In this document: positions 1 to 64,000 of the stretch, in pieces
Layout: each line of letters starts with the position of its first letter
Numbering within the stretch: the first letter of the stretch is position 1
Source: an uncultured Candidatus Peregrinibacteria bacterium
Lineage (GTDB): Bacteria; Patescibacteriota; Gracilibacteria; Peribacterales; Peribacteraceae
Length of the DNA: 64,000 bases
Assembly (NCBI GenBank): GCA_903854335.1
Contig: CAINVY010000013.1
Location: 124,001-188,000, forward strand
Direction of reading: 5' to 3'
The notes under the pieces: generated by a model
What the model was told of the DNA's origin: nothing
Databases searched by the model: none
Seen by the model: only the letters and a program-made list of their open reading frames with translations
Program-made: the position numbers and the translations under genes

Positions 1-250
1 GGCGTCTGCGCATCACACGTACACGATGCGCGTGCATCCGCATGCGACGAAGATCGATGTGAAGAACGCGCTGCGCCGCTTCTACGAGGCGGATGTGCAG
101 ACCGTGCGGATCGTGAAGGTCGCCGCGAAGACGAGGCCGATCCAAGCGGGGGGAACGATGGAGAAGCGTCATGCGGGGAAGAAAGCCCTCGTGACTCTCA
201 AGCCCAAGAGCAAGCCGATTGATCTCGCTTCCTTCGAAGTTCCCGCCTAA
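1..250 (+). CDS. rplW: 50S ribosomal protein L23, 5'-partial
   Basis: C-terminal part of ribosomal protein L23, a protein of the large-subunit exit-tunnel rim. The reading frame is open from base 2, so the gene starts before the window and 82 residues are visible. The pattern YT(M)xVxPxATKxDVKxAL, a short basic middle and a KKALVTLxxxxxID end match the family. The first ATG at base 26 is internal, because homologous residues precede it. It lies 2 bases before rplB in the S10-type operon. Confidence 0.85.
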   Translation, partial: ASAHHTYTMRVHPHATKIDVKNALRRFYEADVQTVRIVKVAAKTRPIQAGGTMEKRHAGKKALVTLKPKSKPIDLASFEVPA

Positions 251-252
251 TC

Positions 253-1095
253 ATGCCTCTGCGTAAGCCCAAACCAACGACACCTGGACGACGTCAGATG
301 ACGATCGCGGATTTCTCTGGCCTCAGCAAGAACGGTCCCGAGAAGAGTCTCGTCCACGGGAAGAAGCGCATCAGCGGCAGAGACGGAAAGGGGAGAGTGT
401 CGGTGCGTCACCGCGGCGGAGGCCACAAGAGACTCCTGCGCGATGTCGACTTCAAGCAGATGGGAAAGCTCGGTGTGCCGGCCGTTGTGCAATCGATCGA
501 GTACGATCCGAATCGTTCGGCGCGCATCGCCCTCGTCTACTACATCGACGGTACGAAGAAGTATCTGCTCGCACCGGAAGGTCTCAAGGAGGGTGATCAG
601 GTGGTGGCGGGGAACCGCACGAAGGTGAAGGTGGGCAACCGCATGGAGCTCCAGCACATCCCGGTCGGCTACCACATCTACAACGTGGAGATGCACGTCG
701 GACGCGGCGGACAGATCGTGCGCTCCGCGGGAACGTCCGCGACGCTCATCGGCTTCGATGAACCCTACGCGCTCCTCCAGCTCCCATCCTCCGAAATCCG
801 CAAGGTGCGCAAGGAGTGTTTCGCCTCCATCGGCGTCGTGTCGAATGGCGAGCACAGCTTGATCAATTGGGGCAAGGCGGGACGCATGCGTTGGCGCGGT
901 CGCCGCCCGACGGTCCTCGGAAAATCGATGAACGCCGTGGATCACCCGCATGGTGGTGGAGAGGGGCACAGCCCGATCGGTCTCAAGCATCCGAAGACGC
1001 CGTGGGGAAAGCCCGCTCTGGGTGTGAAGACGCGACGCAAGCGCAAGTCCTCGACATTGATCATTCGTCGTCGTACCCGTAAGAAGAAGAAGTAA
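253..1095 (+). CDS. rplB: 50S ribosomal protein L2
   Basis: L2 binds 23S rRNA at the peptidyl-transferase region and is needed for subunit association. At 280 residues it is normal length. The signature HPHGGGEGHSPIG followed by PWGKPALGVKTR is present near residues 225-255, and the N-terminal RNA-binding OB part (KRISGRDGKGRVSVRHRGGG) is intact. It starts two bases after the L23 stop, so the genes are probably translationally linked. Confidence 0.97.
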   Translation: MPLRKPKPTTPGRRQMTIADFSGLSKNGPEKSLVHGKKRISGRDGKGRVSVRHRGGGHKRLLRDVDFKQMGKLGVPAVVQSIEYDPNRSARIALVYYIDGTKKYLLAPEGLKEGDQVVAGNRTKVKVGNRMELQHIPVGYHIYNVEMHVGRGGQIVRSAGTSATLIGFDEPYALLQLPSSEIRKVRKECFASIGVVSNGEHSLINWGKAGRMRWRGRRPTVLGKSMNAVDHPHGGGEGHSPIGLKHPKTPWGKPALGVKTRRKRKSSTLIIRRRTRKKKK

Positions 1096-1110
1096 TCCTC
1101 CTCCCCTCCT

Positions 1111-1446
1111 ATGTCACGCTCTCTCAAAAAAGGCCCCCATATCGATCCGAAGCTCCTGAAGAAGGTCATGAAAATGATCGCTGCGCAGGAGAAGAAGATC
1201 GTGAAAACTTGGGCGCGCGAATGCGATATTCCACCCGAGTTCGTCGGCTTCACCTTCGCGGTCCATAACGGAAAAGATTTTGTTCCCGTGTACGTTACGG
1301 AGCAGATGGTGGGACACAAGCTCGGAGAGTTCGCCTGGACGACGAAATTCAGGGGTCATGGAGGCAAAGCCGCCACGACCGTCGCTCCCGGAATGGCCGG
1401 CGCTCCCAGTGGTGGCTCATCCGGTCCCGCTTCCCCCGCAAAATAA
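1111..1446 (+). CDS. rpsS: 30S ribosomal protein S19 with extended C-terminus
   Basis: S19 sits in the small-subunit head next to S13. The core [46 protein letters not shown] and TTKFRGHGG is complete by about residue 85. A further stretch rich in Gly, Ala, Pro and Ser makes the protein 111 residues against the usual 90-95. The whole 15-base gap before the ATG (1096-1110) is pyrimidine, so there is no Shine-Dalgarno sequence. Confidence 0.96.
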
Positions 1447-1471
1447 CAGCGTTCTCTTCTAACCTTCGATC

Positions 1472-1948
1472 ATGAAAGCTCTCCTCCATTCCGTCCGCAT
1501 CGCGCCCAAGAAGCTCAACCTCATTGCGAGGTTGGTGCGAGGCCTGAGCGTGCCCGACGCCACGGAGTCGCTGCGCAAGACGAACAAGAAAGGAGCGCGG
1601 ATCGTCGAAAAGCTCCTGCTCTCCGCCGTCGCGAACGCATCGCACAACGATAAGCAGGATCCGCAGATGATGGTCATCAAGACGATCGTCGTGAATCAGG
1701 GGCAGGCCTATCGTCGAGGAATGCCGAAGGCGAGAGGGCAGACGCGCCCGTACAGAAAGTTCCTTTCGCACTTGGAAATTGTTCTCGGGTACGCGGAGGA
1801 GAAGGAGGTGAGCCCGGCTGCGGCGAAAAGAAAGGAAAAGGCTTCCGCTAAGCCGAAGAATCCTGTAAAAGCTATCCGCTCGAAGACCAAGAAAACCGAT
1901 ACTTCCTCGGACTCCTCGGCATCTTCGTCTTCCTCCGTTTCCTCATAA
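1472..1948 (+). CDS. rplV: 50S ribosomal protein L22 with Ser/Lys tail
   Basis: L22 lines the peptide exit tunnel. The first 110 residues carry the family pattern (SVRIAPKKLNLIARLVRGL, LLLSAVANASHN, YRRGMPKARGQTRPYRK). About 45 extra residues follow, first Lys/Ala-rich and then a Ser/Thr run ending SSSSVSS; bacterial L22 normally stops near 110. Such low-complexity tails recur in several ribosomal proteins of this window. It lies 2 bases before rpsC. Confidence 0.94.
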   Translation: MKALLHSVRIAPKKLNLIARLVRGLSVPDATESLRKTNKKGARIVEKLLLSAVANASHNDKQDPQMMVIKTIVVNQGQAYRRGMPKARGQTRPYRKFLSHLEIVLGYAEEKEVSPAAAKRKEKASAKPKNPVKAIRSKTKKTDTSSDSSASSSSSVSS

Positions 1949-1950
1949 TT

Positions 1951-2640
1951 ATGGGTCAAAAAGTGAACGCCAACGGCTTTCGACTCGGAATCACGCACAC
2001 GTGGCCATCGACGTGGTATGCGAAGGGCGCGAAGTATCGCGACCACTTCCTCCAGGATGTGCGCATCAAGCGTTACATCGCGGGAAAAGTGAAGGAGTCG
2101 GGGATCAGCTCGATCGAGATCGACCGCGGGAAGAAAGTCACCGTCACCATTCACACGAGCAAGCCCGGCGTCCTCATCGGGAAACAGGGTGCGGCGATTG
2201 AGGAGCTTCGCAAAGATCTCGAGAAGCGTTTCACCGGAAGTTTCGAAGTCGACATTCGCGAGCTTCGCAGCCCCGATGCCGATCCGGCGGTGATCGCCGA
2301 AACGATTCAGGGGCAGATCCAGCGCCGCATGCCGTATCGACGCGCGGTGAAGATGGCGATCGAGAAAGCAATGCAAGCAGGCGCGGTCGGCGTGAAGGTC
2401 ACGGTTTCCGGACGCTTGAACGGCGCGGAGATCGCACGCGACGATCTCTTCAAGGAGGGGAACATTCCTCTGCAGACACTCCGCGCGAACATCCAGCATG
2501 CCGTCCGCCACGCGATCACGAAATTCGGAACGATCGGCATCCAGGTGTGGGTCTGTAAGGGAATGGTCTTCAAGAAGATTCAACAGGCCCAATCGGCCGC
2601 ACTCACTTCCCAAGCCCTTGCAGCGTCGAACGCCGCTTAA
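1951..2640 (+). CDS. rpsC: 30S ribosomal protein S3
   Basis: S3 forms part of the mRNA entry channel. At 229 residues it is standard. The N-terminal MGQKVNANGFRLGI, the type II KH domain with GVLIGKQGAAIEELRKDL (about residues 65-85) and the C-terminal block RMPYRRAVKMAIEKAM and GRLNGAEIAR are all present. The Gly-rich KH loop is intact. It lies between rplV and rplP in the usual order. Confidence 0.97.
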   Translation: MGQKVNANGFRLGITHTWPSTWYAKGAKYRDHFLQDVRIKRYIAGKVKESGISSIEIDRGKKVTVTIHTSKPGVLIGKQGAAIEELRKDLEKRFTGSFEVDIRELRSPDADPAVIAETIQGQIQRRMPYRRAVKMAIEKAMQAGAVGVKVTVSGRLNGAEIARDDLFKEGNIPLQTLRANIQHAVRHAITKFGTIGIQVWVCKGMVFKKIQQAQSAALTSQALAASNAA

Positions 2641-2652
2641 CTTTTCTCTCCC

Positions 2653-3072
2653 ATGCTCGAGCCGAAGAAAATCAAGTATCGCAAGCAGCATCGAAATCGT
2701 GGAGCCTTCTACGGGAAGGCGACGCGGGGCACGACGCTGGCCTTCGGATCCTTCGGTCTCAAAACGCAGACGGCCGGAGAACTCACGGCGCGTCAAATCG
2801 AAGCCGCACGCCGTGCCATGACGCACCGCGTGCAACGCGGAGGGAAGATTTGGATCCGCGTATTCCCGCACACACCCGTCACGCACAAAGCGGCGGAAGT
2901 CCCGATGGGATCCGGAAAGGGATCGGTGGAGTACTACTCCACGATTCTCAAGCCCGGTGTCATGCTCTTCGAGATTGACGGACTCCCGGCGGATGCCGCG
3001 ATGGAGGCGCTGACGCTCGCGAGTCATAAACTGCCCATGAAGACGAAGATCGTTACCCGACTGCACGCTTAA
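2653..3072 (+). CDS. rplP: 50S ribosomal protein L16
   Basis: L16 organises the A-site tRNA environment of the large subunit. The 139-residue product shows the family start (KKIKYRKQHR), the central GKIWIRVFPHTPVTHKAAEVPMG and GKGSVEYY. The 12 bases between the rpsC stop and this ATG (2641-2652) are all pyrimidine, one of the clearest examples of the unusual leaders here. Confidence 0.96.
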   Translation: MLEPKKIKYRKQHRNRGAFYGKATRGTTLAFGSFGLKTQTAGELTARQIEAARRAMTHRVQRGGKIWIRVFPHTPVTHKAAEVPMGSGKGSVEYYSTILKPGVMLFEIDGLPADAAMEALTLASHKLPMKTKIVTRLHA

Positions 3073-3073
3073 T

Positions 3074-3343
3074 ATGGCAACCCACCACGCTAGCTACGGC
3101 GAACTCACCTCGATGCCGATCGACGAATTGCGCAGGGACATCCTGACGCAGCGCGCGCTCGTGAAGAAGATGAGTCTCGGCATCCAAATGAACAAGGAGA
3201 AAGACTCGGCGAAGTATCGCGGCGAGCGCCGCATGCTCGCACGCATGCTCCTGGCGATGCACGTTTTGAAGGCGAAAGGAAAGAAAGAAGCGCCATTGAA
3301 ATCGAAGAAGAAATCTCGTACCATCCCCGCTTCCTCCACATGA
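3074..3343 (+). CDS. rpmC: 50S ribosomal protein L29
   Basis: L29 is a small helical-hairpin protein at the tunnel exit. The 89-residue product has ELTSMPIDELRRDIL and KEKDSAKYRGERRMLARML, the two helices of the family, with an added Lys-rich C-terminus (families are often 60-75 residues). It begins one base after rplP and overlaps rpsQ by four bases (ATGA), implying coupled translation. Confidence 0.88.
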   Translation: MATHHASYGELTSMPIDELRRDILTQRALVKKMSLGIQMNKEKDSAKYRGERRMLARMLLAMHVLKAKGKKEAPLKSKKKSRTIPASST

Positions 3344-3666
3344 GAACTAAGAAGGGCACCATCACATCGGCGAAGATGACCGGCACCGTCACGGTGACCA
3401 CCTATCGTTCTGTCTTTCACTCGAAGTACAAGAAGCGCTTTACGATCGCGAAGAAGTTTCTCGCCGATAGCAAAGGATACGATCTCGCCATCGGGGACGA
3501 AGTGGTGATTACGGAGTGTCGTCCGCTCAGCAAGCGCAAGCGCTTCCGTGTGACGGAAATCATCAAGAGCGCCCCGCGTGTCAGTGAGCTTGCCGAGGAG
3601 AGTGACATTGCTGCCGTCATGAAGAAACAAGTCGATGAGACCGACGATTCCGCCTCCACCAAATGA
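3340..3666 (+). CDS. rpsQ: 30S ribosomal protein S17
   Basis: S17 is a primary 16S rRNA-binding OB-fold protein. The 108-residue product shows [41 protein letters not shown], typical of the family, with about 20 extra acidic residues at the end. It overlaps both neighbours by ATGA junctions (rpmC upstream, rplN downstream). Confidence 0.93.
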
Positions 3667-4031
3667 TCCAGCCTCAGACCATCCTCGATGTGGCCGATAA
3701 CACGGGTGCCCGCAAGGTCATGTGCATCCGCGTGCTCGGCGGCACGCGCCGGCGCTACGCCGGCATCGGCGACATCATCATCGTCGCGGTGAAGGAAGCC
3801 GCTCCGCGCGGTACCGTTCGCAAGAAGACCGTGGAGCGAGCCGTCGTCGTGCGCACGCGCAAGGCCCTGCACCGCAAGGACGGGTCGAGCATCCGCTTCG
3901 ACGACAATGCCTGTGTCATCATCCAGAAAGACGGCATGCCCAAGGGCACGCGTGTCTTCGGCCCCGTCGCGAGAGAACTGCGCGCGAAGGGCTACCAGAA
4001 AATTATTTCCCAAGCTCCTGACGTCCTCTGA
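3663..4031 (+). CDS. rplN: 50S ribosomal protein L14
   Basis: L14 is a five-stranded barrel protein on the subunit interface. The 122 residues match the family end to end: [56 protein letters not shown] and [13 protein letters not shown]. The length is exact and there is no tail. The start overlaps the rpsQ stop by four bases. Confidence 0.97.
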
Positions 4032-4034
4032 CCT

Positions 4035-4598
4035 ATGAAACTCCACACGGGCGACACCGTCGTCGTCATCAGCGGCAAAGATAAGGGGAAGAGCGGCACG
4101 ATCATGCGCGTCCTCCCGGAAAAGAATCACGTCGTCATCGGCGGGATCAACATGCGCACGCGCCACATGAAGAAGACGCAGCAGGAGCCCGGCCGCATTC
4201 TGCGCTACGAGGCCAGCATGAACGCATCGAAGGTCATGGTGGTCGATCCGAAGACGAAGAAGCCGTCGCGCATCGGTTACCTGATTAAGGACGGAAAGAA
4301 GATCCGCATCTCCAAGCGCAGCGGCGAGGAAGTGAAGAAGGTGCGTCCGCCGAAGCAGAAGAAGGAGAAGGTCGAGACGCCAGCCGAAGGCGCGGATGCC
4401 AAGGAGGCGAAGGCGAAGAAGCCGGCGAAGGGAAAGGAAACCGTAGCCAAGACTTCCAACCAACCGTTCTGGAAGAAATTGCAATTCGGTTCCGCGGCGG
4501 TGGAGTCCCAGGGGGCTCCCGACGAATCGCGCAGCAAGCAAGATCATTCCATTCCGAGCCAGAACATTCCCCAGAAGAGTTCCGGTCGCGGATCTTAA
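4035..4598 (+). CDS. rplX: 50S ribosomal protein L24 with long charged tail
   Basis: L24 initiates large-subunit assembly. The KOW motif GDTVVVISGKDKGKSGTI lies at residues 6-23 and the core runs to about residue 105 (KKIRISKRSGE). Roughly 80 more residues follow, first Lys/Glu/Ala-rich and then polar, making 187 against the usual 100-105. The tail shows no domain I recognise. Confidence 0.93.
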   Translation: MKLHTGDTVVVISGKDKGKSGTIMRVLPEKNHVVIGGINMRTRHMKKTQQEPGRILRYEASMNASKVMVVDPKTKKPSRIGYLIKDGKKIRISKRSGEEVKKVRPPKQKKEKVETPAEGADAKEAKAKKPAKGKETVAKTSNQPFWKKLQFGSAAVESQGAPDESRSKQDHSIPSQNIPQKSSGRGS

Positions 4599-4610
4599 TC
4601 CTCATCTCTC

Positions 4611-5249
4611 ATGGCATACGCCTCCCTTCATGATCGGCTCCGCGGCCCCATCGCCGAATCCCTTAAGCAGAAGCTCGGGATCAAGAACAAGCATGCACTC
4701 CCGAAGATCGTGAAGATCATCGTGAACGTCGGGATCAATAAGACGAAGATGGATTCCAAGGAACTCCACGAGTACATCGCCGACACCCTTTCGCGCATCA
4801 CGGGTCAGAAGCCGGTCTTTAGACTCGCACGCAAAGCCATCTCGAACTTCAAAACCAGAGAGGGGATTATCGTCGGCGCGATGGTGACGTTGCGCGGACA
4901 GAAAATGGAAGCGTTCCTCGATCGCCTCGTCAGTTACGTGCTCCCGCGCATCCGCGACTTCCGCGGTTTGTCCGACACCATGGACGGTCACGGAAACTAC
5001 GCCATCGGGTTGAAGGACCACACGATCTTCCCGGAGCTTCCGCCCATCGAGGCGGGACGCATCTTTGGTATGCAGATCCAGATCACGACCGATGCGGGCG
5101 AGGATGAACCGGCGAGGCTCCTGCTGAAGGAAATCGGCATGCCGTTTACACCCGAGAAGAAGGAGAAGGCTTCGGCGAAAGGAAAACCCGCATCTGACAT
5201 TGATTCTTTGGCTTCGAAGAGCGATACTACCTCGTCCAAAACTCTCTGA
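4611..5249 (+). CDS. rplE: 50S ribosomal protein L5 with C-terminal extension
   Basis: L5 holds 5S rRNA in the central protuberance. The 212 residues include [66 protein letters not shown] and [17 protein letters not shown]. The normal end is near residue 180; about 30 extra Lys/Ser-rich residues are added. The leader 4599-4610 is pyrimidine in 11 of 12 positions. Confidence 0.96.
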
Positions 5250-5250
5250 T

Positions 5251-5475
5251 ATGGCACGCCTTTCCCTCGTTTTGAGCCAGAAGAAAAAACTCGAAGAGTA
5301 TCTCCGGGCCAAAAGCGCTGGCAAAAAAATGAAATACTCCACGCGCGCCTACAATCGCTGCCAACTCTGCGGACGTCGACACGGGTACATGCGTTTCTTC
5401 GGTGTCTGCCGCATCTGCTTCAGGGAGTTGGCCACGAACGGCGACATTCCCGGTATCACTAAATCCTCCTGGTAA
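5251..5475 (+). CDS. rpsN: 30S ribosomal protein S14, zinc-binding type
   Basis: S14 belongs to the 30S head. The product is 74 residues, the short type, with CQLC and CRIC pairs around [12 protein letters not shown] forming the zinc ribbon of the C+ form. The ATG at 5251 directly follows the rplE stop; upstream in-frame starts lie inside rplE and add non-homologous sequence. Confidence 0.95.
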
Positions 5476-5477
5476 TT

Positions 5478-5867
5478 ATGCCCTACCTCACAGATCCCAT
5501 CGGCGACATGGTCACGCGCATGCGAAACGCCCAGAAGGCGCGCCGCACGACGTGCATGATTCCCTGGTCGAGAATCAAGTTGCAACTCTGCGAACTTCTC
5601 AAGCGAGAGGGCTGGATCGCGGACGTCTCCGTCAGCGGAGAGGTGCCTAAGCAGGAGATCGAAGTGACGTTCTCGAAGGAGAAGCCTTCCCTCACACTCA
5701 AGCGAGTCAGCACTCCCGGACAGCGCGCGTACAGCGGCTCGAAGGCGCTTCGACCCGTCATGCAGGGATTCGGGATTGCCGTTCTCACCACCAGCCAGGG
5801 ACTTCTCACCGATAAAGAAGCGCGGAAGAAGAACGTAGGCGGTGAAATTCTTTGTACCATTTCGTAA
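5478..5867 (+). CDS. rpsH: 30S ribosomal protein S8
   Basis: S8 is a central-domain 16S rRNA-binding protein and a classic autoregulator of its operon. The 129 residues include DPIGDMVTRMRNAQKAR, LKREGWIADV, RVSTPGQRAYSG and the C-terminal VLTTSQGLLTDKEARKKNVGGEILC. Length and order are standard, between rpsN and rplF, with a 2-base gap to rplF. Confidence 0.96.
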   Translation: MPYLTDPIGDMVTRMRNAQKARRTTCMIPWSRIKLQLCELLKREGWIADVSVSGEVPKQEIEVTFSKEKPSLTLKRVSTPGQRAYSGSKALRPVMQGFGIAVLTTSQGLLTDKEARKKNVGGEILCTIS

Positions 5868-5869
5868 TT

Positions 5870-6424
5870 ATGTCTCGTATTGGTGCCAAACCAGTGGCTC
5901 TCCCTTCCGGTGTCGTAGTCGACATTCGCAGCGATGCGGTGAACGTGAAGGGGCCCAAAGGCGAGATCCTCGTCACGATCCTTCCGGAAGTGTCGGTTGC
6001 GGTCGATGGCAGCAGCGTCAAGGTGACACGGAAGGATGATTCGAATACTGCGAGAGCGCGTCACGGACTCATCCGCATGCTCATCGCCAACGCGGCGCAG
6101 GGTGTGAGCGTGGGCTACGAGAAGAAGCTCGAGATCATCGGTGTCGGTTTCAAGGCGCAGGTCAAAGGCAAGACGCTTGTTCTCAACCTCGGGCATTCAC
6201 ATCCGATCTCGCTCGCGATCCCTCAGGGGATCGAGATGGTGCAGGACGAGAAGAACAAGAACGTCCTCATCATTCGCGGCATCAGCAAGCAGATGGTGGG
6301 ACAGATCGCCGCCGAGATCCGTGAATTGCGTCCTCCGGAGCCCTACAAGGGAAAGGGTGTGCGCTACATGGATGAAATCGTGCGTCGCAAGCCCGGGAAA
6401 GCCGCTGCCAAATCTTCCGCATAA
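5870..6424 (+). CDS. rplF: 50S ribosomal protein L6
   Basis: L6 lies near the factor-binding site of the large subunit. The 184-residue product starts [15 protein letters not shown], and shows [21 protein letters not shown] and the C-terminal [20 protein letters not shown], the family's rRNA-contact motif. The ATG at 5870 is chosen over an in-frame one at 5852 that lies inside rpsH. Confidence 0.96.
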
Positions 6425-6429
6425 CAATC

Positions 6430-6774
6430 ATGACTGATCTTAAGATCCAACGACGGCAGGCACGCAAGAGACGCATTCGCTCCCGCATTCGGGGGACGGC
6501 GGACTGTCCGCGTCTCTCGGTATTCCGTTCTCTGACGCGACTCTCCGTGCAGATCATCGACGATGTGTCGGGTCGCACGCTCGTGGCTGCCACTACCAAG
6601 GAGGCGAAGGTGCCGCTCACCGTCGAAGGCGCGAAGAAGCTCGGCGTCCTGGTGGCGAAGAAGGCGAAAGACGCAAAGATCTCTACCATCGTCTTCGATC
6701 GCGGCGGGTACAAGTACCACGGGCGCATCAAGGCGCTCGCCGATGCCGCCCGCGAAGGCGGATTGAAGTTCTAA
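6430..6774 (+). CDS. rplR: 50S ribosomal protein L18
   Basis: L18 binds 5S rRNA with L5. The product is 114 residues with the basic N-terminus [48 protein letters not shown] and the diagnostic [24 protein letters not shown]. It follows rplF by five bases. Confidence 0.96.
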
Positions 6775-6798
6775 TTCCTCTTTTCTACGTTTTAATCC

Positions 6799-7407
6799 AT
6801 GGCCAAAACCTCCCAACCTGATCGTCGCCGCGGTGACCGCCGAGGCAATCGCGAACCGAGTGAATTCTCGGAGGCAACGCTGTCGATCGACCGTGTCACG
6901 CGCGTCGTGAAGGGAGGACGCCGCATGCGGTTCCGCGCCATCGTGGTGGTGGGTAATCGCAAGGGGAAGGTGGGACTGGGTACCGGCAAGGCCACGGAAG
7001 TACAAGCGGCGATCAAAAAGGCGTCATCGTCCGCGCGGCGCAACATGATTCGCGTTCCCATCGTCAACGGAACGATCCCTCACCAAGTGGAGCGTAAGTT
7101 CAAGGCGGCGAGATTGCTCATCATGCCGGCACGTCCGGGGACGGGGATCATCGCTGGAGGAGCGCTTCGCGTGATTCTCGATCATGCGGGAGTGAAGAAC
7201 GTGCTCAGTAAGCGCTTCGGATCACGCAACAAGCTCGTGAATGCCCAGGCGACCATCCTCGCACTCCAGATGCTGCGTCCAGTACCTGTGACGCCGGAAG
7301 CAGTACAACCTGTCGTTGCGGAGAAGGGAGCGCTTGAGGTGAAGGAAATCTCGCGCAAAGAGGCCGAAGACAGTCTCCAGAAGGCGAAGCAAAATGCGAT
7401 TGAATAA
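6799..7407 (+). CDS. rpsE: 30S ribosomal protein S5
   Basis: S5 forms the mRNA entry site and influences decoding accuracy. The N-terminal dsRBD-like domain (RRMRFRAIVVVGNRKGKVGLG) and C-terminal domain (MPARPGTGIIAGGALRVILDHAGVKNVLSK, split here from one continuous run) are complete in 202 residues. In most bacteria rpmD (L30) and rplO follow directly; here L30 is absent, as in CPR bacteria generally, and rplO resumes only at 10796. Confidence 0.96.
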   Translation: MAKTSQPDRRRGDRRGNREPSEFSEATLSIDRVTRVVKGGRRMRFRAIVVVGNRKGKVGLGTGKATEVQAAIKKASSSARRNMIRVPIVNGTIPHQVERKFKAARLLIMPARPGTGIIAGGALRVILDHAGVKNVLSKRFGSRNKLVNAQATILALQMLRPVPVTPEAVQPVVAEKGALEVKEISRKEAEDSLQKAKQNAIE

Positions 7408-7453
7408 TCGGGAATGTGATTGCCTTCGCAGCGAAGACTCCTAGTATTTTGTC

Positions 7454-7963
7454 ATGTCCCATGCCCTCCTCATCATCGCCAAGAAGGGATACCAGGATCG
7501 TGAGTTTGAGGGCGTGCGTTCAGCCCTTACGGATGCCGAAATCACCGTGACGCTCGCGAGCACGGAGGCGGGAACCTGCACGGGGAAATTCGGAGGTAAA
7601 GAGGAAGCGGAGATCGCGCTTCGTGACATCGATGTCGTTTCCTTTGAGCGTGTCGGGTTCATCGGGGGGCCGGGAGCGGAAGTATTGAAGGATGACGTTG
7701 AAGCGCTGCGGATCGCTCGGGATACGGTCGCTGCGGGGATTCCTCTCGGCGCTATTTGCATTGCTCCGCTGATTCTGGCGCATGCGGGCGTTCTTAAGGG
7801 CAAGAGAGCGACGGTTTGGGATGAAGGGGGCGAACAGGCGGCCTATTTGGAAGATCACGGCGCCCAATACACCGGAGAATCGGTAACGCGGGATGGCTTG
7901 ATCGTCACGGGAAATGGCCCTAAAGCGGCGAGGGAATTTGGGGAGGTATTTGCGGGATTGTAA
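7454..7963 (+). CDS. DJ-1/PfpI family protein (glutamine-amidotransferase-like fold)
   Basis: The 169-residue protein has the DJ-1/PfpI fold pattern: DREFEGVR with the conserved Glu near residue 19, GFIGGPGAE, and the nucleophile-elbow AICIAP with Cys102. Typical members have AICHGP; here the His is Ile, so activity cannot be presumed. Related proteins are chaperones, glyoxalases/deglycases or proteases. It is co-directional with rpsE and 46 bases downstream, at the left edge of DNA inserted into the ribosomal cluster. Confidence 0.85.
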   Translation: MSHALLIIAKKGYQDREFEGVRSALTDAEITVTLASTEAGTCTGKFGGKEEAEIALRDIDVVSFERVGFIGGPGAEVLKDDVEALRIARDTVAAGIPLGAICIAPLILAHAGVLKGKRATVWDEGGEQAAYLEDHGAQYTGESVTRDGLIVTGNGPKAAREFGEVFAGL

Positions 7964-7970
7964 GATTTCT

Positions 7971-7998
7971 CTTTCTTTGCCAAGCGCGGCAAAGAAAG
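7971..7998. terminator. 11-bp perfect hairpin after the PfpI gene
   Basis: CTTTCTTTGCC and GGCAAAGAAAG pair perfectly around a six-base loop, eight bases after the PfpI-family stop. There is no T-run on the plus strand, so it may be only a terminus of the repeat island; the same hairpin type closes island B at 12999-13025. Confidence 0.45.
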
Positions 7999-8094
7999 AG
8001 AGAAAGAAAACGCTGGCGCACCGAAGCTCATTCTCTGGCTCTGCGCCTTTGCTCCGGCTGCTCCAAGGTTTCGCAGCCGTCGCGACGGCGGAAT

Positions 8095-8120
8095 GCCACG
8101 GCGGTCGCGACCGCCGTGGC
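8095..8120. repeat. 26-bp perfect palindrome
   Basis: GCCACGGCGGTCG is followed directly by its reverse complement, giving a perfect 26-base GC-rich palindrome inside island A. Another one, GCCGTCGCGACGGC, lies at 8076-8089 and recurs at 12908-12921. Confidence 0.85.
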
Positions 8121-8346
8121 GAAGGGCGACACACGAGACGCAACGTGATGGTTCGTGACGCTCCGTGCGCGGAGCTCCTCACCATGACACGTTGCTGCGT
8201 GTTGCGCGCTCCGGCTTTGTGAGTGTGTGATGTTTTGTTCTGCGCCGCAGCGCAACAAACAACAAAATTCCATGGTTCCCACTGGATACCCCTCCGCCAA
8301 CTCTGATAGTTCCACAAATGGTTACCGTTAGGAGGGTAACGGGGGT

Positions 8347-8389
8347 GTGGGGGGTGTAGGGAACCGAACAAGGTTCCCTCACCCCCCAC
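8347..8389. repeat. Long hairpin shared with 51239-51281
   Basis: GTGGGGGGTG pairs with CACCCCCCAC and AGGGAACC with GGTTCCCT, with one bulged base and a six-base loop. The same structure occurs in inverted orientation in island C, with paired changes in the outer stem (GTGGGGGGCC with GGCCCCCCAC). Such paired change suggests that the fold itself is conserved. Confidence 0.75.
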
Positions 8390-8448
8390 GAAAAGATCAT
8401 GACGAAGAATACGGGTAACTTCGTATTTTACCCTAAGAAGAAATTGTA

Positions 8449-9534
8449 TTACTTCTCATCCGAATGAATCACTCCTCCGAAGTGCATCACCCACATCCCT
8501 GCCGCCATTCCCACACCGACATCGCTGAACTCGGGACTGAGGATATTCTCGGCGTGCGTCGGCGAGTTCATCCAGTCGATCATCACCTGCTTGGGATCCT
8601 TCTGGCCACGCGCGATATTCTCACCGACCATGAAGCGCTTGATGCAGAAGCACTGCACTTCGTAACTCGGATTGTAGTATCCCGAGTCCTGCATGCGGTC
8701 CTTGAGCGTCTGTCCGTCGGGACTCACGTGACTGAAGAAATTATTCTTGAACATTGCTTCCGCATACTTCTGCGCGGAGTTTGTGAGGAATGCGTCGGGA
8801 TGGAGAGGGGGGAGGCCATGCTTCATGCGTTCGGTATTCGCTGCATCGATCAGTTTCTTCTTCATCGCGGACACATCGGGTCGTTCGCTGGAGAAGACGG
8901 GAACCGAGGAAGGGGGCGTCGTCATGGTATTCACGCTGATGGTGCTTTGCTTGCTGGTGGAAGTCGTATCGTCGTCGGAAGGGCTCTCAGGGGAGTCGAT
9001 GTCGGAGAGTTCCGGCTGCTGGGTGACGCCCCCATCGTCGACCAATTTCTGGAGCACGGTCTGTGCGTCCTTTTGGCTCAACGTGAGATCTGATTGGAGG
9101 ATCGAAGCTTCTTCGGCGTTGCCGGCAAAGAGAGAATAGTGAGATGCGACTCCCGCATACGGAGCGACCCACGAGAACGGGCGGACGTCCTTGAAGGAGT
9201 AGGACGTGTGCGTGGTGAGGCCGAATGTCTGCGTCAACATCTTGAGAAATTCCCCGCGCGAGACCGGCAACGAGGGATGAAGATTCTGTTGATTATCCGC
9301 GGTGAGGATGCCGAGCTTCTCGGCGAGAATAAGATATTTTTCATTGGGTGCTCCCTTCGGGACATCAGCGAAATTTCCGCTGTTCTTCACCGGAGGAAGT
9401 ACCGGAGCGCGGATTTGCAGCAGGAGCTTCGCCGCCTGTCCTCGCGTAAGAGGATCCGCATCATTCCCCGAAGCCACGCCGATGCAGGTCAACGAGAGGA
9501 GACAGAGCACGATGGAGAAGACGGATCTCTGCAT
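8449..9534 (-). CDS. Exported SLH-like plus CAP-domain protein
   Basis: The 361-residue protein has a signal peptide (hydrophobic residues 5-21), then two SLH-like units (about 25-165; TRGQAAKLLLQ, FADVPKG, VSRGEFLKML, FKDVRPFSWVAPYAGVA), a Ser/Thr/Pro/Asp-rich linker (170-225) and a C-terminal CAP/SCP domain (230-355) with the marks NTERMKHGLPPL, FFSHVSPDGQTLKDRM, GENIARG and WMNSPTHAENIL. SLH units usually bind cell-wall polymers, so a surface location is likely; the CAP role is unknown. It opposes the ribosomal cluster and has its own promoter. Confidence 0.88.
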   Translation of the reverse strand: MQRSVFSIVLCLLSLTCIGVASGNDADPLTRGQAAKLLLQIRAPVLPPVKNSGNFADVPKGAPNEKYLILAEKLGILTADNQQNLHPSLPVSRGEFLKMLTQTFGLTTHTSYSFKDVRPFSWVAPYAGVASHYSLFAGNAEEASILQSDLTLSQKDAQTVLQKLVDDGGVTQQPELSDIDSPESPSDDDTTSTSKQSTISVNTMTTPPSSVPVFSSERPDVSAMKKKLIDAANTERMKHGLPPLHPDAFLTNSAQKYAEAMFKNNFFSHVSPDGQTLKDRMQDSGYYNPSYEVQCFCIKRFMVGENIARGQKDPKQVMIDWMNSPTHAENILSPEFSDVGVGMAAGMWVMHFGGVIHSDEK

Positions 9535-9557
9535 TAACGGTTATTGGTATCATGGTT

Positions 9558-9585
9558 ATTATACACCTTTTTCAATAATAGACAA
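9558..9585 (-). promoter_or_regulatory. Sigma70-type promoter of the SLH/CAP gene
   Basis: On the minus strand TTGTCT (9585-9580), a 16-base spacer and TATAAT (9563-9558) lie about 24 bases before the ATG at 9534. No Shine-Dalgarno sequence follows. Confidence 0.6.
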
Positions 9586-9660
9586 TAATCATGGTATACG
9601 AAAAATTGAGGTTATAAGGCGGTATTCGATACAAATTTCAGCATCATAAATCCGGAAACT

Positions 9661-10611
9661 TCATGGAAGTGGAGAAATGGTGACTCCGCCAAATTCCTGG
9701 ACCCAAGACGGGCCGTCAATGCCGATGCCGATCTGTTGGAACTTCGGGTTCAGAATATTCGCCCGATGTCCCGGCGATTGCATCCATGCCTTCATGACTT
9801 CATCTGCCGTCTCCTGGTTTTTGGCGATATTCTCTCCGTAGTAGATGCTGTAGTTGCACTGTGCGCAGGGAGCGCTCGACATGTAGCCTGAAGCCTTGAT
9901 CCGATCGGTCGGCGTCGTTCCTTCCGGGGAGATGTGGTCGAAATACTTTCTCTTGGTCAGATCCATGGCTTGATTCTGAGCCGCCTGCGTGAGATGTGTT
10001 TCCGTTTTCAGCGGAGGGAGATTGATCTTTGCCCGTTCCTGATTCACGAGATCGAGAATCCGTTTCTTCTGAGCGGCGAGGGCTGCGGGAGAGAGAGGCG
10101 GCGGATTGATGACTGTGATGGCGCCGAAATCTTCCACCCAGAAACGACCGGAGACGCCGACGCCGATGTCCTTGATGTTCGGGTTGAGAACGTTGGAACG
10201 GTCATCCTTGTTCTTGAGCATCTGGTTGATAGGTTGGGTTCCGTAGGCGAGATTCTCCGCGTAGACAGCTTTCCATCGACACGATGTACAGGGTTGCGTG
10301 AGGTAGCCGCTGGTAGTGAGGCGATCCTTGAGTGTCGCGCCTTCGGGCGTCGTGTGCGTGAAATACTGTCGCTTGTTCATGTCGTCCGCGAAGGCCTGCG
10401 CCGCGTTTGTGAGTTTCTGATCAAGGCGAAAGGGAGGGAGTTTGGCATTCGCACGTTCCCGATTCAGCAAGTCGATCAGCTGTTGTTGCTGCGAAAACGA
10501 TGTTGTCGCATCCGCCTGTTCGTACGTTCCGAAAGACAGCGCGAGGCACAGTGCGGTGGAGGAGACGAGGAGTGCTTGGAGCCGATGGTTGGAATGTGCG
10601 ACGGTTGTCAT
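9661..10611 (-). CDS. Exported protein with two CAP (SCP/PR-1-like) domains
   Basis: The 316-residue product begins with a signal peptide (MTTVAHSN then LLVSSTALCLALSFG, cleaved near ADA). Two CAP domains follow, about 40-165 and 185-316. Each has N(R/Q)ERA..KLPP, YF(T/D)H.(T/S)PEG.T..DR, (Y)AENLAYG or GENIAKN, and NPN/NPK before a terminal FG segment. The first copy is shortened and lacks the W(M)xSPGHRxNIL string that the second has. Earlier in-frame starts (10644, 10662) are possible but would precede the signal peptide. It may be co-transcribed with its CAP neighbour. Confidence 0.87.
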   Translation of the reverse strand: MTTVAHSNHRLQALLVSSTALCLALSFGTYEQADATTSFSQQQQLIDLLNRERANAKLPPFRLDQKLTNAAQAFADDMNKRQYFTHTTPEGATLKDRLTTSGYLTQPCTSCRWKAVYAENLAYGTQPINQMLKNKDDRSNVLNPNIKDIGVGVSGRFWVEDFGAITVINPPPLSPAALAAQKKRILDLVNQERAKINLPPLKTETHLTQAAQNQAMDLTKRKYFDHISPEGTTPTDRIKASGYMSSAPCAQCNYSIYYGENIAKNQETADEVMKAWMQSPGHRANILNPKFQQIGIGIDGPSWVQEFGGVTISPLP

Positions 10612-10795
10612 GGGGATTGGTGCGCACGCATGGTACATCCGCATATTTTCTTCCCCTGCCATTCCAAACAGACAATTTCCTCTTTTTCTTGTCGGATGAT
10701 GGGGTCTTTGAGGAGGCGGAAGGGGCAAGAGACTCCTCTCACGGACTTTTTCGATTTGACCGCCAGGCGCCGCGTCCGTAGAATCGCAGCCCATC

Positions 10796-11239
10796 ATGCT
10801 CCACACGCTGAAGCCCGCACCGGGATCGAAGAAAAAGCGCAAGCGCGTCGCGCGCGGCATCAGTGCAGGCGGAGGAATGACCGCAGGTCGTGGTACCAAA
10901 GGGCAGCATTCGCGTACCGGAAAGGGGCAGCGGTTCGGATTTGAAGGAGGCCAGATGCCTCTCCTTCGAAGACAGCCGAAGCTGGGCGGCTTCACGCATC
11001 CGCGCCGCGTGCACTATGAAATTCTGAATTTGGATATTTTGGAAGAGAAGCTTCCAGCCGGAACGTACGACGTGTCCGCCCTTCGCCGCGCACTGGTCGC
11101 GCGCACACAGCGGCCTCTGAAGATTCTCGCGGGGACGACTCTCACCAAGAAATTCGATCTCTCCGTGAATGCGGCTTCGAAGGGCGCCAAGGCAGCAGTT
11201 TTGAAGGCCGGCGGATCTCTCCAGATCGTGAAGCTTTAG
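10796..11239 (+). CDS. rplO: 50S ribosomal protein L15
   Basis: L15 is a late-assembly large-subunit protein. The Gly-rich N-terminus (LKPAPGSKKKRKRVARG, GGMTAGRGTKGQHSRTG) and FGFEGGQMPLLRRQPKLGGF are typical, and the 147-residue length is normal. It is the first gene after the non-ribosomal insertion and is followed by secY after three bases, the usual L15-SecY pair. Confidence 0.96.
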   Translation: MLHTLKPAPGSKKKRKRVARGISAGGGMTAGRGTKGQHSRTGKGQRFGFEGGQMPLLRRQPKLGGFTHPRRVHYEILNLDILEEKLPAGTYDVSALRRALVARTQRPLKILAGTTLTKKFDLSVNAASKGAKAAVLKAGGSLQIVKL

Positions 11240-11242
11240 TCC

Positions 11243-12520
11243 ATGCTCAAATATCTCAAGCAACTCTGGCATTCCGAAGATCTTCGTAAGCGCATTGTCT
11301 TCACGATCTTCCTGCTCTTCATCTACCGCGTGACGGCGCACATCACGGTGCCGGGAGCGGATGCGGTTGCGTTGAAAAAATTCCTCTCGACGCGCGGGGG
11401 GACGGATGCGATCGGTATATTCGCCGCTCTCACGGGAGGCGCCCTCGATCACTTCTCGATCGTGATGTTGGGACTCTCGCCGTACATCAACGCCTCCATC
11501 ATCATCCAGCTCTGCACCGTCGTCTTCCCAAAGCTCGAAGCATTGAGCAAGGAGGGCGTGCAGGGGCAGCAGGAGCTCAACCGCTACACGCGCTGGATTG
11601 CTTTCCCGCTCGCCTTCCTGCAGAGCTTCGGCTTCCTGCTCCTCCTCGGTCGCGGCGGCGTCCACATCGTTTCGACGGACTTTCCCGCCGTTCTCGCGCC
11701 GATGCTTTTCGTGACCGCGGGTTCGCTCTTCCTTATGTGGCTCGGTGAGATGATTACGGAGAAGGGGATCGGCAACGGCGTGTCATTGATCATTTTCACG
11801 GGCATCGTCTCGCGCATTCCCGCCACCGTCAGCTCGCTCCTGCTTGAGGGCGGTAGCAAGATGGGGGCATTCTCGTTCTTTGCCGTCGTCTCGGTTCTCT
11901 TGCTCATCGCCGTCGTGCTCTTCACGGATGCGCACCGCCTCATTCCGATCACCTACGCCAACCAGGGCGCGGGCCGCGGTGTCCAGGGATCGATCCCGAT
12001 TCGTCTCAACCAAGCCGGCATGATCCCGATCATCTTCGCGATCTCGCTCATCACGTTCCCGGCGATCCTCTCGCAGTTTCTGCGCAGCGCAACGCGGTTC
12101 CAGGGCATCGTCACCTTCATCGGGACGTACCTGAATTCGCAGAGTCCGAGCATCGCGTACATCGTGCTCTACTTCCTCCTCGTTCTCGCGTTCACGTTCT
12201 TCTACGTCTCGGTGACATTCAAGCCGCAGGAAGTGGCGGAGAACATCCAGAAGCGCGGCGGCTTCGTCCCCGGCGTGCGTCCGGGCCAGCAGACGGCCGT
12301 CCTCCTCCAGAAGACCAGCACGCGCCTCAATCTCTGGGGCGGCACCTTCCTCGGTATCGTCGCGGTCATCCCGCTCTTCTTCACGAAGTACACGACGCTC
12401 TCTTCCAGTGATCTGATTATCTCCGGCTCAGGGCTCATCATCGTAGTCGGTGTCGTGATGGAACTGATTCGCCAGATCAACGCGCAGATGCTTGCGCACG
12501 ACTACGACAAGTTGGTCTGA
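11243..12520 (+). CDS. secY: Preprotein translocase subunit SecY
   Basis: SecY is the protein-conducting channel of the inner membrane. The 425-residue product shows ten hydrophobic segments, the plug region after TM1 (HITVPGADA), LGLSPYINASIIIQL, MWLGEMITEKGIGNGVSLIIF, GSIPIRLNQAGMIPIIFA and the C-terminal FKPQEVAENIQKRGGFVPG(V)RPG cytoplasmic loop. SecE/SecG are not in the window. Confidence 0.97.
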   Translation: MLKYLKQLWHSEDLRKRIVFTIFLLFIYRVTAHITVPGADAVALKKFLSTRGGTDAIGIFAALTGGALDHFSIVMLGLSPYINASIIIQLCTVVFPKLEALSKEGVQGQQELNRYTRWIAFPLAFLQSFGFLLLLGRGGVHIVSTDFPAVLAPMLFVTAGSLFLMWLGEMITEKGIGNGVSLIIFTGIVSRIPATVSSLLLEGGSKMGAFSFFAVVSVLLLIAVVLFTDAHRLIPITYANQGAGRGVQGSIPIRLNQAGMIPIIFAISLITFPAILSQFLRSATRFQGIVTFIGTYLNSQSPSIAYIVLYFLLVLAFTFFYVSVTFKPQEVAENIQKRGGFVPGVRPGQQTAVLLQKTSTRLNLWGGTFLGIVAVIPLFFTKYTTLSSSDLIISGSGLIIVVGVVMELIRQINAQMLAHDYDKLV

Positions 12521-12549
12521 TCAGATTTCAAAGTTGAAGCATCCTTCTT

Positions 12550-12569
12550 AATTACTGTCGTAATTTTTT
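12550..12569 (+). terminator. Weak intrinsic terminator after secY
   Basis: AATTAC and GTAATT form a six-base-pair stem with a TGTC loop, followed by four further T residues. It lies 30 bases after the secY stop. The stem is AT-rich and short. Confidence 0.4.
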
Positions 12570-12636
12570 CGTGGGGGGGTGAGGATGGATGTCACTTCTT
12601 TTTTTCAGATCGACATTTACATTTTATGTAACTCTT

Positions 12637-12667
12637 GTCCTTCTTTCTCAGGGCGAGAAAGAAGGAC
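12637..12667. repeat. 13-bp perfect hairpin, shared with 51523-51553
   Basis: GTCCTTCTTTCTC pairs with GAGAAAGAAGGAC around a five-base loop (AGGGC here, GCCCT in the other copy). The loops are reverse complements, as expected for one element in opposite orientation. Confidence 0.75.
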
Positions 12668-12676
12668 GAAGAAAGC

Positions 12677-12698
12677 GCCTGCCTGCCGGCAGGCAGGC
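12677..12698. repeat. 22-bp palindrome, GCCTGCCTG type
   Basis: The palindrome reads GCCTGCCTGCC then GGCAGGCAGGC. Its 20-base core recurs at 56648-56667 in an unrelated intergenic region, so it is probably a genome-wide short palindrome. Confidence 0.8.
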
Positions 12699-13107
12699 TC
12701 CGCGCACCAATGCTAACGTCATCCGATCCTCGATTAAGGATATTCTTTCACTTAATCCACACCATTCGGAGCTATTCCGCCCCGTGGTGCGCGGCTCCGG
12801 CTTAATGTTTATGTATTGTTTTTGTTTCCGCGCGCCGTTGCTGTTACACGAGAACAGGTATTTGAAAGAAGAGGCAAGGCCCTGTGTCTGCCTACGGCAG
12901 ACACCAAGCCGTCGCGACGGCTGCGAAACCTTGGAGCAGCCGGAGCAGAGGCACAGGGCCGAATGATGAGCTTCGGCGCGCGAGCGTTTTCTTTCTCTCT
13001 TTCTTTGTCGCTCTGACAAAGAAAGAGAAGAACTCTGGAAAAGGTGATCTTTTGGCTCCTCGAAGAGTCTCTTGATTCTTCTCCCAACATTCCTCATCCT
13101 TTGCGGG

Positions 13108-13677
13108 ATGGATTTGTTACTGTTTGGCATCCAAGGTTCCGGCAAAGGCACGCAGGCGAAAAGGCTCGCCGCAGAGTTTGGCTTCGATATCTTCGAGGCG
13201 GGCGGGGAGCTGCGCAAGATTGCCGCGAGCGGATCGCCGCTTGGCGAGACGGTGAAGTCGTACATCGATGCCGGCAAGCTCGTGCCTCATGAGATCATCA
13301 TGCAGGTGGTGAAGGAGGCGATTGGAAAACGACCAAAGAGTCAGAAGATTCTCTTTGATGGCATCCCGAGGGATGCCGATCAGAAGAGAGATTTCGATGC
13401 GATTATGATGGAGGCGGGGAGGGACTTCCGCGGGATTCAGCTCCTGCTCGAACCGGAGGAGGGCGTGCAGCGCATCCTCGGTCGCGCGAAGATCGAGGGG
13501 AGGGCAGATGATGCAAATGAGGAAGTGATCCGTCGTCGCATGCAGACCTTTGTCGATAAGACGCTTCCGGTGATCGAGGCGTACGGCAAGGAGGGGAAGA
13601 TCGTGGCGATTGATGGAAGGGGAGAGATTGATGCGGTGTATGAGGAGATGAGGGGAGAAGTTCAAATGATGAAGTAA
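13108..13677 (+). CDS. adk: Adenylate kinase, short form
   Basis: Adenylate kinase interconverts ATP, AMP and ADP. The 189-residue product has the P-loop GIQGSGKGTQ (8-17), DGIPRDADQ (AMP-site loop) and the Arg-rich LID flank GRADDANEEVIRRRMQTF. The LID is reduced to a short loop with no zinc Cys, unlike the long form. The ATG at 13108 is chosen because the P-loop starts seven residues later; the upstream in-frame start at 13072 adds a non-homologous leader. It precedes map as in many ribosomal clusters. Confidence 0.92.
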   Translation: MDLLLFGIQGSGKGTQAKRLAAEFGFDIFEAGGELRKIAASGSPLGETVKSYIDAGKLVPHEIIMQVVKEAIGKRPKSQKILFDGIPRDADQKRDFDAIMMEAGRDFRGIQLLLEPEEGVQRILGRAKIEGRADDANEEVIRRRMQTFVDKTLPVIEAYGKEGKIVAIDGRGEIDAVYEEMRGEVQMMK

Positions 13678-13740
13678 CGGTGTCAACCTGAGCTCCGTCG
13701 AAGGGCGACACCGGTGGCCATTCTCTACTACAATCCCCTC

Positions 13741-14487
13741 ATGTCCCGTTTCCAGATATTCTCCGCCGAAGAGATTTTGAGCCTTCGAAAGGGTGGGGCG
13801 ATCTTGCGAGAGTGTCTGAAGGAAGTGGCGCGGCACACAGTAGAAGGGGTGACGACCGCCGATCTCAACCGCATTGCCGAAGCATTCATCCGCGCGCGCG
13901 GGGGAACGCCGGCCTTCCTGGGGTACCACGACTATCCCGCCTCTCTCTGCGTCTCGATCAATGAAGAGAGCGTCCACGGAATCCCTGGCCCAAGGAAAAT
14001 CGCCGATGGGGATATCGTCTCGCTCGATTGCGGGGTGCTGTTTGACGGTCTCAACACCGATGCCTGCATCAGCGTTCTCGTAGGAAACGTCGATCCTGCT
14101 GTCAGGAAACTCTCGGAGGTGACGGAGCGAGCGCTTGCGGCGGCCTGTGCCATCGTGCGTGCGGGCATCCGCGTGGGCGATATCTCTGCGTGCATCCAGG
14201 AGACGGTCGAGTCGCAGGGTTTTTTCTGCTTGCACGGCCTAACAGGCCACGGACTGGGAACGCATCTCCATCAATTCCCCGACATCCCCAATCTCGGTGA
14301 GAAGGGTACGGGGCCGGTCCTTCCGCCGAACACTTTGATTGCCATCGAGCCGATCACCTCCATCGGGACGCGGAATATTCGGCAAGAGGATGACGGATGG
14401 ACGATCTCTTCCGCAGATGACACCCCCGCGGCGCACTTCGAACACACGATTCTCGTGCTCCCCGAGAGAGGCGAGATCATCGTCTGA
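13741..14487 (+). CDS. map: Methionine aminopeptidase, type I
   Basis: Removes N-terminal Met from new proteins. The 248-residue protein has the pita-bread ligands: D in SLDCGVLFDGLNTDAC (two Asp), His in GHGLGTHLHQFPDIPN, Glu in IAIEPIT and the last Glu near FEHTILVL or PERGE. HGIPGPR (usual HGIPxxR) supports the family. The ATG at 13741 gives the normal start; an upstream in-frame start at 13714 adds nine residues. Confidence 0.95.
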   Translation: MSRFQIFSAEEILSLRKGGAILRECLKEVARHTVEGVTTADLNRIAEAFIRARGGTPAFLGYHDYPASLCVSINEESVHGIPGPRKIADGDIVSLDCGVLFDGLNTDACISVLVGNVDPAVRKLSEVTERALAAACAIVRAGIRVGDISACIQETVESQGFFCLHGLTGHGLGTHLHQFPDIPNLGEKGTGPVLPPNTLIAIEPITSIGTRNIRQEDDGWTISSADDTPAAHFEHTILVLPERGEIIV

Positions 14488-14623
14488 GCGACATATTATA
14501 ACACAATAATTTTTATAATTTTCAACATCAATTGTGTCCTTCGTAGGGAATTCCTGGGATCCAGGCTTGCTGATGCTTAAATCCCTCTGTAGGATCATTC
14601 GGCTCTTGACCCTCTGTTTATCT

Positions 14624-14914
14624 GTGTCTAAGGATGTAATTGAACTAATCGGGATCGTTGTGGAAGGTTATCCCAATGCAACGTTCAAAGTCCGTGTTAC
14701 CAGTGAACAGGCCAAAGACCACGAGCTTCTTTGCCACCTCGCGGGTCGTATGCGCGTCCATCGTGTCCGCATCCTCCCCGGAGACAAGGTGAAGATCGAA
14801 ATGACTCCGTACGATTTACAGAAGGGTCGCATTGTCTATCGCTTTCTCGCGGGACAACCCACCCAAGCTCAGCCCGTCGCACCCGCATCCGATTCTCCTT
14901 CTCAGCCTTCATGA
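14624..14914 (+). CDS. infA: Translation initiation factor IF-1 with Pro/Gln/Ser tail
   Basis: IF-1 blocks the A site during initiation. From the GTG at 14624 the product reads [54 protein letters not shown], a full OB fold of about 75 residues. About 20 additional residues rich in Pro, Gln, Ala and Ser follow; family members normally stop near 72. The GTG is preferred over an ATG at 14534 because homology begins there. It overlaps rpmJ by ATGA. Confidence 0.9.
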
Positions 14915-15039
14915 AAGTTCGTCCCTCCTGCAAACCGCGCTGTAAAGACTGTCGTCTCGTGCTTCGCCGCAACGGCAAAGGCAAAGTCGTACGTCGCATC
15001 GTTTGCAAGAATCCCCGTCACAAACAGCGCCAAGGCTGA
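14911..15039 (+). CDS. rpmJ: 50S ribosomal protein L36
   Basis: A 42-residue zinc-binding ribosomal protein: [33 protein letters not shown]. Ligands C11, C14, C32 and H37 are in place, so this is the zinc (C+) form. Its ATG overlaps the infA stop. It is too short for many gene callers, but the sequence is unmistakable. Confidence 0.95.
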
Positions 15040-15053
15040 TTTCTCCCCTCCCT

Positions 15054-15434
15054 ATGCTTCGTATTTCAGGTGTCGTTCTGCCGGGTAAGAAACGCATTGA
15101 GATTTCCCTCACGGAAATCAAAGGCATCGGGCGCCCGCTCTCCCGTCGCCTCCTCACGGAATTGAGCATCGATTTCAATACGCATGCGGATGATCTTTCC
15201 GAGACGGAGCAGGCGAGACTTCGTGCCAGAGTGGAGAAGGAACTGACGGAAGGCGAGCTCATGCGCAAGATTTCCATGGATATCAAGCGTTTGCAGGATA
15301 TCGGCACGTGGCGCGGCTACCGTCATCGCCGCAAGTTGCCGGTGCGCGGACAAACCTCGCGACGCAATGCGCGCACGCGCAGAGGCAAGAAGAAGACCGG
15401 ACTCTCCGGTCGCACCGTTCTGACCAAGACGTAA
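15054..15434 (+). CDS. rpsM: 30S ribosomal protein S13
   Basis: S13 contacts the P-site tRNA and the large subunit. The 126-residue product starts MLRISGVVLPGKKRIEISLT, has GIGRPLSRRLL, DIKRLQDIGTWRGYRHRRKLPVRGQ (given here in part) and the basic tail TSRRNARTRRGKKKTG. The 14 bases between rpmJ and the ATG (15040-15053) are all pyrimidine. Confidence 0.96.
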   Translation: MLRISGVVLPGKKRIEISLTEIKGIGRPLSRRLLTELSIDFNTHADDLSETEQARLRARVEKELTEGELMRKISMDIKRLQDIGTWRGYRHRRKLPVRGQTSRRNARTRRGKKKTGLSGRTVLTKT

Positions 15435-15452
15435 ACGTTTCCCCTACTTTTC

Positions 15453-15890
15453 ATGGCTGACGAGAAAAAGACACCGGCAATCCTCGAGGCGTTGACGCCC
15501 GAAGAGAAGACGGCGCCCGTCCGACGCAAGAAGGTCAAGCGGTCGCTCACGCGCGCTCGCGTCTGTGTGCATGCGGGGGAGAACAATACGATCGTGACGT
15601 TCACGGATCCCCAGGGCAACGTCCTCGGATGGAGCTCTGCCGGTTCCGCGGGATTCAAGGGAACGCGAAAGTCCACGCCCTACGCGGCCAAGGTCGCGGC
15701 CGAAACTGCGAGCCTTAAGATGAAACCGTACGGCATCGAAACGGTGGATGTGGAGGTGAAGGGTCTCGGTCCGGGACGCGAGCAGGCGCTGCGTGGATTG
15801 CAGTCTTCCGGTTTCAACATCGAATCGATCATCGACACGACGCCCGTCGCACACGGTGGATGTCGTGCCCCTGCCCGACGCAGGGTGTAA
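15453..15890 (+). CDS. rpsK: 30S ribosomal protein S11
   Basis: S11 lines the platform near the E site. At 145 residues it has a 30-residue Lys-rich N-terminal lead before the core [62 protein letters not shown] and the C-terminal [18 protein letters not shown]. It sits between rpsM and rpsD in the alpha-operon order. Confidence 0.95.
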
Positions 15891-15921
15891 TTCCTTTTGC
15901 CTTCTCTTTCTTCTTTCCTTC

Positions 15922-16542
15922 ATGAAGTACACGGGTCCAAAAGCAAAGCGCGCGAGGCGTCACGGGATGAACCTGTACGGTACGGATAAGTACGACAAAA
16001 TCCTGCAGAGGAAGCCGTACGGTCCGGGCAAAGGTCCCAAGGACAACACCCGCATCAAGCTTTCTGAGTACGCGGTGCAGCTCAAGGAGAAGCAGAAAGT
16101 GCGCGATATGTACGGTCTCTCGGAGAAGCAGTTCCACAATTACTACCTGAGCGCATCCAAGGTATCGGGTCAGACGGGCGACGCGCTGAAGCGTCTGCTC
16201 GAGCAGAGGCTCGATAACGTGATCTATCGCGCGGGATTCGCCATGACACGCATGCAGGCCCGCCAGTTCGTCAGCCACGGCCACTTCATGGTCAAAGGCA
16301 GGCGCGTCACGGTTCCTTCGTACCAGGTCAAGCCCGGGGAAGAGATCGTGGCACGCGTCAGCAGCAAGGCCTCTGTGGTCTTCGTCCCCATTCTTGCGTC
16401 GCACGAGAAGTATCTTCCGCCCAGCTGGATCAAGGTCGATCCCGCGGCGATGAAGATCGAAATCGTCGCCATGCCCGATCCCACGCACGCCGAGCAGTCG
16501 ATCGAGATGCGTCAGATCGTTGAGTTTTACTCTCGCAACTAA
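15922..16542 (+). CDS. rpsD: 30S ribosomal protein S4
   Basis: S4 is a primary assembly protein and often the repressor of the alpha operon. The 206 residues include MKYTGPKAKRARRHG, KPYGPGKG, LKEKQKVRDMYGLSEKQFHNYY and the S4 RNA-binding domain LDNVIYRAGFAMTRMQARQ, VSHGHFMVKGRRVTVPSYQV. The zinc Cys cluster of C+ forms is absent. The 31-base leader 15891-15921 contains a single purine. Confidence 0.96.
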   Translation: MKYTGPKAKRARRHGMNLYGTDKYDKILQRKPYGPGKGPKDNTRIKLSEYAVQLKEKQKVRDMYGLSEKQFHNYYLSASKVSGQTGDALKRLLEQRLDNVIYRAGFAMTRMQARQFVSHGHFMVKGRRVTVPSYQVKPGEEIVARVSSKASVVFVPILASHEKYLPPSWIKVDPAAMKIEIVAMPDPTHAEQSIEMRQIVEFYSRN

Positions 16543-16593
16543 ATTTCTTTCCCAGGAGTTTTTCCTCCTGCGATTTCCCTTCCTCCCCTTTCT

Positions 16594-17592
16594 ATGCACA
16601 TCATTCAGGAAGAAATCGGGCTCCCTACCTTCTCCGTTACGCCGGTGAAGAAAGGTGATGATTGCCATGCGATCTTCACGATTGCTCCCCTTCCTCCTGG
16701 ATACGGGATGACGCTCGGCAATGCGATGCGACGGGTGCTCCTTTCCAGCCTCCCCGGTGCGGCCGTCACGTCTATCCGTGTCAGCGGCGTGCAGCACGAG
16801 TACACGACGATCAAGGGTGTTCACGAGTCGATCATGGACATCGCTCTCAACTTGAAGCTTCTGCGTCTGCGCAAGCACAACAAGGAGCAGGAAGTGATCA
16901 AACTGGAAGCGAAGGGACCGCTGGCGGTAACGGCGAAGGATCTGAAGTCGACGTCCGACATCGAAGTCCTCAATCCCGAGCTCCCGCTTCTGACGTTGGA
17001 GAAGGGCGCATCAATCGATATGCAACTGACCATCGAGAAGGGTGTGGGGTACGCCTCCGCTGCGGAACGCAACAAGAAGCAGAATGAGCCCGGTCTCATC
17101 TACGTCGATGCCGTCTTCACTCCGGTGGTGAAGGTGCGATTCGATGTGGAGGCCGCTCGCGTCGGACAACGCACGGACCTTGAGAAGCTCATTCTCGACA
17201 TCGAGACGAACGGATCTCTGACGGCAGAGGACGCAGTGCAGTTCGGTTCTCAGCTCCTCCAGAGCTACTTCGGCTACTTCGCATCGGACAAGAAGGTCGT
17301 GGAGCCGGAATTCATGGCGGACTTCAGCCGCACTACGGCACAGCAGACCGAGGATGCCACGCACACGCCGTCCAAGGAGAGCTACACGCCGATTGAAATC
17401 CTCAACTTCTCGCCTCGAACGCTCAACGCGCTCATCAACGCGGGAGTGGGAAGCATCGAGCAGCTCACGAAGTGCACCGAAGCGACGCTCAGTAATTTCC
17501 GCGGCTTCGGAGCCAAAGCACTCGACGAGGTGAAGAAAACCCTTGGCGACAGGGGATTGAAACTCTCCGACGAGAATACGCTCGACAGTTGA
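16594..17592 (+). CDS. rpoA: DNA-directed RNA polymerase alpha subunit
   Basis: Alpha dimerises to nucleate polymerase assembly. The N-terminal domain (PGYGMTLGNAMRRVLLSSLPGAAVT at about 30-53, cited here in part; HEYTTIKGVHESIMDI) and the C-terminal domain (IEILNFSPRTLNALINAGV, CTEATLSNFRGFGAKALDEV) are both present in 332 residues, so UP-element and activator contacts are possible. A small hairpin (CAGGAG/CTCCTG) lies in its pyrimidine-rich leader at 16552-16570. Confidence 0.97.
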   Translation: MHIIQEEIGLPTFSVTPVKKGDDCHAIFTIAPLPPGYGMTLGNAMRRVLLSSLPGAAVTSIRVSGVQHEYTTIKGVHESIMDIALNLKLLRLRKHNKEQEVIKLEAKGPLAVTAKDLKSTSDIEVLNPELPLLTLEKGASIDMQLTIEKGVGYASAAERNKKQNEPGLIYVDAVFTPVVKVRFDVEAARVGQRTDLEKLILDIETNGSLTAEDAVQFGSQLLQSYFGYFASDKKVVEPEFMADFSRTTAQQTEDATHTPSKESYTPIEILNFSPRTLNALINAGVGSIEQLTKCTEATLSNFRGFGAKALDEVKKTLGDRGLKLSDENTLDS

Positions 17593-17619
17593 TCTTCTCT
17601 CACGCACAATCTGCACCCC

Positions 17620-18072
17620 ATGAGACACCGTCACTCCCGCCTTCGGCTCCGTCAGAAACCCGCGCATAGCAGGGCCCTCCAACGCAACCTCGTCACCTCC
17701 GTTCTCCTCTACGAGACCGTTCGTACCACGAAGAAGCGTGCGCAGGTGGTGCAACCCATCGTGGAGCACATCATCACGGTTGCGAAGAAGAAGCTGCCCC
17801 ACATCGCGATCCGTTCCATCAATGCGATCGTGACGCACAAGAACGCCTGTCGGAAGACGATGGAGGTGCTCAAGCCCCGTTACGCAACGCGCACCTCGGG
17901 ATTCACGCGCATCGTGGCGGTCGGAAGCCGCATCGGAGACGGTGCGAAGCTCGTACATCTCCAGCTGGTGGATGCCGAGGCACCGATGGCTCCCGCGGAG
18001 GCGAAGGTGAAAGCCAAGGAGCTCAAGAAAGCCAAGACCAAGCAGAGAGCCGCTTCCAAAAAGAACCCATGA
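17620..18072 (+). CDS. rplQ: 50S ribosomal protein L17 with basic tail
   Basis: L17 sits at the bottom of the large subunit. The core MRHRHSRLRLRQKPAHSRAL, NLVTSVLLYETVRTTKKRA and GFTRIVAVGSRIGDGAKLVHLQLVD (cited in part) is complete by about residue 118. A Lys/Ala-rich extension brings it to 150. It overlaps rplM by ATGA. Confidence 0.95.
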   Translation: MRHRHSRLRLRQKPAHSRALQRNLVTSVLLYETVRTTKKRAQVVQPIVEHIITVAKKKLPHIAIRSINAIVTHKNACRKTMEVLKPRYATRTSGFTRIVAVGSRIGDGAKLVHLQLVDAEAPMAPAEAKVKAKELKKAKTKQRAASKKNP

Positions 18073-18500
18073 AGACTTCCGTGATTCCCGTATCGGCCCC
18101 CACGTGGTTCGTCGTCGACGCTTCCGGCAAGACGCTCGGTCGTCTGGCCGCACGCATTGCGCACGTTCTGCGCGGCAAGCATAAGCCGGAATTCTCGCCG
18201 CATCAGCTCTGTGGCGACCACGTCATCGTCCTGAACGTCGTGAATATCGCAGCACACCCGAAGAAAATGCGCGGGAAAACGTACGTGCGTCACTCGGGAT
18301 ACCTCGGGCACATCCGCACGAAGACCCTGGAGCAGATGCTCGCCGAGAAGCCGGAGGAGGTCATGTTGAAGGCGGTCTACGGCATGCTTCCGAGAAACAG
18401 ACTTCGACCCCAAATGCTCAAGCGTTTGCACATCCTCAAGGGCGCGGAGCATCATTACGCTCCCCAGAAGCCCGTTCCACTCCCGACCACCGTCCTATGA
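18069..18500 (+). CDS. rplM: 50S ribosomal protein L13
   Basis: L13 is an early-assembly large-subunit protein. The 143 residues contain WFVVDASGKTLGRLAARIA, LRGKHKPEFSPHQLCGDHVI, RHSGYLGHIRTKTLEQMLAE and AVYGMLPRNRLRPQMLKRL. Both ends overlap neighbours by four bases (ATGA), so rplQ-rplM-rpsI look translationally coupled. Confidence 0.96.
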   Translation: MKTSVIPVSAPTWFVVDASGKTLGRLAARIAHVLRGKHKPEFSPHQLCGDHVIVLNVVNIAAHPKKMRGKTYVRHSGYLGHIRTKTLEQMLAEKPEEVMLKAVYGMLPRNRLRPQMLKRLHILKGAEHHYAPQKPVPLPTTVL

Positions 18501-18907
18501 CACCCGATCAGAAGAAGCGGCAGTACTTCGGCGCAACCGGCAAGCGCAAGACGTCGATTGCGTGCGTGCGTCTTTTTCAGAACGGTACGGGTGAAGGCAT
18601 GGTGAACGGGAAGAAGATCAAACAGTACTTCGATACCGCGTTCCAGGTGGAAAACGCCCTCGCACCGCTCGTCATTGCTAATCTCAAGGCGTCTCTGGAT
18701 GTTGAGGCGATCATCGTCGGTGGCGGCAAGTCGTCGCAATCCGATGCGCTCCGTCATGGCATCAGCCGCACCCTCCTGCTCCTCAACCCCGATTTCCGCC
18801 CGGACCTCAAGCGTGCGGGATTCCTGCGCCGCGACGCCCGCATCAAGGAGCGAAAGAAGCCGGGACTCAAGCGTGCACGCCGAGCACCGCAGTGGAAGAA
18901 GCGATGA
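18497..18907 (+). CDS. rpsI: 30S ribosomal protein S9
   Basis: S9 contacts P-site tRNA with its C-terminal tail. The 136 residues show FGATGKRKTSIACVRLF, GTGEGMVNGKKIKQYF, GGGKSSQSDALRHGISRTLL and the tail RDARIKERKKPGLKRARRAPQWKKR (cited in part); the last residues KKR correspond to the usual terminal SKR. It is the last gene of the ribosomal block. Confidence 0.96.
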   Translation: MTPDQKKRQYFGATGKRKTSIACVRLFQNGTGEGMVNGKKIKQYFDTAFQVENALAPLVIANLKASLDVEAIIVGGGKSSQSDALRHGISRTLLLLNPDFRPDLKRAGFLRRDARIKERKKPGLKRARRAPQWKKR

Positions 18908-19004
18908 GGCAGTGACTCCGAAGATTCTCAAGATACCGAGGATTGTGTTTCGAATTTCGATTCTTTGAAATCCTTGGAATCATTGGTTTTCTTGATCTCT
19001 TTCC

Positions 19005-19361
19005 TCACGCAATCGTCATCTTCACGTAGTAGAGGCTCTTGCCATCCTCCGTATCTAGGACGAAGCGAGCATCGAGCGATTGGAGTTGCATGATGGTTTG
19101 GCACATGCGCAGGAGCATGGATGGCGGGAGGCCGATGCCGGCTTCCAGGCACGTCGCACAAAGACCGGCGGCATCCTTGGAGCGCAGGTACGGTTCGCCC
19201 TGCTCAATGATAATGCTGCGAAGGCTTTCTTGAACACCCACGACGTAATGTTCCACGTAGGGCTCGAGATCCTCCACGGGAACTTCCTGGACTTCGGGGA
19301 GGGCCTCGATGATGTCGAGGTCCGTGCGGATAGCGTGGGCGATACAAGCTTCGATGGACAT
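19005..19361 (-). CDS. Small conserved-looking protein of unknown function
   Basis: A 118-residue acidic protein I do not recognise. It looks helical and soluble, with no signal peptide or membrane segment, and has a Cys pair in GLCATCLEAG near the middle. The ATG at 19361 (MSIEACIAHAIR) is preferred over one at 19439 because a good promoter lies between them. It is convergent with rpsI and stands alone. Confidence 0.6.
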   Translation of the reverse strand: MSIEACIAHAIRTDLDIIEALPEVQEVPVEDLEPYVEHYVVGVQESLRSIIIEQGEPYLRSKDAAGLCATCLEAGIGLPPSMLLRMCQTIMQLQSLDARFVLDTEDGKSLYYVKMTIA

Positions 19362-19385
19362 AATGTTTGTTTGGGAAATCGAACT

Positions 19386-19414
19386 ATCATAGCAGATCCT
19401 TCCATTTCTTGAAA
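19386..19414 (-). promoter_or_regulatory. Extended -10 promoter of the 19005-19361 gene
   Basis: Minus-strand TTTCAA (19414-19409), 17 bases and TATGAT (19391-19386) preceded by TGC. Predicted transcription starts near 19379, about 18 bases before the ATG at 19361. Confidence 0.5.
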
Positions 19415-19451
19415 TAGGTTCAGCTGTATTTGAAGCCATAGTATCTTGCTA

Positions 19452-19530
19452 TTGAGAGAAAATATTCTGATCTGTATAATGAAATATTTGCGAAGAGCAC
19501 ATTGGAAAATGCCACGGCATTAATTTTAAA
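19452..19530 (+). promoter_or_regulatory. Orphan promoter with nearby hairpin; possible small RNA
   Basis: Plus-strand TTGAGA (19452-19457), exactly 17 bases, and TATAAT (19475-19480) form a near-consensus promoter. No plus-strand gene follows. About 40 bases downstream AATGC and GCATT form a small hairpin followed by AATTTT. The transcript would be a short RNA, or would run antisense into the 3' end of the ATPase gene. The 130-base gap around it is otherwise empty. Confidence 0.35.
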
Positions 19531-19569
19531 AGAGCCCTACAGCAAGCCAAAAAACACGTGTGACGCATT

Positions 19570-21819
19570 TTAGATAAGCGGCTCCTCGAATGTCTCTTCG
19601 ACGGCGGAGATTTCTTCCTTGGAGGGTGGCGCGGAAGCGGCTTCATCCCACTTTTTAAGCATTTCTTCCACTTCCTTGCGCGGGGTGCAGTACTTGCGTC
19701 GTGAGGAGGCGATGATCTCCTCGGTATGGTCATCTTTCATTTTCGGGGCGTCTATCGTTCGTCCCGAGAACGCTTCACGCAGCTCGCCATTTACAGACAT
19801 CTTGATGTAGAACTCTCGGACGCCGAGGTTGATGATATCGCGCTCCTTGAAGACGGGGTTATATTCTCCGGCAAGCGTGATGGCGTCCTCCGCACCCACG
19901 CGGAAGCTGATGATCGACCCGACGTTGCCGAAGACGGTCTTACGAACGACATCGGACAGTTGTCCCATGTACTGATGCGCAATGGTCAGGTTGAGGCGGT
20001 ACTTGCGTGCTTCGGAGAGGATTTCCGTGAAAGTATCGGTGGCGAAGTTCTGGAACTCATCGACGTAGAAGTAGAAATCGGGACGTTCATCTTCCCGCGT
20101 GTCCGCGCGGCTCATGGCGGCTTGGTAGATCTTCGTGATGAACATGGCGCCGATGAGGGAGGAGTTCTCTTCGCCAAGCAACCCCTTCGATACCTTCATG
20201 AGCAGGATCTTCTTCTTATCCATGATTTCGCGGATATCGAACTTCGTCACCGGTTGGCCGATGATGTTGCGGATCATGTTTGTGGCGACAAATTGCCCTA
20301 CCTTATTGAGCAGCGGTGTGATGGCATCGGCATCGAACTTCTCGGACCAAGCTGCGAATTCCGAGACCCAGAAGCTCTTCACGACGGAATCCTGGATGCG
20401 TGCGACGATCTTCTGACGGTAATTCTTGTCCGTGAGCATCTTCAGGATCGAGAGGACCGTCGTATTTGGACTGTCGAGGAGGGCGAGCGTGGTGTAGCGC
20501 AACACGTGCTCAAGACGGTCGGACCAGTTTGAGCCGAAGAGTTTCTTGAAGATTTGCAGGAAACCGATCGTCACCTGCATTTTGTAGGCTTCCTCGACTT
20601 TCTCGAGCGGATTGAAGGCGAGCGGGAATTCCGTATCGGAGGGATCCAGGAGAACCACATCGTCGATGCGATTTTCGGGGATGAATCGCATGATCGAATC
20701 GATAAGATCACCGTGCGGATCCAAGACGGCGATGCCTTCGCCGTTGCGCAAATCTTCATTGATGAGGAGTTCCAGGAGCTTGGTTTTGCCCACGCCCGAC
20801 TTTCCTACAGTGTAGAGGTGGCGGCGGCGATCCGAGCGCTTGATGCCGAAGGGCACGAAGTTGTTGTGGTAGTTCGTGATGCCGAAGCCCGAGACATCCT
20901 TCTCACCGATTTTCGGGAGATCCTGCGGAGGATCCGATTTGCGGGCAAGAACGTGGACGATGTGCGGAACGGCGTCGGCGTTCGGGAAGTGGTAGAGGGT
21001 CGCGACCTCTTTCGCGTTCAAGATGTGCGTCTTCGCATGCGTGCGGGAGCGGTACTGCTGGATGAACGAGTCCGCATTGCGCATGTGGATGCCGCGGAAT
21101 CCGTTGATGTCCCGATCGTTGTACTGCGTGAATGCGGCGACGATCGAATCGAGTTTGCGTCGTGCGGTGGCGGGATCATCGGCGATGTACGCGCAGCGAA
21201 TGCTTACCTTGTACGGTTTGATCGTGGTCTTCTCGTCTGCTTTCGAATGGCGGAGTGAGCGAATACCTTTGCGTCCCCCTTCGCGCAACCGGTCGCGGAT
21301 CGAGAAGAAGTGGTAGAGGTGCGCGAGCCTCATCCTGACGGTTCGCTTGAAGTGGTAGGTGCCCGAATCGTCCTGGGGCTCGGCGATGATCTGCACCCAG
21401 ACTTGATCGTTGGCGCCGATTTTCGAAATCACGGAGAAGAGGCGCGAGGTCGAATCCTCTTCGAACAGATCGTACGTTTTGATGGGATACACGTCGTACT
21501 CCTTCAGATCGAGAACGGCGCCGGCAAGTGAACGCTTCTTCGGATCGAAGAGCAGCGAGTAATCACCGGTCTCCTTGATCTCGGCTTCCGGGAACGTGGC
21601 GTAGACGAGTCCTTCGATCGTCTCGAAGAGCTTGTCTTCGACGACAATGAAGAAGTATGCGTACTGATCGAATCCGTAGTACTCGAGCGACACTCTGCGT
21701 CCCGTGAAGGTATTGCGCATGTTGATCAGAAGTTCCTGGAACTTCGATTCCAGCTTCATATTCCCCTCAGTCCCTTGCGGGATGACGACATGCAGGAAGC
21801 GGAGGGAGGGGGGAGCCAT
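19570..21819 (-). CDS. TraG/VirD4-HerA-like ATPase (type IV secretion DNA-binding domain)
   Basis: A 749-residue P-loop ATPase. The N-terminal 350 residues resemble the alpha/beta domain common in CPR homologues. Walker A is GKSGVGKTKL (about residue 350), followed by VLDPHGDLIDSI; Walker B is FYFYVDEFQNFA (about 580), then ARKYRLNLTIAHQYMGQL, the sensor-like motif of VirD4/TraG proteins. It may act in DNA transfer or pilus/competence systems. No transmembrane helices are obvious, and no other secretion genes are near. It ends with acidic and Ser-rich residues. Confidence 0.85.
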   Translation of the reverse strand: MAPPSLRFLHVVIPQGTEGNMKLESKFQELLINMRNTFTGRRVSLEYYGFDQYAYFFIVVEDKLFETIEGLVYATFPEAEIKETGDYSLLFDPKKRSLAGAVLDLKEYDVYPIKTYDLFEEDSTSRLFSVISKIGANDQVWVQIIAEPQDDSGTYHFKRTVRMRLAHLYHFFSIRDRLREGGRKGIRSLRHSKADEKTTIKPYKVSIRCAYIADDPATARRKLDSIVAAFTQYNDRDINGFRGIHMRNADSFIQQYRSRTHAKTHILNAKEVATLYHFPNADAVPHIVHVLARKSDPPQDLPKIGEKDVSGFGITNYHNNFVPFGIKRSDRRRHLYTVGKSGVGKTKLLELLINEDLRNGEGIAVLDPHGDLIDSIMRFIPENRIDDVVLLDPSDTEFPLAFNPLEKVEEAYKMQVTIGFLQIFKKLFGSNWSDRLEHVLRYTTLALLDSPNTTVLSILKMLTDKNYRQKIVARIQDSVVKSFWVSEFAAWSEKFDADAITPLLNKVGQFVATNMIRNIIGQPVTKFDIREIMDKKKILLMKVSKGLLGEENSSLIGAMFITKIYQAAMSRADTREDERPDFYFYVDEFQNFATDTFTEILSEARKYRLNLTIAHQYMGQLSDVVRKTVFGNVGSIISFRVGAEDAITLAGEYNPVFKERDIINLGVREFYIKMSVNGELREAFSGRTIDAPKMKDDHTEEIIASSRRKYCTPRKEVEEMLKKWDEAASAPPSKEEISAVEETFEEPLI

Positions 21820-21960
21820 AGCGCACTCTAAAGGTATTTCGACTTACCATTCTACCGGTTTTTGCATCATAAGGAAACGGCATTTTGCCTTTCTGCTGCG
21901 GTAGATAGGGGTTAATTGTGGATGGTTTGGGGAGGAAGGTTGGTGAAGAGTAATCAGGGA

Positions 21961-22041
21961 AGTGAATAGTGAAACAGTAATCAGTGTTCAGTGGAGTATG
22001 TCGAACCACTGTTCACTGAATCACTGTCTACTGATAACTCG
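21961..22041. repeat. CAGTG-rich unit-end repeat, copy 1 (after P1)
   Basis: A tract of short direct and inverted ACTGTTCACTG/CAGTGTTCAGTG words that ends right at the P1 stop codon. It contains AATCAGTGTTCAGTGG and CCACTGTTCACTGAA, able to form a hairpin in P1 mRNA. Related copies follow P2, P3, P4 and P6. Confidence 0.75.
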
Positions 22042-23724
22042 TCAATACACCTCCTTCAGGTAACACTCCTCGCATACGATGCGCTCCGGTCGGTCAGGAG
22101 CATAGCTTGTGATGATATGCTTGCGGCAGTTGTTACATGATCGTTCCCAGAGTTTGCGAGGATTGCGAAGCTTCATGCGACGGCGATGCCGCTCATCGGG
22201 ATGAAGGTGCGCAACAGGCAAGTCGTGCTCGCGATAGAATTCCAGCTCCTTCTTCACGATCCTGAACGGGCGCTTGGTTTCTTCGCATTCGATCGCCCAA
22301 TCCAAAATATCGTCAGGAATATCGTTGATGGAGTGAGGCAGCTTGGAAGCCGGGATTACCCGCGAGACTTCCGGCATCTCGTCGCGCTGTTCCCTCCATC
22401 GCCATCCCTTCTTGAGGACTTCTTCTTTTGCGAGAGGGAAGTAGTCCAGTGCCGTCGATTCGTTGTAGGCGAAGGGTGCGCAGGTCGACGGAAAGAATTC
22501 CCCCCACTCTCCTGTGTTCCGCATGTGTTCGATGAGCTTCGGCACCAGGGTTTCATACTCTTCCTTCGTATGCTGCTTGTTGAGGATGCAGAACGATGCG
22601 GGCTTCATACTCACGCAGCAGCAGAGATCCGATCCGGTCTGAACAGTGTCGCAGAGGATGAGCCGCTTGCCGCTCCACGATCCGTGTGTGAAGAGCGTGT
22701 GGTACGAACCGTATCCCAAACTGATGCCTTCGTATCCCAGCTCGGCATCCGTCGTATGGCAGACATCCATCAGATCCTTCACATGGAATCCCGTGTAGAT
22801 GTAGGCGCAATCTTCGCCGTAGGAGAGATCAAAGCAATGACGGACGTTGCGAGAATTCTTGAGGAAGTCTCCCGAGGCATTCTCGCAATTGATGATCAAT
22901 GCCGCCCTATGCAGACTCCGCTCGTGCATTTCCAAAAACTCCCGAAAGAGTTGCTCGCGTTTTCCTTCGTTGAGCGCCTGCGAGATGTTATTTAGCTCGA
23001 TTGCGTACGCTTCGGGCGTGACCTGCTTGTTTCGCACGTAGTGTCGTTTGTTGCGGAGATTACTGCAGAAGAGGCATTGGCTGCAGCCTCGGCAATCGGA
23101 GAGGAATGCGCTCTCGGAACAGTTGCTGCAATCGCGGGAGAAGGAGAGTGAGTGGCTCTTCTCGATATTCGTCACCTCATAGCAGTACTGCGATTCCAAG
23201 CAGTCGAGCGTGTCCATGCATCCGATCGACTTGATGACTTGCGTGCCGTAGAGACAATCTTCGTTGTACTCGCCGGCGTGAATGAGATAGCAATTTTTGT
23301 TGTAGCCGGAGAGATTTACGAACTCCGAATTCTCATTATTTACGACATTGAGCGAGATGCGCGGAACGACTTCCTGCAGGCTTCGGATCTGCGGGAATAT
23401 CGGGCGGCTGAAATCGATATCTCGACCGAATTCCTTCGAATCCCATCGGTCCGACCACCAGCAATCCGGGCAGTACACCGTGAAGACGCTGTCGGCGGGA
23501 TAGATCGCAATGATGGACTTCTTGCAGAGGTCGCAGGTGCGGCGGTAGAGACTGCGCTCATTTCGAAATTCGAGTCTGCGTTGCTGGCGGCAATCGGGGC
23601 AGAGAGTGGGAGGAGGAATCCCGAATATCTTTCCTCCGAACGTCGGTGCGACCTTGAGAAGCATCGTCATATCGGCGTCACTGACATCGAATGCGCCGGA
23701 ACACTGGCCGCAAACATGCTGCAT
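22042..23724 (-). CDS. Cys-rich array protein P1 (complete double zinc ribbons at both ends)
   Basis: 560 residues, no signal peptide, function unknown. N-terminal module A1 (1-90) has C5xxC8 with C42PDC45 and C64DLC67 with C85PDC88. C-terminal module A2 (480-554) has C480, H508, C530NNC533 and C551EEC554. The spacing CX2C-X17-CX2C is identical in the second ribbon of both modules, and C42-C64 and H508-C530 are both 22 apart, so the ends are homologous. Two Cys-rich halves (B1 about 130-255, B2 about 295-405) lie between. P1 is the only paralogue with the full A1 set; its B2 lacks the CFGC motif and has DLCCC instead. The ATG at 23724 gives the family start; an earlier in-frame start at 23778 is poorly placed. 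It follows a TrmB-type gene by 113 bases. Confidence 0.88.
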   Translation of the reverse strand: MQHVCGQCSGAFDVSDADMTMLLKVAPTFGGKIFGIPPPTLCPDCRQQRRLEFRNERSLYRRTCDLCKKSIIAIYPADSVFTVYCPDCWWSDRWDSKEFGRDIDFSRPIFPQIRSLQEVVPRISLNVVNNENSEFVNLSGYNKNCYLIHAGEYNEDCLYGTQVIKSIGCMDTLDCLESQYCYEVTNIEKSHSLSFSRDCSNCSESAFLSDCRGCSQCLFCSNLRNKRHYVRNKQVTPEAYAIELNNISQALNEGKREQLFREFLEMHERSLHRAALIINCENASGDFLKNSRNVRHCFDLSYGEDCAYIYTGFHVKDLMDVCHTTDAELGYEGISLGYGSYHTLFTHGSWSGKRLILCDTVQTGSDLCCCVSMKPASFCILNKQHTKEEYETLVPKLIEHMRNTGEWGEFFPSTCAPFAYNESTALDYFPLAKEEVLKKGWRWREQRDEMPEVSRVIPASKLPHSINDIPDDILDWAIECEETKRPFRIVKKELEFYREHDLPVAHLHPDERHRRRMKLRNPRKLWERSCNNCRKHIITSYAPDRPERIVCEECYLKEVY

Positions 23725-23837
23725 AGAACGTATCGTAGCGAAGAATCGATCGGTTGTTACTCTCTGATTTCCTATCATGAATATTGGCTAGCCAAAGCGC
23801 AAATCATCCTTATGAATTTCACAGACCCCTGTGAAGA

Positions 23838-24635
23838 TTATGCGTTCACTCCCTCATCCCAAATATCCCGGAATTGTTTGAGGTAGAGATTGCGTACTTC
23901 GGGATGGCGAATGATGATGGTTTTCGGGTTATCGTCATCGCAGACGAAGTGGCAAACACGATCATCGGCAAATCCGATGTAATCTTTTCCCATAGGAAGC
24001 GTGTCGAGCAGCCTCGTGCGACGAAGCTCCTTCGAATCTCTGCTGGCGAATCGTTCCGATTCCTTCGAAATGGTGTTGAGCGCGATGGCGTAGATTCTTC
24101 CTCGGTATCGCTTATCACGAAATCCGAGCTCTTCCGGCGACTCATCGGACATGCCGGCGATGTTCCAGTAATTCTGCATGGAGCCGAACGAGAGATATTC
24201 GCTCTCACAGGAGTCCGGAAGCTTCAGATACTCCTCGCGAAACGCATCCAAACCTTCCCGCACTTCGATCAACTCATCGCTATCGTTGTGCGTATATTCT
24301 CGATCGAGATCGAGAAAAGGAAGGAGCGGATCGAGATCTTGGAGCGCGAGTTGAAGTTTGCGCAGAGCCCGTTGCTCAGAGGCGAGCTTCTTCGTCAGGG
24401 CGCGCAGCGTCAGGGGCGCGAAGACGGATTGTTTCTGATTCACTTTCAGCGCAGAGACGAGCCCCCGATCCTGCAGCCGCTTGATCGTTCGGTAGGCCGT
24501 CATGACGTTGAGGCCGCTGCTCTCAATGAGCTCGGACATCGAAGCGCGTCGCAGCTTGAGTAGCTGCAGATACAGCGCCACTTCCTCCTCGCGGAGGCCT
24601 GCGAGCGAAAGAAGATGGAAGAGACGGTTTTTCAT
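23838..24635 (-). CDS. TrmB-type transcriptional regulator, array unit P1
   Basis: 265 residues. Residues 5-75 form the winged helix of the TrmB family (LLSLAGLREEEVALYLQLLK, SGLNVMTAYRTIKRLQDRGLV, the latter cited in part), followed by a short coiled segment (RALRKLQLALQDL) and a C-terminal effector-type domain of about 150 residues. TrmB proteins usually sense sugars or other small ligands. Its C-terminal end (VCHFVCDDDNPKTIIIRHPE) resembles the regulator at 31871-32638, so the two are probably duplicates. It heads a two-gene unit with P1. Confidence 0.8.
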   Translation of the reverse strand: MKNRLFHLLSLAGLREEEVALYLQLLKLRRASMSELIESSGLNVMTAYRTIKRLQDRGLVSALKVNQKQSVFAPLTLRALTKKLASEQRALRKLQLALQDLDPLLPFLDLDREYTHNDSDELIEVREGLDAFREEYLKLPDSCESEYLSFGSMQNYWNIAGMSDESPEELGFRDKRYRGRIYAIALNTISKESERFASRDSKELRRTRLLDTLPMGKDYIGFADDRVCHFVCDDDNPKTIIIRHPEVRNLYLKQFRDIWDEGVNA

Positions 24636-24660
24636 GGAAGGAGGAAGTGTAGCGTAAACG

Positions 24661-24743
24661 CAGTGGGAAGTGAAACAGTGATCAGTGTTCAGTGGTTGAT
24701 TTCCGTACCACTTTCCACGTTTTCACTGTTCACTGATCACTCA
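24661..24743. repeat. CAGTG-rich unit-end repeat, copy 2 (after P2)
   Basis: It reads GTGAAACAGTGATCAGTGTT and later CACTGTTCACTGATCACTCA, so the outer words can pair. It fills the space between the start region of the TrmB-type gene and the P2 stop. Confidence 0.75.
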
Positions 24744-26396
24744 TCAATACACCTCCTTCAAATAACACTCCTCACACAAAATTCTCCCGTCATACTCTTT
24801 TGGCCAGCTCGTTTCCACATGCTTTTGACATTTGCCGCACGCGGATGTTCGTAATTCTCCACTGAATGGGATGAGACGGAAATTTTCCTGCAAGCGGCGC
24901 GCATAGTACGCATTCGGCAGAGGACAGCCGAGTTCTTTGGCGAAGGCGAGGTCGGAGGATTGGATCTGAAAGGGGCGCTTCGCGGTGTCATCCCAGAAGA
25001 CGCTTTTCGTGATTTCTTCCGTCGCGTCTCCTGAGCGGTCGGGAATCGCCGAGGGGTCGAGCGCATCCATGACGCGCGGCTCTTCTTCCTCCTTCATGTG
25101 GAAGCCCAATTTCTTTCCTTCCTCCCGCGAGAGCGGCCAGTAGAACGCGGCGATGCTCTCTTCGTAGGGATTCGCAGCGAAGGTGCCGGGGAAAAATTGT
25201 CCGTATTCTCCAGTTCGTTTCATGGCAGCGATGCATTCAGTTTTCTTCTTCTCGTATTCCTCCGGCGTGTACTGCTTGTTGAAGATGCAGTACTTCTTGC
25301 CGACGAGGCCGCAGCATCCGAAACAGTACTGGCACTGGAAACACTGTGCGCAGTATTCCAAATACTTGCACTGGACGAGATTGTAGACGAAGCGGACGTC
25401 GTAACATTTGTCCTGCGCGAGAGTCGAGAGGTAGGCAATCTCGCAATTGAGGAGACTGAAACAGTCGAGACCATTTCGTACGTCGACCCCCGACCGCATG
25501 AGATTAACGCAATCTTCGATCTTGTTCGTCACGAAGAAACAGTTCGTGCAGTCCTTGCATTCGTGGAGGTAATCGCCGGTGCATCGCTCGCAGAGATCCA
25601 TGAACTGTGCGCGGTGCCAGGCTCGGCGGAGCATCATATCCAGGAATCGTCGTCGCGCATCTTCGTAGACGCTCCGCGAGCGGGAATCGAATTCCTTTGC
25701 TCTCCTCTCGAATTCTTCCTTCGTCAGTTGTTCGTTTCCTATGCAATACGATTTGTTTCGCAGGTTAGAGCAGAGAATGCAGTGGTGGCAGTTGCGGCAG
25801 TCATAGAGGAAGGCGCTGTCGCTGCAGTTCCAGCAGTGAAGCGCGAAGAGTGTCCGGAAGCATTGGTGCGAGTCGATGATATCGAAGCAATTCTCGCAGT
25901 CGAACGCAAAACAGCAGAACTGGCTGTTGCGTACGTTGACGCAACGGTAACAGTAGCGAATGTCCTCACCCTTGAAGACCGAATGGCAGAGGTAACAATT
26001 CCTTGAGTACCACACATCATCCGTGTATTCGCAGTTTTCGCTTCCCGCTCCCATGTTGTGCGCGATGGGGCAATGTCGAAAGAGCTCCCACATCTGTGGG
26101 AAGAATGGTTGCGTGAGATCAACTTCGGTGAAGGGTGGATCGGCGTGCTTGATCCACTCATCCTTGTGCCAAACGGGATAGGGGCAATTCTCGGAGAACA
26201 CCGAAATAATTTGTTTTCCGGTGCGGTCACATTTTCTCTTGTGGAGATTCCAGTGCTGCCAGAACGCGCCGAGCCATTGGAATCGAAAAACGGGGCTCAA
26301 GGTTGGCTCTCCCTCGATACCGATCTTCTTCCGGAGCGTCATCTCGTGATCGCTCACGGAGAAGGATTTGCCGGTGACACGGCAGGTGCGTTCCAC
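24744..26396 (-). CDS. Cys-rich array protein P2, the most divergent member
   Basis: 550 residues from a GTG start. A1 is degenerate: a lone Cys in CRVTGKSF replaces CxxC, the CPxC pair is missing, and only KCDRTGKQIISVF keeps the second-ribbon Cys. B1 and B2 are strongly Cys-rich (RNCYLC, RYCYRC, FCCFAFDCENC, CLEYC-like clusters, CFGCCGL, then KYCIFNKQYTPEEYE). A2 keeps ACGKC and LCEECYLKEVY but has lost the HP/CP ligand and the RNPRKLW string. It is 10 bases downstream of the glycosyltransferase-like gene and probably co-transcribed with it. The retained core argues against a dead gene. Confidence 0.82.
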   Translation of the reverse strand: MERTCRVTGKSFSVSDHEMTLRKKIGIEGEPTLSPVFRFQWLGAFWQHWNLHKRKCDRTGKQIISVFSENCPYPVWHKDEWIKHADPPFTEVDLTQPFFPQMWELFRHCPIAHNMGAGSENCEYTDDVWYSRNCYLCHSVFKGEDIRYCYRCVNVRNSQFCCFAFDCENCFDIIDSHQCFRTLFALHCWNCSDSAFLYDCRNCHHCILCSNLRNKSYCIGNEQLTKEEFERRAKEFDSRSRSVYEDARRRFLDMMLRRAWHRAQFMDLCERCTGDYLHECKDCTNCFFVTNKIEDCVNLMRSGVDVRNGLDCFSLLNCEIAYLSTLAQDKCYDVRFVYNLVQCKYLEYCAQCFQCQYCFGCCGLVGKKYCIFNKQYTPEEYEKKKTECIAAMKRTGEYGQFFPGTFAANPYEESIAAFYWPLSREEGKKLGFHMKEEEEPRVMDALDPSAIPDRSGDATEEITKSVFWDDTAKRPFQIQSSDLAFAKELGCPLPNAYYARRLQENFRLIPFSGELRTSACGKCQKHVETSWPKEYDGRILCEECYLKEVY

Positions 26397-26406
26397 GAGA
26401 ACTACT

Positions 26407-28206
26407 CTACATCACAAACGGGATGAGGATGAAGAAGGCTGTGCAAGCGAGAACAAGCAGCCAAATCACCCCGAGTCCGAGTCGTCGCAGCCACTTCGGT
26501 AACGCGTAGGCACCGTCGATCACGAATGCGATCACCGGAATGACCATGAGGATGCTGAAACGGAAATCCTCGCTCGGGGAGAAGGGGGCATGAATGCGAA
26601 AAGCGAAGTGAGACGCGATCAGAACGATGAAGGCGATGGCGAGAGGCAAACTTCGACGGGCATTCTTCATAAGATCGCGGCTGATACCGAAGACGAATAT
26701 CGGAATTGCGATCAGTGCGAGAGCGAGCATTCCCTGTGCGAGATGGAGAAGAGGAGAGAAGGAGAACTCTCCAAAGAAGGCGGAACGGAAGAGGTAGGTG
26801 AGGAAATATTGACGACCCAACGCGTCCGCCCACGGATCGTTGAACGGCTGCTGGAGAATGAGGAGGGGCGGGAAGGCGAGAAGGTGGGGCAGCGAAGACT
26901 TCAGTAACAGACCACTCGAGAGGTTGCCGACGTTGCCGACGATGGAGAGACTGCCCTCCGTCAAGAAGCGCAGAAGGTAGAGCCAGTCTGTGAGGAGAAG
27001 CAGGATGGCGGCGGATATGCCGAAGAGCATAACTTTCTCCTTCCAGCCGGTTTTCTTGAAGACGAGGAGGATCCAGGCGATCGCGAGGATCGGGAGCATG
27101 TTGCTCTTCGTGAGGATACCGAGAGCGATGGTGATGCAGGAGGCGATCCAGAAGCGGCGGCTGATTCTTCCTTTTGTGTTCCACCAACGAAGGAGCAATG
27201 CGAAGGCGAGGAAGGCAAGAAGGTGGAATAGTGAATCATTACCGATGCGCGGTGACATGAGAAGGAGCGCGGGAATCGTTGCCATCAGGCTTCCGAACAG
27301 CAGGAGCTTTCCTTTCTGTTTTTCTTCGGGATAGAGCATAAACCCGATCCAGAGTGCGACGAGGAAGGCCCCAACGGAGAAGAGCACGGAGAGAAATTGT
27401 GTCCTCGTCTCCGCACTGAAGCCCGACAGTCCGAGGATATTCGTGAGCTGCAGCCAGAGCGCCGAGAGGAAGTAGTAGAGCGGGGGCTGATACGATTCCC
27501 ATCCCTGTGACGTCGCAGGAATATTCCAATGTCGCAGGACGTAGAAAATATAATCCACATGTGCACCGGAATCATACGAACGCACGGACGACGGTGTCGC
27601 GAGGAAGTACGACCATCGAAGAATCACGCCGACGAAAAATATCTTCGGCAGTACGGAACCGCGCAGTTTCGGGACATGCCGCACAATGATGAAGATGCCG
27701 AGAGCGATGATCGCAAAGAGGAGCAACTCCCGGAGCATCACAACCGGATCCACAGAGGATGGCTGGATATCGATACCTCCTTTCCCTCCGGAATCCTGAA
27801 TGACGAATCGCAGCGTATTCTCTCCGCTCTTCAGGTAATTTCGGAGATCGACGGGGCGCTTCTGCGTGTAGTCGCACGGGGTGTCTGGATCATTGGGGAA
27901 TACTTTCGTGTTGATGGTTAACTGGCTTAGGCAATCGTCGGCGACGATGGTGAAATGCGTGGAATGGATCGGCATGAGATGCAGATGCACGCTTCCGGTC
28001 AGGATACTGCCATCCGAATCGACGGAGAGAGGCATGGAAGATGTTTGTTTCGGATTCTTGTCGTAGCGATATGATACCGCACCGAATTCGAGTACTGTCT
28101 GTTTCCAAAGAAACGCATAGAGGCAAAGGCCCAGAAGCAGCAACGCACATTCCAGGAGGAACACGTGCCTCTTGCGTGCAGGGACTCGAGTACGCTTCTT
28201 TCTCAT
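26407..28206 (-). CDS. Polytopic glycosyltransferase-like protein (PMT/ArnT-type, GT-C)
   Basis: 599 residues. A first membrane helix (about 12-35) is followed by an extracytoplasmic segment of about 110 residues resembling a beta-sandwich, then ten or so membrane helices. YDSGAHVDYIFYVLRHW and GWESYQPPLYYFLSALWLQL fit the first-loop acidic motif and the YxPPL motif of lipid-linked sugar transferases (GT-C fold). Donor and acceptor are unknown. The ATG at 28206 (MRKKRTRVPARK) gives a basic N-terminus; in-frame codons upstream run into the unit-end repeat. It is the only non-paralogue, non-regulator gene in the array. Confidence 0.8.
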   Translation of the reverse strand: MRKKRTRVPARKRHVFLLECALLLLGLCLYAFLWKQTVLEFGAVSYRYDKNPKQTSSMPLSVDSDGSILTGSVHLHLMPIHSTHFTIVADDCLSQLTINTKVFPNDPDTPCDYTQKRPVDLRNYLKSGENTLRFVIQDSGGKGGIDIQPSSVDPVVMLRELLLFAIIALGIFIIVRHVPKLRGSVLPKIFFVGVILRWSYFLATPSSVRSYDSGAHVDYIFYVLRHWNIPATSQGWESYQPPLYYFLSALWLQLTNILGLSGFSAETRTQFLSVLFSVGAFLVALWIGFMLYPEEKQKGKLLLFGSLMATIPALLLMSPRIGNDSLFHLLAFLAFALLLRWWNTKGRISRRFWIASCITIALGILTKSNMLPILAIAWILLVFKKTGWKEKVMLFGISAAILLLLTDWLYLLRFLTEGSLSIVGNVGNLSSGLLLKSSLPHLLAFPPLLILQQPFNDPWADALGRQYFLTYLFRSAFFGEFSFSPLLHLAQGMLALALIAIPIFVFGISRDLMKNARRSLPLAIAFIVLIASHFAFRIHAPFSPSEDFRFSILMVIPVIAFVIDGAYALPKWLRRLGLGVIWLLVLACTAFFILIPFVM

Positions 28207-28257
28207 TGTGGAGAGTAGCGTAGCACAACTCGTTTGGAGTGCGGAGCACGAGAGAAA

Positions 28258-28330
28258 AGTGAACAGTGGGAAGTGAACAGTGAACAGTGCTTGATATTCG
28301 TACCTCTTCCCACTGTTCACTGATAACTTT
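28258..28330. repeat. CAGTG-rich unit-end repeat, copy 3 (after P3)
   Basis: AGTGAACAGTGGGAAGTGAA is followed by CCCACTGTTCACTGATAAC; AGTGAACAGTGGG pairs with CCCACTGTTCACT perfectly over 13 bases. It ends at the P3 stop codon and lies about 50 bases upstream of the glycosyltransferase-like ATG. Confidence 0.75.
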
Positions 28331-30016
28331 TCAGTAGACTTCCTTCAGATAACATTCTTCGCAATACATCTTTTCCTTTCTCTCCGGGGCGTATGTCGTC
28401 TGCACTTCTTTGCCGCACTTCATGCAGGAGCGCTTCCAGAGTGTGCGGGGATTGCGCAGGCTCAAGCGTCGATCGTAGCGCACATCGGGATGGAGGCGCG
28501 GTACGGGAAGATCCTGACGTCGATAGAACTCCAATTCCTGTTTGATGATGCGGAAGGGTCGGCCGGTTTCTTCGCATTCCACGGCCCAATTCACGATATC
28601 ATCGGGAATGTCCTGAATGCGATCGGGAAGCAGAGAAGCGGGAATGGTCTTGGCGACAGAGAGCTTGGCATCGGTCATGTGTCTCCAGTGGTATCCCTCC
28701 GCGCGTGCTTCCCTTTCTGTGAGCGGAAGGTATTCGTACGCGAGAGATTCGTTGTAGCCGAAGGCGGAGAGGGACGGAGGGAAGTACTGGCCCCATTCTC
28801 CGTTTTTCTCCATGTGCGCGATGATCTTGGGGACGAGGAATTCGTACTCTTCCTGCGTGTACTGCTTGTTGAAGATGCAGAATTTCTTGTGGCGAAGGCC
28901 GCTGCAGCCGAAGCAGTCGTGACAATGGAAACACCACTCGCAGTAGAGCAGGTTCTGGCTGTGGAATACAAAGAGACAGTAGGCCGTGTTGTAGGTTTCG
29001 ATCGTGCCGAGCGTCTCGTAGGCGAGTTCGGGCTTGATGTACATGTTTGAGCAGTCGTAGTTGTCCTTCACCTTCACACCGACGGTCACGTAGCGGCTAT
29101 CCTGGCTCTCATTGACGTCGTAGCAGTCGAGGCAGTCGCGGGAATTCTCGATGTAGTCGCCGGTGCAATGCTCGCTGTTCACGACGTTCGCAAAGCGGTG
29201 CGGCGTTGTCATCCGCAATTGTTCCAATTCCTCTTTCATACGTGCCATTCCCTTGGCCGATCCGAAGAATTCCTTCACGCGGTTCTCGTATTCTTCCTTC
29301 GTCAGCTTCTCGTTGCGGAAGTGATACTCCTTCTGGCGCAGGTTAGAGCAGAGGCAGCAGTTGCTGCAGCCGACGAGATTGAGCGAGAAGAGGCAATCGC
29401 GGCAATTGGTAGAGAACGAGAGCGAAACGCAATGGTAGGACTTGTACACAGAGAAACAGTCATAGCAGAGCTCGCTGTCGTAGAGGTACGAGCAGTCGAC
29501 GGAATCCTTGCAGCTCTGCAGCAGCTTTCCGTAGTAGCAATCCTCGCAGTACTCGGAGGAGTTGATGAGGTAGCAGTCCTTGCAGTAGCCCGTTCCCGCG
29601 GTGAAGTCGGAATTTTCATTCCCGATCACCATCATACCGAGGCGGGGAACGTCGCTCTGGAGTCGGGCGAATTGTTCAAAGAATGGTTTCTCGAAGTCGA
29701 ATGCGCGTCCGTACTCCGTCATGTCAACGCGGTCGGCGTTCCACTCCTCATGCGTATAGACTTTGTGATGCTGTCCCGGCAGTGGCTCCTCGTGATAGAC
29801 CGACACGATTTCCTTTCCCGTGAGAGTTCCCTTGCGTCGGTAGAAGTTGCGTTCATTGCGGTGACACGTTCGCCGTTTCAATCTGCATGCGGGGCAGAAG
29901 ACGGGGAGGGGCGGGTGGATTTCCTTGCTGCCCAATGTGAACACCATCTTTTTCAGAAATGCCTCTTCATCAGGGAAGATCGGGAAGTCGTTACGGCACT
30001 GGCGGCAGGTGGACAT
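28331..30016 (-). CDS. Cys-rich array protein P3
   Basis: 561 residues. A1 has CRQC (4-7) and CPAC, but the second-ribbon Cys is Gly (RRKGTLTGKEIVSVY). B1 has dense pairs (GYCKDCYL, EYCEDCYYG, DCLFS, GCSNCCLCSNLR), and B2 has CTGDYIENSRDCLDCYDV, HCHDCFGCSGLRHKKFC and a KQYTQEEYE end. A2 has CEETGRPFRIIKQEL, LHPDVRY (His in place of the CP Cys), CMKC and CEECYLKEVY. It has no same-direction partner in its unit: the repeat separates it from P4 upstream and another lies after its stop. Confidence 0.85.
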   Translation of the reverse strand: MSTCRQCRNDFPIFPDEEAFLKKMVFTLGSKEIHPPLPVFCPACRLKRRTCHRNERNFYRRKGTLTGKEIVSVYHEEPLPGQHHKVYTHEEWNADRVDMTEYGRAFDFEKPFFEQFARLQSDVPRLGMMVIGNENSDFTAGTGYCKDCYLINSSEYCEDCYYGKLLQSCKDSVDCSYLYDSELCYDCFSVYKSYHCVSLSFSTNCRDCLFSLNLVGCSNCCLCSNLRQKEYHFRNEKLTKEEYENRVKEFFGSAKGMARMKEELEQLRMTTPHRFANVVNSEHCTGDYIENSRDCLDCYDVNESQDSRYVTVGVKVKDNYDCSNMYIKPELAYETLGTIETYNTAYCLFVFHSQNLLYCEWCFHCHDCFGCSGLRHKKFCIFNKQYTQEEYEFLVPKIIAHMEKNGEWGQYFPPSLSAFGYNESLAYEYLPLTEREARAEGYHWRHMTDAKLSVAKTIPASLLPDRIQDIPDDIVNWAVECEETGRPFRIIKQELEFYRRQDLPVPRLHPDVRYDRRLSLRNPRTLWKRSCMKCGKEVQTTYAPERKEKMYCEECYLKEVY

Positions 30017-30024
30017 GCGGTGAA

Positions 30025-30104
30025 AGTGTACAGTGAGAAGTGATCAGTGTTCAGTGGTTAATTTCCTTGTCACTGTTCACTGTCCACTAATCAATGATCA
30101 CTCA
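30025..30104. repeat. CAGTG-rich unit-end repeat, copy 4 (after P4)
   Basis: GTGTACAGTGAGAAGTGATC, CAGTGTTCAGTGGTTAATTT and CACTGTTCACTGTCCACTAA are nearly the same as copy 5. It fills the gap between the P4 stop and the P3 start, so it could also carry the P3 promoter (TGAACA, 17 bases, TACACT on the minus strand). Confidence 0.75.
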
Positions 30105-31784
30105 TCAATATACCTCCTTTAAATAACACGTTTCGCACAGAACGGATTCTTCGCGACCCGGCGCGTAGGTTGTTTGCATCTCCTTGCTGCATTTCGCGCA
30201 ATTTCGTTTCCAGAGCTTTCGGGGATTGCGTAGGACCAAACGACGGCGATGCCGCTCATTGGGATGGAGATGCGGAATTGGTAGACCCATGTTTCTGTAG
30301 AATTCCAATTCCTGCCTGATGATTTTGTACGGACGCTTCGTCGCTTCGCACTCAAGTGCCCAATTTAAGATGTCGTTGGGTATGGTATCGGTTAAATCCG
30401 GTAATTTCGAAGCGGGAATTGTTCGGTGCATTGTTTGGTTTTCTTCCGATGGCTCGTGCCACTTCCACCCGCGCGAAATGATCTCATTGTTGGCGAGTGG
30501 GAAGTATTCCTGCGCCAACGTTTCGTTGTAGGCGAATGGAGACAAGTCAATCGGGAAGAACTCACCCCATTCATTAGTCTTTCGCATGTGATCAATAATC
30601 TTTGGAAGAATCATCTCGTATTCATGCTGGGAATACTGTCGATTGAGGATGCAGTATTTCTTTCTGCGCAGTCCCACGCAGCCGAAACAATCCTCGCAAC
30701 TGTGGCAGCTGTCGCAGTAGAAAAGATCGCGGGAATCTCGACAGTACATGGTGAAGCGGTAACCGTACCCCATGAGACTCGTTGATTCGTAGCAGAGTTC
30801 AGTGCCATCGAAGAACGAGACGTCGAAGCAGTCGGTGGCTCCAAGGCCGTCATGAAGGTACGCGCAATCGCGAGAGGAGTAGACGTCGAATCCTCTGTGG
30901 ATGTTGCGACTGTCAAAGAGATTATTTCCGGTGACGTTCTCGCATCCGATGGCAGTTGCTGCAATGCGGATGGCATGTGCTCGCTTCAGATCTTCAAACT
31001 TCTGTGCCATTTCTCTACGCTTCGTCTCACTTCCCCGCATCTCATTCTTCAGTCGCGCGATCTCCTCGGCGCTTGAGGGCTTATTCAGAAGCCAATTCTT
31101 TTTTTGCCGAATTCCTATGCAGAGGAGCGAATCGGACACCCCTCTGCAGTCGGCGAGGTATGCGCTGCCATGACAATCGTCACAGTCCTGTGCATACTTC
31201 AGGTCGTAGCACTTGCGACAGTCAATGCACTCGTAAACGAGTTCGCAGTCGGTACACCAGAGAAAATCGACAGCGTTGCGGTTTTTTACGGCGCAGAATC
31301 CAAAGTAGGAATCCTCATTGTAATTTGCAGAAGTAATGAGATAGCAATTCTTGTTGTCGTCTGAAAAATTGCAGAACTCCGCATTCACTGCATTGTTGTT
31401 GACGAGCGGTGCGCGTGGCACAGCGCGTTGAAGATTCTGAAATTGAGAAAAGAACGAACACGTGAAATCGAATGCTCGCCCGTATGTCAGTGCATCCCAA
31501 TCATCACTCCACCATTCCTTGTGTGAATACACAACGAAAGGAGTGTCCGTATGAAAAAACGAAATGATCTCCGCACCGCTTAAATTGCTTTTCCTCCGAT
31601 ACAATATTCGCTCATTACGAAAGGCGAGACGACGGCGCTCTCTCTCTTCTGGGCAGAGTACGGGTGGAGGGATCACCTCTTTTTTCCCGCGAATTATTGG
31701 CGAAATTTTTTCATAGAAGAGGAGATCCTCGTCACGGATCTCGAAAGGGATTCCCGAGAGCTTGCATATGGCGTTTCGTGGCAT
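30105..31784 (-). CDS. Cys-rich array protein P4
   Basis: 559 residues. A1 is reduced: CKLSGIPF replaces CxxC, CPEE replaces CPxC, and KSNLSGAEIIS has Ser for the second-ribbon Cys, so A1 here probably cannot hold zinc as written. B1 shows NCYLITSANYNEDSYFG and CELVYECIDCRKCYDLKYAQ (cited in part). B2 has CENVTGNNLFDS, CHSCEDCFGCVGLRRKKYC and a RQYSQHEYE end. A2 is intact: CEATKRPYKII, LHPNERH, CAKC, CETCYLKEVY. It lies 86 bases after the second TrmB-type gene, forming a regulator-P4 unit. Confidence 0.85.
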   Translation of the reverse strand: MPRNAICKLSGIPFEIRDEDLLFYEKISPIIRGKKEVIPPPVLCPEERERRRLAFRNERILYRRKSNLSGAEIISFFHTDTPFVVYSHKEWWSDDWDALTYGRAFDFTCSFFSQFQNLQRAVPRAPLVNNNAVNAEFCNFSDDNKNCYLITSANYNEDSYFGFCAVKNRNAVDFLWCTDCELVYECIDCRKCYDLKYAQDCDDCHGSAYLADCRGVSDSLLCIGIRQKKNWLLNKPSSAEEIARLKNEMRGSETKRREMAQKFEDLKRAHAIRIAATAIGCENVTGNNLFDSRNIHRGFDVYSSRDCAYLHDGLGATDCFDVSFFDGTELCYESTSLMGYGYRFTMYCRDSRDLFYCDSCHSCEDCFGCVGLRRKKYCILNRQYSQHEYEMILPKIIDHMRKTNEWGEFFPIDLSPFAYNETLAQEYFPLANNEIISRGWKWHEPSEENQTMHRTIPASKLPDLTDTIPNDILNWALECEATKRPYKIIRQELEFYRNMGLPIPHLHPNERHRRRLVLRNPRKLWKRNCAKCSKEMQTTYAPGREESVLCETCYLKEVY

Positions 31785-31870
31785 GAGCTCATTTTCTTTC
31801 TAAAATAGTTTGGGTCAAAAATATCGCTGAAGCAGTTTGAATCTTGGTATCTGAAAGCCAAAAACTGTGC

Positions 31871-32638
31871 TTAGACGTTCTCGATCTTCTGAGAAAAGAG
31901 TTCGAAGCGGGCGCGCTCCGCATCGGCGAGCGTTCGGGACTTAACGAGGACGGCGTAAGGATTCTCTGGATCGCGGAAGTGAGCGTAGAGAACTTCGTTG
32001 CCGGTATCCGAGAAGACAATGAAGTGATGTTTAAAGTCGAAGTCAAAGACCTTGGTGCGGCTGAGGAATTTCTTTGCGGCATCTCGCGTGCAAAAGTGGT
32101 CAGTGAAGGGGCCGAAGGTGGTGCAGATGGCGCGGTGAGCCGCATGCTTCATCCGATCCTTGCGGAAGTTCACAGGTGTGTCCAATCCTCCGATGATCGG
32201 AACGAAGTGTTCGAAATCTCCGAAGTCGATATTCGTGTCATATTTAGTCTGCGCCATGTGCAAGTATGCGTCGCGAATCTGGTCCGGTGTGTAGTACGTT
32301 TCGAAAGAGTCGCTCTCGGATCCAGCCCTATGGAGGTAAGGGGCAATTTCCTTGAGCTTCATGATATTTTTCCTCAGCGATCGTTCTTGCTTCTGGAGTT
32401 CAGCGACGACGTGTTTCAGCGAGCGAGCGGAGATTCCATCTTGAGTATTCTCCACGACTTTCAGTGCGCGCAGACGATCGAATGCACGGTAGGTGGAGCT
32501 CTTTGTAAGCCCCGTGCGCTTCACGAGATCCCAGATGGACGCAGCGGGATTCTTCACCAGCTCTGCATATACCCGCACTTCCGCTTCACTGAAGCCGCAG
32601 TCGAGGAGGAGCGAGCGGAGCTTTTGGGAAAGTTTCAT
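31871..32638 (-). CDS. TrmB-type transcriptional regulator, array unit P4
   Basis: 255 residues from the ATG at 32638 (MKLSQKLRSLLLDCGFSEAE). The winged helix covers residues 5-70 (VYAELVKNPAASIWDLVKRT, GLTKSSTYRAFDRLRALKVV), then a Lys/Glu-rich helix (ELQKQERSLRKNIMKLKEI) and a ligand-type C-terminal domain. An upstream in-frame ATG at 32674 is rejected because the promoter and inverted repeat overlap it. The predicted transcript start falls at or next to the ATG, so translation may be leaderless. Confidence 0.8.
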   Translation of the reverse strand: MKLSQKLRSLLLDCGFSEAEVRVYAELVKNPAASIWDLVKRTGLTKSSTYRAFDRLRALKVVENTQDGISARSLKHVVAELQKQERSLRKNIMKLKEIAPYLHRAGSESDSFETYYTPDQIRDAYLHMAQTKYDTNIDFGDFEHFVPIIGGLDTPVNFRKDRMKHAAHRAICTTFGPFTDHFCTRDAAKKFLSRTKVFDFDFKHHFIVFSDTGNEVLYAHFRDPENPYAVLVKSRTLADAERARFELFSQKIENV

Positions 32639-32645
32639 GGGTAAT

Positions 32646-32674
32646 ATTAAACAATAATGTTCAATTAAATGCAA
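32646..32674 (-). promoter_or_regulatory. Promoter with internal inverted repeat, second TrmB gene
   Basis: Minus-strand TTGCAT (32674-32669), 17 bases, TTTAAT (32651-32646). Within it TTGAACA and TGTTTAA (six of seven paired) form an inverted repeat with a four-base centre at 32647-32664. The position between -35 and -10 is what a repressor site would occupy; autoregulation is inferred. Confidence 0.5.
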
Positions 32675-32688
32675 GGAACAGCCATAGC

Positions 32689-34380
32689 CTAATATACCTC
32701 ATTTAAATAGCACGCCTCGCACAGAACGGATTCTTCGCGATCGGGAGCGAAGGATGTCAAGATTTCTCCGCCGCATTTTGCGCAGGGGCGGGTCCAGAGA
32801 TGACGGGGGTTGCGCAGCGCCATGCGGCGGCGATGTCGTTCATCGGGATGGAGTGTGGGTACTGGCAGTGAAAGTTGTCTGTAGAAATCCAATTCCTGTT
32901 TGATGATTTTAAATGGTCTCTTGGTTACCTCGCACTCGATTGCCCACTGCAAGATGTCATCCGGCGTCTCGTTGATGGTTTCGGGAAGCAGGCGACCGGG
33001 GATGATTTTCGTGGCATTCGGAATATCATCGACGGAGTCTCTCCATGCCCATCCATTTTCAATCACTTCTTTCTTCGAGAGAGGGAAGTACTCCTGCGCG
33101 ACGCTCTCGTTGTACGCGAACGGAGAAAGCTCCACCGGAAAAAATTCTCCCCACTCGCTCGTCTTCCGCATGTGCCCGATGATCTTCGGAACAAGCTGTT
33201 CGTACTCCTCCTTCGTGTATTGCTTGTTGAGGACGCAGTACTGCGCGTGCTTGAGCCCGATGCATCCGAAGAGATCGTGACAGCCATTTACGCAGAGTTT
33301 GGAGTAGGTGCAATTGTTCACATCGGTCCATGCCTGATCGCAGAAGATAATGTTGCGCGCACCGTCACCGATCTCGTGATTCTCATAACAGAATTCCGCT
33401 CCTTTGAGTGAGCCGAATACCGTCACATCTTGCACCTTCTTCATGCGGCGGCAGTTGAAGAGATGCTTGCAATCCTGCGATTCCTGAACATCAAAACAGG
33501 AAACGCATCGTTGTGTGTTCCAGAGGTAATCGCCGGTGGAGTCTTCATTCTGTGTGCCGCGTAGCGCTTTGCAGTGAAATTTCTTCGCAAATGTAGAACA
33601 GTTTTCGTGTAATACGAAAATCTTCGAACGAGATCTGAGTTGGAATGTTGCGAGACGAGCTGCATATTCTTCCGGCGATAATTGTTCATTGAAGATACAG
33701 TGGCGCTTGTTGCGCAGATTGACGCAACCTACACACTCCGAGCAGCCGATACATTGCGTGAGGAACCAGGAATCAGAACAATTCTGACAATTCTGACTGA
33801 AGTGAAGGTGATAACAATTGATGCAATCGATGCACTCGTAGCAGAGTTCGCATCGTGTGATTTGCAGATTGTCCACGCACTTTTTCGAGTCGTAGAGGTA
33901 GTTGGCGTAGAGACAATCCTCGTCGAAATCCGCCTCGAAGATGAGGTAGCAATTTTTGCACCATCCGCACTGGTTTGTGTAATCCGAATTCTGATTGCCG
34001 GAGGCCGATCGAGAAAGTTGAGGTACCGCCAGGAAGAGTTCATGAAATTGCTCGAAGAATGGTCTTCCAAAATCGAAGTCTCTGCCGAAAGAACGCGCAT
34101 CCCATTTGTCCGAGTGCCATTCATCATTATCGAATACCTTATATGGCTTTTCCTTCGCGTAGACGGAGATGATTTCTTTTCCTGTGGAGGAGCAGGTTCT
34201 TCTGTAGAGCGTTCGCTCATTGCGCCAATTCAAACGTCTGCGTTGCCGACAATCCGGACACAGAGTTGGCGATGGGATCAGTTCCTTTTGTCCTGAAAAA
34301 ACTGGAGAAACTTCTTCCAAGAAAGCGAGATCGTTCTGGGATATTTCGAATGCCGATGCACATTGTTTACAGGTGAGCAT
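32689..34380 (-). CDS. Cys-rich array protein P5
   Basis: 563 residues. A1 has CKQC (4-7), CPDC and a single CSSTGKEIISVY Cys. B1 is regular (GWCKNCYLIFEADFDEDCLY, CELCYECIDCINCYHL, NCQNCSDSWFL, GCVNLRNKRHC; cited separately). B2 is the longest of the family, with an extra segment (WTDVNNCTYSKLCVNGCHDL) before LFGCIGLKHAQYCVLNKQ. A2 has CEVTKRPFKII, LHPDERH, CAKC, CEACYLNEVY. It lies between the P6 unit-end repeat and the second TrmB gene, 50 bases away with no repeat between, so P5 and that unit may be co-transcribed. Confidence 0.86.
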   Translation of the reverse strand: MLTCKQCASAFEISQNDLAFLEEVSPVFSGQKELIPSPTLCPDCRQRRRLNWRNERTLYRRTCSSTGKEIISVYAKEKPYKVFDNDEWHSDKWDARSFGRDFDFGRPFFEQFHELFLAVPQLSRSASGNQNSDYTNQCGWCKNCYLIFEADFDEDCLYANYLYDSKKCVDNLQITRCELCYECIDCINCYHLHFSQNCQNCSDSWFLTQCIGCSECVGCVNLRNKRHCIFNEQLSPEEYAARLATFQLRSRSKIFVLHENCSTFAKKFHCKALRGTQNEDSTGDYLWNTQRCVSCFDVQESQDCKHLFNCRRMKKVQDVTVFGSLKGAEFCYENHEIGDGARNIIFCDQAWTDVNNCTYSKLCVNGCHDLFGCIGLKHAQYCVLNKQYTKEEYEQLVPKIIGHMRKTSEWGEFFPVELSPFAYNESVAQEYFPLSKKEVIENGWAWRDSVDDIPNATKIIPGRLLPETINETPDDILQWAIECEVTKRPFKIIKQELDFYRQLSLPVPTLHPDERHRRRMALRNPRHLWTRPCAKCGGEILTSFAPDREESVLCEACYLNEVY

Positions 34381-34387
34381 GGTAGAG

Positions 34388-34469
34388 AAAGTGTACAGTG
34401 AGAAGTGATCAGTGTTCAGTGGTTAATTACTTTGCCACTGTTCACTGTCCGCTGTTCACCGATAACTCA
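34388..34469. repeat. CAGTG-rich unit-end repeat, copy 5 (after P6)
   Basis: It follows the seven-gene unit P12-P6. AGTGTTCAGTGG and CCACTGTTCACT can pair (10 of 12). The first 40 bases are almost identical to copy 4, which indicates recent duplication or gene conversion. Confidence 0.75.
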
Positions 34470-36131
34470 TCAATATATTTCCTTCAAATAACACTCCTCA
34501 CACGCCACCATCTCAGGTCTCTCGGGCGCGTACGTTGTCCACGTGTCCTGTCCGCACTTCGTACATTTCCTGATCCAGAGTTGGTACGGATTGCGGCGAG
34601 CCATTCGGCTTCGATGACGCTCGGTCGGGTGCAGGCGGGGGAGGGGGAGGCGCATGCGGCGGTAGAAGTCGAGCTCCTGCTTTACGATCTTGAACGGTTT
34701 GCCGCTTTTCTCACACTGGATGGCGGATTGTAGAAGGTCATCGCTCATGTCATCGATGTTGTCTGGGAGAGAGGCGGCAGTGATCACTCTCTTCGCTACG
34801 GGAATCTCCTCGGGCGTATCGCGCCATGTGAATCCCATCTTCCTTGCCTCGTTCTCCGAGAGGGGCAAGTAATCCTGGGCTGCGGATTCGTTGTAGGAGA
34901 AGGGCATCGTGTGTGGCGGGAAGAATTCCCCCCATTCACCGGTCTTGCCCATGTGATCGATGATCTGCGGAACGAGTTTCTCGTACTCCTCTTTGGTGTA
35001 TTGAGTATTAAGAATGCAGTATTCCTTATGCCGAAGTCCGATGCATCCGAAGCAGTGCTTGCAGGAGATGCAGCTGTCGCAGTAGCGCAGATTATTGCCG
35101 AAGAAGGTGTAGCGGCAGAAGGCGAGATCGATGGAGCCGCGCGAGACTGCAGAGAAGTAGATCTGTTCGCAGCGCGGCCAGCCCGCGGAGTAGCACGAGA
35201 TTATGTCCTTCGTGTCCGCCATGGAAATGCTCTGCGTGCAGTCCTCGGCGTCGTGCCCATCGAAACAGCGCAGACAATTCTTCGCGTTGTACATGTGATC
35301 GCCGATGACATTCTCGCAATTCAGATTGTGCAGCGCGCGATGGACGGATGCTTCGCGCATGCGCAGGTACTCCGCGCGTGCGTCCTTCCACTTCGCGTAC
35401 GAGCCGCAGAGGAGAGCCGTTTTCGCTGCGGCGAATTCTTCTTTGGTACAGGGGGCGTTGCGGAGGTAGTACGAGCGGTTCGCGAGATTGCTCGAGAGGA
35501 GGCAATGGTCGCATCCGGTCAGTTGAAAGCAGAAATGGCAATCGTTGCAATTTCTCGATTCTTCGAGCGATGTCACGTCGTAACATTTGTCGCAATCGAC
35601 GCACTCGTAACTCAGCGTGCTGGCGTTGGTCAACATGCAGTCGATGACATCCTTCCCGTTTTCGATCCAGTAGCTGAAGTGCGTGTCCTCGCTCGTGGCG
35701 ATGAGGGAATTCATGTAGCAGTTCTTTGAATCGCGGATATGACTGTTGTAGTCGCAATTCTCGCTGCGGAAAACGGACGTGCCCTCCCGCGGCACGACCT
35801 TCTGGAGTTCCTCGTACTGCACGAAGAACGGTTTGACGAAATCGAATGCTCGTCCGTACGTCAGTGCGTCCCAGGAATCTCCCCACCAGATGTCGTTGCG
35901 GTAGACCGTGAACGGACTCTCGGGCGGGTACGCGCTGATGATCTCCTTCTTCGTTTTGTCGCAGGTGCGCCGATACAGCTTCCACTCGTTGCGCGAGGCC
36001 ATGACTTTGCGAAGACGTTCGCGAGGAGAGATGGTCGGGAGCGGGATGTTCCGTTCAGCAAGGAACGCGATCTCTCCGTCGGAAATCTCGAAGGGTTCGC
36101 CTGTGATCGAGCAGGGTCGCGTCTGAGGCAC
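34470..36131 (-). CDS. Cys-rich array protein P6
   Basis: 553 residues from a GTG start four bases after the P7 stop; the start matches P2 and P4 in lead length. A1 lacks the CxxC and CPxC pairs (CSITGEPFEIS, then NIPLPTISPRERLRK) and the usual GKKELIPPP insertion. In this it looks more like an A2 module, for example DIPLPRKCPEQRLKERL of P12, and helps link the two ends. CDKTKKEIIS keeps one Cys. B2 has CISCKHCFGCIGLRHKEYC. A2 has CEKSGKPFKIV, LHPTERH, CTKC, CEECYLKEIY. Last gene of the large unit. Confidence 0.85.
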   Translation of the reverse strand: MPQTRPCSITGEPFEISDGEIAFLAERNIPLPTISPRERLRKVMASRNEWKLYRRTCDKTKKEIISAYPPESPFTVYRNDIWWGDSWDALTYGRAFDFVKPFFVQYEELQKVVPREGTSVFRSENCDYNSHIRDSKNCYMNSLIATSEDTHFSYWIENGKDVIDCMLTNASTLSYECVDCDKCYDVTSLEESRNCNDCHFCFQLTGCDHCLLSSNLANRSYYLRNAPCTKEEFAAAKTALLCGSYAKWKDARAEYLRMREASVHRALHNLNCENVIGDHMYNAKNCLRCFDGHDAEDCTQSISMADTKDIISCYSAGWPRCEQIYFSAVSRGSIDLAFCRYTFFGNNLRYCDSCISCKHCFGCIGLRHKEYCILNTQYTKEEYEKLVPQIIDHMGKTGEWGEFFPPHTMPFSYNESAAQDYLPLSENEARKMGFTWRDTPEEIPVAKRVITAASLPDNIDDMSDDLLQSAIQCEKSGKPFKIVKQELDFYRRMRLPLPRLHPTERHRSRMARRNPYQLWIRKCTKCGQDTWTTYAPERPEMVACEECYLKEIY

Positions 36132-36135
36132 GCGA

Positions 36136-37785
36136 CTATACTTCCTGCAAATAGCATTCCTCGCAATAGACGGTTTCCGGTCTCTCGGGTGCGTAGGTCG
36201 TCTCCATCGGTTTCCCGCACTTCATGCAGTCGCGTTTCCAGAGGTGGCGAGGATTGCGGAGGGCGAAGCGCTCGCGTTGTCGCTCCTGGAAGCACTTGCG
36301 GGGGAGGGGGAGTTTCATCTGGCGGTAGAACGCGAGTTCCTTCGGGATGATTTTGTACGGTTTCCCGGAGGTTTCACAGCGGAGGATCGATGCGCAGATG
36401 GAGTCGCTCGCATCGTTGATGTCGATGGGCACTGTCACGTCGGGGCCGAGGTAATTTTGGGATGTCTCTTCCGGTGTCTCCTCCTTCCACTTCCATCCGC
36501 GAGCGACGGCTTCTTCTTTCGTCAGCGGAAAGTATTCCTGTGCGATGGTTTCGTTGTAGCCGAAGGGACTGAGTGCATGGGGGAAGAATTGCCCCCACTC
36601 TCCGGCGCGCTTCATGAGTTCTTTCAGCTTCGGTAGAAAGTTCTCGTACTCTTCCTTCGTGTATTGCTTGTTGAGGATGCAGTAGCGAGCGGACTTCAGC
36701 CCCACGCATCCGAAGCAATCTTTCGAGGCGAAGCAGTTGTCGCAGTAGAAGAGATCCGCGCACTCATTCTGGCAGGTGTGGCAGCCCATGCATCGGTAAT
36801 TGTCTCCGATGGTCAGGCATTGGTAGCAGAGTTCGGCTTTCGCGCCCGAGAAGTTGCAATCGGCGCAATCCTTGAAGCTCTCGAGCGTCGCACCGTAGAG
36901 GCAATCTTCGCAGTTCTTCAGATCATACCCTTGTGCGATATTTCTGCAGTTGTAGAGGTAATCGCCGGCGACGTTCTCGCAGTTGAATCCGTGATAGCAC
37001 TTCACGATTTCTTTCCCGATGAGCTCCTTCACTTTCTCCTTCGCAAATGCGATCGTGCGGGAGTTTCCCGTATTCAGTTCCGCGAGTTTCTTTTGATACT
37101 CTTCCTTTGAATGCGGTTGATTGAAGATGTGAAATTCTTTGTTTTTGAGTCCCACGCATCCGAAGCAATCTCTGCAGCCCGTGCAGTGTACGAGGAACAT
37201 CGAAGACGAACAATTGTCGCAATCACGCGAGAAGTTCAGTGAGTGGCACTGCACACAGTCGATGCATTCGTAGCAAAATTCCGATCGATAGGTGTAGAGG
37301 CAGTCGTAGCAGTCCTTCGATTGCCAGACGATGTGGCCGTACGAGCAATCCTCGTTGCGCACGTTCCCGAAGACGAGGTAGCAATTTCTGCTGTTGAAGG
37401 ACATGTTGCAGTAGTCCGTGTTCTCGCAGTTCGTGTTCATGATGGACATGCGCGGGACGGTGCGGTGGAGAACCGCGACTTGATCGAAGAACGGCTTCGA
37501 GAAATCCGGATCGATCCCGTAATCGAGCGCGTTCCATTTGTCGCTCCACCACTCGTGCAGTTCGTAGACCGGGAAGGGAACGTCCTTGTCGTACATCGCG
37601 ATGATCTTCTTCCCCGTCAGATCGCACGTACGGTGGTAGAGATTGAAAAAATTGCGGAAGACGAGCCGGCGCTGTCTGCGGCAATCCGGGCAGTCAACGG
37701 GATCGGGTACGTCGATGGTCTCGTAGAGTGTTCTCTCTTCGGGGAGGAGATCGAAGGGGGCCGAACATTGATTGCAAGTCGCCAT
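36136..37785 (-). CDS. Cys-rich array protein P7
   Basis: 549 residues from the ATG at 37785, one base after the P8 stop; an in-frame start at 37818 lies inside P8. A1 has CNQC, CPDC and CDLTGKKIIAMY. B1 carries CIDCVQCHSLNFSRDCDNCS, GCRDCFGCVGLKNKEFHIFN; B2 carries CENVAGDYLYNCRN, CHTCQNECADLFYCDNC and CFGCVGLKSARYCILNKQ. A2 mixes both subfamilies: IIPKEL and RKCFQERQ (Cys as in P8-P12) with CEECYLQEV (as in P1-P6). It marks the border of the two subfamilies. Confidence 0.86.
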   Translation of the reverse strand: MATCNQCSAPFDLLPEERTLYETIDVPDPVDCPDCRRQRRLVFRNFFNLYHRTCDLTGKKIIAMYDKDVPFPVYELHEWWSDKWNALDYGIDPDFSKPFFDQVAVLHRTVPRMSIMNTNCENTDYCNMSFNSRNCYLVFGNVRNEDCSYGHIVWQSKDCYDCLYTYRSEFCYECIDCVQCHSLNFSRDCDNCSSSMFLVHCTGCRDCFGCVGLKNKEFHIFNQPHSKEEYQKKLAELNTGNSRTIAFAKEKVKELIGKEIVKCYHGFNCENVAGDYLYNCRNIAQGYDLKNCEDCLYGATLESFKDCADCNFSGAKAELCYQCLTIGDNYRCMGCHTCQNECADLFYCDNCFASKDCFGCVGLKSARYCILNKQYTKEEYENFLPKLKELMKRAGEWGQFFPHALSPFGYNETIAQEYFPLTKEEAVARGWKWKEETPEETSQNYLGPDVTVPIDINDASDSICASILRCETSGKPYKIIPKELAFYRQMKLPLPRKCFQERQRERFALRNPRHLWKRDCMKCGKPMETTYAPERPETVYCEECYLQEV

Positions 37786-37786
37786 T

Positions 37787-39463
37787 TCAATTGACGGAAG
37801 AAAGATAACACTCTTCACAGTAGATGACCTCCGAATGGTCGGGCGAGAAAGTCGTTTTCATCTGCTTCCCGCATTTTGCGCATGTACGAGACCAGAGGCG
37901 ACGTGGATTGCGCGCGACGACGCGATCGGCATGCCTCTGGTCGGGGCAGCGGCTTGGGAGGGGGAGTCCCATTGTCCGGTAAAACTTCAGCTCTTGCGGG
38001 ATGATTTTGAAGGGCTTGCCCGATACGGAACATCGCAGGATCTGATCGCAGATGGAGTCGGGGACATTATTGATTGTGAGCGGCGGCGTGATTGCAGGTC
38101 CGAGATACGCATCCTTCTTCTCGCGATCCTCGTACCAATGCCATCCTTTCGCTTCCACCTCCTCCCTTTTTTTCGGGAATTGCTCCTGCGCGACCGTTTC
38201 GTTGTAGCCCATGTATGAGAGACTCGGATCGAAATGCTCCCCCCACTCTCCGGTTTTGCGCATGTGTTCGATGATCTTCGGCACGAGCATCTCGTACTCT
38301 TCCTTCGTGTACTGCTTATTCAAAATGCAGTACTTTTTTTTGCGAAGGCTGATACAGCCGAAGATGTCGGAGCAACCGTGGCATTCTCGCGAATACCACT
38401 GGTTATCTCCGTACCAACACATGAAGGTGGAGAAGGCGTGCTCTACGCCAACGGTGGATCCCGCTTCGCAGGCCCACTTCACTCCGTCGGGCGCGTTGTA
38501 CGTGCAGTCGTAGCTTCGCAACGCTTTCGGTGTGTAGCAGAGGTACTTGCTGTCCTCGCCGTCAGTAATGTCGAAGGAGGAATGACAGTTTTTCGAGGAG
38601 AAGATCATGTCGCCCGTGCAATCCTCGCTCCCGTAGATGTGCGATCCGCGGTGCGGGAGCGGCGAGCGGAGTTTCTCCAATTGCGATTTCAAATTCTCGA
38701 TTGTCGCATGCGTGAGAGGGAAGAGCGCGCCGATGCGTCTCTGGTATTCCTCTCTGCTTAATTGCTCATTGAGGAAGCAGTACTCGCGGTTGTGGAGACC
38801 GAAGCACAGGCAGCAATTCTTGCAACTCTGACAATCTTTGATCATGAGTGACGAGGAGCAATTGCGGCAGTTGGAGAAGAAGAAGCACTCGTAACAATTC
38901 TGCGAAGCGCTGCCTTCGTAGCACCATTGGCACGAGTAAAGGGAGAGACCATCGAGGCAATTTTTGGAGTCGACGACGAAGCGGCCGAAGAGACAATCCT
39001 CGCTGTTGCCGCCTCCGAAGAGCAGGTAACAGTTGCGCATGTTCAGCGTATGATTCGTGTAGTAGCTGTTCTCGACGTTCGTCGTGAAGAGCGCCTGGTG
39101 GGGGACGCAGAGTCCGAGCGCTGAACATTGTTCCGAGAATGTCTTTCCGAAATCAAACTCGCGGCCGTAGCTTAGCTCGTCCCATTGGTCGCTCCAGAAT
39201 TCATCCTGATCGTAGACGACGTATGGTTTGTCGGCAGCGTACATGGAGACAATTTGCTTGCCCGTGAGGTCGGATTTGCGATGGTAGAGGAACCGCTCGT
39301 TGCGGAAACTCAAACGCCGGATGAGCCTGCACTCGGGGCAGTGCGTGGGGGGAGGAAGGCTCATTTTTGCGTTGCCGATGACCGGCGAAATCTCTTCGTA
39401 AAAATTCAGATCATCAGACGTGATTTCGAATGCCCCGCCGCATCCTTTGCATATTTTTTGCAT
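37787..39463 (-). CDS. Cys-rich array protein P8
   Basis: 558 residues. The start ATG at 39463 shares one base with the P9 stop (TGATG), so re-initiation is likely. A1 has CKGC and CPEC, but the next Cys is Ser (KSDLTGKQIVSMY). B1 ends in a Cys burst (DCQSCKNCCLCFGLHNREYC). B2 has EDCTGDMIFSSKNCHSSFDI and GCSDIFGCISLRKKKYCILN. A2 has CSVSGKPFKIIPQEL, RCPDQRH, CAKC, CEECYLSSVN. A YLGP string about 40 residues before A2 separates P7-P12 from the others. Confidence 0.86.
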   Translation of the reverse strand: MQKICKGCGGAFEITSDDLNFYEEISPVIGNAKMSLPPPTHCPECRLIRRLSFRNERFLYHRKSDLTGKQIVSMYAADKPYVVYDQDEFWSDQWDELSYGREFDFGKTFSEQCSALGLCVPHQALFTTNVENSYYTNHTLNMRNCYLLFGGGNSEDCLFGRFVVDSKNCLDGLSLYSCQWCYEGSASQNCYECFFFSNCRNCSSSLMIKDCQSCKNCCLCFGLHNREYCFLNEQLSREEYQRRIGALFPLTHATIENLKSQLEKLRSPLPHRGSHIYGSEDCTGDMIFSSKNCHSSFDITDGEDSKYLCYTPKALRSYDCTYNAPDGVKWACEAGSTVGVEHAFSTFMCWYGDNQWYSRECHGCSDIFGCISLRKKKYCILNKQYTKEEYEMLVPKIIEHMRKTGEWGEHFDPSLSYMGYNETVAQEQFPKKREEVEAKGWHWYEDREKKDAYLGPAITPPLTINNVPDSICDQILRCSVSGKPFKIIPQELKFYRTMGLPLPSRCPDQRHADRVVARNPRRLWSRTCAKCGKQMKTTFSPDHSEVIYCEECYLSSVN

Positions 39464-41133
39464 CAGTAGACGGAAGCAAGATAACACTGTTCACAGTAGA
39501 TGATTTCCGCACGGTCCGGCGAATACGTCGTTTCGATTTGTGTCGCACACTTTGCGCATTGTCTCGTCCAGAGCTTGCGCGGGTTGCGCAGTGCCAGTCG
39601 TTCCCTATGCCGTTGATCGGGACACTTGCGAGGAATCGGAATGCCCATTTCTTTATAGCATTTCAGTTCTTGCGGGATGATCTTGAACGGTCTTCCGGTT
39701 TCCTCGCATTTCAGGATCTTTCCGCAGATGGAATCATCGGTCGTGCGGATGCTCTCGGGGATCTGCACCTGCGGCCCGAGGTAATTCCGTCGCTCCTCAT
39801 CCTCATGCCAAGCAAGCTCGCGTCTTGCGACTTCTTCTCTGGAGAGCGGGAAATAATCCTCCGCGAGTGATTCATTGTACGAAAAAGGAGAGAGGGATGA
39901 CGGGAAGAACTCGCCCCACTCTTTGGTCTTCCTCATGTGTTCGATGATCTTCGGAACGAGTCGTTCGTATTCCTCCTTCGTGTACTGCTTATTGAGGATG
40001 CAATACTGCTTTCGTTTCAATCCGATGCAGCCGAAGATGTCTTTGCAATTTCCGCAGTATGCGCTGTAGAGCACGTCGTTCCCCAGCGGATAAATGAGGA
40101 AAGAGAACAGCGTGCGTTGGCCGGAGATGCAGAATCCTTGGTAATCCAACTCCGCTCCATATCCCGCTCCGTACATGTCGTGGCAATCCTTGCTCTCGCT
40201 CGGAATGTTTTGCGAGTAGGCGCAATCCTGCCCCAACTTTCCGTCGAAGCACTGTCGGCAGTTCTTGCACTGCAGCAGGTTGTCGCCCGTGCATCCCTCG
40301 CACTGGAGCAGGTGCGCGTGCAGTCGCGGTTGCTTGCGCCACAATTCCACGGCTCGTTCGTGTGCGAGCTCAATGGAGCTTCTCGTGAGGATGAGTTCCT
40401 TGAGCTTCTCTTGGTATTCGTCTTTCTGCATCGCGGCATTGAAGAGGTGATACTGCTTTCCGCGCAGTCCTGTGCAGCCGAAACAGTCGTGGCAATTTTT
40501 GCAGTCGAATGAGAAGTCCACGCTTTCGCAGTTGGTGAGCTCCTGAGAGTAGAAGCAGCGGTAGCACGATTCGCTGTCGATGAGTTGGTAGCAGAAGCGG
40601 CACTCTTTGCAGAAGGAGCAATCCATGCAGTCGCTGCAGCCGAAAAGCATGTCGCTGAAGTGGCAATCCTGGCATTGGTCGCTGGCGAAGAGCAGGTAGC
40701 AGTTCTTCACGCCCCAGTTGTAGTTGCCGTACTCGGAGTTTTCGCTCTGCTCCACGTGTCTGCTCGGGATCGGAACGACGTGCAGCAAATCGGAGAATTG
40801 CTCGAAGAACGGACGGGAGAAATCGAACTCACGTGCGAACTTCTGCGCGTCCCACTTGTCGCTCCACCATTCGCTCTGTTCGAAGACGGTGAAGGGCTTG
40901 TCCGGCGAGTAAATGGAAATGATCTGCTTTCCCGTGAGATCGCACTTACGATGGTAGAGCTTGCGATCGTTTCTCCAAGTGAATCTCTGCTGTGTGCGGC
41001 AATCGGGACAGAGCGTCGGCGGGGGAATCATCTCCTTCTTGCCCGCGAACATCGGAGAGACCTTCTCGTAGAACGCGAGATCGTCTGGCGTGATCTCGAA
41101 GGAAGCTGAACATTGGCTGCAGGACTTCTTCAT
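39463..41133 (-). CDS. Cys-rich array protein P9
   Basis: 556 residues with 41 Cys by my count, about 7 percent. A1: C5SQC8, CPDC, KCDLTGKQIISIY. B1 has an unbroken run of pairs (GCSDCMDCSFCKECRFC, then SCYRC, DCKNCHDCFGC) ending in GLRGKQYHLFN. B2: LQCEGCTGDNLLQCKNCRQC, GNCKDIFGCIGLKRKQYC and NKQYTKEEYE. A2: CEETGRPFKIIPQELKCYKE, RKCPDQRH, CAKC, 17 residues, CEQCYLASVY. It begins one base after the P10 stop. Confidence 0.87.
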   Translation of the reverse strand: MKKSCSQCSASFEITPDDLAFYEKVSPMFAGKKEMIPPPTLCPDCRTQQRFTWRNDRKLYHRKCDLTGKQIISIYSPDKPFTVFEQSEWWSDKWDAQKFAREFDFSRPFFEQFSDLLHVVPIPSRHVEQSENSEYGNYNWGVKNCYLLFASDQCQDCHFSDMLFGCSDCMDCSFCKECRFCYQLIDSESCYRCFYSQELTNCESVDFSFDCKNCHDCFGCTGLRGKQYHLFNAAMQKDEYQEKLKELILTRSSIELAHERAVELWRKQPRLHAHLLQCEGCTGDNLLQCKNCRQCFDGKLGQDCAYSQNIPSESKDCHDMYGAGYGAELDYQGFCISGQRTLFSFLIYPLGNDVLYSAYCGNCKDIFGCIGLKRKQYCILNKQYTKEEYERLVPKIIEHMRKTKEWGEFFPSSLSPFSYNESLAEDYFPLSREEVARRELAWHEDEERRNYLGPQVQIPESIRTTDDSICGKILKCEETGRPFKIIPQELKCYKEMGIPIPRKCPDQRHRERLALRNPRKLWTRQCAKCATQIETTYSPDRAEIIYCEQCYLASVY

Positions 41134-41134
41134 A

Positions 41135-42814
41135 TCAATACATGGAAGAGAGGTAGCACTGCTCGCAGTAGACGGTCTCGTGACGATCGGGAGCGAAGGA
41201 TGTTTGGATCTGAGTCCCGCACTTCTGACATGTTCGTTTCCACAGTCTGCGCGGATTTCTCAGGAGGAATCTCCTGCGATGACGCTCATCCGGGCAGAGG
41301 TGCGGGATGGGAATATTCTTCTCTCGATAGAATTTCAGTTCCTGCGGGATGACCTTGTACGGTTTTCCGGTCGCCTCGCAGGTGAGGATCTCCTTGCAGA
41401 TATCGTCTGGCACCTGATCGATGAGGTCGGCGATGGAGTAGTCGGGTCCCAGGTACTGCTCTTCCTGATCTTCATCACGCCACAGCCACCCGCGCCGCAG
41501 CACCTCCTCTTTTTTCAGTGGTGCATGGTCATGCGCTGATGTCTCGTTGTAGGCGAAGATGCTGATGGCTGGTGGGAAGAAAGTGCCCCACTCTCCGGTC
41601 TTCTTCATGTGTTCGATGATCTTTGGCACGAGCACTTCGTACTCTTCCTTCGTGTACTGCTTGTTGAGGATGCAGTACTCCTGTTGTCGCAGTCCAACGC
41701 AGCCAAAGGAATGCTTCGCAGAAAAACAGTGGTCGCAGTACAGGAGCTCCGAGCAGTTTGACCAGCAAAGATTGCAGAAAAGGAGGTGGTAGACGTCGTA
41801 GCCGCAGGCCTGGCACGAGTACATCAAGTCGGCATTATGTCCCCAATGGCTGTAATCCTGGCAATTTCTGCCTTTCTGCACGCAGTGGCAGTACGCGCAG
41901 TCTTCGAGATCGTTACTCTCGAAACATTCCCGTGCGTTCTTGCAGTTACGCAGATAGTCGCCGGTGGAGTTCTGAAGGTTTGCACCGTGGAATTCCTTCA
42001 CGATCGGATCGCTGAGGCGCTTCTCGATCTGTTCGCGGGCGTTCTTCATTTCCTTTGCGCTTCCCGTCCTCACGGTTTTCAAGAACTCCTCATATTCCTC
42101 GCGCGTTTTCTGTATGTTGAAAACCATGTACTGCTTATTCACTTGGTTCGTGCAGCCGAAGCAGTCACTGCAGCCTTGGCAGTCGCGGAGGAAGAATGAA
42201 TTTCGGCAATTGATGCAGTCGCGGCTGTAGCGCAGGTCGTAGCATTCCCTGCAGCTCACGCACTCATAGTGCAGCTCACAACGTTCGAGATTGAGGTTGT
42301 CGATGCAATCGTTGCATTGATTGATCCAGAGGCCGTAGTAGCAGTCTTCGTCCTGATTGCTGGAGAAGAGGAGGTAGCAATTTCGCAGTTGGCTCGCCGT
42401 ATTGCAGTAATCGCTGTTCTCGTATGGCTTCTCGAGAATACGCGCCAGGCGCGGGACGCGACTCCGGAGTTCCGCGAACTGTTCGAAGAACGGTCGCGTG
42501 AAGTCGAATGCCACGCCGTATTCGCGTGCGTCCCACGCGTCTCCGTACCACTCGTCGTTCTCGTAGACCGGGAAGGGGCGATCGGGGACGTAGCAGGAGA
42601 TGATTTGCTTGCCGGTTCGACTGCACTTGCGATGGTAGAGGTTGCGTTCGTTGCGCTGTGTGAGGCGAATCTGCATGCGGCAGAAGGGGCAGTGCACGGG
42701 TTCGGGAATCGAAAACGATTTCCCACCGAATGTCGGCGCAACAGTTTCATAGAACTGCAGATCATCGGGTGTGATCTCGAAGGGGGCCGAACACTGCTCG
42801 CAGATTTTTTGCAT
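41135..42814 (-). CDS. Cys-rich array protein P10
   Basis: 559 residues from the ATG at 42814, two bases after the P11 stop; in-frame codons upstream lie in P11. A1: CEQC, CPFC, KCSRTGKQIISCY. B1: CVSCRECYDLRYSRDCINC and GCSDCFGCTNQVNKQYMVFN. B2 is Cys-heavy (CAYCHCVQKGRNC, SCQACGYD, FCNLCWSNCSELLYCDHC) and keeps FGCVGLRQQEYC. A2 combines CEATGKPYKVIPQEL with LCPDERHRRR, so Cys is kept in a context like the His form, plus CQKC and CEQCYLSSMY. Confidence 0.86.
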   Translation of the reverse strand: MQKICEQCSAPFEITPDDLQFYETVAPTFGGKSFSIPEPVHCPFCRMQIRLTQRNERNLYHRKCSRTGKQIISCYVPDRPFPVYENDEWYGDAWDAREYGVAFDFTRPFFEQFAELRSRVPRLARILEKPYENSDYCNTASQLRNCYLLFSSNQDEDCYYGLWINQCNDCIDNLNLERCELHYECVSCRECYDLRYSRDCINCRNSFFLRDCQGCSDCFGCTNQVNKQYMVFNIQKTREEYEEFLKTVRTGSAKEMKNAREQIEKRLSDPIVKEFHGANLQNSTGDYLRNCKNARECFESNDLEDCAYCHCVQKGRNCQDYSHWGHNADLMYSCQACGYDVYHLLFCNLCWSNCSELLYCDHCFSAKHSFGCVGLRQQEYCILNKQYTKEEYEVLVPKIIEHMKKTGEWGTFFPPAISIFAYNETSAHDHAPLKKEEVLRRGWLWRDEDQEEQYLGPDYSIADLIDQVPDDICKEILTCEATGKPYKVIPQELKFYREKNIPIPHLCPDERHRRRFLLRNPRRLWKRTCQKCGTQIQTSFAPDRHETVYCEQCYLSSMY

Positions 42815-42816
42815 GG

Positions 42817-44472
42817 TTAGAAGATGGAGGAGTGGTAACACGATTCGCAGTAGAGAACTTCGGGACGATCAGGAGAATACGTTGTTTGCAACTCGGCTGA
42901 GCACTTTGCACAATTGCGAGCCCACAGGCGGCGGGGGTTGTGAAGTGCCATGCGTTCTTTGTAACGCTGCTCGGGACATTTCTTGGGGGGGGCGATACGC
43001 ATTTGTCGATACAGTGAGAGTTCCTGCGGGATGATTTTGTAGGGCTTATCGGTGACGGAACATCGGAGGATTTCTTTACAGATCGCATCGTCCGTTTCCT
43101 CGATCGTCTCCGGAACCGTCACTTTTTTCCCCATGTAGTGTTCCTGATCTTCACTGCGGTTCCACTTCCATCCTTTTGATGCGACTTTTTCCTGCGCGAG
43201 AGGGAAGAAGTCGCTCGCCATTGTTTCGTTGTAACCAAACGGCGAGAACTTCGTGGGGAAGAATTCCCCCCACTCTCCGAGTTTCCGCATGGTTTCGATG
43301 ATCTTCGGCATGAGCTTCTCGTACTCCTCTTTCGTGTACTGCTTATTGAGGATGCAGTACTTCTTGTGTTTGAGACTGCTGCATCCGAAGCAGTGTTCGC
43401 AGTGGAAGCAGAGACTGCAGTAGAGGAGGTTTTTATTGAACCAACAGATGTCGTTGAAGCAGTGCATGTAATTGGTCTCGCTGCCCACCGCCTCGTACAC
43501 GAGTTCTGAGTGATCGTCGTTATTCACATCCATCGCGTCCTTCATGTGCGTCGCATTTGCGACGTATTTGCAGTCCTGCATCTCGATCACTTCGTAGCAA
43601 TCGACGGCATTCTTCGCGTTGATGATGGCGTTGCCCGTGCAGCCTTCCGCATTGATGCAGTCCATGTACTTTCGCGGCATCGATTGCGTCCGCTTCTCGA
43701 ATTGCTTGAGTGCCGCGGGGATATCCTTTCGAAGTTCCTCGACGAGCGCGAGATATTTCTCTTTTGTGTACCGGGCATTCCCGATGCAGAATTGCGCGTT
43801 CTGCAGATTGTAACAAGCGAAGCAGTCTCGGCATCCGCGCAGGTTGTAACCAATGACGCAGTCGGAGCAGTTGGCGCAGTTCGTCAGGTACTGACAGTGG
43901 TAGCAATGATCGGAGTCGATGATCTCGTAGCAGAGTTCTCCATCCTTCAAATTGCTGCAGTCGCAGCAGTTCCTCGATGTCCAAGAACGGTTGAGGTAGA
44001 AAGAATCCTCGCATTCTCCGGATGTGAAGAGCAGGTAGCAATTCTTGTTGCGCATGCAGAAATTGCAGTACTCGCTGTTCTGATGCTCTTTATTGATGAG
44101 ATTGATGCGCGGCGTGGCGGAGAAGAGATCCGCAAATTGCGCGAAGAACGATTTTTGGAAATCGAAATCTCTTCCATACGCAAGGGGATCCCAGGCATCA
44201 CTCCAGAATACTTCCTGGTCGTAGACGTTCTGAGCGTTCTCGGGTGCGTACATGGAGATGATCTGCTTTCCCGTAAGGTCGCACTTGCGATGGTAGAGAT
44301 TACGTTCGTTCCGCCAGGAGAGTCTTCGCTGCTGCCGACAATCGGGACAGAGCGTCGGCGGAGGAATCAGCTCCTTCTTCCCGCCGAACTCCGGCGAGAC
44401 TTTCTCGAGGAATTTTAGATCATCGGGCGTGATCTCGAAGGGGGCCGAACACTGCTCGCAGATTTTTTGCAT
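42817..44472 (-). CDS. Cys-rich array protein P11
   Basis: 551 residues. Its ATG at 44472 shares one base with the P12 stop (TGATG). A1: CEQC, CPDC, KCDLTGKQIISMY. B1 has CSNLKDGELCYEIIDSDHCY, CRDCFACYNLQNAQFC. B2: AEGCTGNAIINAKNAVDCYE, CSLCFHCEHCFGCSSLKHKK, YCILNKQYTKEEYE. A2: CSVTDKPYKIIPQEL, KCPEQRY, CAKC, CESCYHSSIF; the usual Leu of CYL is His. The N-terminal lead is nearly identical to P10, suggesting recent duplication. Confidence 0.86.
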   Translation of the reverse strand: MQKICEQCSAPFEITPDDLKFLEKVSPEFGGKKELIPPPTLCPDCRQQRRLSWRNERNLYHRKCDLTGKQIISMYAPENAQNVYDQEVFWSDAWDPLAYGRDFDFQKSFFAQFADLFSATPRINLINKEHQNSEYCNFCMRNKNCYLLFTSGECEDSFYLNRSWTSRNCCDCSNLKDGELCYEIIDSDHCYHCQYLTNCANCSDCVIGYNLRGCRDCFACYNLQNAQFCIGNARYTKEKYLALVEELRKDIPAALKQFEKRTQSMPRKYMDCINAEGCTGNAIINAKNAVDCYEVIEMQDCKYVANATHMKDAMDVNNDDHSELVYEAVGSETNYMHCFNDICWFNKNLLYCSLCFHCEHCFGCSSLKHKKYCILNKQYTKEEYEKLMPKIIETMRKLGEWGEFFPTKFSPFGYNETMASDFFPLAQEKVASKGWKWNRSEDQEHYMGKKVTVPETIEETDDAICKEILRCSVTDKPYKIIPQELSLYRQMRIAPPKKCPEQRYKERMALHNPRRLWARNCAKCSAELQTTYSPDRPEVLYCESCYHSSIF

Positions 44473-46133
44473 CAGTAGACGGAGGAAAGGTAACATGACT
44501 CACAGTAGACGATTTCGGGACGATCGGGAGCATACGTTGTTTGGATCTTGGTTGAGCACTTTGCGCATGTGCGAGTCCAGAGTGTGCGGGGAGTGCGGGC
44601 GGCGAGGCGTTCTTTCAAGCGTTGTTCGGGGCACTTGCGCGGCAAGGGAATGTCCAGCTGTCGGTAGATTCTCAATTCCTGCGGAATGATCTTGAAAGGT
44701 TTGTCGGTCGCTTCGCACGTGATGATCTTCTGGCAGACATCGGCATCGGCATCGGCGATGTTGTCGGGGATCGATGCGATCGGACCTAAGTAAGTGGATT
44801 CGGTATCCTTCTGTTCTTCCCATGCCCATCCCCGTTTCGTTGCATCCTCTTTCGAGAGCGGGAAGTAATCTTGCGCGACGGTTTCGTTGTAGCCGAAGGG
44901 CGAAATGTTGATCGGGAAAAACTCTCCCCACTCAGAGGTCTTACGCATGTGCTCGATGATCTTCGGAACCAACGTCTCATACTCTTCCTTCGTGTATTGC
45001 ATATTCAGAATGCAGTACTCCTTATGCTGCAAACCGACGCAACCGAAGATGGAGCGACACGCATGGCAGCTGCTGGAGTTGAGAGCGTCAGCGCAGCTGA
45101 AATTGAGGAAGCAAAACGATTGTCGCTGGTTGTGATAGCTACCGAAGTACTCGTAGCAGAGTTCTTCCTCTTCCGTGAAGTTGCAGTCGGCACAATCCTT
45201 CGCATCGATCAACTGCGCTACGTGACGGCAGTCATGACAACGTTGGACATCATAGCCGCTGCGGATATTTTTGCTCTGGTAGATGTAATTTCCCGTCGAT
45301 TCTTCGCTCTGGACCAAGACGGCTGCGCGATGAGGGAGACGCAGGCGCGTCTCTTCGAACTTCTTTCTCAGAGCACAAACAGTAGAGTACTTCGTGAGAT
45401 CCCTTTTCTTTTCCTGAAAAACTTCCGGGGAAACAGGTTCGTTGAAGATGCGATAGTTGGCATTGCGCAGCCCCGTACAGCCGATGCAGTGTGAGCAGCC
45501 TTCGCAGTCGGCACAAGAGAAGAGGTCGGAGCAGTTCACACAGTCGCGGCAGAAGGCACAGCCATAGCATTTCTCGCAGGTGATGCACTCGCAGCAAAGT
45601 TCGCAATTGCGAATCAGCAGCGAGTCGATGCAGGATACGGAGTAGTAGGGATTTCCGTAATAGCAATCCTGGCAGTACACGGATCCGAAAATCAGGTAGC
45701 AATTTTTTGAAGTGGCGACGTAGTTCGTATAGGTGCAGTTCTCATTGTTATATTCGGAGAGCGCGAGAGCAGGGACTTGCTGTTGCAGGGATGCGTACTG
45801 TTTGAAGAATGATTTTGTGAAGTCGAAGGCTCGGCCGAAGGTGACGGCATCCCATTTTTCGCTGAGCCACTCCTCGCGCTGAAAGACTCTGAATGGTTTA
45901 TTGGGTGAGTACGCCGAGATGATTTGTCTCCCCGTTGCATCACACTTGCGGTGGTAGAGTTTGCGTTCATTACGGAATGCGAATCGGCGCTGCATGCGGC
46001 AGTCGGGACACAGTGTCGGCGGAGGAATCAGCTCCTTCTTACCCGCAAACTCCGGTGAAATCTTTTCGTAAAATTTCAGATCATCAGGTGTGATCTCGAA
46101 GGGGGCCGAACACTGCTTGCAAAGAGTCTGCAT
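44472..46133 (-). CDS. Cys-rich array protein P12, first gene of the large unit
   Basis: 553 residues. A1: CKQC (5-8), CPDC, KCDATGRQIISAY. B1 ends CSHCIGCTGLRNANYRIFN, with a changed tail (VSPEVFQEKK). B2: EESTGNYIYQSKNIRSGYD, SCHACRSIFGCVGLQHKEYC, NMQYTKEEYE. A2: CEATDKPFKIIPQEL, RKCPEQRL, CAKC, CESCYLSSVY. The start is set by homology with P8-P11; a TTG 13 codons upstream (46172) is less likely, and my base count at 46131-46141 was ambiguous by one. Promoter near 46260-46288, leaving a leader of about 120 bases. Confidence 0.85.
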   Translation of the reverse strand: MQTLCKQCSAPFEITPDDLKFYEKISPEFAGKKELIPPPTLCPDCRMQRRFAFRNERKLYHRKCDATGRQIISAYSPNKPFRVFQREEWLSEKWDAVTFGRAFDFTKSFFKQYASLQQQVPALALSEYNNENCTYTNYVATSKNCYLIFGSVYCQDCYYGNPYYSVSCIDSLLIRNCELCCECITCEKCYGCAFCRDCVNCSDLFSCADCEGCSHCIGCTGLRNANYRIFNEPVSPEVFQEKKRDLTKYSTVCALRKKFEETRLRLPHRAAVLVQSEESTGNYIYQSKNIRSGYDVQRCHDCRHVAQLIDAKDCADCNFTEEEELCYEYFGSYHNQRQSFCFLNFSCADALNSSSCHACRSIFGCVGLQHKEYCILNMQYTKEEYETLVPKIIEHMRKTSEWGEFFPINISPFGYNETVAQDYFPLSKEDATKRGWAWEEQKDTESTYLGPIASIPDNIADADADVCQKIITCEATDKPFKIIPQELRIYRQLDIPLPRKCPEQRLKERLAARTPRTLWTRTCAKCSTKIQTTYAPDRPEIVYCESCYLSSVY

Positions 46134-46259
46134 ACGAAAACAGAAAATCGATGAGGATCGAGTTTCTGCCAAGGCGTATTCTCCGCCGCATCGTCAAATT
46201 AGTCCAACAGCATAGAGAAATCGATTGAAATTCGTCTATTTAAAGCCAAAATCATGAAA

Positions 46260-46300
46260 AATATAATGTAGAAAATAATCTACAACAATGATACTATAAT
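46260..46300. promoter_or_regulatory. Divergent promoter region with operator-like inverted repeat
   Basis: Minus strand: TTGTTG (46288-46283), 17 bases, TATATT (46265-46260), driving P12. Plus strand: TATAAT (46295-46300) for the TrmB-type gene. TGTAGA-N6-TCTACA (46267-46284), a perfect inverted repeat, fills the P12 spacer and covers the -35 region of the plus-strand promoter. One bound protein could therefore control both; the adjacent TrmB protein is the natural candidate. Confidence 0.6.
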
Positions 46301-46301
46301 A

Positions 46302-47060
46302 GTGGTGATTACCGAACTCCTCTCTCTCGGCCTTACGGATGAAGAGGCCAAAGTGTACCTCGCCTGTCTCGAGATCAATGGCGGTCCAGTATCTGTGATC
46401 GCTCGCAAGGCGGGAGTGCATCGTGTCAGCTGCTACCACACGATCGAGAATCTGCTCGAGAAGCGTTTGCTCTCCATGCACACAAAGAACGGCGTGAAGT
46501 TTTTTTCGCCCGAGCCCCCTGAACAACTCGAACGCATTGCTGCAGAGAAAGTATCCGTTGCACGACGTCTTCTTCCCGAGCTCAAGACGCTCCAGAGCGC
46601 GCTTGCATTTCAACCGAAGATTCGCACGTATGAGGGGAGGGAGGGAGTGGAGCGTGTGTTCCGCGAGTCGCTCTCTTCGAAGAAAGAAATTCTCGGGTAC
46701 ACGAACCTTAAGACCGTCACGGAGTTCTTCCCGGCGTTTTTTCGAGAGTACACCGCTGAGCGATTCCAGAAGGGGATTAAGTGTCGCTACCTCTCACCCA
46801 ACTCTGTCGAGAGCGTGCATGTCATCGATCCGTTTCTGCCGAAAAACTTCGATCCCAACCTCATCGAGATCCTTCTCGTGAATCGCGATCAGTTCCCTTT
46901 CAGTAACGAAGTGCTGATTTTTGGCAACACGGTGGGCATCGTGTCGCTCAACAAAGACGAACTCCTCGGTCTCCTCGTCGAGAGCGCGACGTTCTCTCAA
47001 ACGATGAAAGCGGTGTTCGATTTGGCTTGGCTTGGCGCCACCGCCTTCGTCGCAAAGTAG
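46302..47060 (+). CDS. TrmB-type transcriptional regulator, divergent from P12
   Basis: 252 residues from GTG (46302 or the next GTG at 46305). Winged helix at residues 4-65 (LLSLGLTDEEAKVYLACLEI, AGVHRVSCYHTIENLLEKRL), a coiled linker (RIAAEKVSVARRLLPELKTL) and a C-terminal domain with RTYEGREGVERVFRESLSSK and FSNEVLIFGNTVGIVSLNKD, as in the TrmB_C/PLD-like effector domain. It differs in the C-terminus from the other two regulators here. The -10 box ends two bases before the first GTG, so the mRNA may be leaderless. Confidence 0.83.
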   Translation: MVITELLSLGLTDEEAKVYLACLEINGGPVSVIARKAGVHRVSCYHTIENLLEKRLLSMHTKNGVKFFSPEPPEQLERIAAEKVSVARRLLPELKTLQSALAFQPKIRTYEGREGVERVFRESLSSKKEILGYTNLKTVTEFFPAFFREYTAERFQKGIKCRYLSPNSVESVHVIDPFLPKNFDPNLIEILLVNRDQFPFSNEVLIFGNTVGIVSLNKDELLGLLVESATFSQTMKAVFDLAWLGATAFVAK

Positions 47061-47095
47061 CAACGGGAACGACGCAATGCTGAGACGCAAAAAAA

Positions 47096-47123
47096 GCAAC
47101 CGTCTTTCAACGATTGCCTTTTT
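47096..47123. terminator. Bidirectional intrinsic terminator
   Basis: GCAACCGT and ACGATTGC pair (one G-T) around CTTTCA, with TTTTT after the stem on the plus strand and a longer T-run on the minus strand. It sits between the convergent TrmB gene and the small lipoprotein gene. Confidence 0.8.
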
Positions 47124-47139
47124 GAATTTTCAGAGAAAA

Positions 47140-47307
47140 TTATTGAGCTGCTCCCGTGTCCGTCGTGGGGGCAGTCGGTGCGACCGGGGCCGCAGGCACA
47201 GAGGCCGTGGCGCCGTTATCCGTCGGGGGAGGCGTGACCGTCGAGGACGAGCATGCGCTGAGAGCGAGGATAGAAACGGCCAAGCCGACAAGAGCGACTT
47301 TCTTCAT
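47140..47307 (-). CDS. Small Pro/Thr/Ala-rich lipoprotein
   Basis: 55 residues: MKKVALVGLAVSILALSACS is a textbook lipoprotein signal with the lipobox Cys at 19. The mature part is only about 37 residues, Pro/Thr/Ala-rich and without a folded domain. The ATG at 47307 is used; an earlier in-frame start at 47406 adds a non-signal leader. It stands alone, ending at the shared terminator. Confidence 0.7.
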   Translation of the reverse strand: MKKVALVGLAVSILALSACSSSTVTPPPTDNGATASVPAAPVAPTAPTTDTGAAQ

Positions 47308-47666
47308 GAGAATGGATGGAAAGAAAATAAAAGATATTCGATCGGTCGCAGGAAGGATTCGCTTCGTCGCGCCTGCATGGGGCACGTCCAGTGGCAATAC
47401 CTCCATAAAGGAGAGACATGCGGAGCATCCGACGACCTTGCGGAATCAGGATAAGGCGAATCGTCGGTGGAGGCAATATCAACTTCCCTTGCGCATTTCT
47501 CACGACGGATTACCAGGTTTTTGGCTTGATAAAGGTCAAAAGCTGAAATGGTGATTGCGAAATCACTCGGAAATTCTTTTGTTAATTTGTGAAAAACAAG
47601 CTTGCAGCAGACCTTAATTGCTTCTTAACCACTTCCGACCTATCCTCATTTGGTTACGATTCACGC

Positions 47667-48332
47667 ATGCATATCCTCCTCGTCGAAGACCAAGTGAAGC
47701 TGGCAGCGAACATCCAGAAGTATCTGGAGCTCGACACGTACGCGGTGACGGTTGCGCACGATGGGAGAGAGGCATTCGAGAAAGCCATGAGCCAAAACTT
47801 TGATCTCATCATTCTCGATATCAATCTTCCCGGCATGGATGGGTTTTCGATCTGTAGAGAATTACGAGAGAAGGGAAAGACGATGCCGATACTCATGTTG
47901 ACGGCCCGAGGGAAGAGGCAAGAGATCGTCCAGGGGTTGAATCTCGGTGCGGATGATTACTTGCCCAAGCCGTTCGATCTCGAGGAGCTTCTCGCCCGCG
48001 TCCGTGCGTTGCTTCGCCGAACCGGCAGCACGACGGAGAAGGGCATTGAGCTTTCGGCGCGAACCGTGACGATCGATACCAACACGCAGGAAGTGCGCAA
48101 GGATGGCGAGCACATGAATCTCGCGCCGAAGGAATACGCGCTTCTCGAATTCCTCCTCCGTGGCAAGGGGACGGTGCAATCGCGGACGGCGATACTGGAG
48201 CATGTGTGGGGAGACCGAGACGAACTCCTTTTCTCGCAGACGGTGGATGTCCATGTGGCGTACTTGCGTCGCAAGCTTGGGAAAGATCTTATTCGTACCG
48301 TGCCCGGCAAGGGCTACTTCATTCCTTCGTGA
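47667..48332 (+). CDS. OmpR/PhoB-family response regulator
   Basis: 221 residues. Receiver domain 1-115 with the acidic pair in LLVEDQ, phosphoacceptor D51 in LIILDINLPGMDG, Thr in MLTARG and Lys in YLPKPF; C-terminal winged helix 125-221 (LAPKEYALLEFLLRGKGTVQ, WGDRDELLFSQTVDVHVAYL). The ATG at 47667 matches the family start; in-frame codons upstream to 47589 are not homologous. The kinase gene follows after three bases. Confidence 0.95.
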   Translation: MHILLVEDQVKLAANIQKYLELDTYAVTVAHDGREAFEKAMSQNFDLIILDINLPGMDGFSICRELREKGKTMPILMLTARGKRQEIVQGLNLGADDYLPKPFDLEELLARVRALLRRTGSTTEKGIELSARTVTIDTNTQEVRKDGEHMNLAPKEYALLEFLLRGKGTVQSRTAILEHVWGDRDELLFSQTVDVHVAYLRRKLGKDLIRTVPGKGYFIPS

Positions 48333-48335
48333 ATT

Positions 48336-49556
48336 ATGTTCAATAAAATCAGCATTCGTTTGGCGCTGATGTTCACGGCGTTTGTGGTTCTGCTCCTGCT
48401 CCTGAATGGTGCTATCTTTTTGTCTGCCGACATTCGTTCCCTGCGTCAGGGCAACGACGGACGATTGCTGCACGAGGGGCAACGCATTTTGACGGGCATA
48501 GAAACGACGCCACCTGATCAATGGCCGGCTGTCATCGGATCGCGATCCAGGGATCGTGCGCGCATCGTGGATCCTCAGGGGCATGTCCTCTATACGAGCG
48601 ACTTGCTTAATCTCGCACCCTTCATCCCGACGCAATCGGAATTCCTCGATATGGATATTCAGGGCGAGGAGTATCGCTTGCTCACGATACCGATCGTCCA
48701 GCGGGGGGTAGGTCTGGGCTATCTGCAACTCGCCGATCATACGATGATGGACATCACGGATTTGCAGGGGCGCATCGATCGATTCCTCTTCGCGAGCGCG
48801 CTCATTTCCATTCTGACCTTCTTCATCGGACTTTTTCTGGCGAAGCGCAGCCTTCGTCCCGCGGAGGAATCGATGCAACGCCTTGAGCAATTTACGCAGG
48901 ATGCGAGCCACGAATTGCGCACGCCGCTCACTATTCTCGGCACCTCCATCGATTTGGCACTGAAGACGCAGAACTATCGTGAAGGTTTGATATCCGCGAA
49001 AGACGATTTAAATCGTCTCTCCTTTCTCACGGAGAGACTCCTCGAGCTCGCGCGCATCGAGAAGCTCATGTTGCAGAGGAGCCGCATCGATCTCTCCGAT
49101 CTCATCAGTAGCTGTCTCGAAGAGTATCGCCCGCTTGCGGAGGAGAAGGGTGTTGAGATCAAGCACGCTCTCTTGTCGGGCGTGATCGTGATGGGGGATG
49201 CAACGCTGTTGCATCACCTGATCGGAAATCTCATGAGCAATGCCGTGAAATTCACGGAGAGCAAGGGCACTGTGACTGTCACGCTCACTCGGAATGTCTT
49301 CAAGGTTTCGGATACGGGTGTTGGTATTTCGCCTGCCGCACTTCCTCATATCTTCGATCGCTTCTATCGGGCGGATCAGTCGCGCGGGAGCGAAGGATAC
49401 GGTCTCGGATTGGCGCTCGTGAAACGCATCGCGGATATGCATAAGTGGAACATTCATGTTGAAAGTAAAGAAGGAAAGGGAACGCAATTTACCGTTTCCT
49501 TTCACGCAGAAAAGACCAAGGAGCAAGAAGTCGCGGCGGAGACGTCTGCACCTTAA
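48336..49556 (+). CDS. Sensor histidine kinase
   Basis: 406 residues. Two membrane helices (about 9-30 and 150-169) flank an extracytoplasmic sensor of about 115 residues. The HisKA box is QDASHELRTPLTIL with phospho-accepting H192. The ATPase has N (NLMSNAVKF), G1 (SDTGVGISP), F (IFDRFYRAD) and G2 (EGYGLGLALVKRIADMH). No clear HAMP domain. It pairs with the response regulator; the signal is unknown. Confidence 0.95.
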   Translation: MFNKISIRLALMFTAFVVLLLLLNGAIFLSADIRSLRQGNDGRLLHEGQRILTGIETTPPDQWPAVIGSRSRDRARIVDPQGHVLYTSDLLNLAPFIPTQSEFLDMDIQGEEYRLLTIPIVQRGVGLGYLQLADHTMMDITDLQGRIDRFLFASALISILTFFIGLFLAKRSLRPAEESMQRLEQFTQDASHELRTPLTILGTSIDLALKTQNYREGLISAKDDLNRLSFLTERLLELARIEKLMLQRSRIDLSDLISSCLEEYRPLAEEKGVEIKHALLSGVIVMGDATLLHHLIGNLMSNAVKFTESKGTVTVTLTRNVFKVSDTGVGISPAALPHIFDRFYRADQSRGSEGYGLGLALVKRIADMHKWNIHVESKEGKGTQFTVSFHAEKTKEQEVAAETSAP

Positions 49557-49734
49557 TCCGCTCTTAAATCGTCGCTCGTAAGATGCGCATGCGAGGATTT
49601 CTCATTCTCGTAACGAGTGAAATGAAAGGGGGGATCGTGGAGTGCGACAAGAAGGAAGGCGCCGCAGGGGGTTCCTTCCTTCCTCGTTTATCCCTTTTGT
49701 CGTGTGCCCAATTCCTGTGGGGTATGATTTTCTC

Positions 49735-50343
49735 ATGCGCAGAATTCTCTTCATTCTTTCTCTTGTTCTTGTTACGGCGTGTACGAGACAAGGTACGTTT
49801 CCCTCCGTCACCCGTTCCGCGTCGGGAGCATTAAGTTCGTCCATTGGAAACGAGTTTCCTTTTCCTCTGGATCGAGGTGTGCAGCGCATCACGAAGAAGC
49901 CGTTTGGCATCTTTGTGTCGCCGAGTCATTCGCCAATCCAACCGGAAAAATTTATGGGGTATCACACGGGAACGGATTTCGAAACATTTCCAAGTGAGAA
50001 GGCGAGCGATGTCGTGGTGTCGGCCGTCTGTGAAGGGACCGTGATCTTCGCGGGATGGGTGAAGGGATATGGCGGCGTTCTCATCCAGAGCTGCTTGCTC
50101 TCCGGCAATCCCGTCACCGTTCTCTACGGACATATGAACGCTTCATCTCTTCTCACGAAGGGAACTGCGCTTTATGCGGGGCAGCATATCGGATCGCTCG
50201 GGAAGGGGTTTAGCAGCGAAACGGACGGCGAGCGTAAGCATCTTCACTTGGGAGTGCATCGTGGAAGCCTTATTGATTTTCGGGGGTACGTTTCAGCCTC
50301 TTCGGCCTTGAGTCAGTGGATTAATGCCTATCCCTTGCGCTGA
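49735..50343 (+). CDS. M23-family (LytM-like) lipoprotein
   Basis: 202 residues. Lipoprotein signal MRRILFILSLVLVTACTRQ with Cys16. The C-terminal domain (80-200) has the M23 ligands: H in GYHTGTDFE with the Asp two residues on, and HLHLGVH near the end, plus a glycine-rich GWVKGYGGVLI strand and VLYGHM. It likely acts on peptidoglycan cross-links or serves as a regulator of wall hydrolases. The ATG at 49735 is preferred because the signal starts there. It has no close operon partner. Confidence 0.88.
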   Translation: MRRILFILSLVLVTACTRQGTFPSVTRSASGALSSSIGNEFPFPLDRGVQRITKKPFGIFVSPSHSPIQPEKFMGYHTGTDFETFPSEKASDVVVSAVCEGTVIFAGWVKGYGGVLIQSCLLSGNPVTVLYGHMNASSLLTKGTALYAGQHIGSLGKGFSSETDGERKHLHLGVHRGSLIDFRGYVSASSALSQWINAYPLR

Positions 50344-50372
50344 TCAACGATCTACCATAATTAGTGATATTA

Positions 50373-50381
50373 TGTTATAAT
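50373..50381 (+). promoter_or_regulatory. Extended -10 promoter of the EEP gene
   Basis: TGTTATAAT gives an extended -10 (TGn TATAAT) with no good -35. Predicted transcription starts near 50388, a few bases before the ATG at 50396. Confidence 0.5.
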
Positions 50382-50395
50382 ATACATCGTTGACT

Positions 50396-51136
50396 ATGGC
50401 CAAAAAACAAACATTCAAGGTGCTTCTCTGGAATATCGGTTATTCCACGGGACTTCGGGGGTCGATCCTTGGCTACCTCTTCGGCTGGACGCGCTACGTC
50501 TACACGCCGCGCTCCGTTCGGGCGAAGGTACGAAGTTCCATTCGATCGTTGCTCGCGAGTGAGAAGCCCGATCTCTGTTGCCTCTTGGAGCTGCGCAAGA
50601 AGAGGGGAATCTTGCCGCGTGCAGGACAGTACGCATTCCGTGTTTCGGATAATCAGTACGGACGTCGAAGTGTGCTTCGTTCCCTGCCGCTCTTTCGCAC
50701 CTGCGCGGACGGACTTCTCTCGCTCAGAAACGTGTCGTTTATCAAACGTTTCTTTCGATACGGGACAAAGAAGCTTGTGTACGACGTCGGTATCGGGCAC
50801 GGACTCCGGCTCCTCCTCGTACACTTCTCGCTGAACCGGCGTGTTCGAAAAAAGCAGTGCGAGGAACTCAAGGAGATAATCGGGAAGAGAGGCGACACGA
50901 TCGTCTGTGGGGATTTCAATATTTTTCAGGGGACGAGTGAAGTGCGCAGCCTCGCCACGGCATGCGCCTTGAAAATCGCGGGACCCCGCCGCGAACCGAC
51001 CTACCCCTCCTTGAAGCCGCGCAAACATTTCGATCTCTTCCTCTGCCCGAAGAGGCTCATGGTCTCCGCGAGCGCTTTTCCGAACATCCAGACGTCCGAT
51101 CATCTTCCGGTGTTGCTGACGTTGCAGTTTGCGTGA
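50396..51136 (+). CDS. Endonuclease/exonuclease/phosphatase (EEP) family protein
   Basis: 246 residues, soluble. Motifs of the EEP fold: KVLLWNIGYS near the N-terminus, CLLELRKK (metal-binding Glu), VHFSLNRRVRKKQCEEL, CGDFNIFQG (catalytic Asp/Asn) and SDHLPVLLTL at the end. EEP members cleave phosphodiesters of nucleic acids, lipids or nucleotides; the sequence does not tell which. The TTG at 50390 is a possible earlier start. Confidence 0.87.
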   Translation: MAKKQTFKVLLWNIGYSTGLRGSILGYLFGWTRYVYTPRSVRAKVRSSIRSLLASEKPDLCCLLELRKKRGILPRAGQYAFRVSDNQYGRRSVLRSLPLFRTCADGLLSLRNVSFIKRFFRYGTKKLVYDVGIGHGLRLLLVHFSLNRRVRKKQCEELKEIIGKRGDTIVCGDFNIFQGTSEVRSLATACALKIAGPRREPTYPSLKPRKHFDLFLCPKRLMVSASAFPNIQTSDHLPVLLTLQFA

Positions 51137-51238
51137 TGCCTTATAGTGCTTCTCTTTCTTTGTCAGGCGCGACACACTTCGCCTTTTTTCTCGGGGGCAA
51201 CATAAGGATTTACCTTTATTCTTCTTCATAATCTTTTC

Positions 51239-51281
51239 GTGGGGGGCCAGGGAACCTTGTTCGGTTCCCTAGGCCCCCCAC
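51239..51281. repeat. Long hairpin, island C copy
   Basis: GTGGGGGGCC pairs with GGCCCCCCAC and AGGGAACC with GGTTCCCT, loop TTGTTC, one unpaired A. See the island A copy for the paired base changes. Confidence 0.75.
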
Positions 51282-51522
51282 ACCCCCCTTACCCTCCTAA
51301 CGGTAACAATTTGTGGAACTATCAGAGTTGGAAGTGGGATATCCAGTGGGAACCATGGAATTTTCTTATTTATCGCGCTGCGGCGCGCACAAAAAACAAA
51401 CACCCATCGGTCGGAGCCGCGCACCACGGGGTGGAATAGCACCGAATGGTTTGAACTGAGCAAAAGAAATTCTCTGAATTGGGATGGCTTACGTTAGCAT
51501 TGGTGCGCGGAGCGCTTTCTTC

Positions 51523-51553
51523 GTCCTTCTTTCTCGCCCTGAGAAAGAAGGAC
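51523..51553. repeat. 13-bp hairpin, island C copy
   Basis: GTCCTTCTTTCTC, loop GCCCT, GAGAAAGAAGGAC. The inverted counterpart is at 12637-12667. Confidence 0.75.
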
Positions 51554-51616
51554 AAGCGTCCTCGTCGCGCCTGACAAGGAAAGAGAAGAAATCCAAGGAA
51601 AAAGAGGGAGAATGAT

Positions 51617-52894
51617 TTATTCCAGAAACTTGTGCTTGAGCTTCATCACATCACGATAGGGAACCGCGCCGGTGAGTTTCCCGTCTTCATCGATCACCGG
51701 AAGCGCGCGGAAGTCGTAGCGCGAGAAGAAATCAAGCGCCTCCTTGAGCGTGCTGCTCGGCTTCAGGGAGATGACATTGTCGACCATAACATCGCGCAGT
51801 TGTGCCTCTTCTTTCGCCTGGAGAAATTCCTTCAGGTTCATCACGCCGACGAGTCTTCCCGCTTCGTCCGTCACGTAGACGTACAGAATCACGGCCAGAT
51901 CCTTGGCTGTGTGATTGAAGTGCTCGCGCGCGTCGGTGACGCTAGTTTCCTGCGGCAGGGAGAAGATCTTCGTCGTCGAGAAGTGGGCGATCTTCTCTTC
52001 CTGGTGTTCAAGGATGGAGGAGATCTTTCGTTCGTGCTTGGGATTGACCGCGCGCAGGGCCTGCAGAATGGCGTGCGTCTCGACGTGGGGCAGGGAGGAG
52101 AGGATGTCCGCGGCCTGGCCGGAGGTCATCGTGCTCAGGAGCTGCGCGACGTGTTCCTTCTTGAGTGCCGGAACGAGATCGCGCTGGACCTGGGGCTCGA
52201 TTTCCTCGAGTGTGTCGGACGCCGTTTCCGGTTCGAGCTGGTTGAAGATGGCGACGCGCTGCCCGCTGTCGAGCTCTTCGATGATGTCCGCGAGATCGGC
52301 GGGATGGAAATCTTTCAGCGCCTCCTTCAGCACCGTGAGTTTCACGTCACCGGTGAAACTGCCGAGATTGGGAGGGAGGGATTGAATGTACTGCCACGGA
52401 ATCTTCCGGTCCTTATCCCTTCCGAACACACTGTAGTAGAGATTCGCGATCCACTTGATGCCGAGGCGGCGGAGGAATCGATAGTGGCTGATGTTCACGT
52501 CGGTCACGAGGAGTCTGTTGCCCTTCGCGAGCATCTTCACGTCGTAGACGATTTCGATCTCGCGATCCTCCATGTCGATGACCTTCTTATCGAGGATGTG
52601 ATCCTTGAGCAGGATGTCGGCTGGCTGGAGTTCCGTTTCGTATTCTTTCGTTCCTTCGATCGACACCACGATCTCGTTGCGCTTGAGCAGCTTCACTTTC
52701 TCCCATGGAATGAGGAGCCGCGGCTCGCCGAAAGGGCGCTTCACGAGAATTTTCGTCACCTCCGGAAACGGCTGCGCCTCCGCGATGATGAGATCCCACA
52801 GACGTCCGATTTTCTTCCCACGCGCGCTCACCCGAGCGCCGAGGATATCCGTCAGATAGGTGACGTGGCCGACAGAAGCATCCGATCCGTTCAT
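51617..52894 (-). CDS. Soluble PRC-barrel/MgtE-N/CBS protein
   Basis: 425 residues without membrane helices. Two PRC-barrel-like segments (about 10-85 and 95-165), an MgtE N-terminal superhelical domain (195-300; HPADLADIIEELDSGQRVAI, FNQLEPETASDTLEEIEP) and a pair of CBS domains (310-425). This is the regulatory cytosolic half of MgtE Mg2+ channels without the channel. It overlaps the upstream small membrane gene by ATGA and shares an operon with the NRAMP-like transporter, so it probably gates or senses Mg2+ or nucleotide for that transporter (inference). Confidence 0.88.
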   Translation of the reverse strand: MNGSDASVGHVTYLTDILGARVSARGKKIGRLWDLIIAEAQPFPEVTKILVKRPFGEPRLLIPWEKVKLLKRNEIVVSIEGTKEYETELQPADILLKDHILDKKVIDMEDREIEIVYDVKMLAKGNRLLVTDVNISHYRFLRRLGIKWIANLYYSVFGRDKDRKIPWQYIQSLPPNLGSFTGDVKLTVLKEALKDFHPADLADIIEELDSGQRVAIFNQLEPETASDTLEEIEPQVQRDLVPALKKEHVAQLLSTMTSGQAADILSSLPHVETHAILQALRAVNPKHERKISSILEHQEEKIAHFSTTKIFSLPQETSVTDAREHFNHTAKDLAVILYVYVTDEAGRLVGVMNLKEFLQAKEEAQLRDVMVDNVISLKPSSTLKEALDFFSRYDFRALPVIDEDGKLTGAVPYRDVMKLKHKFLE

Positions 52895-53100
52895 GTATGG
52901 AGAAGAGTGTAGAACTTGTAGAAGAGAATGGCGATCAGAAGGAAGAGGTAGATGCGGAGAACGAGGAGCGCGAACTTCACGGCAGGGCTCGTTTGGATGC
53001 GCGGGGTGGCGTACTTGCGGTTGATCTCCGAGATCTTCGCAGTGCGATCTTTGAAGAATATCTTGATGCGCGTAACGGTGTTTTGGACGAAGGAAGCCAT
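52891..53100 (-). CDS. Small single-helix membrane protein
   Basis: 69 residues: a basic soluble half, then one membrane helix (VKFALLVLRIYLFLLIAILF, about 41-60). I do not recognise a family. It lies between the NRAMP-like gene (8 bases) and the MgtE/CBS gene (overlap), so it is likely a subunit or linker of that transporter set. Confidence 0.65.
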   Translation of the reverse strand: MASFVQNTVTRIKIFFKDRTAKISEINRKYATPRIQTSPAVKFALLVLRIYLFLLIAILFYKFYTLLHT

Positions 53101-53108
53101 GAAGCGGA

Positions 53109-54377
53109 TCAGGTGAAGAGGCCGGGGAAGAGCGCGGAAATGCTGTAGAGCGTCGAGAGAACGATGATGATGGTCACGATTCCGATGTTGACGATGTTCT
53201 GCCAGAGCGTGTTCTTATATTTGCCCATGAGCGTTGCGTCATTGAGGAGGAGAATGAGGAAGACGAGTGCGGCCGGGAGGAGCGTGGTTGCGATCACCTG
53301 CACGAAGAGGGTGATGAGGACGAGCGGGGCGCCGGGAATGAGGACGACGCAGCCCGCGGAGAAGATGAGGAGGAAGTACGAGGCATAGAACCACGGCGCT
53401 TCGCGGATCTTGTGGTTGAGGGAGTGCGCCCAGCCGAACACTTCGCCGAACGCCCAGGAGCTCGCGAGCGAGATGCAGATGGCGCCGAGGAAGCCGGCAT
53501 CGAAGAGTCCGATAGCGAGGAATGTTCCGAGGTAGCGGCTGATAGGCATCAGCATCCGCGCCGCCTGATCCGCACTCTGAATGTTCATCCCCTTGAGGAG
53601 CGTTCCCGTCACGATGATGCAGAAGAAGGCGACGAAGACCGTGAAGGTCGCGCCGACGGCCGTGTCGAGCTTTCCCCACGGGATGTCTTTCTCCTGTAAT
53701 CCCTTATCGACGACGGAACTCTGTTGGAAGAAGACCATCCACGGCGCGATGGTCGTGCCGATATTCGCCATGAGGAAGAAGAACATTTCGCCGGTGAGTC
53801 CTCCGGGAAAGTTGGGGATCAGGGCTCCGCGAATCACTTGATGCAGATCCGGGTGGACGAGGAACGCGGCGGGAACGTAGATGAGGTTGAGGGCGCAGAA
53901 GACGATGGCGACTTTTTCCCACGTCCAATATTTCCCCTGGAGAACCATGATGAGCATAAGGACGGTGACGATCAAGATGGTGACGATGTTCGGAACGCCG
54001 AAGATGCGCAGCGCCGCCGTCATGCCGATGAATTCCGTGATGAGCGTGAGCCAGTCCGAGAGGACGAGATCGATAAGGGAGAACCATCCCCAGAAAGGAC
54101 CGAATGCATCGAAGATCGCCTCCGCATGTCCGCGCTTCGTCACGGCACCAAGGCGCACGGTCATCTCTTGTACGAAGTAGGCGACGGGCCCGAGGAGAAT
54201 CAGAAACCACAGCAAGCCATAGCCGAACTTCGCGCCTGTGGCGGTGTAGGTCGTGAGGCCTCCCGCATCATTATCCGCGACCATGACAATGATTCCCGGT
54301 CCTGCGATCAGAAAGTAAAGTTGCAGAGTCTTTACGACGCGGCGGTACCGGTAGTAGATCTTCGAGAAGATGTTCAT
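53109..54377 (-). CDS. NRAMP-family metal transporter with altered binding motifs
   Basis: 422 residues, about eleven membrane helices. The usual TM1 DPGN is DNDAGG (residues 35-40), and the TM6 MPH region reads TIAPWM (209-214), lacking the Met that favours Mn2+/Fe2+. NRAMP-related Mg2+ transporters also lack that Met. Together with the MgtE-type partner downstream, Mg2+ is a reasonable guess for the substrate. First gene of a three-gene operon. Confidence 0.85.
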   Translation of the reverse strand: MNIFSKIYYRYRRVVKTLQLYFLIAGPGIIVMVADNDAGGLTTYTATGAKFGYGLLWFLILLGPVAYFVQEMTVRLGAVTKRGHAEAIFDAFGPFWGWFSLIDLVLSDWLTLITEFIGMTAALRIFGVPNIVTILIVTVLMLIMVLQGKYWTWEKVAIVFCALNLIYVPAAFLVHPDLHQVIRGALIPNFPGGLTGEMFFFLMANIGTTIAPWMVFFQQSSVVDKGLQEKDIPWGKLDTAVGATFTVFVAFFCIIVTGTLLKGMNIQSADQAARMLMPISRYLGTFLAIGLFDAGFLGAICISLASSWAFGEVFGWAHSLNHKIREAPWFYASYFLLIFSAGCVVLIPGAPLVLITLFVQVIATTLLPAALVFLILLLNDATLMGKYKNTLWQNIVNIGIVTIIIVLSTLYSISALFPGLFT

Positions 54378-54483
54378 GCGCGGTCAGGGAAATGCGCAGA
54401 ATTTGTGAGACCCTAGTCCTCTCGCCTTGGCTTTGGCAAGAAGAAATGGCTCGAGATTGGATGAGGTACTTTCGCCGGTGCTA

Positions 54484-54885
54484 CTACGCTTCGCGAGCGG
54501 GAGCAGTCTTCCCTTGGAGCTTGGCGATCTGATCGTCGAGTTCGCCTCCGGTGAGGGGGATGATTTTGCGTTCGGTGTCGCCGCCGAGCCCCCTCACTTT
54601 ATTCTGCTTGTCTCGGTACGTTTTCAAGTCTTGTGCCGCCAATCCGAAGAGGACTCCGCCGGCGAGCGGCAGCACCGATGGTGAGTGTTGCATCCACGGA
54701 TACGCGAGCAAAGCTCCGGCAGTTATTTTCGCCGGGGAGGCGACAACGTATTCCATGGTACGTCTGACTCCGCTCCTCGTGGCATTCAATACTGCATGGA
54801 GTGTCTGACCTACTCTGCTCTCTCCCACTTCGGGGGAGCGAGAGGGAAGATCGGGAGAAACTGGCGGTGTGGGAGGAGTGTCCAT
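54484..54885 (-). CDS. Unknown small protein with a possible membrane hairpin
   Basis: 133 residues from the ATG at 54885. A Pro/Ser-rich N-terminus (MDTPPTPPVSPD) is followed by an amphipathic helix, a hydrophobic stretch (ITAGALLAYPW to VLPLAGGVLFGLAA) that could form a membrane hairpin, and a charged C-terminus. No family recognised. A promoter with a consensus TTGACA precedes it, which supports a real gene. Confidence 0.55.
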   Translation of the reverse strand: MDTPPTPPVSPDLPSRSPEVGESRVGQTLHAVLNATRSGVRRTMEYVVASPAKITAGALLAYPWMQHSPSVLPLAGGVLFGLAAQDLKTYRDKQNKVRGLGGDTERKIIPLTGGELDDQIAKLQGKTAPAREA

Positions 54886-54891
54886 GCCGTT

Positions 54892-54919
54892 ATAGTACAA
54901 ACATATCAAAATTTGTCAA
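54892..54919 (-). promoter_or_regulatory. Promoter of the 54484-54885 gene
   Basis: Minus-strand TTGACA (54919-54914), 16 bases, TACTAT (54897-54892). TATAAC three bases further on is an alternative -10. The predicted start falls on or very near the ATG at 54885, so the mRNA may be leaderless. Confidence 0.55.
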
Positions 54920-55071
54920 TTATCATATGCATCTGCTGTTAGCTATTGGGATGAAGTGGAGAAGGAAGTTCTAGCTTCTGTGAGGCGTCTGCGATTCCAG
55001 CGAGTTATGGGGGGGCTGGTACACAAACTTCGTTTTTTCCGATCTTCTCAAATGCCCTATAAACAGCTCAA

Positions 55072-55100
55072 TTGCGATCTAGCTCCAACGTTGCTATACT
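55072..55100 (+). promoter_or_regulatory. Strong promoter of the clan CD peptidase gene
   Basis: TTGCGA (55072-55077), exactly 17 bases, and TATACT (55095-55100) with TGC before it (extended -10). Predicted start near 55107, about 12 bases before the ATG at 55119; no Shine-Dalgarno sequence. Confidence 0.65.
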
Positions 55101-55118
55101 ATTCAATACAAAACAAAT

Positions 55119-56579
55119 ATGGAAAAACCAACAGAAGCTCTTCCAACAGGCAAGGAAGATTATGCATTACCGGAGGTGCTCGTATCACCTCATATCATTG
55201 GATTGCCTCCCAACGAAAAAGTGCAGTCTGATGCAGGGGACGAGCAGGCGCTAAAAAGAGTTGATACCCTGATTAAAGATTACGAGAAGAATACTGAGAA
55301 CACGATCCCCAAGGATTGGAAAGTTGCACCTCTCGGAGAAACAAAAAAGGAAAAAAAATGGCTTGAGATGTGTCACAGCATTGCATCGGGAAAGGAAGAA
55401 ACCATCATTGAGGGTTTATTGGGCGGCGTACAATGCGGCAGTTTCCCGCTCAGAGATGGGAGAACGCTGCAAGTCGAGATCCCGAAAGACGGTCCGAATG
55501 CGAAGCAAATTCTCTGTACGCTCGAAACGCCTCGTGGCACCAAAGAACGATGGAAACTCTCTCCTCTTTTTATTGAGCATGATGATGGGGCACGTCAGAC
55601 GCTTCAGGAGATCCACATATGCCGCATCACGCTTCTCAATGGGGAACAGCCAACAGATGTTTCAGCCTCCATTCAGATGGACCGTTTTTTTCATCCATCT
55701 ACACGAAGGTGGTTGTGGGCGACAATTCGAAGAAAGGCAGAGCTGACACCGATCGATTGCGATGCGTTCACCCAGCAAACACGCCGTGTCCTTAGGCAGT
55801 ACAGGAGCCATGAAAGGGATGCAGCGAACATTCAGGCTCTCGATCTTCCCAAAAACGAGCCGATTGGATATATGGCTCTCCTCGGGAGCGATGAGGATTC
55901 ATCTTTCATGGCTGATAACGCAACATTTTTCACAAAAGTTCTTGCGAAGCAGGGATACGACATCTATTGCTCGCCGGGGGCAGGAAGTATCGAGCCTCTG
56001 GAGGCTGGGAAGCGCTCACCTTCGGACATCATTCGAAGCACTATCAGCGTGTACAGAAAACAAGGAATCAGATCATTGTTCATCGACCTGTACGGGCATG
56101 GAGATGAAGACGGAGGTGGCATCATCTTTCAGGGGCAGAGGCGCGAATTGTTGGATATTGCGATTTCTCGCAAAATGAAGTGCCTCTCCCCCGATGAACT
56201 ACGAAAGATCATAGAAGAGAACCGGGACATGCAAATCTTTTGCAAAACAAATGCCTGTTTTGGAGGCAATTTCTATAGCGCCATGCAAGCCCCTTTTACG
56301 AATGACAAAGCAATGCGCGAACAGTACGTATTCACAGAAGTGGATCGCGAGGTTGTAAATATTGATAGCTTCAGTGGAGGCACTATCCCGCTTTCTGTGT
56401 ACCGAGCGGTGCTCATTGAGAGCATCAATAATGGCATCCCTTTTGGTGAGGCGCACCTGCGGGCGTATCGCGCCGCAAAAGAGCGGTATGGATTCATGCC
56501 TCAGTTCTGGCGTATCACACCTACAAGAACATTCCACACATCCGACGCATCAAAACCCTCCGGAGCTAACATCGGGTGA
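55119..56579 (+). CDS. Putative clan CD cysteine peptidase (caspase/legumain-like fold)
   Basis: 486 residues, no signal peptide. The region 245-440 has the order of a clan CD catalytic domain: a strand YMALLGSDED, a helix, a hydrophobic strand and His in SLFIDLYGHGDEDGGG (H327), then MQIFCKTNACFGGNF with C380. The H-G ... [DN]-[AT]-C-x-G pair 53 residues apart fits C13 (legumain, GPI8) or C14 (caspase-like) peptidases. The N-terminal 240 residues are unrecognised. Codon and base use look more AT-rich than in the neighbours, and it stands alone, so recent acquisition is possible. Confidence 0.68.
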   Translation: MEKPTEALPTGKEDYALPEVLVSPHIIGLPPNEKVQSDAGDEQALKRVDTLIKDYEKNTENTIPKDWKVAPLGETKKEKKWLEMCHSIASGKEETIIEGLLGGVQCGSFPLRDGRTLQVEIPKDGPNAKQILCTLETPRGTKERWKLSPLFIEHDDGARQTLQEIHICRITLLNGEQPTDVSASIQMDRFFHPSTRRWLWATIRRKAELTPIDCDAFTQQTRRVLRQYRSHERDAANIQALDLPKNEPIGYMALLGSDEDSSFMADNATFFTKVLAKQGYDIYCSPGAGSIEPLEAGKRSPSDIIRSTISVYRKQGIRSLFIDLYGHGDEDGGGIIFQGQRRELLDIAISRKMKCLSPDELRKIIEENRDMQIFCKTNACFGGNFYSAMQAPFTNDKAMREQYVFTEVDREVVNIDSFSGGTIPLSVYRAVLIESINNGIPFGEAHLRAYRAAKERYGFMPQFWRITPTRTFHTSDASKPSGANIG

Positions 56580-56647
56580 TGATATTAGAGAGCTGCTCTC
56601 AAAAAAAATCTCGGCGCAGCTCCGATCACAGATAGGAGCGAAGACGC

Positions 56648-56667
56648 CTGCCTGCCGGCAGGCAGGG
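56648..56667. repeat. 20-bp palindrome, second GCCTGCCTG copy
   Basis: CCTGCCTGCC followed by GGCAGGCAGG, as at 12677-12698. It lies in the 238-base gap after the peptidase gene, which holds nothing else I can identify. Confidence 0.8.
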
Positions 56668-56817
56668 ATGGAGCCCCCTGTTGGAGCAGGTGAGGAATGT
56701 GGTGGAGAGAGGAAATGACCGAAGTGCGGACTGGGGACAGTGAACAGAAGTCTCGCACTATGCTTGTTGATTGCCCGGCTAAATCTTATGCGGGCCAAGC
56801 AGCGTTAGATGTTGCCT

Positions 56818-57273
56818 CTAACGGGTCGGAATCTCCCGGAATGTCACCGTGCTTGGAAGCACGAATTGTGAGTCATCTTCTGGCCATGCGCCACATGTTG
56901 CAGACATTTTCGTACTCATATCGGGCGCTCCACTCCTCGTCGCTGCGGCGAGCTTGGCCGTTGGCACCTCGAGTCCATTGGTCATCCCATCGAGCCACAG
57001 ATATGCTATTTTTTTGAGTATGATTATATGAGACTGCGTTTCTTTTCCCTGGGCTGTTGAGGTGATGTCCACGTGCATCTTATCAGCCATGACGTAGACG
57101 GTGCCGTTCACTTGCCCATTTGCTTTGTCATACGTCGCAGTGCACTTCTGCGAAGTATTTCCTGCGAGCAAATCATTCAGAGAGGTCTGTACTTTCTGTG
57201 TCGCAGGGGCACCGCATGCGCTCAATGTGATCATCAGGGTTCCTGCTACAAGCCAGAGTCGTGAGAGTTTCAT
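56818..57273 (-). CDS. Lipoprotein of unknown function
   Basis: 151 residues. The signal MKLSRLWLVAGTLMITLSAC ends with lipobox Cys20. The mature part has two further Cys (QKCTATYD and SATCGAWPE) and a beta-rich pattern (VNGTVYVMADKMHVDITSTA) reminiscent of the LolA/LppX-like barrel, but this is weak. No operon partner; it faces the peptidase gene. Confidence 0.72.
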   Translation of the reverse strand: MKLSRLWLVAGTLMITLSACGAPATQKVQTSLNDLLAGNTSQKCTATYDKANGQVNGTVYVMADKMHVDITSTAQGKETQSHIIILKKIAYLWLDGMTNGLEVPTAKLAAATRSGAPDMSTKMSATCGAWPEDDSQFVLPSTVTFREIPTR

Positions 57274-57360
57274 AATAAAGAGTGGGGAGACAAATTGCTT
57301 CTTTGAAGTGTACCGCGAAGCGCAAGCGAAACCAAGATCTGCCGGTTTGATGTGATTGGA

Positions 57361-57435
57361 TGGAGCCGCTGACCAGATTTGAACTGGTGACCCTCGGTTT
57401 ACGATACCGATGCTCTACCACTGAGCTACAGCGGC
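57361..57435 (-). tRNA. tRNA-Thr (anticodon CGU)
   Basis: The minus strand folds as a full cloverleaf: acceptor GCCGCTG/CAGCGGC, D stem GCTC/GAGC, anticodon stem TCGGT/ACCGA with loop ATCGTAA (anticodon CGT), variable GGGTC, T stem ACCAG/CTGGT with TTCAAAT. Discriminator T and an encoded CCA follow (57363-57361). Confidence 0.93.
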
Positions 57436-57584
57436 CTGACATGCAAGGAACGGGAGTTCTGCGATGGCGAAGAACCGATGGGGCTCTCAATCAGCGCGGG
57501 CGATACCGTAGCAAATCGTATTCGGTCTGTCGAATGGTCGAGACATTGATTCGGCAGGCGGCCGCTCCTCGCTAGAATACGGTC

Positions 57585-58664
57585 ATGCCTTCCCCCGGAT
57601 CCCTCCTCTGGTCTTACCTCAATGTCCTTACGAAGCAGAGGCTCGATGCGATCCGGGACGTATACGGTTCTCTGGAGAAAGCGAAGGAACATCTTGGGGA
57701 GGAGATGCTTCGGGGACTTGGATGTCGGGAGGAGACGGTCCATGCGACCTTGCTTCGTCTGGAGGAATTCGACGAACGGAAATACGAAGCGGATCTGCAA
57801 AAGCGGGGGATCGAGTTTCTCGATGACGATGATGCGGCGTATCCGAAGAGTCTTCGCGAGATCGGTGACCCGCCGCCGTTCCTCTACGTGCGCGGCGACC
57901 TCTCGATACTGTCGCAGCCGTGCATCGCCGTCGTGGGGACACGCAAGATGAGCGACTACGGGAAGCGCGTGGCGGAGGATTTTACTGGTGAGTTTGTACG
58001 CAGCGGCTTGGTGACAGTGAGCGGACTCGCGGAGGGGATCGATGCCGTTGTGGCGAGGGAAACGCTTCGATTGGGAGGAAAGACCGTGGCGGTGCTCGGC
58101 CACGGACTCGGGATGATCTTTCCGACGAAGCATGCGAAGCTCGCAAATGAAATTGTAAAGAGCGGCGGTCTTCTCCTCTCGGAATTCCCCCTCGATATCT
58201 CGCCCGGCAAGTACACGTTCCCCGCGCGCAATCGGATCATCGCAGGGCTCACGCTCGGCACGGTCGTGATCGAGGCGCCGGAGGGGAGTGGGGCGATCAT
58301 CACCGCGGATCTCGCGACGGAGTACGGCAGGGATGTCTTCGCAGTGCCGGGAGAAATCTTCGATCCTTCGTTCGCGGGGTGTCACGCGCTCATCGCGAAC
58401 GGGGCGCGCATTACAACTTGCGCTCGCGACGTGCTGGAAGAGCTCGGCATCGTTGCTCCCGAGAAATCAACATCTCGTTCTTTTGATCCGTCCTCTCCGG
58501 ATGAAGCTGCGGTCTACGCCGTTCTCACGACAATGCCGCAAGATACGGATACCATCGTGAAACGCGCCGCCATTTCCGCCGCGCGCATCTCTGCCACACT
58601 GACGCTTCTGGAACTGCAGGGCGTTGCGAAAAACATCGGTGGCGGAGCGTGGGTGAGAACGTGA
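57585..58664 (+). CDS. dprA: DNA-processing protein DprA
   Basis: DprA loads RecA on incoming single-stranded DNA during transformation. The 359-residue protein has an N-terminal helical region, the Rossmann-like core (AVVGTRKMSDYG, TVSGLAEGIDAVVARETL, GKTVAVLGHGLG, FPARNRIIAGL, VVIEAPEGSGAIITADLA) and a C-terminal winged-helix-like end (DTIVKRAAISAARISATLTL). A -10 box TAGAAT lies at 57573. It indicates natural competence or at least DNA uptake capacity. Confidence 0.95.
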   Translation: MPSPGSLLWSYLNVLTKQRLDAIRDVYGSLEKAKEHLGEEMLRGLGCREETVHATLLRLEEFDERKYEADLQKRGIEFLDDDDAAYPKSLREIGDPPPFLYVRGDLSILSQPCIAVVGTRKMSDYGKRVAEDFTGEFVRSGLVTVSGLAEGIDAVVARETLRLGGKTVAVLGHGLGMIFPTKHAKLANEIVKSGGLLLSEFPLDISPGKYTFPARNRIIAGLTLGTVVIEAPEGSGAIITADLATEYGRDVFAVPGEIFDPSFAGCHALIANGARITTCARDVLEELGIVAPEKSTSRSFDPSSPDEAAVYAVLTTMPQDTDTIVKRAAISAARISATLTLLELQGVAKNIGGGAWVRT

Positions 58665-58671
58665 TCTTGGC

Positions 58672-59370
58672 TTACCGGAGGGCTCGGGCTGTATTCACGA
58701 TCGAGCGGAATTCTTCGATTTTCAATGATGCTCCGCCGATGAGTCCGCCGTCGATGTCCGGTTGCGAGAGGAGTTCCTTGGCATTTGTGGCATTGAGCGA
58801 TCCTCCGTAGAGGATGCGGCAGGGGTTCTTCACCAATGTGCGGATGAATGCGTGGATTTCCTGCGCTTGTACTGCAGTCGCATTCTTTCCGGTGCCGATC
58901 GCCCACACGGGTTCGTAGGCGATGATCGCAATCTCTGGTGGCAGAGCCGATACTTGTCTCTTCACGACGTCGAATGCTTTCCCTTCTTCACGCTCTTCGA
59001 GCGTCTCGCCGACACAGGCGATCGGTATGAGTTTCGAATCCATTGCTGCTTTCACTTGTGCACCGACATCCTCATCCGTTTCGCCGTGGTACTTCCGTCG
59101 CTCGCTGTGACCGCAGAGCACGTGCGTGCATCCGACGGATTGCAACATCGCCATGCTGACGTCTCCGGTGAAGGCACCGGAGGGAGTGGGACGGCCACAC
59201 TGACCGCCGGTAGAAAGTCCGGCATAGATGCACTTCTCGAGATCCAGAGACGATGGGAAGACGATCACATCAACATCGTCATTTTTCCTAAATGGAGAAT
59301 CCGCGGCGTCGAAACCGGCGGGAGCGAGATTCATCTTCCAGTTTGCTGCGACGAGGAAGTGTTTGGGCAT
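58672..59370 (-). CDS. tpiA: Triosephosphate isomerase
   Basis: Interconverts dihydroxyacetone phosphate and glyceraldehyde 3-phosphate. The TIM barrel marks are AANWKMN (7-13; Asn/Lys), CGHSERR (His electrophile), IAYEPVWAIGTGKNAT (catalytic Glu and loop 6) and YGGSLNATNAKELL, all in 232 residues, about 20 shorter than most. It is convergent with dprA and divergent from rpiB. Confidence 0.95.
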   Translation of the reverse strand: MPKHFLVAANWKMNLAPAGFDAADSPFRKNDDVDVIVFPSSLDLEKCIYAGLSTGGQCGRPTPSGAFTGDVSMAMLQSVGCTHVLCGHSERRKYHGETDEDVGAQVKAAMDSKLIPIACVGETLEEREEGKAFDVVKRQVSALPPEIAIIAYEPVWAIGTGKNATAVQAQEIHAFIRTLVKNPCRILYGGSLNATNAKELLSQPDIDGGLIGGASLKIEEFRSIVNTARALR

Positions 59371-59495
59371 AGGGGAAGGATAGCATGGAAGGAGGATTCC
59401 GAAGAGTCCGACGACGCCGAGGATTCCGAGGAGGGAATTGCTATGTCACTTTTCGGGATCCTTGGCTTCTTTGGATTCCTTGGTATCCTCCATTC

Positions 59496-59981
59496 ATGCC
59501 TCTCCCGCCTCGCGTCGTCCTCGCCTCCGATCATGCCGGTTTCGCATTGAAGGAGGAGATCAAGCATCACCTTTTGGGAGATGGAATCGATGCAATCAAG
59601 AATGTGACCAAACAACATCTTTCGCAGAGGGGGATCGACGTGATTGATGTGGGGACGTTTTCCGCTGATCCCGTCGATTACCCGGCGATCATGCGTAGCG
59701 GCGCGGCGGCGGTGCTGGAGCAGCAGTGCCCCGGGATTTTCTTCGGTGGCAGCGGCAACGGTGAAGCGATGGCGGCGAATAAGGTGCGAGGAATTCGCGC
59801 GGCCTTGGTCTATAGCGACGATTCGGCTCGTCTCGCGCGCGCTCACAACAACGCCAATGTGATGACGCTCGGGGGGCGCCTTACGACGCCGGAGGATGCG
59901 AAACGCTTCGTCGATATTTTCCTGGCGACGGATTTCGAAGGAGGGAGGCACGAGGCCCGCATTCAGGATCTCGAACCGTAA
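59496..59981 (+). CDS. rpiB: Ribose-5-phosphate isomerase B
   Basis: 161 residues of the RpiB/LacAB family: VVLASDHAGFALKEEIKHHL, a P-site VDYPAI, GGSGNGEAMAANKVRGIRAAL (cited in part) and NNANVMTLGGRL. The usual CGTGIG nucleophile Cys is replaced in GGSGNG, seen in some members. The ATG at 59496 matches the family start; the in-frame upstream region is not homologous. With rpe and tpiA nearby it supports the non-oxidative pentose phosphate route. Confidence 0.9.
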   Translation: MPLPPRVVLASDHAGFALKEEIKHHLLGDGIDAIKNVTKQHLSQRGIDVIDVGTFSADPVDYPAIMRSGAAAVLEQQCPGIFFGGSGNGEAMAANKVRGIRAALVYSDDSARLARAHNNANVMTLGGRLTTPEDAKRFVDIFLATDFEGGRHEARIQDLEP

Positions 59982-59993
59982 TTCTCATTCTCT

Positions 59994-60911
59994 ATGGCGG
60001 TATTTCTCGCGCTCCTGCTGAAGCTCCTGCCGCTCTACATTCTCATTGCTCTTGGGTATGTTTCGGGAAGGTACTTACGCGTACAGAGGGATTCGGTGGC
60101 GTTTCTCCTTCTCTACGCCGTCGCGCCGATCGTCGTATTTGAGGGCGCACGAACGGTGGCGCTTCGGGCGGATACTCTGGCCCTTCCGTTCTTCTTTCTC
60201 GTTCTCTGCAGTGCGCTCTGTGCGATCTTCTACATTGTCGCTTCTTTTTTTTGGAAGGACGCGACACGCAATCTCGCCGCGTTTGCATCCGCGGACGGTA
60301 ACACGGGGTACTTCGGCATACCCGCGGCCCTCGCACTCTTCTCTCCTTCGATTCTCGGAGTTGTCGTCCTTGGTTCCATGGGGTTTCTTCTCTTCGAGAG
60401 CACGTTCGGTTTTTTCATTCTGGCCCGTGGAAAATTCTCGCTTCGTCAGAGCATGGGGAAAGTTCTTCGTCTTCCGCTCCTCTATGCTTTTTTGATCGGG
60501 CTGGCCGCGAATCTCATTCACCTCTCTCTGCTCTCTGGTTTCCAGGCTGCGATGATCGATGTGCGCGGTGCCTATACCGTTCTCGGAATGATGACGATCG
60601 GCCTGGGACTCTCGGGGCTTGAGCGTTCCTCCGTCGATCTCTCGCTCGTGGTATTCACATGTATTGCGAAGTTCGTTTGTTGGCCTCTGCTCATGGCGGG
60701 CATCATCGCGATCGATACGCATTTTCTGCATTTCTTCTCCGTCGATGTGCATCACGTCATGATGCTTCTCGCCGTTGTTCCGCTGGCCGTGAATACGGTC
60801 GCTCTCTCCGCGATTGTCCGCGCGCAACCCGGCAAAGCGGCGTTCGCCGTTCTCGTCTCGACGGTCGTCGCCCTCTTCTTCATTCCTTTCGTCTCCACGT
60901 TCGTTTTCTGA
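59994..60911 (+). CDS. AEC-family (auxin efflux carrier-like) transporter
   Basis: 305 residues, about ten membrane helices, no large soluble domain. The pattern of the AEC/PIN-type permease family is present: ILIALGYVSGRYL, ADGNTGYFGIPAALAL and the C-terminal VVPLAVNTVALSAI. The family exports organic acids or similar anions; the substrate here is unknown. The leader 59982-59993 is nearly all pyrimidine. Confidence 0.86.
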   Translation: MAVFLALLLKLLPLYILIALGYVSGRYLRVQRDSVAFLLLYAVAPIVVFEGARTVALRADTLALPFFFLVLCSALCAIFYIVASFFWKDATRNLAAFASADGNTGYFGIPAALALFSPSILGVVVLGSMGFLLFESTFGFFILARGKFSLRQSMGKVLRLPLLYAFLIGLAANLIHLSLLSGFQAAMIDVRGAYTVLGMMTIGLGLSGLERSSVDLSLVVFTCIAKFVCWPLLMAGIIAIDTHFLHFFSVDVHHVMMLLAVVPLAVNTVALSAIVRAQPGKAAFAVLVSTVVALFFIPFVSTFVF

Positions 60912-60936
60912 CCGTCTTCTGCTAGCATCGCACCGA

Positions 60937-61584
60937 ATGACGACACCGTCCGTCCTCATCACGCCGTCCATCCTCTCCGCGAATTTTGCGATATTGCAGG
61001 AGGAGGTGAAGAGCATTGAGCCGTACGCGGACTGGATTCAGGCGGATGTGATGGATGGGCACTTCGTGTCGAATTTGTCCTTCGGAGCTCCGGTGTTGCG
61101 TTGGATAGAGACGCGTCTGCCGCTCGATGTTCACCTCATGGTGACGAACCCCGCCGCGCGCATCGCGGAATTTCTCGCCATCGGCGCGAAGCACATCACA
61201 TTCCATGCGGAAACGGTGGAGGAGACGGCGGAGCGCGAAGCGATCATCACGGATATTCGCAGGGGGGGGGCGACCGCCGGCATCGCCATCAATCCGGAGA
61301 CGCCGGTCTCCTTCATCGATGATATTCTGCACGAGATCGATCTCGTGCTCGTCATGTCTGTGCATCCGGGGTTCAGCAATCAGACGTTCATGGAGAGTGT
61401 GCTCCCCAAAGTGCGCGAACTGCGCACACGATTCCCCGCGCTCATGATCCAGATGGACGGCGGCATCGATGCCAGCACGGCGGTGCTCTGCCGGGAGGCC
61501 GGCGCCAACAATCTCGTCTCCGCGAGTTACATTTTCCGATCCTCTGATCGCGCCAAAGCGATTTCCTCCCTTCGAGGATCGTGA
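60937..61584 (+). CDS. rpe: Ribulose-phosphate 3-epimerase
   Basis: 215 residues: ITPSILSANFAILQEEVKSI, WIQADVMDGHFVSNLSFGAP, DVHLMVTNP, HAE, LVMSVHPGFSNQTFMES and MDGGIDAST, giving the metal His/Asp ligands of the TIM-barrel active site. The ATG at 60937 is set by the family start; upstream codons lie in the AEC gene. Its stop overlaps the GTG of the next gene (GTGA). Confidence 0.95.
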   Translation: MTTPSVLITPSILSANFAILQEEVKSIEPYADWIQADVMDGHFVSNLSFGAPVLRWIETRLPLDVHLMVTNPAARIAEFLAIGAKHITFHAETVEETAEREAIITDIRRGGATAGIAINPETPVSFIDDILHEIDLVLVMSVHPGFSNQTFMESVLPKVRELRTRFPALMIQMDGGIDASTAVLCREAGANNLVSASYIFRSSDRAKAISSLRGS

Positions 61585-62075
61585 AACGACAGCGCAACAC
61601 CCTTCTGGTTCTCGCGCTCCTTCTCCTCGGGGGGATGGGGATGTCCGGCCTCATGGCCGGATCGTTGGAGCCGCAGAGTCTGCCGCAACGCGCGATCATT
61701 CTGCGCGATACGGTGGGGCGCGATCTTTCGTTGCAAGTGGAAGTGGCTCGGACGGCGGCCGCGAGAGAAGAGGGGCTCATGTTCCGCAAGACCGTGACGC
61801 GGGGGATGCTCTTCGTCTTCGATGCGTCGCAGCCTCTCACATTCTGGATGAAAAACACGCTCGTCCCCCTCGATATTCTGTTCTTCGCGGATGACGGATC
61901 TCTCGTGTCGTCCACGTCCATGATTCCCTGTGTGAGCGATCCCTGCACGTACTACAAATCGGCGGCTCCTGCGCGCTACGCGCTCGAAATGCCGGCGGGC
62001 TTCGTGTCCAAGAATCGCGTCCATAAAGGATGGAAGCTCTTTCTGACGGCGGCCAGAAGCAACGTCAAGCCGTGA
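61581..62075 (+). CDS. DUF192-family exported protein
   Basis: 164 residues. GTG start overlapping the rpe stop. An N-terminal signal-type helix (LLVLALLLLGGMGMSGLMAG) precedes a DUF192 domain: VEVARTAAAREEGLMFRK, GMLFVFDASQPLTFWMKNTL, VPLDILFFADDG and ALEMPAGFV. The family is small, periplasmic and without firm function. It overlaps purC convergently by 11 bases. Confidence 0.9.
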   Translation: MKRQRNTLLVLALLLLGGMGMSGLMAGSLEPQSLPQRAIILRDTVGRDLSLQVEVARTAAAREEGLMFRKTVTRGMLFVFDASQPLTFWMKNTLVPLDILFFADDGSLVSSTSMIPCVSDPCTYYKSAAPARYALEMPAGFVSKNRVHKGWKLFLTAARSNVKP

Positions 62076-63033
62076 AGTACGTTCGCAGATTGTGCTCGAT
62101 GCGCTGCGTCACGTTCGCATTATCCGGGAGGGTGAAGGTCTGCCCCGTCATGCGTTCGTAGAGATCGATGTACTTTCCGGCGAGCATCACCCGCACGTCA
62201 TCCGTAATGATCGGTTTCGGTTTGCCGTAATCAAACCCTTGTCCGCGCAGCCACAGACGGAAGAATTCCTTGTCCAGACTCTCCGGCTCTTCGGCTTTGG
62301 CGAAGCGTTCCTCGTACGAGGAGGCGCGCCAGTAGCGCGAGGAATCCGGTGTGTGCACTTCGTCGCCGACAGTGAGAATGCCGGCAGAGTCGAATCCCAT
62401 TTCGTATTTCGTATCGACGAGGATGAGTCCGCGGGACGCGGCGATTTCCTGTCCGCGTCGAAACAGGGCGAATGCGCGATCGGAAATTTCTTCCCATTGC
62501 TTCGCCGTCGCGAATCCGCGGTCGATGATTCCCTTCGGGTCGATGAGCTCGTCCTCCTCGCTCTTCGTTGTCGGCGTGATGATCGGGGCGGCGAATTTCT
62601 GATTCTTCACCATGCCCTCGGGGAGGAGATTGCCGCAGAAGTTGCGTACGCCCTTCTCGTAATTGACCCATGCGGACGTGCCCGTGGAACCCGTGAGGTA
62701 GCCGCGGACCACGATCTCGATTTTGAGCATCTGGAGATTCTTTGCGACGACGACGTTGGGGTCGGGCATCGCAATCATGTGGATCGGCATGATGTCTTTC
62801 ACCTGCGAGAACCACCAGCTGCTGAGCTGCGTGAGCACCTGGCCCTTGAGCGGGATCGTGCACCAGAGCGTGTCGAACGCGGATTGGCGGTCGGTCGCAA
62901 CGAGCACGCGCTGCTCGTCATTCGGGAAATATACGTCGCGCACTTTTCCCTTGTAGCGTTCTCCGAGGAAAGAAAAATTCGTCTCTTCGAGGGTATTTGA
63001 GAGGAAGCGGCTGAGGTCTGCAGGGGGGATCAT
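62065..63033 (-). CDS. purC: Phosphoribosylaminoimidazole-succinocarboxamide synthase
   Basis: SAICAR synthetase of purine synthesis. The 322-residue protein has YKGKVRDVY, LVATDRQSAFD, KGQVLTQLSSWWF, VVRGYLTGS, KQWEEISDRAFALFRRGQEI, LVDTKYEMGFD and EVHTPDSSRYW. Length and order fit the longer PurC type. The ATG at 63033 is used; an in-frame start at 63171 is non-homologous. No other pur genes are in the window. Confidence 0.95.
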   Translation of the reverse strand: MIPPADLSRFLSNTLEETNFSFLGERYKGKVRDVYFPNDEQRVLVATDRQSAFDTLWCTIPLKGQVLTQLSSWWFSQVKDIMPIHMIAMPDPNVVVAKNLQMLKIEIVVRGYLTGSTGTSAWVNYEKGVRNFCGNLLPEGMVKNQKFAAPIITPTTKSEEDELIDPKGIIDRGFATAKQWEEISDRAFALFRRGQEIAASRGLILVDTKYEMGFDSAGILTVGDEVHTPDSSRYWRASSYEERFAKAEEPESLDKEFFRLWLRGQGFDYGKPKPIITDDVRVMLAGKYIDLYERMTGQTFTLPDNANVTQRIEHNLRTYFTA

Positions 63034-63142
63034 GTTCGGATCATAGCAGAGAGGGGGAAGGCGACTATGCCATGAAGTTCGCTTCGCGCCATCGCGCACC
63101 GGCGAGAGTGAGGTATGATTGCGCGCGAATTCTCCTGCGTTT

Positions 63143-64000
63143 TCATGAATATTGTCATCCAGGCGCTGCAAGTCATCATCCTCTACTTCGGTTTCGGATA
63201 CCTCGTGAGTCGCTTCTTCGACTCTTCCTTCCGCAATCTGCCTTTCACTTGGCTCTTTTTCACGATTCTCTTCCTGCCGCTTGCGATCGGTCTTCTCGGA
63301 AATTTCTTCCCCACTTCACACATTGGCATCGTGGTTCTGAGTCTCCTCTCCATCCTTCTCGGGTTGGCGGTGGATGTGTGGAAGGGAAGACGCACGCTTC
63401 TCTTCTCTTTCCTGCCCGAGGAAGGTGTGAAGATTCATCAGCGGGAGTTTCTCCTCTTCGCGTTCCTCAGCGTCGTGTTTCTCATGCTGCTTCTCATGCC
63501 GAAGGAGTCGCTCTTCATTGCGCACAATCCAGCTATCTGGGATGACTTTGATCGCACGCGCTCCGTTCTCTCGACCTCATTCGATCTTACGACGCCGAAG
63601 CATTTCTTTCAGCCGTCGAAGAATTATGCGTATTACTACAACGATTGGTACATCCCCGGTATCGTCTTCCATCAGACGTTTCTGACACTCCAGCAGACGT
63701 GGTTTTTGCATTGCATCATGACGTACATCGCCGTGTTGTCCTTCCTCCTCTACGTCACGGTGTTTCTCTTCAAGAAGTTTCGTAGTCGTTTGATGTTCTT
63801 CTTGAGTTACACGTTCCTCGGAGGATTCGAGTACTTCCTCTATCGCCTCTACCATATTCCTCCGAACTGGATGGAGTGGTGGCAACGCTACGTCCCCCTC
63901 ACCAAGACGACCCCGTTCCAAGTCTCGACGTTCTACACGCTCTTCCTCTGGGTGCCGCAGCACCTCCTCGCCGGCATTTGCTACCTGATGATTCTCTTCC
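63143..64000 (+). CDS. Polytopic membrane protein, 3'-truncated by the window end
   Basis: From the ATG at 63143 the frame stays open to the end, 286 residues visible. About six membrane helices are seen so far (for example NIVIQALQVIILYFGFGYL, FTWLFFTILFLPLAIGLLG, FLLFAFLSVVFLMLLLM). A soluble loop contains NPAIWDDFDRTRSVLSTSFD and KNYAYYYNDWYIPG, a pattern like GT-C glycosyltransferases (acidic first loop), but this is tentative. TATGAT at 63113 is a possible -10. Confidence 0.7.

What the first reader, a model, noticed from the sequence alone, without database searches (positions are those of the whole stretch)
22042..23724. Internal A-B-B-A duplication, exposed by P1
In P1 the N-terminal ribbon C64xxC67-X17-C85xxC88 and the C-terminal C530xxC533-X17-C551xxC554 have the same spacing. 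C42 to C64 and H508 to C530 are both 22 apart, and C5GQCSGAF aligns with C480EETKRPF. Both halves of the middle region in most members also end in CFGCxxL(R) ... N(K)Q..(K)EEY. The protein therefore looks like a mirror-ordered pair: ribbon, Cys repeat, Cys repeat, ribbon. Other paralogues have lost parts of A1, so P1 is the best record of the ancestor.
Basis: seen in the sequence. Interest (0 to 1): 0.85.

Follow-up and report, generated by a model that had tools for sequence, protein, structure and literature searches.

The report
Zinc-capped duplicated cysteine-rich solenoid protein array
A family of bacterial proteins of unknown function carries a known zinc-finger module at both ends of a rod made of two copies of a cysteine-lined repeat domain; the genes sit in tandem arrays beside a DNA-pump-like ATPase, and the claimed internal duplication is real.

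Summary
The A-B-B-A duplication is real. Profiles of the two ends align at probability 99.3% (E 6e-21) and the two middle domains at 99.8% (E 4e-28), against shuffled controls scoring at most 18-22. AlphaFold2 (129 sequences, pLDDT 91, pTM 0.92) gives both ends the same order of strands and helices. A is a two-treble-clef zinc module (Pfam zf_Tbcl + zf_Tbcl_2) that also exists as free ~100-aa proteins. Its Cys quartets are kept or lost together. B is a predicted beta-solenoid whose Cys lie on a strict 3/12-residue register and vary independently, so they are core residues rather than metal sites. Free A, single-B and A|BB split genes exist elsewhere in Patescibacteria.

P1 is not the best record of the ancestor: it has lost the front zinc site of A2, whereas four relatives keep all 16 zinc-site Cys. 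"Mirror" describes domain order only; the copies are direct repeats.

The twelve paralogues form an operon-like array. It ends beside a TrwB/VirD4-like ATPase, and TrmB-like regulator genes lie in and next to it. The whole block is absent from a genus-mate. A closely related ATPase was found in all 18 array-bearing class members searched and none of 8 without. Function is inferred: cytoplasmic zinc-capped rods acting with that ATPase.

The parts
22042..23724 (-). P1, A-B-B-A protein, 560 aa
   Evidence: ORF and translation; AlphaFold2 pLDDT 91.3, pTM 0.92 with 129 homologues
23440..23724 (-). A1 (res 1-95): two treble clefs, C5/C8/C42/C45 and C64/C67/C85/C88
   Evidence: HHalign to A2; joint profile A3 finds free zf_Tbcl+zf_Tbcl_2 proteins
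23017..23361 (-). B1 (res 122-236): Cys-lined solenoid
   Evidence: HHalign to B2; Cys lag-3 and lag-12 periodicity, 0 of 10000 permutations as high
22915..23016 (-). helical linker between B1 and B2 (res 237-270)
   Evidence: AlphaFold2 helices 237-252 and 256-269
22567..22914 (-). B2 (res 271-386): second copy of the solenoid
22390..22566 (-). M (res 387-445): most conserved segment, ..EWGEFFP..FxYNExxAxxYFPL..
   Evidence: lowest mean column entropy of all segments, 1.61 bits; no Pfam match
22045..22302 (-). A2 (res 475-560): second zinc module; rear site C530/C533/C551/C554 kept, front site lost in P1
24744..26396 (-). A-B-B-A paralogue
28331..30016 (-). A-B-B-A paralogue
   Evidence: sub-threshold zf_Tbcl_2, 24.2 bits
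30105..31784 (-). A-B-B-A paralogue
32689..34380 (-). A-B-B-A paralogue
34470..36131 (-). A-B-B-A paralogue
36136..37818 (-). A-B-B-A paralogue
37787..39487 (-). A-B-B-A paralogue
39463..41133 (-). A-B-B-A paralogue
41135..42841 (-). A-B-B-A paralogue
42817..44496 (-). A-B-B-A paralogue
44472..46172 (-). A-B-B-A paralogue, first gene of the array
   Evidence: the five gaps nearest the 5' end of the array are -32 to +1 nt
19570..21819 (-). TrwB/VirD4 (T4CP)-like ATPase without an obvious TM segment, last gene of the block
   Evidence: PF02534 35.8 bits over cut-off 20.1, PF10412 25.8 over 20.5; max 19-residue hydropathy 1.0; co-occurs with and adjoins arrays
23838..24635 (-). TrmB-like regulator inside the array
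   Evidence: PF01978 39.1 bits
31871..32674 (-). TrmB-like regulator inside the array
   Evidence: PF01978 32.6 bits
46302..47060 (+). TrmB-like regulator, divergent at the head of the array
   Evidence: PF01978 31.2 bits

Best explanation
SHOWN BY COMPUTATION: P1 and its paralogues are A-B-B-A proteins. A (about 90 aa) is a pair of treble-clef zinc fingers, the zf_Tbcl + zf_Tbcl_2 module. B (about 115 aa) is a predicted beta-solenoid with Cys on a 3/12-residue register. A1/A2 and B1/B2 are duplicates. The array travels as a cassette with a TrwB/VirD4-like ATPase and TrmB-like regulators. INFERRED: the proteins are soluble cytoplasmic rods. Zinc caps (A2 clearly basic, A1 weakly) at the two ends of an acidic, Asn-rich solenoid dock onto a partner, either nucleic acid or the ATPase. 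Each paralogue is a different, purifying-selected adaptor or cargo for that ATPase, expressed under TrmB-like control. P1 should hold three zincs (both A1 sites, A2 rear); most paralogues two. How the order arose is also inferred: B was duplicated in tandem, A was fused to it and then copied to the other end.
For: Duplication; fold order. A = zf_Tbcl + zf_Tbcl_2: the joint A profile recovers ~100-aa free proteins, of which those tested score over cut-off for both Pfam models and TIGR04272; conversely PF13451 finds A domains inside A-B-B-A proteins, 24.3 bits over cut-off in G004 and 20.1-20.4 bits in the window. Zinc sites: Cys 67/85/88 are all present in 35 and all absent in 94 of 129 proteins, never partial; Cys 483 and 511 correlate 1.00. 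B Cys as core: all 16 frequent Cys columns of B1 fall in one register mod 3, replaced singly by S/V/L/I/T/A, mean pairwise correlation 0.004; single-B proteins have only 6 Cys. Origin: split gene pair A|BB in G194; A1+A2 group apart from G194's A and free A at bootstrap 99 / SH-aLRT 92. Cassette: in the class, 18 of 18 array genomes carry a close ATPase homologue (758-1694 bits), 0 of 8 array-free ones (best 346-511 bits), and where both are listed on one contig it adjoins or lies within the array in nearly all; the same kind of neighbour stands by the BB and single-B genes; the block is absent from genus-mate G106 between conserved flanks. Purifying selection: dN/dS 0.05-0.15 in all domains. 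Charges.
Against: No functional datum exists. Zinc is inferred from Cys patterns only. The adaptor or cargo role rests on adjacency and co-occurrence in related genomes, which are not independent. G067 and G190 carry a much more divergent ATPase next to B (E 1e-21 to 1e-23). Two copies each on contigs C3 and C5 of the same genome have no adjacent ATPase in the flanks read. A1 is only weakly basic (mean net charge +2.0). The solenoid is the least confident part of the model (block pLDDT 69-98), and Foldseek gives no significant match. The position of G194's A is not fully settled (p-AU 0.06 for the alternative; an earlier quick search did not discriminate); the B tree is unresolved.
Confidence: 0.4

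Rival explanations
1. Metal store or buffer: the ~38 Cys per protein, in 16 copies, form a metallothionein-like zinc or iron-sulphur reservoir under TrmB-like control.
For: 27-50 Cys per protein; high copy number.
Against: B Cys are exchanged one by one for S, V, L, I, T or A with no correlation (mean 0.004), unlike the all-or-none A quartets; homologous single-B domains have only 6 Cys; the orthologue pairs tested are under purifying selection.
Confidence: 0.12
2. Disulphide-rich exported attachment proteins, like the Cys-rich surface proteins reported for Ca. Peribacter (PMC4736985), here perhaps exported through the neighbouring VirD4-like ATPase and a type IV secretion system.
For: Same wider lineage is known for clusters of very Cys-rich proteins (PMC4736985); T4CP-like neighbour; Patescibacteria carry many VirD4 homologues away from virB4 (PMC12102498).
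Against: No hydrophobic signal segment (maximum 19-residue hydropathy 1.33 among paralogues); treble-clef zinc modules suit a reducing cytoplasm (general knowledge); no pairwise Cys covariation as disulphides would give; the published proteins average 1,655 aa with signal peptides.
Confidence: 0.15
3. Nucleic-acid-binding regulators or chromosome factors: the treble clefs bind DNA or RNA and the acidic solenoid is a spacer or DNA mimic, with the ATPase acting on DNA.
For: A2 net charge +6.4, B1 -4.4, B2 -3.7 on average; weak LIM/GATA sequence similarity of the rear clef; DNA-translocase-type neighbour.
Against: LIM treble clefs often bind protein, not DNA (general knowledge); GATA/LIM hits are weak (E 0.03-0.4); A1 is barely basic.
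Confidence: 0.25
4. Chance or composition: the similarity of the two ends and two halves only reflects Cys richness and convergent CxxC spacing.
For: CxxC-X17-CxxC alone is a common spacing in LIM/GATA-type treble clefs.
Against: Column shuffles that keep composition score at most 18-22 against 108 and 155; the aligned residues include non-Cys motifs (P.P..CP..R..RR..RN.R.L..R); same predicted fold order.
Confidence: 0.01

Closest known systems
zf_Tbcl (PF13451) + zf_Tbcl_2 (PF23477) / TIGR04272 CxxC-x17-CxxC small proteins
   Same: Same domain order, Cys positions and RCP.CR motif as A1 and A2; free ~100-aa versions occur across Patescibacteria, and the window's own genome has a free zf_Tbcl protein
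   Different: Known ones stand alone; here two copies cap a 300-aa duplicated solenoid; most A-B-B-A copies score just below the Pfam cut-offs
T4CP ATPases (VirD4/TrwB/TraG; PF02534, PF10412)
   Same: The neighbouring 749-aa ATPase scores over both cut-offs; Patescibacteria have many T4CP homologues away from virB4 (PMC12102498)
   Different: No obvious membrane segment; within the class its closest homologues were found only in genomes that carry the array
Left-handed beta-helix (hexapeptide) proteins such as LpxA/LpxD and gamma-carbonic anhydrase
   Same: Most of the weak Foldseek PDB hits of the model are of this kind; short repeated strands
   Different: No significant match (best E 0.33); 3/12-residue Cys register instead of 6/18-residue hexapeptides
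Cys-rich proteins of Ca. Peribacter riflensis (PMC4736985)
   Same: Related lineage, clustered genes, about 7% Cys
   Different: Those average 1,655 aa with signal peptides; these are ~560 aa, no signal segment, zinc modules at both ends

Membership tests
zf_Tbcl PF13451 (front half of A) | Model score over the curated cut-off, 24 bits | tested here: inconclusive
   Window paralogues 20.1-20.4 bits, below; an A-B-B-A protein of class-mate G004 24.3, over; the free A beside BB in G194 33.3, over
zf_Tbcl PF13451 (front half of A) | C-x2-C ... C-x2-C quartet of the first clef | tested here: met
   P1 A1: C5, C8, C42, C45; CCCC in 105 of 129 proteins. P1 A2: not met (C, T, H, E)
zf_Tbcl_2 PF23477 / TIGR04272 (rear half of A) | C-x2-C-x17-C-x2-C | tested here: met
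   P1 A1 and A2 both; A2 in 126 of 129, A1 in 35 of 129
zf_Tbcl_2 PF23477 / TIGR04272 (rear half of A) | Model score over the curated cut-off (27 / 36 bits) | tested here: not met
   Best window paralogue 24.2 bits and 19.6 bits; related free A proteins pass, 36.3-69.5 bits
T4CP (ATPase 19570-21819) | T4SS-DNA_transf / TrwB domain over cut-off | tested here: met
   35.8 and 25.8 bits
T4CP (ATPase 19570-21819) | Membrane anchor | tested here: not met
   Maximum 19-residue hydropathy 1.0
Left-handed hexapeptide beta-helix (B) | Significant structural match to solved members | tested here: not met
   Best Foldseek E 0.33, probability 0.02
Known anti-phage defence proteins | PADLOC model match | tested here: not met
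   One of 12 members at E 0.0065 only, P1 none
Ca. Peribacter exported Cys-rich proteins | Signal peptide and ~1,655 aa length | tested here: not met
   Window members 548-563 aa, no hydrophobic segment; sequence relation not testable, their table is not at hand

The most novel reading that the evidence does not exclude
The array plus its ATPase plus TrmB-like regulators is an undescribed gene system of Patescibacteria: a dedicated, apparently membrane-anchor-free VirD4-type ATPase that works with a dozen distinct zinc-capped rod proteins, built on a beta-solenoid fold of 3/12-residue periodicity not yet seen in a solved structure.
Probability: 0.25. Interest if true: 0.8.

Novelty: new variant of a known kind. 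Interest (0 to 1): 0.58.

Why it matters
These arrays take up a large share of some very small genomes (24 kb of 1.17 Mb here) yet have no Pfam or NCBIfam name. Showing that the ends are a known zinc module, that the middle is a duplicated solenoid with core rather than metal-binding Cys, and that a specific T4CP-like ATPase goes with the arrays turns a set of 'hypothetical proteins' into a testable system, with a split ancestor-like version (A|BB) to compare with.

Tried and rejected
Chance Cys spacing: rejected by shuffled and reversed profile controls. Metal store: disfavoured by independent Cys substitution in B and by Cys-poor single-B homologues. Diversifying recognition rod: disfavoured, dN/dS 0.05-0.08 in B between orthologues, and three paralogues have 86-92% identical orthologues in L001. 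Fragmented genes as a different architecture: the pieces in L014 come from TGA read as stop; with code 25 L014:6001-7677 is one intact A-B-B-A protein; the others are inferred to be the same or are contig ends. Sequence and fold searches against PDB and Foldseek against BFVD gave nothing significant; viral contigs, phages and plasmids gave no relative. A quick A tree did not settle where G194's A belongs; the careful tree mostly does. B tree unresolved. Literature: no paper found on this family.

Full report
What is there. The finding's coordinates hold a minus-strand gene (22042-23724) for a 560-residue Cys-rich protein, P1. It is one of twelve paralogues (31-47% identical to P1) in one orientation between 22042 and 46172, and of sixteen in a 1.17-Mb genome. 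The nearest homologue, 88% identical, is from a Candidatus Peregrinibacteria bin. The proteins have no Pfam or NCBIfam assignment; only sub-threshold zf_Tbcl_2 and TIGR04272 hits appear at the C terminus, and no solved structure is significantly related by sequence.

Check of the observation. Every spacing quoted is correct. The pairs are homologous: HHalign A1 v A2 gives probability 99.3, E 6e-21, score 108, and B1 v B2 probability 99.8, E 4e-28, score 155, while 100 column shuffles reach at most 17.8 and 22.1. The front half of A, the rear ribbon, and B without its shared tail are each significant alone. With 129 homologues AlphaFold2 reaches pLDDT 91.3 and pTM 0.92; A1 (strands 2-4, 11-13, helices 16-25, 43-51, strands 60-63, 70-73, helix 86-89) and A2 (strands 476-479, 486-487, helices 491-499, 509-519, strands 526-529, 536-539, 548-550, helix 552-559) have the same order of elements.

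What A is. A profile of A1 and A2 together finds about 100-residue free-standing proteins in other Patescibacteria. Those tested score over the Pfam cut-offs for both zf_Tbcl and zf_Tbcl_2 and over the TIGR04272 cut-off, and PF13451 in turn finds A domains inside A-B-B-A proteins. So A is a known two-treble-clef zinc module, not just a ribbon. Its Cys behave like metal sites: in A1 the three Cys 67/85/88 are all present in 35 and all absent in 94 of 129 proteins, with no intermediate; A2's Cys 483 and 511 are likewise perfectly correlated.

What B is. In B1 all 16 frequent Cys columns lie in one register modulo 3, with autocorrelation peaks at 3 and 12 residues (0 of 10,000 permutations as high). 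B2 is periodic too but has two registers. The Cys are replaced singly by S, V, L, I, T or A, with mean pairwise correlation 0.004. Divergent single-B proteins have only six Cys. This is the behaviour of inward-facing core positions of a solenoid. The model is a beta-solenoid of moderate local confidence; the weak PDB hits are mostly left-handed beta-helices, none significant.

How the order arose (inference, partly supported). Domain order is palindromic but all copies are direct repeats, so no single duplication explains it. G194, a distant Patescibacterium, has a free A gene overlapping a BB gene, without a second A. G190 and G067 have single-B proteins. In the careful tree A1 and A2 group together apart from G194's A and the free A proteins (99/92), A1 being a firm clade and A2 not (74/4); placing G194's A with A2 is nearly rejected (p 0.06). 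The simplest account is tandem duplication of B, fusion to A, and copying of A to the other end. The B tree does not resolve when BB arose.

Is P1 the best record of the ancestor? In its genome it is the only copy with a complete A1, but its A2 front site is gone. Four relatives retain all sixteen Cys. The A1 rear state changes about 20 times on the protein tree, so losses (or gains) were parallel; the eight-Cys state of the free proteins supports loss.

Surroundings. The five gaps between the six array genes nearest the head are overlaps or at most 4 nt apart, an operon-like layout. At the end of the block is a 749-aa ATPase scoring over the T4SS-DNA_transf and TrwB cut-offs without an obvious membrane segment. 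TrmB-like regulators lie at 23838-24635 and 31871-32674, and a third divergently at the head, 46302-47060; three of the genome's seven TrmB matches are in this 2% (p 4e-4), and in most array genomes examined TrmB genes lie at or in the arrays (none was found in G260). Within the class, a closely related ATPase (758-1694 bits) was found in 18 of 18 array genomes and 0 of 8 array-free genomes (best 346-511 bits, other paralogues) (Fisher 6e-7, not corrected for shared ancestry). It adjoins or lies within the array in nearly all; for G046 (and G275 outside the class) adjacency was not seen in the listed matches. ATPases of the same class also neighbour the BB and single-B genes. In a genus-mate the stretch between ribosomal protein S9 and a histidine kinase contains no array, ATPase or remnant, so the block is gained or lost as a unit.

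Mechanism. Shown: domain identity, duplication, zinc-site behaviour, cassette linkage. Inferred: cytoplasmic, zinc-capped rods that act with the ATPase, as adaptors or cargo, possibly on nucleic acid. Low dN/dS in every domain (0.05-0.15, two orthologue pairs) suggests each paralogue has its own kept role and argues against a diversifying recognition surface. A metal store and a disulphide adhesin are less likely for the reasons given under rivals.

Novelty. The zinc module and the ATPase class are known; their combination with this solenoid, and the cassette, were not found in the literature searched. The nearest published notes are clusters of much larger, exported Cys-rich proteins in Ca. 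Peribacter (PMC4736985) and the survey of T4SS ATPases in Patescibacteria (PMC12102498).

Noticed in passing
window 26407-28320 (-): A 637-aa hydrophobic, probably membrane-embedded protein without a Pfam match lies inside the array, transcribed with it.
   Followed up: partly
L122:4044-5269 (G194): Split version: a free A gene overlapping a BB gene, followed by a sigma-70-region-4/HARE-HTH protein and a T4CP-like ATPase.
   Followed up: yes
L123:4991-5689, L124:4377-5165 (G190, G067): Single-B proteins with few Cys, each immediately next to a T4CP/HerA-like ATPase; in G190 also a TrmB-like regulator.
   Followed up: partly
L126 (genus-mate G106): The whole ATPase-array-TrmB block is missing between conserved flanks; other genes, including a large secreted-looking protein, occupy the site.
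   Followed up: partly
G000:C11:21008-21142: The window's own genome also carries a free-standing zf_Tbcl protein (138-aa frame, 64.9 bits).
   Followed up: no
L014:6001-7677: Gracilibacteria array member reads TGA as glycine (four in one gene).
   Followed up: yes
window 47589-49556 (+): A two-component response regulator and histidine kinase follow the divergent TrmB gene at the head of the array.
   Followed up: no

Follow-up and report, generated by a model that had tools for sequence, protein, structure and literature searches.

TetR/TetA and the LysR-type regulators are the classical bacterial examples of divergent, autoregulated pairs of a regulator and an operon. The locus described here lies in a 64,000-nucleotide stretch of DNA that was analysed as a whole (the window), and it resembles such pairs in that a regulator gene is divergent from its presumed target operon and carries a palindrome at its own promoter. 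It differs from them in that about 105 bp separate the operator from the operon start, with no shared overlapping promoter.

The regulator belongs to the TrmB family. In archaea, TrmB, TrmBL1 and Tgr bind palindromic operators, TACTN3AGTA and the TGM, TATCACN5GTGATA; autoregulation has been proposed for Tgr, and members of the family act as activator or repressor according to the position of the site (PMC4158304). The present locus shares with these systems a TrmB-type winged helix-turn-helix (wHTH) and an operator that is a short palindrome within the promoter region. However, the palindrome here is TGTAGA-N6-TCTACA, the promoter is bacterial, no sugar-binding subdomain was found, the adjoining genes form a Cys-rich array instead of sugar genes, and there is one site per genome rather than a regulon. 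Another member of the family, TrmBL2, is an archaeal chromatin protein without a sugar-binding domain which binds coding and intergenic DNA broadly (PMC4158304). The protein studied here has the same domain order as TrmBL2 (5box, 5bpi) and a similar length (251 versus 264 aa), whereas its predicted target is a single conserved and specific operator adjoining its own gene.

The named relatives, Candidatus Peribacteraceae/Peregrinibacteria, are part of the CPR. Transcription control in CPR/Patescibacteria is little studied, and our literature search found no paper joining TrmB, 'Candidate Phyla Radiation' and transcriptional regulator. The locus thus represents a local regulator of a classical type, and we found no description of such regulation in this group; it offers a predicted regulator, operator and target in uncultured organisms. 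Its interest, which we consider moderate, rests on the host group, on a natural swap of specificity and on a target array for which no fold match was found.

The palindrome and its conservation

The initial annotation had reported a perfect inverted repeat beside the TrmB gene, and such a repeat was indeed found at 46267-46284. This predicted TrmB operator (O1, no strand assigned) reads TGTAGAAAATAATCTACA, and its conserved core on the minus strand is TGT-TGTAGA-N6-TCTACA. The perfect palindrome is unique both in the window and in the 1.17-Mb genome, where a whole-genome search gave a second site with one mismatch and a GC-rich spacer. A genome-wide regulon was considered and rejected, since the genome holds no second perfect site and extra sites are rare in relatives; two of these rare sites precede genes of another TrmB clade. 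An Rfam search of 45900-46500 gave no match to an RNA element up to E=1.

When the 171-bp intergenic region was shuffled with its dinucleotides kept, a perfect 6-6-6 inverted repeat appeared in 4.4% of the shuffles, and 35% had a perfect inverted repeat of 6 bp whose spacer measured 0-10. Because shuffled sequences so often hold some 6-bp inverted repeat, the palindrome in a single sequence is weak evidence, and the strong evidence in its favour is its conservation in relatives.

The comparison set consisted of 74 Peribacteraceae genomes, about 28 of which carry an orthologue of the window TrmB (69-98% identity). The search upstream of the orthologous operons showed that the palindrome was kept with 0-1 mismatch in 25/25 aligned TrmB/array loci, and that its right arm, TCTACA on the P12 strand, was invariant across them, although the region around it had mostly changed. 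In the nearest relative (L159) all 18 bases are identical, and a further orthologue, lying at a contig end (L015), has two mismatches. Where a genome carries the orthologue, the perfect palindrome is almost always confined to this locus, and scattered single matches occur in genomes lacking it. In all pairs examined, TrmB is divergent from an array of Cys-rich P12-family paralogues of about 555 aa. That the repeat arose by chance in AT-rich intergenic sequence, for which the 35% of shuffles might speak, is therefore extremely improbable: the same sequence stands at 25/25 loci amid changing surroundings, and where it changes, the recognition helix of the protein changes with it, as shown below. 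The palindrome very probably serves the adjacent TrmB protein as its operator.

The TrmB protein and its recognition helix

The TrmB-family regulator (46305-47060, plus strand) is a protein of 251 aa with a GTG start, in which a winged helix is followed by a linker helix and then by a PLD-like domain. Residues 7-72 matched PF01978 with 31.2 bits against a cut-off of 25.6 (2e-07), and the Pfam profile search gave no second domain above cut-off. The AF2 model (pLDDT 90) showed the same three parts, and its best structural match over the whole length was TrmBL2, with Z about 14 and 15-16% identity. For the C-terminal domain the best matches were phospholipase D proteins, along with the initial portion of the effector domain of TrmB; the PLD-like part aligned only to residues 110-239 of TrmB 2f5t, where the protein ends, so that no C-terminal sugar-binding subdomain was detected beyond it. 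With a TrmB domain only and a TrmBL2-like fold, the sugar-type induction proposed in the initial annotation is unsupported, and any inducing ligand would be hypothetical.

The recognition helix spans residues 40-52 and reads RVSCYHTL in the window. Its Y44 and H45 align with Y50 and D51 of P. furiosus TrmB, which are both listed as DNA-binding residues (PMC4158304). A TrmB dimer would read the two TGTAGA half-sites through the RVSCYHT part of this helix.

Comparison with other TrmB clades showed that helix and operator change together. In the clade of the window TrmB, 24/24 loci combine the helix RV[SG][CA]Y[HY]T with TGTAGA-type sites. A sister clade, 40-50% identical and likewise divergent from P12 arrays, has the helix RVVCYKIL at 10/10 loci, together with TGTAGT or TGTAAT half-sites in the same place. 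One protein, L156 (3_bin.90), was placed with the sister clade in the tree (89/94 support) and has a sister-type body, yet both its helix, RVSCYHTL, and its operator, TGTAGAAAATATTCTACA, are of the window type. Such joint changes are hard to explain unless TrmB reads this site, and the correlation amounts to about one evolutionary change plus L156. As a natural swap of helix and operator, L156 points to the residues that set TrmB specificity. In two members of a distant TrmB clade with the helix NRITVHS (L122 and L123, from G048 and G052), TGTAGA-N6-TCTACA stands just before the start codon; the same palindrome with a different helix means that RVSCYHTL is not the sole way to read the site.

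Other TrmB clades have dyads of their own in their own upstream regions. One clade that occurs in many Peribacteraceae genomes (L074-L101, e.g., L077, L084 and L093) does not adjoin P12 genes, and its members often have TGTTGT-N8-ACAACA upstream as what appears to be their own operator. On a Gracilibacteria contig with in-frame TGA codons, where TGA probably encodes Gly, a TrmB gene with 38% identity (L158) is divergent from P12-family genes, with no TGTAGA palindrome near its start codon.

Promoters and other elements of the intergenic region

On the TrmB side, a -10 element lies at 46292-46300 on the plus strand, with TACTAT (46292-46297) assigned by homology and TATAAT (46295-46300) overlapping it. 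It is conserved (-13 to -8 of the logo), lies 8-13 bp from the palindrome and is aligned in relatives. In the window the start codon follows the -10 by 4-8 nt, and with so few bases between them the TrmB transcript is probably leaderless. In four relatives (L005, L012, L014 and L028) the palindrome is 149-475 bp from the TrmB start codon and extra sequence stands between promoter and start codon, so these relatives have either a stretched promoter geometry for TrmB or a long TrmB leader. The -35 position of TrmB falls inside the palindrome, as had been stated in the initial annotation, and no TTGACA-like hexamer is found there. A palindrome over the -35 region is standard geometry for autorepression: once bound, TrmB would occupy this region and repress its own promoter. 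The proposed autoregulating repressor fits well with a conserved palindrome just upstream of the TrmB -10, at the regulator's own promoter and retained in orthologues, while repression itself is deduced from this geometry and conservation. On these grounds we consider it highly likely that the palindrome is a TrmB operator with a role in autoregulation.

On the P12 side, the results argued against the promoter proposed earlier, TTGTTG-17-TATATT. On the minus strand TTGTTG lies at 46288-46283 and TATATT at 46265-46260, with a 17-bp spacer at 46266-46282. The palindrome had been described as filling this spacer and does cover 16/17 of its bases; its 18 bp nevertheless extend beyond the spacer, into the final two bases of TTGTTG. 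Across relatives, the -10 of this pair fitted TAnnnT in 2/23 scored loci, one of which is the window itself, and the sixth base of TATATT, which should be an invariant T, was random. By contrast, a second element farther out, TTGGAC-N18-SANNNT, was present in 24/25 loci, beginning 58-61 bp past the palindrome. Its two key -10 positions, A2 and T6, were kept in 24/24 and its spacer was exactly 18, and the corresponding place in the sister clade holds a near-consensus TTGACT-16/17-TAnnnT. The earlier promoter assignment is thus probably wrong. The likely promoter of the P12 operon is at 46178-46207 on the minus strand (TTGGAC 46207-46202, N18, GAGAAT 46183-46178), followed by the P12 ATG at 46133; relative to the inferred P12 start, the palindrome is centred about 105 bp upstream. 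The operator stands 58-61 bp from the P12 -35 in the window clade, and the sister clade has distances of 62-78. A helical phasing between operator and promoter, considered on the basis of the 58/59/61 spacing in the window clade, was dropped in view of the sister-clade range. The P12 leader of L045, L050, L052 and others carries a hairpin-like GCTGGGGC...CTCAGC after the -10, which is absent from the window.

A candidate second site (O2), TGTTGGAC-N5-TGAC, covers the P12 -35 and part of the spacer (46193-46209, minus strand). It resembles the extended left half-site of the palindrome, TGTTGGACA versus TGTTGTAGA, at 7/9 positions, and the sister clade has TGTA-N10-TACA-like dyads in the same place. 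This half-site likeness, together with the sister-clade dyads, suggests a second TrmB contact over the P12 -35; the element could be such a weak contact or the site of another protein. Its classification as a general promoter type was rejected, since the genome holds one exact copy and copies in relatives are mostly at the same locus.

A second, imperfect dyad of the TTTTGGCTTA-N4-TAAGCCAAAA type lies at 46230-46251 on the minus strand; its left half is kept in the window. A dyad of this type is found at most of the 25 loci and is missing from several relatives that keep palindrome and P12 promoter. Perfect copies of TTGGCTT-N4-AAGCCAA were found in 40/74 genomes of the family versus 0 matches with the reversed control, and this dyad may be a regulator binding site or an attachment site. 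It was rejected as an array-specific operator, with copies also near recombinase, topoisomerase and other genes. Some of its copies are within a block 78-90% identical among L130, L138 and L140, and the dyad in L138 follows a serine-recombinase ORF at a distance of about 140 bp.

Probable control of the Cys-rich array

The array (22042-46133, minus strand) contains 12 P12-family paralogues and is divergent from TrmB, and four further paralogues lie elsewhere in the genome. From 46133 to 34470 the genes overlap or are separated by gaps of at most 5 bp, and this part is probably one operon. Its first gene, P12 (44472-46133, minus strand), encodes a CxxC-rich protein of 553 aa whose ends gave weak CxxC zinc-finger matches below the cut-offs. 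No curated family scored above cut-off for the P12-family proteins, and the AF2 model of P12 (pLDDT 79, low in the middle part) gave no match among PDB folds. The model of the family has a pTM of 0.82, and the Cys-rich middle part may form a solenoid. Being tied to a dedicated regulator, the array is suggested to be expressed conditionally.

We consider it likely that TrmB controls P12, acting on the array from a distance. The idea of a repressor that also governs the large operon remains plausible given the constant divergence of the two genes, a site that is nearly unique per genome and the narrow spacing; what is unlikely is occlusion of the spacer. In that model, TrmB would block P12 within TTGTTG-17-TATATT while repressing its own promoter. 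Both hexamers stand 17 bp apart in the window, L159 keeps TATATT at the same spacing, and the TGT preceding the palindrome is conserved. Nevertheless, TTGTTG is a poor -35, and an unconserved -10 combined with a conserved distal promoter makes a steric block improbable; at about 105 bp from the P12 start, the operator is also too far away for simple occlusion.

With regard to the sign of the effect, we lean slightly towards repression, in which TrmB on the palindrome would bridge to a second, weaker contact at the P12 -35, on the TGTTGGAC-N5-TGAC element that is dyad-like in the sister clade. The opposite sign, with TrmB repressing its own gene and activating the P12 operon from a site centred at about -105, is a serious possibility that we rate somewhat lower. 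The core promoter of P12 is weak, with TTGGAC, an 18-bp spacer and a -10 that never begins with T; relatives keep this weakness, as would be the case for a promoter that depends on an activator. The 58-61 bp spacing of the window clade would also suit an activator, and archaeal TrmBL1 and Tgr are activators at upstream sites and repressors at overlapping ones (PMC4158304). However, the conserved element running over the -35 into the spacer looks more like a repressor contact, and the spacing from operator to promoter varies in the sister clade. Rather unlikely, in our view, is that the palindrome serves TrmB autoregulation alone and that another factor, for example one bound to the TTTTGGCTTA dyad or to TGTTGGAC-N5-TGAC, controls P12. 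The palindrome does adjoin the TrmB -10 and is far from the P12 promoter, and many genomes of the family carry the TTGGCTT dyad, but its absence from several relatives and the maintained divergent linkage and narrow spacing of TrmB and array speak against this.

In some relatives, different TrmB genes occur along one Cys-rich array, each divergent from a P12-family block and each with its own dyad. We tentatively propose that Peribacteraceae hold orthogonal TrmB-operator pairs, one per array block, which would allow the blocks to be expressed independently. If so, growth of the arrays would have gone along with duplicated and re-specified TrmB-operator pairs, providing a natural series of specificity changes. 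In G057 (L044) the array is interrupted by four TrmB genes, and the three examined have the distinct dyads TGTAGA, TGTAGT and TTTGTCTA..TAGACAAA; in G036 (L041) three TrmB genes lie along one array.
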